Source of the DNA: a virus | DNA: 30,243 nt | Virus record (IMG/VR): IMGVR_UViG_3300010151_000091 | Coordinates: 1-30,243 of that record | Reading direction: 5' to 3' (one strand) | Position numbers and translations under genes: made by a program | The notes under the pieces: generated by a model | Seen by the model: the letters and a program-made list of their open reading frames with translations, nothing else | Told to the model about the DNA's origin: nothing | Database searches by the model: none | Part shown: piece after piece, positions 1 to 30,243 of the stretch | How the letters are laid out: each line of letters begins with the position of its first letter | Position numbering within the stretch: position 1 is the stretch's first letter

Positions 1-60
1 GCGCAAGCTTCATCAGACACTGCTAATAAGATTCATTTTTTAGTAATTAATAATAGTTAA
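1..60 (+). CDS. C-terminal end of an upstream gene, probably a virion protein (partial)
   Basis: Frame 1 is open from the window edge and ends at a TAA at 58-60, giving 19 residues that finish in an alternating hydrophobic strand (IHFLVINNS). The strand is followed 16 bases later by a well-spaced start of the next gene, as expected for a tightly packed late operon. The ending resembles the short beta-strand endings of the small virion-type proteins further on (for example the one ending at 1769). Function cannot be assigned from so little sequence. It could also be chance openness of a 60-base frame. Confidence 0.45.
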   Translation, partial: AQASSDTANKIHFLVINNS

Positions 61-76
61 TAAATAGGGGAATAAA

Positions 77-223
77 ATGAGTGATTTGAATGAAAGAATT
101 GCAAATCTTAAAAAGCAACAAGAACAACATAAGGAATTGTTCGTTAAATGCCAAGGTGCAATTGAAATACTAGAGGCAATGCTTAAAGAAGATAAAGAAG
201 AAAAAAAAGAAAATAAAAAATAG
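77..223 (+). CDS. Small charged coiled-coil protein, 48 aa
   Basis: ATG at 77 is preceded by AGGGG six bases upstream, and the frame runs to TAG at 221. The product starts MSDLNERIANLKKQQEQ and is a single heptad-like helix with a lysine/glutamate-rich end. It sits between a probable virion gene and a phosphoesterase gene on the same strand, 22 bases before the next start. I do not recognise a family. Small coiled-coil proteins of this type are common between phage structural genes and may be assembly factors, but that is inference. Codon use is AT-rich like its neighbours. Confidence 0.6.
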   Translation: MSDLNERIANLKKQQEQHKELFVKCQGAIEILEAMLKEDKEEKKENKK

Positions 224-245
224 TTTTTTGAAATAAGGGGATAAT

Positions 246-1028
246 ATGGCTAAGAGAAGCAAAGGTGTAGTCGAAAGAGCAATAGTAACACCAGATAAGC
301 ACTTTCCTATGCACGATAAAAAAGCAATAAACGTAGTCTGTCAAGCAATAGAAATTGTAAAACCTGATACATATATCGATTTAGGGGATACAGGAGAATG
401 GGAACATTTTAGTACACATTATTGGAAAGGAAGAAATGCAAAACCCATGGAAGATTTAATTCCACTGTTAGACAAAGATGTTAAAGTTGTCAATAAAGGA
501 ATGAACCAAATAGACAGAGCATTAGATAAAGTAAATTGCAAGGAAAGACATTTTGTACAAGGCAACCATGAAGTATGGTTAGATAAATTTGTTATTCGAT
601 ATCCTTATTTAGGACAATATAAAACAGAGAATGCTTTAAAATTAGAAGAAAGAGGTTATAAATATTATCCTTATAATAAAAAAGATAACTTAAAAATAGG
701 TAAGTTAAATTTTACACATGGTAAATTTACTGGGAAATATCATTCTTTTCAACATATAGATGCATGGGGAGAAAGTATTATGTATGGGCATACTCATGAT
801 TTACAAAGATTTACTAAAACTCGTAAAGGAGGGACTATAAGTGCTTGGAGTTTAGGATGTTTAAAAGATATAGAACTAGATGAAGATTGGTTAGGTGGGA
901 GATTAACTAATTGGAATCATGCTTTTGCAATAATAGATTTTTATAAAGATGATAACTATAATGTTCAAATTGTAGAAATCATAAATGGAAAAACCTCATT
1001 ATGGGGTCAATTGATAGAAGGTAAATAA
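246..1028 (+). CDS. Calcineurin-like metallophosphoesterase
   Basis: The 260-residue product carries the ordered metal-binding motifs of the calcineurin-like phosphoesterase superfamily: D17-x-H19, then DLGD at 45-48, GNHE at 106-109, a histidine in FTHG at 156-159 and YGHTH at 180-184. These residues build the two-metal centre, so the enzyme is expected to hydrolyse phosphomono- or diesters; the substrate cannot be told. Length is normal for a single-domain member. ATG at 246 follows AAGGGG. It lies in the late block and is followed nine bases later by a virion-type gene, so it is probably expressed late. Phage homologues are often encoded near structural genes; whether it acts on DNA, nucleotides or a virion component is unknown. 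Confidence 0.9.
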   Translation: MAKRSKGVVERAIVTPDKHFPMHDKKAINVVCQAIEIVKPDTYIDLGDTGEWEHFSTHYWKGRNAKPMEDLIPLLDKDVKVVNKGMNQIDRALDKVNCKERHFVQGNHEVWLDKFVIRYPYLGQYKTENALKLEERGYKYYPYNKKDNLKIGKLNFTHGKFTGKYHSFQHIDAWGESIMYGHTHDLQRFTKTRKGGTISAWSLGCLKDIELDEDWLGGRLTNWNHAFAIIDFYKDDNYNVQIVEIINGKTSLWGQLIEGK

Positions 1029-1037
1029 GGAGAATAA

Positions 1038-1769
1038 GTGGCAAATTTAATAGTAACACATACAGAAGCACTCACATTAAATGGTCAGGAATTTGGAAGT
1101 ACAAATACATTATCAATTTCAGGAATAAATAATATTGATAAGAGAATAGTATCTGTACCTCAATCAGAAGTTACTTTAGTTAGTTTTGGAACAGCTGTAG
1201 CTGCAGGAACATTTAAAGAAGGAAATGTCAGATATATTAGAATAACAAATAAAGATACAGCAAATCATTTATATTTGGTATTAAAAAATGAATATAATAA
1301 TGAATGTTGTTTAAAGTTAGATAAAGGACAGACATTTATTTATAATGCAGATTTAGCAAGTGGAGTAATTGATACAATGCTTGCAAATCAAGTGGCATTA
1401 GGATTTACTGAAGCAACAGGTGATACCGCTGATAGTAGTGATGATGTAACTAATATTACAGCTACAAATAAAATAATTCCAGGATTACGATTTACTCATG
1501 ATAATGCTAATCCAGTAGCAAATAGTAGTGTAGGAGCTGTAACAGGAGGAGATAGTACTGATGGTTATAGAGCAACAGCTCATACATTAGTTACTAGACA
1601 TGCAACTACAGGAGCAGAATCTGTTGCTGATATAGTCGACCATGCTACAGGCTCTTCCGATACTAATGGTACATCTACATATACTGCAGGATTTGGTGAT
1701 TTAGTAGAAATTACAGCTGAAGCAAGTGGCGGAGCAATAAGTGTTGAAGTTTTTGTAGCATCTACATAA
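1038..1769 (+). CDS. Virion-associated protein, beta-rich, 243 aa
   Basis: Translation begins at GTG (1038) with AAGGAG six bases upstream; no better ATG lies nearby. The N-terminal half (about residues 65-100) contains the pattern RYIRITNKD followed by LYLVLKNE and an aspartate/glycine turn, which resembles small phage virion proteins that fold as beta sandwiches. The rest is rich in Thr, Ser, Gly, Asp and Ala and ends in EVFVAST. Only two cysteines are present, adjacent (NECC). It sits in the late operon before membrane and tail genes. A decoration, head-fibre or tail-accessory role is plausible, but the family is not identified. Confidence 0.75.
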   Translation: MANLIVTHTEALTLNGQEFGSTNTLSISGINNIDKRIVSVPQSEVTLVSFGTAVAAGTFKEGNVRYIRITNKDTANHLYLVLKNEYNNECCLKLDKGQTFIYNADLASGVIDTMLANQVALGFTEATGDTADSSDDVTNITATNKIIPGLRFTHDNANPVANSSVGAVTGGDSTDGYRATAHTLVTRHATTGAESVADIVDHATGSSDTNGTSTYTAGFGDLVEITAEASGGAISVEVFVAST

Positions 1770-1778
1770 TCGTGCTTA

Positions 1779-2042
1779 ATGGATATTTTAAGTATATTAG
1801 ATACTTTTGGGATTCCAATAGCAGTAGCAATAAGTTTTGGATTCTTTATTTGGAAACAAAACAAGTTTATTCAAGATGAATTGCAGAAAGAATTAAGAGA
1901 ATCTTTTCATAGAGTTGAAGGGATTATTATTAAATTAATTGACCAGCAAAAAGTTATGCAATTAGGACAAAAAGGATTAGAAAGAAGTTATAAAAGTTTA
2001 GTAGATATTATAACAAAATTATATAATAATGAAAAAAGATAG
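1779..2042 (+). CDS. Small N-terminally anchored membrane protein (holin-like candidate), 87 aa
   Basis: The product has one hydrophobic segment at about residues 10-25 (FGIPIAVAISFGFFIW), followed by a long charged helix with coiled-coil spacing. The short polar N-terminus followed by a single helix and a basic cytoplasmic tail is typical of phage small membrane proteins, including some holins, but also of unrelated anchors. ATG at 1779 has no strong Shine-Dalgarno, so expression may depend on coupling to the preceding gene, nine bases upstream. Its end overlaps the next gene by 14 bases in another frame. Neighbouring small membrane proteins make a lysis role worth considering. Confidence 0.7.
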   Translation: MDILSILDTFGIPIAVAISFGFFIWKQNKFIQDELQKELRESFHRVEGIIIKLIDQQKVMQLGQKGLERSYKSLVDIITKLYNNEKR

Positions 2043-2268
2043 TATAGAAGAATATCGAAATAACATTACGTTACATTTAACTAGGATGAGCGGAGATATT
2101 GAGCATATAAAAGAAAAAGTTAATGATAATAATAATCAATTAAGTAGAATTAATGGCAGATTAAGAAAGGCTGAGAATAATATAACTAGTATGAAATCAA
2201 TTGGATTTACATTATATACTATTATAGGGGCAGTCTTAACTTGGTTTGGAATTCAAAAGGAGTTATAA
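2029..2268 (+). CDS. XhlA-like protein: coiled coil plus C-terminal membrane helix, 79 aa
   Basis: Residues about 5-53 form an amphipathic coiled coil with many Asn, Lys and Ile, and residues about 57-74 form a hydrophobic helix (IGFTLYTIIGAVLTWFGI). That order, a coil followed by a C-terminal transmembrane segment with a tryptophan, is the layout of XhlA-type haemolysin/holin-associated proteins. The match is by layout only. ATG at 2029 lies inside the end of the preceding membrane protein gene, so the two are probably translationally coupled and may act together. It runs directly into the next gene with no gap. Confidence 0.7.
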   Translation: MKKDSIEEYRNNITLHLTRMSGDIEHIKEKVNDNNNQLSRINGRLRKAENNITSMKSIGFTLYTIIGAVLTWFGIQKEL

Positions 2269-2775
2269 ATGGCTGATGCAGCAACAATGACAATTAAAGC
2301 AGTATTATTACCTGATGAAATACAGGCCACATTAAAAGATTTAACATTATCTTATACTCCTGCAGATGCTAGTGAAAAATGGTTTTATGGTATTATTAAT
2401 GTTCCTCATAATACAGGTGGTGTTGATTTAATAACTGGAAAATTTTTAGCTAATAGTGCTGGTGTTGCAACAGGTTCTGAAAATGAGGATATATCAACTT
2501 CAGATAAAGTAAAGTTTTTATTTATAAAAAATAGTGGAACAATAGATGGCAGTAGTACAACAGATGAAAGTGTTCATTTAGTTCTTGATGGTTCAGATGC
2601 TGCTCATGGTTCTACAAATGCTATAGAAATAAGTTCTGGACATTCTTGGTTTGCAAAACTTCCAAATACAACAGTTGGAGATTTACATGCAATATCAGCA
2701 GACCCAGACCAGACAGTAGGTGAAGGAAATGTTCAGTGTATAGTTGCAGCAATATTAGATGATATTTCTGCATAA
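2269..2775 (+). CDS. Virion-type beta-rich protein, 168 aa
   Basis: ATG at 2269 follows AAGGAG at 2259-2264. The product is rich in Ser, Thr, Ala, Gly and Asp, with strands such as VKFLFIKN and VHLVLDG, and has a tryptophan-containing GHSWFAKLP segment near residue 125. Composition and strand pattern are like the 243-residue protein at 1038, which suggests a minor capsid, decoration or tail-accessory protein. No catalytic motif is visible. Its TAA overlaps the next ATG by one base (TAATG), indicating translational coupling. Family not recognised. Confidence 0.72.
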   Translation: MADAATMTIKAVLLPDEIQATLKDLTLSYTPADASEKWFYGIINVPHNTGGVDLITGKFLANSAGVATGSENEDISTSDKVKFLFIKNSGTIDGSSTTDESVHLVLDGSDAAHGSTNAIEISSGHSWFAKLPNTTVGDLHAISADPDQTVGEGNVQCIVAAILDDISA

Positions 2776-3071
2776 TGTTACAAGGTTTATTAATTAAGAA
2801 AATAATAGATATAGTAATGAAACAATTACTTAAACAATTTGATTTTAATAAAATTCAAAAGTATGTTGAACAGCCAAATGAATTAGATAAGCAGGTAAAG
2901 TCTCTACAAAAGACTGTAAATAAGTATGGCAAATATATTGAAGAGGTTGAAAAGAGTATTGCTATTTTAAAAAAAGTAGCACATCCAAAAGCAAATTTTG
3001 TTTGTACCAGTTGTGGTACCAAAGCAAAAAGAGTAAAAGGTAAACTTAACAAAATCAAGGAGAAATTCTAA
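2775..3071 (+). CDS. Coiled-coil protein with a single CxxC knuckle, 98 aa
   Basis: The product starts with an amphipathic or hydrophobic helix (LLIKKIIDIVMKQLLKQF), continues as a coiled coil to about residue 70 and ends with FVCTSCGTKAKRVKGK and a basic tail. Only two cysteines are present, so a zinc site would require dimerisation; a redox or structural role is equally possible. It begins at a TAATG junction with the preceding gene and ends one base into the next start, so it belongs to a coupled set of small late genes. Function unknown. Confidence 0.7.
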   Translation: MLQGLLIKKIIDIVMKQLLKQFDFNKIQKYVEQPNELDKQVKSLQKTVNKYGKYIEEVEKSIAILKKVAHPKANFVCTSCGTKAKRVKGKLNKIKEKF

Positions 3072-3226
3072 TGGAACAAATAGGATTCTTTGCAAGTAAT
3101 TGGGAATGGTGCTTATTAGCTTTATATATAGTAGAAAAAGCTATTAAATTATCGCCTTCAACTAAAGATGATGTAGTTTGGGATATGATGATAAAACCTA
3201 TTGTTGATAAACTAAGAGGCAAGTAG
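3071..3226 (+). CDS. Small membrane-associated protein, 51 aa
   Basis: ATG at 3071 follows AAGGAG (3057-3062) and the frame ends at TAG 3224. The product begins MEQIGFFASNWEWCLLALYI, a hydrophobic segment flanked by tryptophans, then a polar turn (LSPSTKDD) and a second amphipathic stretch ending KPIVDKLRGK. It overlaps the preceding gene by one base and its stop overlaps the next GTG start by one base. It is the third short membrane-type protein in 1.5 kb, so it is another holin or membrane-adaptor candidate. I cannot place it in a named family. Confidence 0.6.
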   Translation: MEQIGFFASNWEWCLLALYIVEKAIKLSPSTKDDVVWDMMIKPIVDKLRGK

Positions 3227-6200
3227 TGCACAAAAAAGAGTTTCATATGAATGCTTGGAAAGGACTTAATTGCTTTTCTGAACAATCTGATATTGATGAT
3301 GATGAGTTTTCCCAGAATTGGAATGCTTCATTAGATAAATATGGAGTTGTGAGATTCTCAGGTGGTGGTAAAAAATACGGACAAAACCATCCTCATACGA
3401 ATACAGATTTTATTCCTGGGGGTGGTTTGTTTGCTTATAGTACAGATTATGTTGAAAATATTATATCTTCTGATTTCACTGTAGGTCATTTTGTTGATTA
3501 TGGGGTGGGATATATAAAAGCCACTCCAGGTACCGCTGTTATTGAACTTCAAAATCTTTCTCCAAGTGATTCTAGATATACAATTTTTAATACTCCAAGT
3601 TATTTTGATAATATGATGATTCATATTCATAAAGGTCCTGGAAAAGGGCAAATAAGAAAAATTATAAATTGGACTGGTGATGGGAGTGATAATGATGTAG
3701 GAACTAGTCCTAGATATGCTACAATAGATGGTGCTTTTGGTCATAAAGACCATGCAACAACTCCTATAACTGTCAGTGAGATTGAAGGAGAGGATATTCG
3801 ATTAAAAGATGTTGCTAAGGTAAGAATATGGAATACAGATATAGGTGTATTCGGAACTAAGGGATTATATGCTTCTCCTGAAATAGGTCCTGAAGGATTT
3901 AGTACTTTAATAATTACAGATGTAATTGGAAGAAAGTTGCATTTACATTTTACAGATGGAGATGCTGCAACTGCATTAGCTGAACCTCTTATGACATCAA
4001 CTACATTTGAAAAATGTACAAGTTCTGACCCTGCAAGTCCTTTTTATGGAACTGATAAAGTCAATACACATTATTTAATAAATGCAAATAATACCGCTGG
4101 AGTTGTTGTTGATAATATAGTAGCAGCTGTTACTGAAGCTACCGATGGTGATAATGATTATGTTCATATTGCTGCTGTTGATTGTACTACTACTGCTAGT
4201 GCTACTAATCCTGCAGCTGATGTTGTTTTATTTAAAGATGATAGTGGTTTAGGTAAAGGATATTGTGATATTGAATACATAGGGTGGTTTAATAAAATAA
4301 ATATGCCTGGGAATTCTTTTGAAGAGTATGAAGAATGGTGGCATGGTAATCCTGTTGCTTTTAACAAAAGTCTTGATATATACCAGCCATTTACAAAAGG
4401 CTTAGGAAGTACTCATGTAGATGATATTTCAAAAATTACAGTTTCTGGTCATCAATGGCAAGCAGGAGAATATGTAAGTTTAAAAGGGATAACAGGTAAA
4501 ACTGCTTATAACACTACTTTTAGAATTGAGTGGGTTGAAACTGATAATATATATGTATTTACAAATGGAATGGGTGGAAGTAGTTCTGGTGGTAGTATCG
4601 GATTTAGTAGTGCACAAGCTACAACTAGAGTAGTACAAAGTGGATTTACAGATAAATCTTATTATAAGATATATAAATGGAATTTTAGTCCGACTGGAGC
4701 AACAAGTCCATGGCATCAGGCATCTTCACAGACTTCTGCTCTTTTTTCTAATGTTCCTCATGATGAAACAAATACTAATCTTGAAGTAATGATAGACTCT
4801 GATACTCATACTGGAACAATATTTAAAAAAGAAATAGCATCATCTGCAAGTCCTGGATTAAGTCCATGGAATAGAATTTTTACAGCAAATACATTTATAT
4901 ATTCTTCAGGTGCTCCTTCTGCAGCTGTAGATGCTGCACAAAATAAAGCGGTAGATTTAGGATATATTGAACAAACAGGCATACCTCTAGTGCCAGGAGA
5001 ATCATATCAATTAAGTTTTGATATGAACTTTTTAACGTCATGGAAAATGTGGGCTGCAGATTTAGGTGATTCAGATATATTGCCTGGAGTTTTATTGTAT
5101 TCTCCAACTGCAGGAAGTCCTGATGATGTAGCAGATGGTACTGAGAGGGATTTAGTATTAATGTCAGATAATCAATGGGTAAGAAGTAATGAACCTGTTT
5201 CTGGAGATGCTATTGTCCCTTTTTCTAATATTATTAGGAATGGAGATTTTAAAGAGGCAGATGTAGCTCATGGTGATTTAGCTCCGTATAATTACTATGC
5301 TCTTCCAGATGGTAGTACAGATATAACTAATGAAGATGGAGACCCTGGGGAACTTGGATTTTGGACTGTAAAAGCTCCAACTTATCCAGATACAATTGAC
5401 AACAGCAATCGAGCGTTTAGGTATCGATTACTTAAAAATGAAGATGCTGAGAATGTTGATTATTTTGGTAATGATTCTACAACTCCTAAGTCATCAGTAG
5501 ATGGAGGATTTGATGGAGCTTCATGTCTTGCAATTCGGAATTCCACTACAGACCTAATACTTGGCGAAGATGATTTAACTGAGTATTATAAGACCTCTTA
5601 TGTGTATCAGAATGTTCAAGTGGATGGTGGTTGTTGGTACGATTTATATATAAAATGGGATGGTGGTGCATGGAAAGATAATAGCACTATTGGTCTTCGA
5701 TATAACGTGATGTGTAATGAGGATGTTGGGATAGTACAAGCAGGAAAAAGTATAATAGGGGGATGGTCTCAAAAACAACATACATCTAGAAGACATAGTG
5801 ATGACCATTTAGAGTATAATTCTGCTATTACTCCTATATATAGGCATATAGGTCAAGATGCTTATATTAATTCAAATATGACAGAAGCTGACCTTAGATT
5901 TGAATATCAAAGATTTTTTGTTCCAGAACATACTACAACAACTAATGCTGTTAGTATCCAAATACGAATATCACTTGATTGTGTTGGTTCAATGCATAAG
6001 CAAAATCGTATTTTTATAAGTGCTGTTAGTGTTAAGAAATCTTTTCCTGATTTAGTTCATATTGCAAAAGAAAATCAAGAGAATACATATAATAAGTCTT
6101 TAATACCTGTTTTAGGTGTACCTAAGATTAATGGTGGAGAAGCATTTACTAGCGGTATTGGTAGCCATGGAAGTTATAGTAGATTGGATACAGTATATAA

Positions 6201-9200
6201 TTGGGGACAATTTTATGACAAATGGAATACATATAAATTGAATTTTACAATTCCTACAGATGCAACAAATACAAGAGATTATATATTAAGAATATATGCT
6301 GGTAGATTTGGGTATACGAGTAAAACTGTTGTTAAAGCAAATGATTCTGTGATTCCAGATGGCAATAATGCATCTTCTAGATATCCTACTATGCAGGCTG
6401 TATGTATAGATAATATAGCTTTAGGAAAGAAAACTGGTGGAACAAGTGAAGATATAATATTAATGAGTGATAGTATAAAACCAACATCTGATGTTTCAGG
6501 GGAATCCTCAGTATATAGTTATTTAACATCTGGTGGTATATGGAATAAAGGATTTTTAAAGTGGAGATTTCCAAAGGCAGATACTGTATATAGTTATACA
6601 AATGGAATATTGAAAATGTCTGATGCTAATTTTGCAACAAACAATAACGATGTAATTTCTTATTTTTATTATAATAGACCTGTATTAGGTAATTATGATG
6701 TCAGTGGACATATGTTAACTGATAATCCTTTAGATTTTATTGAAGATGTTACTGTAACTCAATTTAAAGATTTTAATACTATTCCAGTACAAATAATGGG
6801 ATGTCATGAAGATATGTGGAGAGGTTATAGAATTGAATCTTTAAATACATTTTTAGATGTTCCAGATGTTGTTAGCCCTGCTCCTCTTAATTGGCATTAT
6901 ATGCAGTTTGATTGGAAAAAAACTATTATATCAAGTTATACAGATATATTGCAGAATTTACTTAATCAAAAATATCTTCAAAATATTCCAATTAAATATG
7001 TAGATATTACAGGTCAGAATCTTGCTACAAGACGTATGTCAAATCAAACTGATTCAGGAGGAACAGAATCTAATGGTCAATTTATGTTTGGAGGAACCAT
7101 TTCAACAGGAGAAGATGGAGCAGAAAGCACTACAATAGGCCATGTTTATAATAATCCTGTTATATTGCCTATTTCAGGTCTTGTTCCAAGACAATATAAA
7201 GGAGAAGATGTTCAAACTAGTATTGGTGGTGCACACCATCATCCTGACATTGATTTAATTGGGAATACATCTACTGGTGAGTTAGTTCCAGATGACCCAG
7301 CGGCTAGTCTTGTGCGTCATTATTTTTCTTACCCAGGATTAAAAGAAATTCCTAATCCAGATTTTGTCCCTCTACAAAGAGGCCTTCCTACTACAGATGA
7401 TGATACGGATGTAGGAGATGAGACAATCTTAATACCACATCCATATAGTGAAAATGGTATGTGTGGAGGAACAACTTTAACAGAATGTTTAGAATTGCAA
7501 TGGTCACATGCATCTACACCTGTTGCTATAGAACCAACAGAACCACCAGGAGATTTTTTAGGTCCAAGATATATGGCAGCTATGGAATTTGATTTAATAT
7601 TAAGTGCTTATGGGGCTTCGAGAGCAGAATCTACTGGAACAATAATAGGAGATGATAATGATTCTGTATGGAGAGAAGTTTTAGATTGTCCAATTCCAAA
7701 AATAAAAGCAACACTTCTTAGAATTCCTGAAGGTATTGAAATAGGGGATAATCTTTTGGATGGAATATTTGATGGTTCTTTAGTTTTAGATGATGAAATA
7801 TGTACACAGATATTACCTGGTACTGGAAAAACATTAAGGCAGAAAAAAGATGAAGGTGGAGATGATTTGTTCGGATATCATGATACTGAAGATGGTCATA
7901 CATTTTCATGTCATATTCCTTATAGATTTAATTTAGGAGTTCCAGTAGGACTTGATGGGAATAGAAGCGTTTTAACATCTTCAGATAATATGGCCCTTAA
8001 ACTTGAAATATTAGACCCTAAAAATAGTATAGGATACTTAGAGGCATTTATAGGCACATATCCAAATTCAGAGCCTACAGGAACAGCATATCATCATAGT
8101 TTAGGATATAATTTTTCTAAATGGGAAGCAAGATTCTACGAACAGTGGAAAGATTCTTCACTCGTATCTTGGAATGTTTCGGGGCAAGATATAAGTTTAA
8201 ATGTAGATTTTAAGGTTCCAAAGGATTCGAATAATCAAGAGATTTTAGATACCTCAGAAAGCTGGACAGATAGAATTTTTCAAGTTGGGTGTAGTACTGT
8301 TAATATATTTGATGAAGAGTCTGCGATATCTGTTGATGAAAACTTTAATGTTGGTGAAGATATTAAAATAGAAAGTAATCAGGCTCCTAAAATAGTTCTT
8401 TCTACTACCGATGCATTGCTTAAGCATGAGGCTATTAAAGGTATTAATATATACATGAAGGATAATGAATCTGATATTTGGTATTTACAAGCTAGTGTTG
8501 ATACTTTTAAAGGAACAATAAAATCATCAACTAATGGAAAAGAATTTCCATATACTTTTAGAAGTTATGGACAAAATGGTATTTTAGCAACAAATTATGA
8601 ACTTCCTGAAACATATCTTCTTAATTTTAATGAAATTGATAGTTATGAATCTAAATCTTTAGTATCTCAAGAAGATGGTTTAGTTCCTTCTAAATTAAAA
8701 TGCAGATATAAAACAGCTGTTCATTGTAATAATAGATTATATGTTGGAAATATAGAACAAGATGGTAGAGTTTATCCAGATAGAATGCTTAAAAGTCCTA
8801 TTGGTAAATATAATGTATTCCCAGCAAGTAGTTATATTGATGTTGCTATTAATGATGGTGATGAGATAACACATTTATCTTATTATAAAGATAAAATTTT
8901 ACAATTTAAAAGAAGAAAGGTTTTTGTTCTTAATATTTCTGGTGATTATGAATTTTTAGAAGATACATTTGATTATATTGGTGTATCAAGAGGATGTCAA
9001 GTTACTGATACTCCTTATGGAATTGCATGGGTAAATGCATCAGGATGTTTTTTATATGATGGAGAAAAATTAACTAATTTAATTTCAAATAAAATAGGAA
9101 CAGAAGGATTTCAATCTAATCCTGTTGGAACTACTACTAATTTTTGGATGATAGGGCATAAAGCTGATGACATTCCTGCTATTGGTTATATCGCCTCTAC

Positions 9201-10275
9201 ATCAAAATTGTTAGTATGTAGAGATGTTGGTTCTTATGAAGATACTATAAGTAGTAGTATAATAACTTCTATTCCTGAAGCATTTGAATATTCTTTTCAA
9301 TCAGAAGGGTGGACATTTTTATATAGAAAATTAACGTCACCGCCAAATACACAGGCTTATCTTAAAAATACAGGACAATTATCAAATTTTGTAAATGATG
9401 CAAATGGGCAACTTTTATATTATTCTGTTTTTGCTAGTGGTGATGCAGCTGCTAATGTTGATAGTGAGGGTTTTAGTCCTATAATAAATGGACTTTATTA
9501 TTGGGATGATATGCCTGTAAGGAATCAAGATGCTTTAGATGAGTATAATGAAAGTCCTTCGGATGCTAGGGTGGGTGCTACAGACCAAATTGGAGATTTC
9601 TTTTATTTAAGAACAAAGAATTTTAATTTTGGCTCTGCTCATGCAAGAAAGAAGATATATAAAGTTTATGTGACATTTAAAACTTCTGATGATACAGAGA
9701 GACAAAATACTGTTAATGACGCTAGTCCAGCTAATGAAGAAGTTAGAGATTCAAGAGTAAATGTTTATTACGCCACAAATGGAGAAACTCCAAATGTAGG
9801 CACTAATACATTTCTTCCTAGTGCTTCAACTAATTATGATAGTATTAGAGGTTTATATGCATCATCAGATAAGTCTGGTAATATAACAGCAGTAGCAGAC
9901 CATGCTGTTGGAAGTCATGATAATGATATTTTAATAACATCAGCAGCGCATGGATTAGTTAATGATGATGAAATATATGTAACAGGTACATCAGATTATA
10001 ATTCTAATTCACAAATTAATGGTTTTCATAAAATAACATATGTAACTGATGATACTTTTTATTATGAAGAAACTTTTAATGGGAATCAATCAGGAAAATG
10101 GGAGAAAAAAGGTGATGCAGGTTGGCATATTGCTGAATTAAAACCTACAAATGAAAGTGATGTAAATAATATATATTCATTTCAATTAGTTTTTCAATTA
10201 GCAGGAGGTAGAATAGCAAACAGATTTGAAATAAATGATATCACTATACTATATAGAATTAAACCTCCTAAATAA
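3226..10275 (+). CDS. Giant tail nozzle/stabilisation-like protein with carbohydrate-binding-like modules, 2349 aa
   Basis: The start drawn is GTG at 3226, overlapping the previous TAG; ATG at 3247 (MNAWKGLN) preceded by AAAGAG is a good alternative. The beginning (GLN..SEQSDIDDDEFSQNWNASLDKYG) matches the way podovirus tail nozzle or stabilisation proteins begin, and residues about 1846-1990, with repeated strand pairs around FPASSYIDVAINDGDEITHL and KRRKVFVLNISGDY, look like the propeller-like core of that group. The core is normally below 1000 residues, so over 1300 residues are inserted. These include a jelly-roll-like module at about 665-940 (NIIRNGDF start, GCWYDLYIKWDGGAW, closing VSVKK strand) and related strands near 1000-1070. 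A small beta-barrel motif occurs twice, near residues 398-462 and 2218-2298. Expected role: tail structure plus host-surface binding. Confidence 0.75.
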   Translation: MHKKEFHMNAWKGLNCFSEQSDIDDDEFSQNWNASLDKYGVVRFSGGGKKYGQNHPHTNTDFIPGGGLFAYSTDYVENIISSDFTVGHFVDYGVGYIKATPGTAVIELQNLSPSDSRYTIFNTPSYFDNMMIHIHKGPGKGQIRKIINWTGDGSDNDVGTSPRYATIDGAFGHKDHATTPITVSEIEGEDIRLKDVAKVRIWNTDIGVFGTKGLYASPEIGPEGFSTLIITDVIGRKLHLHFTDGDAATALAEPLMTSTTFEKCTSSDPASPFYGTDKVNTHYLINANNTAGVVVDNIVAAVTEATDGDNDYVHIAAVDCTTTASATNPAADVVLFKDDSGLGKGYCDIEYIGWFNKINMPGNSFEEYEEWWHGNPVAFNKSLDIYQPFTKGLGSTHVDDISKITVSGHQWQAGEYVSLKGITGKTAYNTTFRIEWVETDNIYVFTNGMGGSSSGGSIGFSSAQATTRVVQSGFTDKSYYKIYKWNFSPTGATSPWHQASSQTSALFSNVPHDETNTNLEVMIDSDTHTGTIFKKEIASSASPGLSPWNRIFTANTFIYSSGAPSAAVDAAQNKAVDLGYIEQTGIPLVPGESYQLSFDMNFLTSWKMWAADLGDSDILPGVLLYSPTAGSPDDVADGTERDLVLMSDNQWVRSNEPVSGDAIVPFSNIIRNGDFKEADVAHGDLAPYNYYALPDGSTDITNEDGDPGELGFWTVKAPTYPDTIDNSNRAFRYRLLKNEDAENVDYFGNDSTTPKSSVDGGFDGASCLAIRNSTTDLILGEDDLTEYYKTSYVYQNVQVDGGCWYDLYIKWDGGAWKDNSTIGLRYNVMCNEDVGIVQAGKSIIGGWSQKQHTSRRHSDDHLEYNSAITPIYRHIGQDAYINSNMTEADLRFEYQRFFVPEHTTTTNAVSIQIRISLDCVGSMHKQNRIFISAVSVKKSFPDLVHIAKENQENTYNKSLIPVLGVPKINGGEAFTSGIGSHGSYSRLDTVYNWGQFYDKWNTYKLNFTIPTDATNTRDYILRIYAGRFGYTSKTVVKANDSVIPDGNNASSRYPTMQAVCIDNIALGKKTGGTSEDIILMSDSIKPTSDVSGESSVYSYLTSGGIWNKGFLKWRFPKADTVYSYTNGILKMSDANFATNNNDVISYFYYNRPVLGNYDVSGHMLTDNPLDFIEDVTVTQFKDFNTIPVQIMGCHEDMWRGYRIESLNTFLDVPDVVSPAPLNWHYMQFDWKKTIISSYTDILQNLLNQKYLQNIPIKYVDITGQNLATRRMSNQTDSGGTESNGQFMFGGTISTGEDGAESTTIGHVYNNPVILPISGLVPRQYKGEDVQTSIGGAHHHPDIDLIGNTSTGELVPDDPAASLVRHYFSYPGLKEIPNPDFVPLQRGLPTTDDDTDVGDETILIPHPYSENGMCGGTTLTECLELQWSHASTPVAIEPTEPPGDFLGPRYMAAMEFDLILSAYGASRAESTGTIIGDDNDSVWREVLDCPIPKIKATLLRIPEGIEIGDNLLDGIFDGSLVLDDEICTQILPGTGKTLRQKKDEGGDDLFGYHDTEDGHTFSCHIPYRFNLGVPVGLDGNRSVLTSSDNMALKLEILDPKNSIGYLEAFIGTYPNSEPTGTAYHHSLGYNFSKWEARFYEQWKDSSLVSWNVSGQDISLNVDFKVPKDSNNQEILDTSESWTDRIFQVGCSTVNIFDEESAISVDENFNVGEDIKIESNQAPKIVLSTTDALLKHEAIKGINIYMKDNESDIWYLQASVDTFKGTIKSSTNGKEFPYTFRSYGQNGILATNYELPETYLLNFNEIDSYESKSLVSQEDGLVPSKLKCRYKTAVHCNNRLYVGNIEQDGRVYPDRMLKSPIGKYNVFPASSYIDVAINDGDEITHLSYYKDKILQFKRRKVFVLNISGDYEFLEDTFDYIGVSRGCQVTDTPYGIAWVNASGCFLYDGEKLTNLISNKIGTEGFQSNPVGTTTNFWMIGHKADDIPAIGYIASTSKLLVCRDVGSYEDTISSSIITSIPEAFEYSFQSEGWTFLYRKLTSPPNTQAYLKNTGQLSNFVNDANGQLLYYSVFASGDAAANVDSEGFSPIINGLYYWDDMPVRNQDALDEYNESPSDARVGATDQIGDFFYLRTKNFNFGSAHARKKIYKVYVTFKTSDDTERQNTVNDASPANEEVRDSRVNVYYATNGETPNVGTNTFLPSASTNYDSIRGLYASSDKSGNITAVADHAVGSHDNDILITSAAHGLVNDDEIYVTGTSDYNSNSQINGFHKITYVTDDTFYYEETFNGNQSGKWEKKGDAGWHIAELKPTNESDVNNIYSFQLVFQLAGGRIANRFEINDITILYRIKPPK

Positions 10276-12182
10276 TGGCTATATCTACTAGTTCAAAACA
10301 AGAAAAAATAAAAGTAATAAATTATTTTCCAACAAAAAACTATGGTAGAGAAGGGGATATTGTTGTTGCAAATATAAGAAATAAGGGATTGTTTTTCTGT
10401 ATCAAAGCAAATGGACAATGGTATGCTCAAACGAAAATGCAGCCACTTAATAAAATTAATGATATATTTATAAAACATTTAAAGTCTGAGAAAATAACAT
10501 TAAAAAATATTAAAAATTCTGAAATCAGTGCTGATAAGTTTCTTGTTTCTTCTAATGGAAATATAAGATATAGGACAGGGAATCAAACAATAGAAGACTT
10601 AGGTATAAATTCTTTTGATATCGATTATAAGACAGCATATTGCTCGTTAGGACAGTATTCTAATAAAGAAACGTGTGAAGCTAATGGTGGTGTATGGTAT
10701 TTATCTGAGAATGATTCGCATGATAGTATAAGTAGTACTGCAGAAAATCAGCTTCTAACTGTATCACAATCAGTAGGAAATGTAGATGCAGAACCTACAT
10801 TACTATATGATGGTTCAACACTTGAAATTAAATATAATTCAGATTATGATGATAATTGGCAAACATCAGCACAAACAGATTTATTAAAATTAAGCTATTC
10901 AACTAGAAGTGCTACTATGAATTTTGATAGTGCTGGAAAGTTAACATTAGACTGTGGTGGTGATATAGAATTAAATGCTGATGGAGGAGATGTAAAATTT
11001 AAAGCGACTAGTGCTGATTTAGCTACAATTAATGGAACAGGTTTAAAGATAGATAATATTTCAGGTAGTAGTAGTTCAACAAGTTTTCTTACTGAAAATA
11101 GTGGAGTTGTTGAGAAAAGAACTATACCAGGATTAGGAGTAATTACTGCTTTAAATAATGCAACAGTAAATGAACTTGTTACAGTGGGGGCTACCACAAC
11201 AGAGCTTGATTCTGAATCAGGATTAACCTTTGATGGCAATACTCTTACAATAACAAGTGACGATGCTCTTACTTCACAATTAGTAATAACCCACGCAGGA
11301 ACAGATTTCTTTGCAATAGATGCTATGACTAATGGTGCGACTAAAATTAAGACATATGATGCTGTTGGAACAAGTGGAAATTTGGAAATAGAATCAGATG
11401 GAGATATGTTATTTGATTGTGGAACTACAACATCACACGATATGACATTAGATGCTGCAGGTCATATAATTTTAAAAGCTACAAATAATCAAATCATATT
11501 TAATGATGGTAGTGATGATTTCGGTGCAATTAATGTGGGAACTCCAAATATAATTAATCTCAAATCATCAACTAATTACAATATTAAATTGGAATCTCAA
11601 GGTACGGGTGATATTGATTTAGATTCAGGGGGGGATATAATATTAGATAGTAACGATGGTAATTTTATAGCAAAAAAAGCAGGTACTGAATTTAGTGTAG
11701 CAAATAGTGCTTATGCAGGAATGATACTTGGTTGTAGGGTTCTTGGACACGATGCAGGTAGGGCTCAGTATATTCTAACTAATGCTTTTGTAACTCTCCA
11801 CGCAGATGCTACTGTAAGATTTATCGCTCCACCAAGTGGGGTTGTTGAGGTTTTTGTTCAAGCAGGATATTTAGATTCTTTATCAGGTAGATATGTTTAT
11901 TTTGGGCTATCTGATAATGCAACTTATAATACTATTGGATTAGAACATGAAGAATTAGTGAACATGACAGATGAAACTGACCAACGAATTATTCAGAACA
12001 TTTGGGTTGTATCAGGATTAACAGCAGGAGATACTTATAATTATTGGTTTGGATTAAAAGCAAATTTAGCAGGTAGTGGTTCATTAAACTATGGAGGAAT
12101 AGGCTCAGGGCATTATTCTCCATTTATAATGAAAGTAACAGCATTACCAACAGCAGTAGCAGATTTTGCAGAATATGATTAG
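10275..12182 (+). CDS. Tail fibre protein, 635 aa
   Basis: The ATG shares a base with the TAA of the giant tail gene (TAATG). An N-terminal region of about 110 residues is followed by a cysteine pair motif (YCSLGQYSNKETCEANGGVW, near 125-145). Then come several hundred residues of short Asp/Gly/Asn-rich strand repeats (DIDLDSGGDIILDSNDG, DMTLDAAGHIILKATN), typical of trimeric beta-helical phage fibre shafts. The last 170 residues are a more aromatic, globular domain (GRYVYFGLSDN, YNYWFGLKANL), which would form the receptor-binding head. Position immediately after the tail protein and before the ejection proteins fits a T7-like late gene order. No chaperone gene or autocleaved peptidase domain is visible. 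Confidence 0.8.
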   Translation: MAISTSSKQEKIKVINYFPTKNYGREGDIVVANIRNKGLFFCIKANGQWYAQTKMQPLNKINDIFIKHLKSEKITLKNIKNSEISADKFLVSSNGNIRYRTGNQTIEDLGINSFDIDYKTAYCSLGQYSNKETCEANGGVWYLSENDSHDSISSTAENQLLTVSQSVGNVDAEPTLLYDGSTLEIKYNSDYDDNWQTSAQTDLLKLSYSTRSATMNFDSAGKLTLDCGGDIELNADGGDVKFKATSADLATINGTGLKIDNISGSSSSTSFLTENSGVVEKRTIPGLGVITALNNATVNELVTVGATTTELDSESGLTFDGNTLTITSDDALTSQLVITHAGTDFFAIDAMTNGATKIKTYDAVGTSGNLEIESDGDMLFDCGTTTSHDMTLDAAGHIILKATNNQIIFNDGSDDFGAINVGTPNIINLKSSTNYNIKLESQGTGDIDLDSGGDIILDSNDGNFIAKKAGTEFSVANSAYAGMILGCRVLGHDAGRAQYILTNAFVTLHADATVRFIAPPSGVVEVFVQAGYLDSLSGRYVYFGLSDNATYNTIGLEHEELVNMTDETDQRIIQNIWVVSGLTAGDTYNYWFGLKANLAGSGSLNYGGIGSGHYSPFIMKVTALPTAVADFAEYD

Positions 12183-12250
12183 AAATTTGTAAATGAGAAG
12201 AATTATTAATATATTTAACAGAAGAAAAATAGGTAAAAAGGAGTAGTATA

Positions 12251-13105
12251 ATGTCAGTATCCCCATATCAAATGGCTCAAACTCAAAGCAGCCTTCTAGA
12301 TAGTTTTATAAAACAAAGCACAAGAATACGTGGTAAACAGCAAAGCGCTAATGAACATAAGGGAAGAATGGCTATTGATTTTAATAAAAAGGCAGAAGAA
12401 ATTTATAATAAGGCTTCAAAAGCTGGAAGAAAAAGAAAAAGAAGTGGATTGTCTAAATTTTTAAATGCTGTTGTTCCTATTATTGTTTCTATTTTTAATC
12501 CTATAGCTGGTGGAGTTATGGCTGGTGTATCTGCTGGTAATAAACAATATCAACAAGGTAAATTTACCCAAAGACAGGCAAATGCAGTTAAGAATTATAT
12601 GCAGGAAATGGGATTGCAAGGAAAATATGGAAAAACATTTTTAAGGGGTAATGTTTCAGATTTAAAAAACGTAAAAGAAGGAATGAATGATTTAGCAAGA
12701 GCTGCAAAAAAAATGAAGTCATTTGAAAAGATTTTACCAACTGCAGCATTTGCAGGAGTTTCAACATATATGGCAGGAAAAACTGCACAGGAGGCTTTAT
12801 TTAGTCCTGTGGATGCAATTACGGCAACTACTCCTGGGGCTAGCACAGCATATATGGGAGCACAAGTAAGTCCTGTAGTAACTAATGCTGCGGGTACTGG
12901 AGCTGCTAGCTTAGCACAACAATTATCAATGGGACTTACAAAATTTGCTCCATTTCAAGGAGCTAATATGCAAACTTTTATAAAAAAAGCAATGGCAACT
13001 ACTAAAGATGCAAGTGGGGCGATGGTACCAGCATTCCCAGAATATGCAAAAGCTTTACAATCTATGATGTGGATGTACCAAAACATGGCAAAGTCATCTA
13101 TATAA
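12251..13105 (+). CDS. Internal virion (ejection) protein, T7 gp14-like in layout, 284 aa
   Basis: ATG at 12251 follows AAAAAGGAG. The N-terminal 65 residues are polar and helical and end in a strongly basic stretch (KAGRKRKRSG, about 58-67). A long hydrophobic segment follows at about 68-96 (FLNAVVPIIVSIFNPIAGGV), and a second alanine/glycine-rich hydrophobic part lies near 160-220. A basic helix followed by membrane-seeking glycine-rich helices is the layout of short podoviral ejection proteins that form the outer-membrane pore during DNA entry. It is followed by two helical proteins and a giant one, the usual ejection-protein order. Sequence identity to T7 gp14 is not evident. Confidence 0.65.
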   Translation: MSVSPYQMAQTQSSLLDSFIKQSTRIRGKQQSANEHKGRMAIDFNKKAEEIYNKASKAGRKRKRSGLSKFLNAVVPIIVSIFNPIAGGVMAGVSAGNKQYQQGKFTQRQANAVKNYMQEMGLQGKYGKTFLRGNVSDLKNVKEGMNDLARAAKKMKSFEKILPTAAFAGVSTYMAGKTAQEALFSPVDAITATTPGASTAYMGAQVSPVVTNAAGTGAASLAQQLSMGLTKFAPFQGANMQTFIKKAMATTKDASGAMVPAFPEYAKALQSMMWMYQNMAKSSI

Positions 13106-13118
13106 ATAAGGAGGTTTA

Positions 13119-13592
13119 ATGCAAGAAATATATGAATTATTACAGGAATTAGGTATAAATACAGCAGGAGGATTATCTAATATTACAGGAAGTGATATTT
13201 CTACAGCATTTGCAAATGAATATGGAATGACTGGAGAGAATGCTGCTAATTTACAACCAGGTTTTTTTCAAACAGTTACACAATCTCAGGAGAAAGGTTT
13301 ATTAGGAAAAACATATTCTCCTTTTATGCAAGCAAGTCATTCAACTCTTATTGATGATTTGATTGGTGCACAATCAGGACAACAAGCAAGGCAGGTACAT
13401 GGAGGTTTTGCAGGGTCTGGAGCAGTAGATGTATATGGTAAGTCTGTTAAAAGTGATTACTTATCAGGAATGACCGAATCTCTAGGAGGAATAGAAGAAC
13501 AAAAAGCTCGTACTGAATCAGGTATTTTAGATTTAATCAATTCATGGCGTTCAACAGCTGCAGATATTGCTGGAGTTGGTGGTTACGGATAA
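13119..13592 (+). CDS. Probable internal virion protein, 157 aa
   Basis: ATG at 13119 is preceded by AAGGAGG. The product is Gly/Ala/Ser/Gln-rich, with helical ends and a middle rich in small residues (QARQVHGGFAGSGAVDVYG). No catalytic motif or membrane segment is visible. It lies 13 bases after the gp14-like gene and 12 bases before a coiled-coil internal protein, in one operon with matched Shine-Dalgarno spacing. Its position suggests a component of the ejectosome or inner core. Name and family are not recognised. Confidence 0.6.
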   Translation: MQEIYELLQELGINTAGGLSNITGSDISTAFANEYGMTGENAANLQPGFFQTVTQSQEKGLLGKTYSPFMQASHSTLIDDLIGAQSGQQARQVHGGFAGSGAVDVYGKSVKSDYLSGMTESLGGIEEQKARTESGILDLINSWRSTAADIAGVGGYG

Positions 13593-13604
13593 TAAGGAGA
13601 TTTA

Positions 13605-14855
13605 ATGGCAGATAAAACTTACAATGCCTTAATGGCACAATCAGGGTTTAGTAATAATCCTTGGGAAGATTTACTTAATTTAGTTCAAAGTAATAATCAA
13701 CAACACATAGTTTCACAACAAGCTCAATCTGAGAATCAGAGAAAAAAGCTTGAATGGAACATGAAGCAAGAAAAATGGATTGAAGAAAAGCAAAAAAACA
13801 GGGAGACAAGATTAGCTAATGCTACTGATGCTTTAGATGATTTAGTAAAAAATACAATAAATCATAGTGGGTTTGTTTCAACTGGTTCTGTTGTTACAGC
13901 AACAAAAAATGCTGCCGCACAATCGAATGACCCAGCTGCTATAATTAATGCAGAAGCAACAGGACTTGCATATGAAGCAAATCGAAATGACCACTATAGA
14001 TATGTATCTGCGATAGATAATGGTGCTGATATAATTAATAGAATTGATACCTATTCAGATGCTGACTGGAAAAATCCAAATAAAATGACTGTTAATCATA
14101 TTATGAATGAGCTTAGAGCTGTTGATGAATTTGAATCTGCTTTATATACAGACCCAATAAAAAAAGACGCAGAGGTTAAATATATAGGTCATTATAGTTC
14201 TGGAGATAAAACTGACAGGTCTATCATTGGAAGAATGGCTGAATACAAGAAGTCTTTAAATGCTGCGCTTATGGCTTTAACTGATGAGGAACCTAGTGGT
14301 AAAAGAATGATAGAGGACCATGAACTTTTTTATGTTATTACAGGGAATGCTAAAGGATTAGAAAACGCAAGGGAAGAACAGACAGGTATTGCAGAGAGCA
14401 ATATTAAATCTTATACACGTTCAATTAATGCTATAGAAAAATATATAAAAATGGTTGGTCAAAAAGTTATTTCTGGTCAAATAAATGGAGGAGACACAGT
14501 ACCTTTTGATATGGCAAATATGATTGCACCATATGCTACTCAAGCTCAAGCGGATAATCCTGCATTTGCTGAAATGATGCCACAAGATATTGCTTCAGAG
14601 TTAGCCGCATCTTATATGGATTATACTATTGATGAGATTTTAGAATTATGGAATCAAGAAAAAAATGATTTAGATTTTATGAGAAGTAAGGAACTTGAAA
14701 GATATACTAGATGGAGTTTAACTGGAGCACAGTATTCTTTTCAGTCAGATTTAAAAAAGAAGAAGACTAAAGAAGAATTACAGCGTAAATTAGAAGAACA
14801 ATTACAGAAAAACCAAATGATGCAGAATGTGCCTACGTTTTTAGGCGGAAAATAA
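13605..14855 (+). CDS. Internal virion protein, gp15-like in position, 416 aa
   Basis: ATG at 13605 follows AAGGAG. The product is largely alpha-helical, with a glutamine/glutamate/lysine-rich coiled coil at about 35-70 and another at the C-terminus (about 385-412, KKKKTKEELQRKLEEQ). There are no cysteines and no enzyme motif. Helical, cysteine-free proteins of this size directly before the largest virion protein are typical of podoviral internal core proteins, which are ejected ahead of the genome and line the periplasmic tube. The next gene begins at the base after this stop. Assignment rests on position and composition. Confidence 0.65.
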   Translation: MADKTYNALMAQSGFSNNPWEDLLNLVQSNNQQHIVSQQAQSENQRKKLEWNMKQEKWIEEKQKNRETRLANATDALDDLVKNTINHSGFVSTGSVVTATKNAAAQSNDPAAIINAEATGLAYEANRNDHYRYVSAIDNGADIINRIDTYSDADWKNPNKMTVNHIMNELRAVDEFESALYTDPIKKDAEVKYIGHYSSGDKTDRSIIGRMAEYKKSLNAALMALTDEEPSGKRMIEDHELFYVITGNAKGLENAREEQTGIAESNIKSYTRSINAIEKYIKMVGQKVISGQINGGDTVPFDMANMIAPYATQAQADNPAFAEMMPQDIASELAASYMDYTIDEILELWNQEKNDLDFMRSKELERYTRWSLTGAQYSFQSDLKKKKTKEELQRKLEEQLQKNQMMQNVPTFLGGK

Positions 14856-17800
14856 ATGTCCTTAGATTTATATACAAATTTCGATAAGCAGGGGGTTATT
14901 GATATTATGAAGCAGAACTATGGCGAAAAGAAAGATTTGCCTGATTCTGCATATTATAATATGGCTGTTGAAATGTTCCCTGAAATGAATCTTCCTGAAT
15001 GGGGAAAAATAGTAGACCAACCAACAACTTATACCTCAAATCCTGATGATATAGACCTATCTCCAGACCATGTGAATACTATCTATGGTGTTGCAAAACA
15101 GAGTACTGGTGATTTTATGGAATCAATGAAGGCTAAAGTATGGGATGAGGATAATATGCCTCCAAATCCTTTGTTTAACAAACTTGGAACTGGTAAATAT
15201 GAACGTGATACAGGTAGCCTTATGCAAGCTCTTGTTGAACCAGACTCTTGGGTCTCTCCATATATTCCAGATAAATTAAAAAAATCAGTAATGATAGGAC
15301 TTAATAATTCTTTTACAGGAAGACAATATGCTACAGAAAATGGTAAAGAATTATATGATACTAATTTTGAAGATTATGACCCTAATTTTGGCAACCATCT
15401 TGCTTCAATTGCAGCATCAATGTCAGACCCTGCAGGAATAGCTAATATGTATGCTACTTTTGTATTTGGTGGAAGTGCTCATAAAGTTGCATGGCAAGGT
15501 TTAAAAAATATTCCAAAAATTGTTTCAAAATGGTGGCAAAAATCAACAGGTAGATATATTGTAAAATCAATTCCTAAAACAAAAACTTCTTCTGGTTTAA
15601 GAAAGACTATTCAAGAGAAATTTAGCTCTGATGCTGTAGCTTACGGAACTGGTGGTTTTGGGACATTTGGGGCCTCTATGGCAGCGCAACAATCAGCGAG
15701 AGACCAAAGAATGAATTATGGAAAATATTCTACAAACAATGGAACAATAAATAGGTGGGATATTATTAATGATGCTTGGGATGGTTATAAAGAACATGCT
15801 ACAACTGGTTTTCTTTTATCTGGGGTAAGTCAAACGCTCGGCTTAACTAATATGTGGGCAAATGCTAAATGGAAAATGGGAGCAAAGAATTATAAGACAT
15901 TTGCAGCAAAAGCTGTATCTAATCCAGCTTCCAGCATTGGCATACAGGGAACAATATTTACAACCGCTCCAATGGTTTTAAATGAAGATATAAGAAAAGA
16001 ATATTATGACCCAGAAACTGGGGAGTTTGACTTTAGTAAATTTGTGGCAAATGTAACGTTAAATTCAGCAGTTGTTGCAGGCTTCTGGGGATTACATAAA
16101 CTTAATATGCCTAAGCAAGATAAAACAACAGGATTATATAAAAGAGAATCATTTAAGTATGATGTAAAAGATACAAGAGAAGTTAAAGGTGAACATACAA
16201 CATATTCTGCTGAACCTATGACTAAATATGATGCAGCAGACCCAGGTACTGCAATCATTCCAAGAAATAGAAATATTCCTAGAACATTAGAAAGTATAAG
16301 CACAAAAGTTGTAAAGGATATTAAACATGAAACAAATAAAAGTATTGATTTAGAATATACTGGAAACGAGAGTGCAAAACTTTTAACTCAAAGTATTAGT
16401 AATATAAAGAAAGAATTAGGTCCAGAGACTCCATTTGAATTCTTTGAAAAAGATATTGATGTTAAAACTGAACCAGTTGAAACTGTTCAAGGATTAAAGA
16501 CTATAAAAGAAGTTGTTGATAATACACTAAGGATACTTAACAAGGCTGGTACTAAGAATAAAGATGGTGATTATGTTGGATTTGATTTAAAGAAGATTTC
16601 AGGTGAAGATATCGCATATATTAGCACTGTTATGCCAACAGTTGTAAGAGCATATCAAGGATATAAATTAGATTCTTATGAGACTGATACTGGTAGAGCA
16701 GAATACATTAAAAGATTTCAATCTGAAGAGAATGGTGGCAGAGCATTAACAGATGCAGAAAAAAAGACTTTATTAAAAGCACAAGAAATAGAGATTAATA
16801 GGTATGATATATTATCTAAAGATTTAAATACAAAATTAACACAAGGATTATTTAAGTCTGAGCAAACTCAAAAGATTACTGAGTCAGAGCTTGATGAACC
16901 AATGGTTGATATTGTTGCTACAAATGATGCAGGAAATCCTATTAATGGAGATATTTTAACAGTTCCAAAAGAAGAAGCTGATGCCTATGTAAAACAAGGT
17001 AAAGCAATCACAAAAGTTTCTGCTGAAAAACAAAACATGAGGATTGGAGAAGTAGAATCTATGAACCATGGTCAGGTTGCACCTAAAGATTGGGCTGAAA
17101 CAAATGAAATGATAGCATCAGCTGTAGAAAAAGGGATATTAAGGACACAGGATGTAAGTGAAAATATTCCTAAAAATCAATCTCAGTATAAAAAAATAAT
17201 TAAAGGTGTAAAAGGAGACGAGCTTGAAAAAATACCAGAGCTTAAAAATAAAAAGGCAGCTTGGAGTAATATAACAGAACCATATGATGTAAAGATTTTA
17301 AAAGATAATTTCAGTGGAGCAGAATTAGCAACAAGACTCCCACCTATTAATAAAATATTAGGAGCATCTGGAAAGAGAAGTATAACTGAGTTAACTCAAA
17401 AAGATGTTACAGATTTTTTAGATAATCTTAAAAAAACAAAGCCTAAGATAAAAGGTATAGAACCTAATATGACATCAAATATTACGATTATATTTAATGA
17501 ATTAAGAGATAAAGGTTTTATAAAAACAGTTCCTCTTTCAGCGAAGAGAGCTAAAGAATATACATCTGAATATAATGAGCTTATGAAGGCTGCAAAAGTA
17601 CCTTTACCTGAATTAAAAGCATGGTATAAAGGTATACCTGCAGTTAAACAATTAATGAAGAATGATAAAGCTTTTGTTAAAGGAGTTGAAATTATAGAAA
17701 CATATCCTATAAGAGCAGAAGAGATAGGAGCATTAAGAGGAAGACACATAGTCTTACACCAGCCAACAGGACAATATTATATTGATTTGACGCAGAAGAG

Positions 17801-20800
17801 ACCTTTTGGTGCTGCTAAAGCTAGAGGTGTAAAAAGACCTGTTGCTATTCCTAAAGAACTTGCACTTGAATTACAAAAACTTTCAGGAGGCGACCCAAAT
17901 AAATTATTATTCCCAGGATTTACAACTAAGTTAACTGGTGCTAGTAAAAAAGTATTAGGAAATGTGACATCAAAGGCTTATAAAAAACAAGAAAAAACTT
18001 TTGCTGAGAGAAAAGCTAATCTATCACTGCAAGAAAGAGATGTTTATAATGTAATAGCTGGACATGCAGAACCTAAAGACCCTAATATATTAGCTATTTA
18101 TAAAGAACAAGAAAACTGGGGTGATTTGTTTAAACTACAAGAGCATGTTATTCAAAAGGTTGCAATGGCAAAACAAGAATTTATGCAAGAGCCGAGTCGT
18201 GCTCAGAAAGCTGTAGGAGCTGTTCAGAAAGGTTTAACTTCAGGACTATCAATTAAAGACGTTAGTGGTAAGGAGCCAGAAGGCGTAATTAAAATGGTTG
18301 AGGATGATATTAAAGGTGGGGCAACACTTAGTGATGGTGTTAAAAAGAAGCTTGTATCATCTGTTAATAGCGTATTTAATGAATTAACAAAGGATATGAC
18401 AAGTGTTGAGAGAAAAGAATTAAAAGCATTTTATGCAGCAAATGCAGGTATTGACAATCCATCAGACTTTAAGATTAATAAACATGCATCAGAGGCAGAC
18501 TTAGCTTTATTTGCTGATGAAATAATTGATACTCCTGTAATGAGAGCTGTTGATAGAAAGAATACAGCAAGAAGATATAAAAATATTACTAAAGCAAGAG
18601 AGATTTTTGAAGTCAATGATTATAATGAAAAAGCACAAAGCATGTTATTACATAAGATGTTTTTCCCAGAAAGAGATATTGCTGATGTTAATCTTTTAGA
18701 ACTTTCTCATAAACAATCAACAGAACTTCTTGATTATATGGATAACAGTCCTTATTTCAAAGAATATGATGCTTTTGATTATGTTTCAGATGCTCTTAAT
18801 GTTGAAAATATAGGTAAATTATCAAGACAGTTAGGAAAAGTAGAGAAGAGAGCTTTACAACTTGGTTTCCATGGGACTGTTCAATATGCATTTCCTTGGC
18901 TTGCAAAAAGACTTAATGCTCCAGAGTTAATTCAAGTAGGGCAAGATTTAATTGACCATGGAGTAATAGAATTAACACAAGGAGCTAAACTAAAGGGCTT
19001 TGAAGAATCTGTTTATAAAATATTATACGAAGATTCAATAGAAAAAGGGAAAACTATATTTGCTTTAAGACAAGGTAAAGAAAAAATCAAACATGGTCTT
19101 TCAAGATTTAATAAAGAAGTTAAGGATAATATATGGAGCCTTCATCCAGAAAGATATGAATGGCTAGCTAACCATGCAAAAAAACATCCAGAAGATAAGG
19201 TTGGTGTTGAGAGATTTAAAAAAGCTAAAAAGTTTTACGATAAAATATATGATAAAGATGGCAATCTTAAAATAGATACCATAGAAAATGATATAGCAAA
19301 GTCTTGGTATGAATATACTCAAAACGATGTATGGGGTAATATTTATTTATCTATAAGGTCTAATATGACAGAGGCTGGTTATGAATCTTTTATTAAAAGA
19401 TATCCGTTAAAAGAAATAAGTGAACATTTCTTTGTTCCATTAGCAGTAACACAAGAATTCTTAAAATCCTACGATGTTAATTCATTAAATTTAGATAAAC
19501 AAATAAAAGATTTTACTTTAAAACATGCTCAAAAATTAGCAGAAGCACATTATGGAAGGGCAGATATAACACCTAAAGAGCTTGATAAATTTATGGATAA
19601 AGGAAGAATACTTGCGCATGAAGATATACGGGCAATATCTAGTTTTGGTTTAAAAAGATTTAATCCTAAAAATCTTATAAGAAGAAAGATGTATCTTGGT
19701 GAAAGGTTATATATTGCTAAGGATAATAAGTGGATTGACGCATATGAACATCAGTATGATAAATATATTCCTAACTATGCAGCATCTACAGCAAAACTTA
19801 TTGCAAATTTAAGCAAGTTCCCTTATCTTGTTCAGCTCCCAGGGTTTAAAACTAATAAAGCAATAGATAGAATATTGTTAGACTTAAGCCACAGCAAAGG
19901 AGATTTTGTGGGGAATTATATTCATGATATGATTTCATCAAGAACAGGACTTTCTACACCAGGAGAAAGCTCGTTTATATGGGGAGATATAGGAAGAGCT
20001 ATGCAAGGAATAAACAAATATATATCACGTGCAAATCTTACAAGATTAATATCTCCAACAAAGAATTTTCTGTTAGGATTTAACAATAATTTCCTAGCAT
20101 ATGATGCTCCAGATGTTCTTCATAAAACTTGGTTGGCTATGAGTTTTGCAAATAGAGTGCAAGCAGAAGAAACAGGAATGATGGGGTTAAGTTATGCAGC
20201 TTTAACTGAAGGCGACAAGTACATCACAGTACGTGGAAAAAAATATGAAAATCCAGTTAATAAAATACTTGACGTTATATTTAATTCTGTAAGATTTCCG
20301 ACAACTGAAGCTATAACTAGATTATCTTCTATTTATCTTACTTTAGATGATATGGTTAGAATGACAGAAGGATTAAGAAGTTCTAAACCAGAAGAAAGAG
20401 CTAGATGGCTTAATAGAGCAAAAGATAGATATGCATTAAGTGATAGACAGGTTGAACTACTTACTAAATACGGCCTTAGTCCAGCAGAAGTTGATTGGAA
20501 AGGAAAAGAATCTATCACAGCTAAAGGAGTTAAAGCAAAAAGATTACAAAAGGTACAAGATGATGTAAATTTACAAAGAGAGCTTGATGTGCTATGGTCT
20601 AAGATGATTACGATGGGGCATACAAAAACACAAGGCTCTACAACAGATATATGGCAGCCACAAATGATGCTAGACCCTGTTGTAAAAGGAGTATCTTTAT
20701 ATAATCAGCTCGCTATATCTGCAACGTATAATACTATTAATGGAGTAAAGGAAAATTATAGAAATGGAAACTGGCATAGGACTTTTGCCTATCATGCCTC

Positions 20801-21800
20801 AATACCCATAACAGCTGGTATTCTAGGATATGGTATAAATCAACTTATTAAGGGTGCACCTCCCCCAGATGAATTAGAAACAAAAAAAAGAAAGAAAGTA
20901 TTTAATATGTTGAAGCTTTCTGAATATGGAGGTGCTTTATCTTTCTTTTGGAGAGTATTAAGTGGTCAGCCGACATATGGAAATCCAGTTTTTCCAATGG
21001 CTGCAATTCAGCAAGGTGGACTACTTTTTAAAACTCTTATGGACGCTATAAGAGCAGGGGTTGAGAAAGTTGGTATTGAACCTGATAATCTAGGAGGTTT
21101 TGGTAGATACTTTGTTAGGAATGCAAGGTATAATCAATCACCAGAAGAGTTTATGAAATCAGTATTTGGAATTTATGATGATTACAAAACAACAAAAGAA
21201 AATCAGACGCATCCATATAAGAAGAAGCAGAATAGAATTGAAAAGTGGGAAAAATACTTTTATGACAATGTTAAACCTATATCATCAAAACCTGAGATTG
21301 TTTCAAATACAATTATGACTGGCTATTATAAAGAAGTTAAAGATGCATTTGAAATGTCAGATGATTTTAATTGGCTTAATGAGGTAATAATGGATACATG
21401 GTGGGCAAGGTATGGTGAATTCATTAAGGCAAACTATACTCCAGATGGAGCAGCAGAAGCAGCAAACAATGCCATTGAAGCCAAACTATTAGCATTGAAT
21501 CCTATTCTTAATGGCATTGGTGCAGGTGAAAATGAGAATAATTTAAAATGGTTTGATACGAGAACAGAATATCTTGGATATCTTATGAACGTAGCAAGAG
21601 AACAAGGCAATCCAGAGAATACATATCTTTCTCCAATATTAGAGCAAGAGGTAGCTTATAAAGTTAAGATTGCTCAATGGGAAAAACAATTTCCATATTG
21701 GCTTAGACAAAACTATAAAAAAGATGACTATAAAAAATACTGGAGTAGAATTCATCCAGAATCATGGACTAAATTAGGACTACCTGATTTAAACCCATAA
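14856..21800 (+). CDS. Giant internal virion protein with an embedded tyrosine-recombinase-like domain, 2314 aa
   Basis: This is the last late gene and sits where T7-like phages place their largest ejected core protein (gp16 in T7, about 1318 aa), but it is almost twice as long. Hydrophobic stretches occur near residues 175-210, 330-370 and 1980-2000; most of the rest is helical and charged. I see no lytic transglycosylase motif at the N-terminus, unlike T7 gp16. Residues about 835-1085 have the order of a tyrosine recombinase: a core-binding helical domain, box I with R953, K981 on a hairpin, GH at 1069-1070 and Y1082; the HxxR motif is not recognisable. Its end overlaps the convergent gene at 21789. 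The domain may let this ejected protein bind DNA; that is inference. Confidence 0.75.
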   Translation: MSLDLYTNFDKQGVIDIMKQNYGEKKDLPDSAYYNMAVEMFPEMNLPEWGKIVDQPTTYTSNPDDIDLSPDHVNTIYGVAKQSTGDFMESMKAKVWDEDNMPPNPLFNKLGTGKYERDTGSLMQALVEPDSWVSPYIPDKLKKSVMIGLNNSFTGRQYATENGKELYDTNFEDYDPNFGNHLASIAASMSDPAGIANMYATFVFGGSAHKVAWQGLKNIPKIVSKWWQKSTGRYIVKSIPKTKTSSGLRKTIQEKFSSDAVAYGTGGFGTFGASMAAQQSARDQRMNYGKYSTNNGTINRWDIINDAWDGYKEHATTGFLLSGVSQTLGLTNMWANAKWKMGAKNYKTFAAKAVSNPASSIGIQGTIFTTAPMVLNEDIRKEYYDPETGEFDFSKFVANVTLNSAVVAGFWGLHKLNMPKQDKTTGLYKRESFKYDVKDTREVKGEHTTYSAEPMTKYDAADPGTAIIPRNRNIPRTLESISTKVVKDIKHETNKSIDLEYTGNESAKLLTQSISNIKKELGPETPFEFFEKDIDVKTEPVETVQGLKTIKEVVDNTLRILNKAGTKNKDGDYVGFDLKKISGEDIAYISTVMPTVVRAYQGYKLDSYETDTGRAEYIKRFQSEENGGRALTDAEKKTLLKAQEIEINRYDILSKDLNTKLTQGLFKSEQTQKITESELDEPMVDIVATNDAGNPINGDILTVPKEEADAYVKQGKAITKVSAEKQNMRIGEVESMNHGQVAPKDWAETNEMIASAVEKGILRTQDVSENIPKNQSQYKKIIKGVKGDELEKIPELKNKKAAWSNITEPYDVKILKDNFSGAELATRLPPINKILGASGKRSITELTQKDVTDFLDNLKKTKPKIKGIEPNMTSNITIIFNELRDKGFIKTVPLSAKRAKEYTSEYNELMKAAKVPLPELKAWYKGIPAVKQLMKNDKAFVKGVEIIETYPIRAEEIGALRGRHIVLHQPTGQYYIDLTQKRPFGAAKARGVKRPVAIPKELALELQKLSGGDPNKLLFPGFTTKLTGASKKVLGNVTSKAYKKQEKTFAERKANLSLQERDVYNVIAGHAEPKDPNILAIYKEQENWGDLFKLQEHVIQKVAMAKQEFMQEPSRAQKAVGAVQKGLTSGLSIKDVSGKEPEGVIKMVEDDIKGGATLSDGVKKKLVSSVNSVFNELTKDMTSVERKELKAFYAANAGIDNPSDFKINKHASEADLALFADEIIDTPVMRAVDRKNTARRYKNITKAREIFEVNDYNEKAQSMLLHKMFFPERDIADVNLLELSHKQSTELLDYMDNSPYFKEYDAFDYVSDALNVENIGKLSRQLGKVEKRALQLGFHGTVQYAFPWLAKRLNAPELIQVGQDLIDHGVIELTQGAKLKGFEESVYKILYEDSIEKGKTIFALRQGKEKIKHGLSRFNKEVKDNIWSLHPERYEWLANHAKKHPEDKVGVERFKKAKKFYDKIYDKDGNLKIDTIENDIAKSWYEYTQNDVWGNIYLSIRSNMTEAGYESFIKRYPLKEISEHFFVPLAVTQEFLKSYDVNSLNLDKQIKDFTLKHAQKLAEAHYGRADITPKELDKFMDKGRILAHEDIRAISSFGLKRFNPKNLIRRKMYLGERLYIAKDNKWIDAYEHQYDKYIPNYAASTAKLIANLSKFPYLVQLPGFKTNKAIDRILLDLSHSKGDFVGNYIHDMISSRTGLSTPGESSFIWGDIGRAMQGINKYISRANLTRLISPTKNFLLGFNNNFLAYDAPDVLHKTWLAMSFANRVQAEETGMMGLSYAALTEGDKYITVRGKKYENPVNKILDVIFNSVRFPTTEAITRLSSIYLTLDDMVRMTEGLRSSKPEERARWLNRAKDRYALSDRQVELLTKYGLSPAEVDWKGKESITAKGVKAKRLQKVQDDVNLQRELDVLWSKMITMGHTKTQGSTTDIWQPQMMLDPVVKGVSLYNQLAISATYNTINGVKENYRNGNWHRTFAYHASIPITAGILGYGINQLIKGAPPPDELETKKRKKVFNMLKLSEYGGALSFFWRVLSGQPTYGNPVFPMAAIQQGGLLFKTLMDAIRAGVEKVGIEPDNLGGFGRYFVRNARYNQSPEEFMKSVFGIYDDYKTTKENQTHPYKKKQNRIEKWEKYFYDNVKPISSKPEIVSNTIMTGYYKEVKDAFEMSDDFNWLNEVIMDTWWARYGEFIKANYTPDGAAEAANNAIEAKLLALNPILNGIGAGENENNLKWFDTRTEYLGYLMNVAREQGNPENTYLSPILEQEVAYKVKIAQWEKQFPYWLRQNYKKDDYKKYWSRIHPESWTKLGLPDLNP
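17358..18116 (+). other. Tyrosine-recombinase (integrase)-like domain inside the giant virion protein
   Basis: A core-binding-like part comes first: ITELTQKDVTDFLDNLKK at about 843-860, then NITIIFNELRDKGFI, the pattern of integrase SAM-like domains. A catalytic-like part follows: TYPIRAEEIGALRGRHI (R953, box I), YYIDLTQKRPFG (K981), a basic strand ending KRPVAIPKELALEL, then NKLLFPGF and IAGHAEPKDPNILAIYKE (H1070, Y1082). The spacing from H to Y is 12 rather than the usual 9, and no HxxR triplet is seen before the GH motif, so strand cleavage looks unlikely. The reading frame is continuous through it. Confidence 0.65.
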
Positions 21801-22181
21801 ATCCTTAATTGGTAGCAGTGCCATCTGGCTCATGTTATCATCGCCTCCCATCACCATTTTTAAATCACCGCTTTCATGGAGCTTTTTTATCTTACCCTTA
21901 AGTTTACATACCTTAAACATAAATCCGCCCTCTATGACCCCTTTATGACTCAATAAATGCACCCATAGGTCCGATTCTGTAGTAGAAAGACCTGATGGAC
22001 TACCTTTATAACGTAATTCTATAGCAATATTGCCTGTTGTCTTCCATATGTCACGTTCTGTCTTTACTTCTATTTTTTCGTTGCTTTCCTGCATGTTCTT
22101 AACAAAGTCTTCCCCTAATTTTCCAAACTTTAAATCAAGGTCAAATCCCTTTGCATATTCTTCTGTTACTTTCACCCACAT
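21789..22181 (-). CDS. PD-(D/E)XK-like nuclease, possible junction resolvase or endonuclease, 130 aa
   Basis: The product contains GFDLDLKFGKLGEDFV, then KIEVKTERDIWKTTGNIAIE and PSGLSTTESDLWVH. The acidic helix followed by an E-V-K strand (E38, K40) and a second acidic strand is the arrangement of PD-(D/E)XK nucleases, and the GNIAIE...SGLSTTESD pattern is familiar from phage nuclease-like proteins. The frame is open upstream to a GTG at 22241, but that start has no Shine-Dalgarno and nearly coincides with the predicted transcript start. The ATG at 22181 has AGGGAGG, although placed very close to it. It is the last gene of the leftward block and overlaps the rightward giant gene by 12 bases. 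DNA-repair or host-DNA degradation are alternative roles. Confidence 0.65.
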   Translation of the reverse strand: MWVKVTEEYAKGFDLDLKFGKLGEDFVKNMQESNEKIEVKTERDIWKTTGNIAIELRYKGSPSGLSTTESDLWVHLLSHKGVIEGGFMFKVCKLKGKIKKLHESGDLKMVMGGDDNMSQMALLPIKDLWV

Positions 22182-22253
22182 ACCTCCCTTTTCTCTGTGT
22201 ATTTCACCAAATATATCTATTATGTCCTGTAAATATATCACTTAAAAAATATA

Positions 22254-22281
22254 AACATAATAAACATGATTAATTTATCAA
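22254..22281 (-). promoter_or_regulatory. Candidate promoter for the nuclease gene
   Basis: On the minus strand TTGATA (22281-22276) is followed after 16 bases by TATGTT (22259-22254), close to sigma-70-type boxes. It lies in the 80-base AT-rich gap after the zinc-ribbon gene and would give a leader of about 65 bases before the ATG at 22181. AT-rich sequence produces such matches by chance, so support is weak. Confidence 0.25.
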
Positions 22282-22323
22282 GTAACCATAATAATATAAG
22301 TAGTGTTAGTTTTTTGTTAACGT

Positions 22324-22533
22324 TCATCTATCTTCATTAAATGGCATATACACCTCTGCAGTTGATTCACAATTTGAACATGAAAAATTACTTACTATTC
22401 CTTCGCCTTCTAATCCATAATCTTCATAATCAAAATCTCCTCCCCATATCAAGTCCTCTTTACAATGCCAACATCTCATATTCATTGACTCTTCAGCATC
22501 TGCTGCCCTTTGCATTGATGTTCTATTTTCCAT
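22324..22533 (-). CDS. Small zinc-ribbon protein, 69 aa
   Basis: Two cysteine pairs, RCWHCKEDLIWGGD and NFSCSNCEST, are separated by an acidic loop (DYEDYGLEGEGIVS), which would give a four-cysteine zinc ribbon. The GGDxDYEDYGxEGEG segment is a pattern I know from small phage proteins of unknown role. The start chosen is ATG at 22533, preceded by AAAGGA and overlapping the end of the 32-residue gene; an ATG at 22545 in the same frame has a weaker site, and the conserved part begins later at MRCWHC. Zinc ribbons of this size usually bind nucleic acid or a protein partner. Function unknown. Confidence 0.75.
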   Translation of the reverse strand: MENRTSMQRAADAEESMNMRCWHCKEDLIWGGDFDYEDYGLEGEGIVSNFSCSNCESTAEVYMPFNEDR

Positions 22534-22621
22534 ATTTCCTTTCATACTTCTCTTTTAATAGTTTGACTCCAAGCATATTATCAACTTTAAATAGCCATTC
22601 TATTTTCTTTCTTAATCTCAT
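22523..22621 (-). CDS. Very small basic protein, 32 aa
   Basis: Between two well-supported genes the minus strand holds a frame starting MRLRKKIEWLFKVDNMLG and ending KYERKYGK before TAG at 22525. It fills the gap exactly: it starts 13 bases after the stop of the upstream gene and overlaps the zinc-ribbon start. A GAGGAG lies directly before the ATG, closer than ideal. The product would be one amphipathic basic helix. Being short, it could be a chance frame, but the tight fit and plausible codon use support it. Confidence 0.4.
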   Translation of the reverse strand: MRLRKKIEWLFKVDNMLGVKLLKEKYERKYGK

Positions 22622-22634
22622 CTCCTCTGTGTCT

Positions 22635-22853
22635 TTATTTGTCACATCTACTCCTTTGCCAATCTTCAAAATCTTTCCAGTGTTTTTTTATCAATCTCGG
22701 AAACTCCTCTTCAAGTAAATGTCTATAGAAAAGGATTTCATATATATCATTATGTGAAAATCGTTCTTCTAAAGTAGAGCCTCCATATATCTTTATAGTT
22801 AAATCTTGTCCGTCTTGCACAACTATTCTTTTATGATTATGTTTACTTTTCAT
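22635..22853 (-). CDS. Hypothetical protein, 72 aa
   Basis: ATG at 22853 is preceded by GGAGGAG at good spacing, and the gene overlaps the end of the RuvC-like gene by 11 bases, so the two are probably translated together. The product starts MKSKHNHKRIVVQDGQDLTI, has an apparent short beta section (TIKIYGGSTLEERF) and a helical, tryptophan-containing second half (KKHWKDFEDWQRSR). No family recognised. Operon position links it to DNA processing, but nothing in the residues points to an activity. Confidence 0.65.
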   Translation of the reverse strand: MKSKHNHKRIVVQDGQDLTIKIYGGSTLEERFSHNDIYEILFYRHLLEEEFPRLIKKHWKDFEDWQRSRCDK

Positions 22854-23322
22854 TAAAGTACTCCTCCCTTGCGTAATGTGTTATTAATATTGCATCAGCT
22901 GTTGCTAGTGTAACCTTTTTTAATTCAGGGTACAGCTCTTTAGCTTTACTTTTAAGCCAATTCTTTCTATCCTTTACAATCATACCTTTAGGACATCCAA
23001 TCCATTTAATCCAATCATTCGGTAGTGTTGTATACATCTTAATCTCATGAGACGCAGCGATACCAAGCCACTGACCATAATTAACCCCATATGTAAATGC
23101 TGCACGTGTTGCATTCATTGGTCTTGCCCACACTCTCTCCATTAAAAGATTAACTTTATCAGGAGCAGTGTTTCCTATTGCTATTTTAAACAATATTGAC
23201 ATATCAAATACTTTATCAGGACACTTATATGCACTTGCTTTACCTGTCTCATCTATTACCATTAGACCGCCACTTTTTCCAGGGTCTATTCCTATATATT
23301 TACTTGAACGGAAGGGTGTCAT
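22843..23322 (-). CDS. RuvC-like Holliday junction resolvase, 159 aa
   Basis: The N-terminus KYIGIDPGKSGGLMVID carries the first catalytic aspartate (D13) of the RNase H-like RuvC fold. NLLMERVWARP gives the glutamate (E62) at the end of the fourth strand, and ATADAILITHYARE gives the C-terminal aspartate (D143). Length is that of bacterial RuvC. The enzyme would cut four-way junctions made during replication and recombination so that concatemers can be packaged. ATG at 23322 follows AGGAG, and the gene overlaps the helicase gene by 23 bases. The strand lies in the same block as annealing, SSB and nuclease genes. Confidence 0.85.
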   Translation of the reverse strand: MTPFRSSKYIGIDPGKSGGLMVIDETGKASAYKCPDKVFDMSILFKIAIGNTAPDKVNLLMERVWARPMNATRAAFTYGVNYGQWLGIAASHEIKMYTTLPNDWIKWIGCPKGMIVKDRKNWLKSKAKELYPELKKVTLATADAILITHYAREEYFNEK

Positions 23323-24640
23323 CTAACATTTCTCCTATTGAATTATGTATTTTACATTTATCTCCATCATATCCTAGGTCCACAGTGCCACTGTCTCCAT
23401 ATCTAACCTTACCTGCACACAGAGTTAAAACATTCTTTCCTTTACCTTTTTCTCCTTGAACCTTGTAGTCATAATATGAAAAGAACACATTCTCTGCGAC
23501 TTGCTCTATTGCACCACTCTCTGCTAGGTCTGATAACTGTGGCATCAGAGCCTTGCCTCTTGTACCTGCTCTTTCAATAAATCTATTTAATTGTGATGCA
23601 AGGACAACAACAGCCTGAGTATCCTTTGCTAACCACTTATAATCATTAACAAGCTTCTCTATTTGCAGCCTTCTTTGGTCTTCTTTACCTTTACATGTAA
23701 TTAATTGAATATAATCATCAAATATTATATCTGGCTTAAATCTTTTAATCTCACTTGATGCGGATGAAAAGTCTCTGACATTGTCAAACATTAAAAACTT
23801 ATCCTTTGAATATTTTTCTTTAACAAATGCTATTGCTGTATTGAAAGACTTTATATCTTGTTCGCTGAATGTATTTTTACGTACAGTACCATAAGATAAC
23901 TGCTGTGACTCTAGGCATATGATTTTCTTTAGTAGTTCTGAGTTTGGTAGTTCTCTACTGAAAAATATAGCCTTATGTCCCTGCTTTAGAACATTAGATA
24001 ACATGTTAATCATAACAGTTGTCTTTCCATGTCCTGGTCTACCACCTATAATAGTAATTTCACCTCTTGTTAACCCTCCAGCAAATCTATCTATATTATC
24101 ATAGCCTGTTTTAATCAGCTTTGTTGTTTTATTTTTAATACTATCTACAGTATCATTTATAACATCATCTATATCAGATGCTATAGATGGTCTCGTGTTT
24201 AATATTTCACCTAAAATAGAGTGTGTTTCACTAACAGACTGGTATATATCGTGTGAGTTATGTTTAGCTTTATTTTTAATTTCTTCTGCTTTAACGATAA
24301 CTTGTCTCATGAGGAACTTATCATACAACTTACTTGCATATAACTCAGTCATACCTTTAAGACATGTATCTCCTGTGCATCCAACAACATAATAATGTGT
24401 TAAACCTCTATTTATATCATACTGTGTTAAGGACATCGAAACTGTTCTAGTGTCTATTAGTTCCTTCTTAGCCCTCATCTCTTTTATTTTACTCCATAGT
24501 AGCTTTGCCCTGTCCTGATAGAAAACTTCTATATTTGTAAAATATTTTGAAACTGCCTCGTACTCACCTTCATTATTAATCACAGAGCCTAATACAGCAT
24601 CTTCCGTAACCTTATCATACGGCAATGAACTTTCTTTCAT
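23300..24640 (-). CDS. DnaB-type replicative helicase, 446 aa
   Basis: Residues 1-150 resemble the DnaB N-terminal domain (EDAVLGSVINN near 13-23). The RecA-like domain has Walker A GGRPGHGKTT at 199-208, Walker B IIFDD at 305-309, an ASQLNR segment at 348-353 and the DLAESGAIEQ motif at 371-380, all in DnaB order. Length is normal. It would form the hexameric ring that unwinds the phage fork. ATG at 24640 follows GGGGGAG. No primase domain is fused and no loader or polymerase lies in the window. It overlaps the RuvC-like gene downstream. Confidence 0.93.
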   Translation of the reverse strand: MKESSLPYDKVTEDAVLGSVINNEGEYEAVSKYFTNIEVFYQDRAKLLWSKIKEMRAKKELIDTRTVSMSLTQYDINRGLTHYYVVGCTGDTCLKGMTELYASKLYDKFLMRQVIVKAEEIKNKAKHNSHDIYQSVSETHSILGEILNTRPSIASDIDDVINDTVDSIKNKTTKLIKTGYDNIDRFAGGLTRGEITIIGGRPGHGKTTVMINMLSNVLKQGHKAIFFSRELPNSELLKKIICLESQQLSYGTVRKNTFSEQDIKSFNTAIAFVKEKYSKDKFLMFDNVRDFSSASSEIKRFKPDIIFDDYIQLITCKGKEDQRRLQIEKLVNDYKWLAKDTQAVVVLASQLNRFIERAGTRGKALMPQLSDLAESGAIEQVAENVFFSYYDYKVQGEKGKGKNVLTLCAGKVRYGDSGTVDLGYDGDKCKIHNSIGEMLDDTLPFK

Positions 24641-24656
24641 TTTCTCCCCCTTACGC

Positions 24657-24830
24657 TTATAATTTATTTTCTAGCTCTTTTATCCTTAGCTTTGTAGAAT
24701 CTATAAGTTTTTTATTTATAGGTGTCCAAAATTTAGTAACACCACCTCTATTTTCCTTATAGTATTTTAAGTCTTCTTTAAGCCAAGAGATTATTAGCTC
24801 TACGTCTTTCCTTCCTGTTTTTCTTGCCAT
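24657..24830 (-). CDS. Small helical protein, 57 aa
   Basis: A frame on the minus strand begins at ATG 24830, which is preceded by GGAG with five bases between, and ends at TAA 24657, 17 bases before the helicase start. The product begins MARKTGRKDVELIISWLKED and ends with a coiled-coil-like helix (LRIKELENKL). It overlaps the preceding gene by 31 bases. Good ribosome-binding site, position and codon use make it likely real. No family recognised; location before the helicase suggests a replication accessory role, which is inference only. Confidence 0.65.
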   Translation of the reverse strand: MARKTGRKDVELIISWLKEDLKYYKENRGGVTKFWTPINKKLIDSTKLRIKELENKL

Positions 24831-25012
24831 TCTTTCTCCGCCTTGATTGATTCCTGCTCTATTGCATCATACAATGTATCTGGTGCAATCTCATTTACCC
24901 TATATACCCTCATACCATCTTGAGTGGGAAACCCTTCAATAGGCTCTCCCTTAAAGTATATTCCCCACTCATTCTTAGAAAGTACTTTAGATAATAATTC
25001 ATATATTTTCAT
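24800..25012 (-). CDS. Hypothetical protein, 70 aa
   Basis: The frame is open upstream to 25207, but that upstream part is a shadow of the preceding gene in another frame. The ATG at 25012 (MKIYELLSKVLSKNEWG) has AAGGA eight bases before it and is the better start. The product is alpha/beta in look, with a middle GIYFKGEPIEGFPTQDGMRV and a glutamine/glutamate-rich C-terminal helix. No known family is recognised. It sits between two small helical proteins and the helicase in the leftward operon. Confidence 0.6.
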   Translation of the reverse strand: MKIYELLSKVLSKNEWGIYFKGEPIEGFPTQDGMRVYRVNEIAPDTLYDAIEQESIKAEKEWQEKQEGKT

Positions 25013-25079
25013 TATCATTTCCTTATTTTTTCTTATAATTACTCTTTTTTTTTCCTCTTCAGACTCGCAGTCAATCGCT

Positions 25080-25322
25080 TCACTTAGACTCAGGAATTTC
25101 CTGTTGTTTGTCGTCACGTACACTATCGACAGTTCCGTCTTTATCAAGCTCTGCAGCTTTGTCATCAAGGAATTTTTTGAACTTTCTTTCATCTTCTTTG
25201 AATTCAAAATACTTACTTAGAAGAGTTTCCAGATTTATTATTCTTACTTTTGCTACTTCCATTACCTGATTTAGTATTGCTACTTGACTTGCTACTTCCC
25301 TTATCGTTGGCTTCTTTTTCGC
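25080..25322 (-). CDS. Helical protein overlapping its upstream neighbour by 110 bases, 80 aa
   Basis: The start chosen is ATG at 25322 (MAKKKPTIREVASQ), because GAGGAGG lies six bases upstream; the frame is open to 25355 but without a better signal. The product is predicted helical, with hydrophobic heptads (ILNQVMEVAKVRIINLETLL) and an acidic tail (DDKQQEIPESK). Its first 36 codons lie inside the end of the upstream gene, read in a different frame. The stop is 67 bases before the next start. Family not recognised. Confidence 0.65.
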   Translation of the reverse strand, partial: AKKKPTIREVASQVAILNQVMEVAKVRIINLETLLSKYFEFKEDERKFKKFLDDKAAELDKDGTVDSVRDDKQQEIPESK

Positions 25323-25497
25323 CATCTGCATCCTCCTCTGCTTTAACATCATCAACTAAGTCGATGTGTGTTGTTTTTGTTGACTTTTCATTTAACTCAT
25401 CCATACTATGAGACATCCCTCTGACTATATTCTCAAGCCTTTCAAGTTGTAACTTCATCGCATCAATGTCTTTTTCCATGTCTATTGCTCTTCCCAT
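25213..25497 (-). CDS. Coiled-coil protein with a Ser/Gly/Asn/Lys-rich disordered tail, 94 aa
   Basis: ATG at 25497 is preceded by AAGGAGGT, one of the strongest ribosome-binding sites in the window. Residues 1-40 form an amphipathic coil (MEKDIDAMKLQLERLENIV), residues 45-60 are acidic, and the last 30 are almost only Ser, Gly, Asn and Lys. That low-complexity tail is precisely the part that overlaps the following gene in another frame, so its composition may be a by-product of the other protein's codons. Function unknown. Confidence 0.65.
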   Translation of the reverse strand: MGRAIDMEKDIDAMKLQLERLENIVRGMSHSMDELNEKSTKTTHIDLVDDVKAEEDADGEKEANDKGSSKSSSNTKSGNGSSKSKNNKSGNSSK

Positions 25498-25511
25498 ACT
25501 ACCTCCTTGTT

Positions 25512-25733
25512 TTAAATTCCAAAACGTTCACCAAAATACTCTCCTGCTAATTCATCTCTTCTCTTTTTTAAACTCTTAATAAATTTATCTGTAACAACTG
25601 AGCCATGATTCGTTGTTTCTCCCATATTAACCTCAGCTGTAAATATCATTTCTGAATAATGCTTAATTACATCCATTGTAGATGTTAACTTTATCTGCTT
25701 ACTATAGTCTATTAATTGTAATTTGTCTTCCAT
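25512..25733 (-). CDS. Hypothetical protein, 73 aa
   Basis: ATG at 25733 follows AAGGAAGC. The product begins MEDKLQLIDYSKQIKLTSTM and ends EYFGERFGI, with a helical N-terminal half, a polar loop (GETTNHGSVV) and a basic helix. There are no cysteines or obvious enzyme residues. It lies 14 bases upstream of the coiled-coil gene and downstream of an unusual G/C-rich stretch after the HTH gene, so its expression might be set by structure in that leader. Not recognised. Confidence 0.65.
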   Translation of the reverse strand: MEDKLQLIDYSKQIKLTSTMDVIKHYSEMIFTAEVNMGETTNHGSVVTDKFIKSLKKRRDELAGEYFGERFGI

Positions 25734-25748
25734 TGCTTCCTTTCCTTT

Positions 25749-25787
25749 GAGGGAGAGGGGAGAGACGAAATATGTCCATCCCTCCCC
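25749..25787 (-). promoter_or_regulatory. Purine/pyrimidine tract able to form alternative hairpins
   Basis: The plus strand reads a 17-base all-purine run (25749-25765), a 13-base spacer and a pyrimidine run with TCCCTCCCC (25779-25787). In the leftward transcript GGGGAG (25787-25782) can pair with CUCCCC (25762-25757), or GAGGGA (25784-25779) with UCCCUC (25754-25749); the two share bases and exclude each other. It lies between the HTH gene and the 73-residue gene. There is no U run, so it is not a simple terminator. Confidence 0.35.
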
Positions 25788-25795
25788 ATTTATTA

Positions 25796-25936
25796 TTATT
25801 TAAGATGTCTATAAATTGTAGCTCTAGATACACCTGACATCCAGACTATATCCCTAACAGGTATCCCCATCTTTCGCATGAATTTTATAAACACTCTTTT
25901 AGCCTTGTTAACTTTTCTTCTAGAATGGTATTTCAT
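25796..25936 (-). CDS. Small helix-turn-helix DNA-binding protein, 46 aa
   Basis: Residues about 15-46 (FIKFMRKMGIPVRDIVWMSG then VSRATIYRHLK) match the HTH of Hin-type resolvases and other small regulators: hydrophobic first helix, turn at G24, and a recognition helix SRATIYRHL at the extreme C-terminus. The N-terminal ten residues are basic. ATG at 25936 has GGAG at good spacing and lies 17 bases inside the end of the SSB-like gene; the frame is open further upstream but only as its shadow. It has no effector domain, so it would act as a dimer or with a partner. It probably regulates phage transcription. Confidence 0.7.
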   Translation of the reverse strand: MKYHSRRKVNKAKRVFIKFMRKMGIPVRDIVWMSGVSRATIYRHLK

Positions 25937-26567
25937 CTTCCGCTCCAGAATTGCTGATAACTTTAACTTCCCCATTTGGCCATTTGTTAACCCATTTAAC
26001 ATCATGGAATCTTCTTTTGTTTCCATTTTTGTCAACAAATTCTCTGCCTAAATCAACAAAAGCTATACAAGGCTTACCAAGTATATCTTCTGGTGATAGT
26101 GTTGGGAGTAGTTGAACTTCAACATCTTGCCCATCAATGTTTCTTTTTTCAACAGGACACTTAACTCCAACAACCTCACAGAACCTTAAAAAGGTGCCAT
26201 TTGCATCAGATTTTGATTTAAAGGTATCATCCTTGCCTGGTTCTAAGAACCTCCATAATTTACCTTTAAACTTGTATCCCTTATACTCCTTACCATCAAC
26301 TTCTTCAGGATTTCCATCAATACCAGGTATTGTGTACTTAACTCCTGCATTATGCTCTGATGCTTGAAATGTATAAGTATAAAGTCTTGCTTTATGCTCA
26401 CCACCTTTAACATCAACTACTTTTGATTCACATTCAATAATATGACCAAAGTATTCACCTTTTGCTCTTGGCTTAAACTCCCTATCTTTCTTTTTAGGTT
26501 TATCACCAGGAACAAAGAAGCTATCTTCTCTAGTATTACTATCAAACATTTCATTTACGTCTGCCAT
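25920..26567 (-). CDS. Single-stranded DNA-binding-like protein with SSB-type acidic tip, 215 aa
   Basis: The protein ends in GAEDEIPF, the same acidic-hydrophobic tip (DDDIPF type) that bacterial SSB uses to recruit partner enzymes. The body (about residues 35-200) is beta-rich with many aromatic residues and lysines (GEYFGHIIECESK, KGKLWRFLEPGKD, FHDVKWVNKWPNG), suitable for an OB-like fold binding single strands. ATG at 26567 follows AAGGAGG and overlaps the stop of the annealing-protein gene by one base (TGATG). Being coupled to that gene fits joint action in strand exchange. Classical SSB signature residues in the core are not obvious, so the fold is inferred. Confidence 0.7.
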   Translation of the reverse strand: MADVNEMFDSNTREDSFFVPGDKPKKKDREFKPRAKGEYFGHIIECESKVVDVKGGEHKARLYTYTFQASEHNAGVKYTIPGIDGNPEEVDGKEYKGYKFKGKLWRFLEPGKDDTFKSKSDANGTFLRFCEVVGVKCPVEKRNIDGQDVEVQLLPTLSPEDILGKPCIAFVDLGREFVDKNGNKRRFHDVKWVNKWPNGEVKVISNSGAEDEIPF

Positions 26568-27142
26568 CACTTCCCTCCTTCTTTCTTGCTTTCTTTCATG
26601 TCTCGTATCTTATCCATACAGGCTTCGTAGTTGTTAGCATTAATATTCATACTAGCAACTTTACTCTTCAAATCATCAACAAGTTCTTTCCCTAAAGGTT
26701 TAGCAAAATCATACAGATTGTCTTCTTCTTTAGGTGTTAAAGCATCAGGCTCAGGTAAATCCTCACCTGCATAGATATATAATCCTAATCCATGTAATGC
26801 TACAGTTTTAGCTAATGCTCTCTGTATACTTGTATTAATATGAAAGTTAGTAGGTTTTTCTATCGGTTGGTTTCTATTGTCAAGTACAGGATGGATTTGT
26901 GATAAATTAATACCATCAACATCTACCCATACATCAACAAAATAGCCACATTCTGTAGCAAAAAATGGCGAACCATTCTCTGCTTTCGTTACTCCGTATC
27001 TTGCACTAGGACATTCTTTTTTTAAAAATGCCCACGCATCTGCCCAAGACAAATAAGTAAAATTCCCTTTCTTCTTTTGGTATTTACTTACATCTGTCTT
27101 AAAGAGTTTCATAAAAGTGCTTTTCTCACTCGCTTTGCTCAT
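26567..27142 (-). CDS. DUF1071-family single-strand annealing protein (Sak3-type recombinase), 191 aa
   Basis: The first 130 residues follow the DUF1071 pattern closely: VSKYQKKKGNFTYLSWADAW near 18-37, then ECPSARYGV, GYFVDVWVDVDG, HPVLDNRNQPI and TSIQRALAKTVALHGLGLYI ending YAGEDLPE. Members are phage annealing proteins thought to act like Rad52/Red-beta, pairing complementary single strands during recombination-dependent replication and repair. The C-terminal 60 residues are a charged helical tail. It is followed by the SSB-like gene with a one-base overlap and preceded by a Cas4-like nuclease, the usual partner set. ATG at 27142 has an AAGGAG site. Confidence 0.85.
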   Translation of the reverse strand: MSKASEKSTFMKLFKTDVSKYQKKKGNFTYLSWADAWAFLKKECPSARYGVTKAENGSPFFATECGYFVDVWVDVDGINLSQIHPVLDNRNQPIEKPTNFHINTSIQRALAKTVALHGLGLYIYAGEDLPEPDALTPKEEDNLYDFAKPLGKELVDDLKSKVASMNINANNYEACMDKIRDMKESKKEGGK

Positions 27143-27152
27143 ATCACTCTCC

Positions 27153-27938
27153 TTATCTTTGCGGATTACAATGGTCTAGAAACTGACAATATTTACATTG
27201 CCAATCTTGTACAGGTGAAACACCTGTTCTAAACGGAGGTAATCCTTGTTTATGTTCATCATTTACATTCTTCCAGAACAAGTAGGCTCTTGAAATATAT
27301 GTGAGAGGTACCGACACTGCTCTCATCATTGATGTATCCTTGTTATAGTAATACAAAAACATTCCATCAAGCCTACCAAGTTCTTCTTTTACTGCATATC
27401 CATATGTCCCTAATTGAAGCTCATAGTGTATCGATGGATTAAAACTGGGTTTTCTCCCAAATTTCAACTTCCAAGAATATCCTCCACACGTCTTCAAATC
27501 ATATAGATAAACTTCTTCACCTTCAGCAACAATATCATAAAAGCCTCTTACATTTAACTCTTCTATTTTAATCTCTTGCTCAGTGTGAAACTTTAATTCT
27601 TTTTCTTTATTATTAATTTCTTTTTTATTATTAGTTATATCTCTATTAGTTATATCTCTATTATATATATCTCTATTATAGTGCGTAAGAGCTTTTTCAA
27701 AATCATCGTGCACAACATTACCCAATCTTAAAAGTCTTTTAGTCTTTTCATCAATTGGATTTGATGGCTCTGCTCTTTCTACTGATTCAAAATATATTTT
27801 CCTTGAACAACCACCAGCACCAGAAGCGTGGTACCAGCTTTCATTACCCTTGTATCGTTTTAAGCGGTTATCTTCCTGTTTTTTATCGATATAATCGTTG
27901 TAGATACCCTCTATATCAATCGGACTATTTACGGCCAT
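27153..27938 (-). CDS. Cas4/RecB-type PD-(D/E)XK nuclease with probable iron-sulphur cluster, 261 aa
   Basis: Motifs in order: C44 in GAGGCSRKIYFES, H76 in LGNVVHDDFE, D134 in RGFYDIV, D146-x-K148 in YLYDLKTCGG, the QxxxY motif at 174-178 (ELQLGTYGY), and C248, C251 and C257 in WQCKYCQFLDHC. Four cysteines in this 1+3 arrangement are the iron-sulphur site of Cas4 and AddB-type nucleases, and the rest is their catalytic core. With an annealing protein and SSB downstream, it is expected to resect DNA ends for phage recombination rather than to serve CRISPR, as no array or cas genes are present. Residues 88-102 hold a five-residue repeat (NRDIY/T). The start overlaps the RHH-like gene by 14 bases and has a weak ribosome-binding site. 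Confidence 0.85.
   Translation of the reverse strand: MAVNSPIDIEGIYNDYIDKKQEDNRLKRYKGNESWYHASGAGGCSRKIYFESVERAEPSNPIDEKTKRLLRLGNVVHDDFEKALTHYNRDIYNRDITNRDITNNKKEINNKEKELKFHTEQEIKIEELNVRGFYDIVAEGEEVYLYDLKTCGGYSWKLKFGRKPSFNPSIHYELQLGTYGYAVKEELGRLDGMFLYYYNKDTSMMRAVSVPLTYISRAYLFWKNVNDEHKQGLPPFRTGVSPVQDWQCKYCQFLDHCNPQR
27630..27674. repeat. In-frame 15-base tandem repeat, three copies, inside the Cas4-like gene
   Basis: Plus-strand units are ATTAGTTATATCTCT (27630-27644), the same again (27645-27659) and ATTATATATATCTCT (27660-27674), followed by a partial ATTATA. Each unit encodes five residues (NRDIT, NRDIT, NRDIY) on the minus strand, in the stretch between the helix with H76 and the catalytic strands, so gain or loss of units would keep the frame. 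Confidence 0.8.
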
Positions 27939-28104
27939 TATAGCTCACACAATCATTAATTAAATGGTTTAAACAATCATTCGGAGTATCAAATCCTAAT
28001 AGGTAAGACGTTCCTTTAAACTTCTTCCATGTTTCTTTTTCTACTTTCAACTGATACGTAGTTAAATCTTTTTTCAAGTTATCTCCTGTTGTTATTTCTT
28101 TCAT
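27925..28104 (-). CDS. Ribbon-helix-helix-like small DNA-binding protein, 59 aa
   Basis: A strand-like segment TTYQLKVEKETWKKFKG (about 18-34) followed by two helices, the second ending in LNHLINDCV, gives the size and pattern of Arc/MetJ ribbon-helix-helix proteins. ATG at 28104 is preceded by AAGGA at good spacing; the frame opens upstream to 28128 without a better site. It is the first gene of the leftward recombination operon, just below a promoter candidate and two direct repeats, and overlaps the nuclease gene. An autoregulatory role would fit. The RHH assignment is by pattern and moderate. Confidence 0.6.
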   Translation of the reverse strand: MKEITTGDNLKKDLTTYQLKVEKETWKKFKGTSYLLGFDTPNDCLNHLINDCVSYNGRK

Positions 28105-28134
28105 GAACTTTCCTTTCCTTATATCCATACATCT

Positions 28135-28163
28135 ATATTATTAATTATTAATCTTTATAACAA
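28135..28163 (-). promoter_or_regulatory. Candidate promoter of the recombination operon
   Basis: On the minus strand TTGTTA (28163-28158), a 17-base spacer and TAATAT (28140-28135) resemble sigma-70 boxes with ideal spacing. The site is directly upstream of the RHH-like gene and downstream of a terminator, where a new promoter is needed. A second possibility is TTGAGA (28214-28209) with TTATAT (28190-28185), spacing 18. The region is AT-rich, so chance matches are likely. Confidence 0.35.
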
Positions 28164-28195
28164 ATGCTTTCTTTTTCTTTTGTAATATAAATCAT

Positions 28196-28215
28196 TGTCT
28201 CAATGGTGTCTCAAT
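28196..28215. repeat. Two 9-base direct repeats, possible operator
   Basis: TGTCTCAAT occurs at 28196-28204 and again at 28207-28215, with a two-base gap, so the copies are 11 bases apart, about one helical turn. They lie between a terminator and the promoter candidate of the operon that starts with an RHH-like gene. Tandem sites one turn apart are typical binding sites for such dimers. The link is inferred. Confidence 0.5.
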
Positions 28216-28252
28216 AAAAAAAGGGCTACTTCCTTATCGGTTTCACCCTTTT
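28216..28252 (-). terminator. Rho-independent terminator (leftward)
   Basis: In the minus-strand transcript AAAAGGG (28252-28246) pairs with CCCUUUU (28225-28219), followed by U residues to 28216. A short inner CC/GG pair may extend the stem. It starts six bases after the stop of the 79-residue membrane protein gene. The loop is long (20 bases), so efficiency may be moderate; the plus strand also has a T run after the stem. Confidence 0.55.
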
Positions 28253-28257
28253 CTTAC

Positions 28258-28497
28258 TTACTCTATGATTGCTTTAACAGCATCAGGTATCTCAACCTGT
28301 TTAACAACATCAGCTGGTTCTATTTCTTCTAGGACCTGTAATTTATCCGTAAGAAATCCAACTTCTCTTGTCATTATGCTTACTTGTGTGCTTAGTGTTG
28401 ATAATACGGCAAATGAATTACTGCTTTTAACAGAATTCCACGTACACCATATTGTCAATGCAATCACTACGTACCACACAGGATTTGTGCTTTTCAT
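28258..28497 (-). CDS. Membrane protein with one N-terminal helix, 79 aa
   Basis: ATG at 28497 follows AAAGGAG. The product starts MKSTNPVWYVVIALTIWCTW, a clear signal-anchor, followed by a Ser/Thr-rich helix and an acidic amphipathic C-terminal part (EEIEPADVVKQVEIPDAV). There is no lipobox-type cysteine ending the helix. Layout is compatible with an inner-membrane spanin-like, holin-related or superinfection-exclusion protein, none of which can be chosen from sequence alone. It is the last gene of its small leftward cluster, directly before a terminator. Confidence 0.65.
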   Translation of the reverse strand: MKSTNPVWYVVIALTIWCTWNSVKSSNSFAVLSTLSTQVSIMTREVGFLTDKLQVLEEIEPADVVKQVEIPDAVKAIIE

Positions 28498-28510
28498 AGT
28501 ATCTCCTTTC

Positions 28511-28585
28511 TTATTTTACCATTGGTTCAATAAAACATAACAAGACAAAAATAAAAACTATATAAAAAATTATATCCTCTATCAT
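28511..28585 (-). CDS. Tiny hydrophobic membrane peptide, 24 aa
   Basis: A frame beginning MIEDIIFYIVFIFVLLCF and ending EPMVK lies exactly between two genes. Its ATG shares a base with the TAA of the upstream gene (TAATG), so translation would be by coupling; no separate ribosome-binding site is seen. Nearly the whole peptide is one transmembrane helix with charged ends. It could be chance in AT-rich DNA, but TAATG placement and filling of the gap argue for a real small membrane peptide. Confidence 0.4.
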   Translation of the reverse strand: MIEDIIFYIVFIFVLLCFIEPMVK

Positions 28586-28782
28586 TATGGTAATATTTTG
28601 CCTTCGTTCTCATCTATTCCATAATACTCATCTTCACTTATACCTCTATACTCCCAAATAGGTATTTTTTCCTTAAGTATTGCGTCCATATCATCTAATT
28701 TAGGCAAGTTAAATTCATCATAATCAAGGTCAAAGCCTCCATTATTCAGAAAGTCCATTGCTTTATCTTTTATCATACTCAT
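28585..28782 (-). CDS. Acidic small protein, 65 aa
   Basis: The start at 28782 (MSMIKDKAMDFLNNGG) overlaps the upstream TGA by four bases (ATGA) and has GGAGG just upstream; the frame is open to 28806 but with no better signal. The product is rich in Asp and Glu, with FDLDYDEFNLPKLDDMDAI and ISEDEYYGIDENEG. Strongly acidic early phage proteins are often DNA mimics or inhibitors of host enzymes, but no such family is recognised here. Confidence 0.65.
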   Translation of the reverse strand: MSMIKDKAMDFLNNGGFDLDYDEFNLPKLDDMDAILKEKIPIWEYRGISEDEYYGIDENEGKILP

Positions 28783-28997
28783 TTCTCCTCCTCCTTGTAT
28801 TCCCAATCTCCATTATAATACTCTATAATATCCTGTCTTAATGCTTTTGCTGAGTATTCTCCAACTAATATCTCATAAATTACCTCAATAGCTTCAGATA
28901 ATTGATTACTTGTACCAAGCCATTGCTCTACTTTTTCTTTAGTTAATTTCTTAACCTCAAAATCGTTACCATCTTTTACTATTTCATTATTCATCAT
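28779..28997 (-). CDS. Acidic small protein, 72 aa
   Basis: ATG at 28997 (or the adjacent ATG at 28994) follows GGAGAAG inside the end of the upstream gene. The product has a helical middle (VEQWLGTSNQLSEAIEVIYE) and ends EYYNGDWEYKEEEK. It overlaps its downstream neighbour through ATGA and its upstream neighbour by 11 bases, so it belongs to a coupled set of small leftward genes. No cysteines, no membrane segment, no known family. Confidence 0.65.
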   Translation of the reverse strand: MMNNEIVKDGNDFEVKKLTKEKVEQWLGTSNQLSEAIEVIYEILVGEYSAKALRQDIIEYYNGDWEYKEEEK

Positions 28998-29151
28998 CTT
29001 CTCCTGTTGTTAGCACAACATTAACAATAACATCTTTATCCTCATTTGTTGGAAAGCTCCAATCAAAATATAGCTCTCCACCTTGTAACTGATATAAGTC
29101 TTGTTCAGTTAAATTTACTTTTATACTATAATGGTCCTTAAGTTTCATCAT
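28987..29151 (-). CDS. Small beta-rich protein, 54 aa
   Basis: This frame starts at ATG 29151 (or the adjacent one at 29148) with AAGGAG eight to eleven bases upstream, and ends at TAA 28987, inside the next gene. The product begins MMKLKDHYSIKVNLTEQD and has strands such as GGELYFDWSF and KDVIVNVVLTTG, ending GEDDE. It is the first gene after the terminator at 29212-29245, so a promoter should lie in 29170-29211, though none is convincing. The family is not recognised. Confidence 0.65.
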   Translation of the reverse strand: MMKLKDHYSIKVNLTEQDLYQLQGGELYFDWSFPTNEDKDVIVNVVLTTGEDDE

Positions 29152-29169
29152 TTCCTTCTCCTTTTTCTT
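29152..29169. repeat. 18-base leader repeat, copy 1 (others at 29611-29628 and 29863-29880)
   Basis: TTCCTTCTCCTTTTTCTT on the plus strand is identical at all three places. Read leftward it contains AAGGAGAAGGAA, the ribosome-binding site for the 54-, 116- and 52-residue genes. This copy is non-coding; the other two also encode the KKKEKE tail of the gene before. Confidence 0.75.
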
Positions 29170-29211
29170 AATAAATAAATCTTATGATTGATATAATTAC
29201 CCTTATCCAAC

Positions 29212-29245
29212 AAAAAAGGGCAAGTGCTATTACTAGCACCCACCC
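29212..29245 (-). terminator. Rho-independent terminator (leftward)
   Basis: The minus-strand RNA reads GGG (29245-29243), a three-base internal loop, GUGCUA (29239-29234), loop GUAA, UAGCAC (29229-29224), a three-base internal loop, CCC (29220-29218) and six U residues (29217-29212). It lies 13 bases after the stop of the 116-residue gene. The compact stem and U run make it the best terminator in the window. Confidence 0.8.
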
Positions 29246-29258
29246 TATTAACCTAACA

Positions 29259-29609
29259 TTAATCATTATTCTTTGAACCTACCGATACCATATCTCCAAG
29301 TATATTATTTATGTCCTTATAAAATTCTTTATACTTTTCCTTATGTTCATTAAAATCTTTAGGCTTTTCTTTTTCATTTGTAGGATTATTATTTATAGCA
29401 TCTGCTAAATTCTGTCTATTCTGTGGGTCTAGATTTGCTATCCAATGTATCAGATTTTTCTGCATACCTGCAAATTTTCCTCTTGTGTATTCATCTGTGC
29501 TATCTTCATCATCATAATCACCGCTTCTTCCGTAGATTTCTTTAGCAAACTTTATCCCATCAGTATCTACTGCCCACCTGATTAGATTATCTAGGTCTTT
29601 TTTATTCAT
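29259..29609 (-). CDS. Hypothetical protein of a small paralogous family, 116 aa
   Basis: ATG at 29609 follows AAGGAG within an 18-base leader that occurs three times in this region. The N-terminus has LIRWAVDTDGIKFAKEIYG, matching LVRWSMDTD in the 52-residue protein encoded two genes upstream. The middle is acidic (GDYDDEDSTDEY), then comes a helix with tryptophan (NLIHWIANLDP) and a charged C-terminal helix. It closes its operon, followed by the hairpin terminator. Function unknown. Confidence 0.65.
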   Translation of the reverse strand: MNKKDLDNLIRWAVDTDGIKFAKEIYGRSGDYDDEDSTDEYTRGKFAGMQKNLIHWIANLDPQNRQNLADAINNNPTNEKEKPKDFNEHKEKYKEFYKDINNILGDMVSVGSKNND

Positions 29610-29706
29610 TTTCCTTCTCCTTTTTCTTTAGCTTTTTTATAAACTTGTAAGTTGAATATTTTTTACCCTCTATTTTATCCAACCAATCGTAAAGTGCTTT
29701 ATTCAT
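29602..29706 (-). CDS. Very small basic protein, 34 aa
   Basis: ATG at 29706 overlaps the upstream TGA (ATGA), and the frame ends at TAA 29602, inside the next gene. The product begins MNKALYDWLDKIEGKKYS and ends in a lysine/glutamate run (KKLKKKEKENE) that is encoded by the same 18 bases that serve as the ribosome-binding leader of the next gene. It has coupling on both sides. No family recognised. Confidence 0.5.
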   Translation of the reverse strand: MNKALYDWLDKIEGKKYSTYKFIKKLKKKEKENE

Positions 29707-29861
29707 TTCATCTCCTTTATAGTTTCTATTAACTTTTTAAAGTCCTTATCATAAGAACTTCTTATTGTTTCATATAAATAATAATCTTCAGTACATTTTA
29801 TATCTTTAGTATCAGTATCCATTGACCATCTTACTAACTTCTTATTGTTATTACTATTCAT
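29703..29861 (-). CDS. Small protein, shortened paralogue of the 116-aa protein, 52 aa
   Basis: ATG at 29861 follows AAGGAGAAGGAAG. The product begins MNSNNNKKLVRWSMDTDTKD, sharing the pattern (L/I)(V/I)RW-xx-DTD with the 116-residue protein, and has aromatic-rich (EDYYLYETIRSSYD) and helical ends. It looks like a duplicated and shortened copy. It overlaps the genes on both sides by four to eight bases, so it is translated as part of the same coupled set. Function unknown. Confidence 0.6.
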   Translation of the reverse strand: MNSNNNKKLVRWSMDTDTKDIKCTEDYYLYETIRSSYDKDFKKLIETIKEMK

Positions 29862-30045
29862 CTTCCTTCTCCTTTTTCTTAACTATATCATCAAACCTTT
29901 CGCCTTCCCATATTCTATTATATATCTCATCAAAGTCTATCTCATTTGTTGGATAATCACTCCACTCAAACAACCTAAACAGATTATATTGTATGTCTTC
30001 ATTTCCACAATCTTCTGCTTCTGTCCATAAGTCTATCTCATTCAT
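29854..30045 (-). CDS. Acidic small protein, 63 aa
   Basis: ATG at 30045 overlaps the end of the upstream gene (reading ATGAATGA), and the nearest purine-rich site (AAAGG) is rather distant, so coupling is likely. The product begins MNEIDLWTEAEDCGNEDIQY, has an aromatic middle (LFRLFEWSDYPTNEIDFDE) and ends in KKKEKEDE, encoded by the second copy of the 18-base leader. Net charge is strongly negative apart from that tail. Not recognised. Confidence 0.6.
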   Translation of the reverse strand: MNEIDLWTEAEDCGNEDIQYNLFRLFEWSDYPTNEIDFDEIYNRIWEGERFDDIVKKKEKEDE

Positions 30046-30243
30046 CAGGGTTTAACCTTTCTCCTGCATAAGCAGGGTCATAGTAGTTATCTTTTCTATA
30101 AGTGTATTTCTGTGGGTCATCATAGCATTTATCACAATATAATCCTGTATATATCCCATAAGCATCTACTCTTGCCCACATATGCTCTGAAACTTTAGGT
30201 GCATTAAGAGCATCAATCAAAGTAACTCTAGGTGCATTATAAA
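30038..30243 (-). CDS. Small protein with CDKCY motif (partial at the window edge)
   Basis: The frame stays open to the right edge, and the in-frame repeat at 30191-30239 suggests that translation starts beyond it; an ATG at 30181 (MWARVDAYGIYTGLYCDKCY) with a weak site is an alternative. Downstream of the cysteine pair comes YTYRKDNYYDPAYAGERLNPDE, an ending I know from small hypothetical proteins of marine-type phages. One CxxC pair alone would bind zinc only as a dimer or with other ligands. Function unknown. Confidence 0.55.
   Translation of the reverse strand, partial: YNAPRVTLIDALNAPKVSEHMWARVDAYGIYTGLYCDKCYDDPQKYTYRKDNYYDPAYAGERLNPDE
30191..30239. repeat. Near-identical 16-base direct repeat, period 33 bases
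   Basis: AACTTTAGGTGCATTA at 30191-30206 recurs as AACTCTAGGTGCATTA at 30224-30239, with one mismatch. The 33-base period keeps the frame of the minus-strand gene and gives NAPRV and NAPKV eleven residues apart. It may be a short coding duplication continuing past the window. Confidence 0.6.

Follow-up and report, generated by a model that had tools for sequence, protein, structure and literature searches.

Genomic context of the giant protein and its relatives

Tyrosine recombinases are normally encoded by separate genes and expressed after infection. The locus studied here, from an uncultured tailed phage, raises the question of whether a segment inside a giant late protein is a domain of this family and, if so, what it would do in such a location. 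The analysis covered positions 1–30,243 of IMG/VR virus record IMGVR_UViG_3300010151_000091, a stretch of 30,243 nucleotides hereafter referred to as the window. The giant gene is the final gene of the forward-strand (late) block in the window, and the genes considered are as follows:

13605..14855, + strand: 416-aa protein, immediately 5' of the giant gene; kept in the nearest relatives L016 and L008 (tblastn)
14856..21800, + strand: giant late protein, 2314 aa (ORF listing); syntenic giants lie beside the DnaB gene in related phages
23300..24640, - strand: DnaB-like replicative helicase (phrog_19, 2.4e-61; DnaB_C, 7.7e-45)
26567..27142, - strand: Sak-type annealing protein
27153..27938, - strand: PD-(D/E)XK nuclease

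The latter two are the phage's own homologous-recombination genes. The giant protein itself gave no match among 50,697 phage records and none by its own peptides in IMG/VR, and relatives were therefore reached solely via the DnaB helicase, which served as anchor and provided 50, then 72 IMG/VR contigs. Many of these contigs hold a giant protein of about 1.9–2.9 kaa at the same location, those nearest to the window protein being L016 (44% overall), L008 (36%) and L031 (25%). The clade represents tailed phages, as the L016 record holds TerL, portal, major head and tail-spike genes; the L016 portal has no relative among phage records. For the helicase anchor, no near relative was present in 84,980 species genomes, which returned only DnaB proteins at 24–28% identity. 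In several near-full related records the ends overlap, which suggests circular maps. Searching 35 whole records with PF00589 yielded six matches, all below the curated cut-off and all located within the giant ORF, and two family profiles likewise matched only the giant ORF (45 records). Thus, no stand-alone integrase was detected in the 35 records searched with PF00589, some of which are fragments.

The giant protein contains a predicted tyrosine recombinase domain

As judged from predicted fold, homology and active-site conservation, the segment in question is a true tyrosine recombinase, that is DNA breaking-rejoining, domain. The original prediction had placed an integrase-like domain at residues about 835–1085 (17358–18116); the domain itself was confirmed, but AlphaFold model and family profile extend its core-binding and catalytic parts to residues ~812–1110, corresponding to 17289–18185 of the window. 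The SAM-like core-binding pattern that had been noticed corresponds to an N-terminal helical part in the model, and R953, the LLFPGF string, G1069-H1070 and Y1082 were all found where predicted. The features of the domain are:

17289..17570, + strand: core-binding (SAM-like, helical) domain, aa 812–905; AlphaFold helices H2-7, H10-27, H37-50 and H61-74
17577..18110, + strand: catalytic domain with predicted tyrosine recombinase fold, aa 908–1085, boxes in canonical order
17712..17723, + strand: box I with R953 (Arg-I) and E956 (RxxE); invariant, n=14
17817..17819, + strand: hairpin lysine K988; K in 12/14 homologues
17973..17984, + strand: box II, substituted, with K1040 (His-II position) and K1043 (Arg-II position); ungapped against TAKALRIAIKT of L063
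18060..18065, + strand: box III, G1069-H1070; invariant, n=14
18099..18101, + strand: Y1082, candidate nucleophile; invariant, n=14
18108..18188, + strand: long helix past the tyrosine, linking the domain back to the rest of the giant protein; model helix 274–300

The recombinase-fold domain has a net charge of +20. For the regions outside it, Pfam and PHROG searches of the giant protein assigned no domain.

Both profile search and structure prediction, which had been suggested as checks, returned recombinases. The PHROG search related the segment to phrog_1 (integrase) with an E value of 5e-4. The single window protein gave no recombinase match in Pfam or PDB sequence searches, and the two best matches of a 10-member family profile among 177,635 PDB sequences were XerA (5hxy, 7e-4) and an archaeal Xer (4a8e, 5e-3). 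Among the relatives, the L042 segment matches Phage_integrase at 2.3e-4 alongside weak SAM-like matches, and weak matches to Phage_int_SAM_4 and SAM_1 support the core-binding part; the Pfam matches of the relatives remain under the curated cut-off. The motif string by itself provides modest evidence only, since 30 out of 2000 shuffled versions of the giant protein contain a loose form of it, and the ten-domain alignment was too divergent to serve a pattern search.

An AlphaFold2 run on residues 812–1120, with 14 sequences in the alignment, produced a model with a pLDDT of 86.3 and a pTM of 0.68. Comparison of this model with the PDB revealed 34 matches at E <= 0.001, every one a tyrosine recombinase (mostly Cre/Tre, plus Brujita Int, archaeal Xer and XerA), and the structural matches span the core-binding as well as the catalytic part. 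VIA Z values were 12.9 for Brujita Int, 11.1 for archaeal Xer, 10.8 for lambda Int and about 10 for Cre, as compared to 8–10 for type IB topoisomerases. Further structural matches comprised SroF and YopR as well as nudiviral VLF-1 in BFVD.

Conservation of the active site

To assess the active site, 14 domains with canonical order were aligned (16–64% identity to the window, 230 fully occupied columns). Only five residues are invariant in these 230 columns, namely R953, E956, G1069, H1070 and Y1082, and all five are catalytic-signature positions (hypergeometric probability about 4e-9). Comparison of homologues had likewise been proposed as a check, and it upheld R953, H1070 and Y1082; K981, however, which had been named as the hairpin lysine, varies and the conserved lysine is K988 instead. 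The catalytic part is also the best-kept stretch between the window protein and L016, with 71% identity as compared to 42% in the rest of the protein. An enlarged spacing between box III histidine and tyrosine had been noted correctly: it amounts to 12 in the window domain, whereas 9 is usual.

The HxxR motif had been considered missing. Box II is, however, present but substituted, reading K1040-A-Y-K1043: V-T-S-K-A-Y-K-K-Q-E-K-T of the window aligns ungapped to L-T-A-K-A-L-R-I-A-I-K-T of L063. At the Arg-II position, 10 of the 14 domains have Arg and four have Lys (K1043 in the window, L016, L008 and L031). The His-II position, K1040 in the window, is His in none of the 14 homologues, which carry K, T, Y, F or D instead. 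Of the features of the superfamily, the window domain thus displays the core-binding and catalytic fold, Arg-I with an acidic residue at +3, the hairpin Lys, His-III and the Tyr, and departs from them at Arg-II and His-II. Because its Arg-II is Lys, we classify it as a variant of the fold superfamily rather than as a proven recombinase. A small minority of family members naturally have Lys in place of Arg-II, and the Cre variant R292K remains able to recombine DNA (PMC4499138). With Arg-II retained in ten relatives and Lys accepted by Cre at this position, the sequence comparison leads us to lean, with some reserve, towards a catalytically capable domain over a pure DNA-binding module.

An apparently permuted form in about half of the relatives

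Roughly one relative in two has box I located after the tyrosine. In the L011 group, L069, L082, L070, L077, L028, L068 and L067, the order is core-binding part, hairpin Lys, Arg-II, (G)H and Tyr. Behind the tyrosine come two helices (alphaA-alphaB) separated by a hairpin, the second of which closes with a TGPRLNE-like box I (Arg-I, RxxE). Their front part begins at an LRWxDID-like stretch, which in standard enzymes comes after box I, and the PF00589 match in L069 accordingly starts at model position 43. Across 15 permuted members, Arg-II and Tyr are among the invariant residues and Arg-I is near-invariant, while the GH is missing from some permuted relatives. The 16 copies of the permuted C-terminal piece share Arg as sole invariant residue, with Glu at +3 near-invariant. 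A 'GLRxxxI' string before the hairpin was also considered as box I in these members and rejected, as it aligns ungapped with the LRWxDID that follows standard box I and its Arg varies.

Does the moved piece correspond to canonical box I? The C-terminal part (263–320) of a permuted profile matches canonical L043 with an E value of 9e-4. The two best non-permuted matches of a short profile of the moved piece, each weak singly, are L043 820–844 (0.036) and L023 24–57 (0.24), and both fall within the helix of canonical box I. Used by itself, the moved box I segment retrieved no recombinase in PDB or Pfam profile searches, and hhalign was not significant. An AlphaFold2 model of L069 640–965 (pLDDT 82.0, pTM 0.70) contains two box I helices with pLDDT about 88–95. 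Foldseek found no significant match for this model. A sequential aligner matched it to recombinases as far as the tyrosine region but did not place the box I helices, which is what a permutation should produce. In a permuted domain, R303 would be expected close to R173 and Y210. In sum, profiles and model make it rather probable that the catalytic domain of these relatives is a circular permutation. To our knowledge, no natural circularly permuted tyrosine recombinase is known, and a literature search by title or abstract found no paper on one. Such natural permutants would test how a tyrosine recombinase active site can be assembled.

Possible function and alternative explanations

Gene position and size of the giant protein suggest that it may be a virion protein that is ejected. 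The domain would probably be carried on a virion protein that meets the phage DNA at packaging or enters the cell with it. Y1082 would most likely still cut and rejoin DNA, with lysines standing in for His-II and Arg-II. The proposed target would be the phage's own genome, in end joining, resolution or torsion relief, rather than a host chromosome for integration. The complete reading, that is a fused active recombinase, probably virion-borne, acting on its own genome in a clade without a separate integrase, has in our estimate an even chance of being correct. Counting against it, box II of the window's clade is off consensus at both positions, so that activity may be lost, and no candidate recombination site was identified; inspection of inverted repeats in the stretches examined revealed no convincing one. 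Moreover, end joining has other routes, because several related records map as circles and the window encodes Sak and the nuclease.

From the supposed loss of HxxR and the enlarged H-Y spacing, the original prediction had deduced that the fold probably serves as a DNA-binding module, for example to hold or circularise the entering end. A catalytically dead fold of this kind, kept to hold or organise the genome, would agree with the two lysines in box II of the window's clade, with the absence of GH from some permuted relatives and with the retention of the core-binding part alone in L040 and L044. There is also precedent among the structural matches, which include SroF and YopR: MrpR, a recombinase-fold repressor, has Lys and Tyr but is inactive as a recombinase, the Tyr being important for DNA binding (PMC10516654). 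However, Arg-I and box III are lost in MrpR (PMC10516654), yet Arg-I, Glu, Gly-His and Tyr are the sole invariant residues here. The hairpin Lys is nearly as well kept, and most of the canonical relatives retain Arg-II. In the permuted members, Arg-II and Tyr are invariant and Arg-I is near-invariant. This pattern in canonical and permuted members indicates catalysis rather than binding alone, and we regard a dead module as unlikely, though still deserving attention.

An active enzyme could also serve other ends than the one we favour. An integrase delivered with the virion, and inserting the phage genome into the host just after entry, would explain the fold and residues of an integrase and the lack of any other integrase gene in the 35 records, but an attachment site was not found and the helicase has no near relative in the 84,980 species genomes (a weak argument, as the hosts may be uncultured); we consider this role improbable. 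A similarly small probability is assigned to a swivel resembling type IB topoisomerases, which would release torsion as the DNA enters or is packaged. Topoisomerase IB has Lys at the His-II position, as does the window domain, and topoisomerase IB chains are among the structural matches (Z 8–10), but recombinases match more closely and a core-binding domain is present. Finally, chance resemblance of motifs in an unrelated helical domain might be suspected from the missing Pfam match of the window protein and the sub-threshold matches of its relatives; as profile, structure and conservation all agree on a recombinase, this is extremely unlikely.

Comparison with known systems

The domain shares with tyrosine recombinases (XerA/XerC/XerD, lambda Int, Cre, Brujita Int) the core-binding and catalytic fold and RxxE box I, hairpin Lys, GH box III and Tyr in the same order. 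It differs from them by being embedded at residues 812–1110 of a 2314-aa late protein, by its K..K box II, by the H-Y spacing of 12 and by the long helix into the rest of the protein. Recombinase folds used by a phage outside recombination are found in MrpR (YopR) of SPbeta and SroF of phi3T; these are, however, stand-alone regulators, and MrpR is without Arg-I and box III, both invariant in the canonical homologues here. T7 gp16-type internal virion proteins are alike in position only, being giant proteins that end the late block of a tailed phage; Pfam and PHROG revealed no sequence match to them and no transglycosylase domain in the giant protein.

The closest functional parallel would be VLF-1 of baculoviruses and nudiviruses, a tyrosine-recombinase family protein that is a component of baculovirus virions (PMC3649998). 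It is likewise a recombinase-family protein tied to the virion, the virion location being probable in our case, but differs as a separate small protein of insect viruses. According to a 2024 paper, tyrosine recombinases have not been implicated in virion formation outside baculo-like viruses (PMC11654684). In the phage studied here, the virus particle may incorporate a recombinase domain of a kind that usually has a gene of its own. As part of a late giant protein, it could act before any phage gene expression or during packaging and would, if so, represent the phage equivalent of VLF-1 in baculoviruses.

Exchange and loss of the module

To follow the module through the clade, the tips of a tree of the C-terminal 900 residues of the giants were given four module labels. 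These labels need 10 changes on the tree, the least possible number being 3, and the sister pair L042/L069 carries different module forms; for these reasons the module behaves as an exchangeable cassette. The catalytic part is not essential everywhere, since L040 and L044, and probably also L083, do without it. Whether an active recombinase is indeed carried as an exchangeable cassette in a giant virion protein, with natural circular permutation in about half of the clade, is in our view evenly balanced. The clade provides natural experiments: Lys has replaced Arg-II in some members, others have lost the catalytic half but retain the DNA-binding half, and the same scaffold can bear either the canonical or the permuted form, next to a metallopeptidase motif or lacking one.

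The latter motif bears on the proposal of a polyvalent-protein-like arrangement. Polyvalent proteins of phages and conjugative elements have a zincin metallopeptidase as their hub, which is the commonest though not a universal module, and the main text of the paper describing them contains no occurrence of recombinase or integrase (Iyer et al. 2017, PMC5512222). A resemblance is seen in the giant size, in a putative enzymatic module and in HEXXH, the zincin-like metallopeptidase motif that in many relatives is located about 100–260 residues past the tyrosine. The window protein as well as its clade are without HEXXH, and Pfam detected no LPD domain in the giant protein.

Apparently permuted recombinase domains in related giant proteins

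In contigs reached via the DnaB gene of the window (L-numbers), box I of the recombinase domain (alphaA-alphaB-RxxE) was found past the tyrosine at the following loci and about 15 more.

L069:16064-17041, (-) strand, box I past the tyrosine
L011:8523-9590, (-) strand, box I past the tyrosine
L028:16003-17055, (-) strand, box I past the tyrosine

Such a catalytic domain is apparently a natural circular permutation. In a tree of the giant proteins, built on their C-terminal 900 residues, modules of canonical and permuted order are swapped between close scaffolds, e.g. L042 versus L069. Two giant proteins forming a single clade in this tree retain the core-binding half and lack the catalytic half.

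L040:12455-18133, (-) strand, core-binding half only
L044:6108-12206, (-) strand, core-binding half only

Many relatives' giant proteins carry a zincin-like HEXXH motif ~100–260 residues C-terminal of the tyrosine (e.g. L011, aa 1119; L004, aa 1168; L042, aa 1061); those of L063 and of the window's clade (the window, L016, L008 and L031) are without it.

Other genes of the window and a database entry

Searches of PHROGs, Pfam and phage records returned no convincing match for the second giant ORF, which shares a block with the recombinase-bearing gene; a metallophosphoesterase-like gene lies 5' of both.

3226-10275, (+) strand, second giant ORF, 2349 aa
246-1028, (+) strand, metallophosphoesterase-like gene (phrog_221, 3.6e-25)

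PDB chain 9i5v_14, listed as RaiA, has a tyrosine-recombinase-like sequence (GLRRSEI ... HVLRHSF); its label may be wrong.
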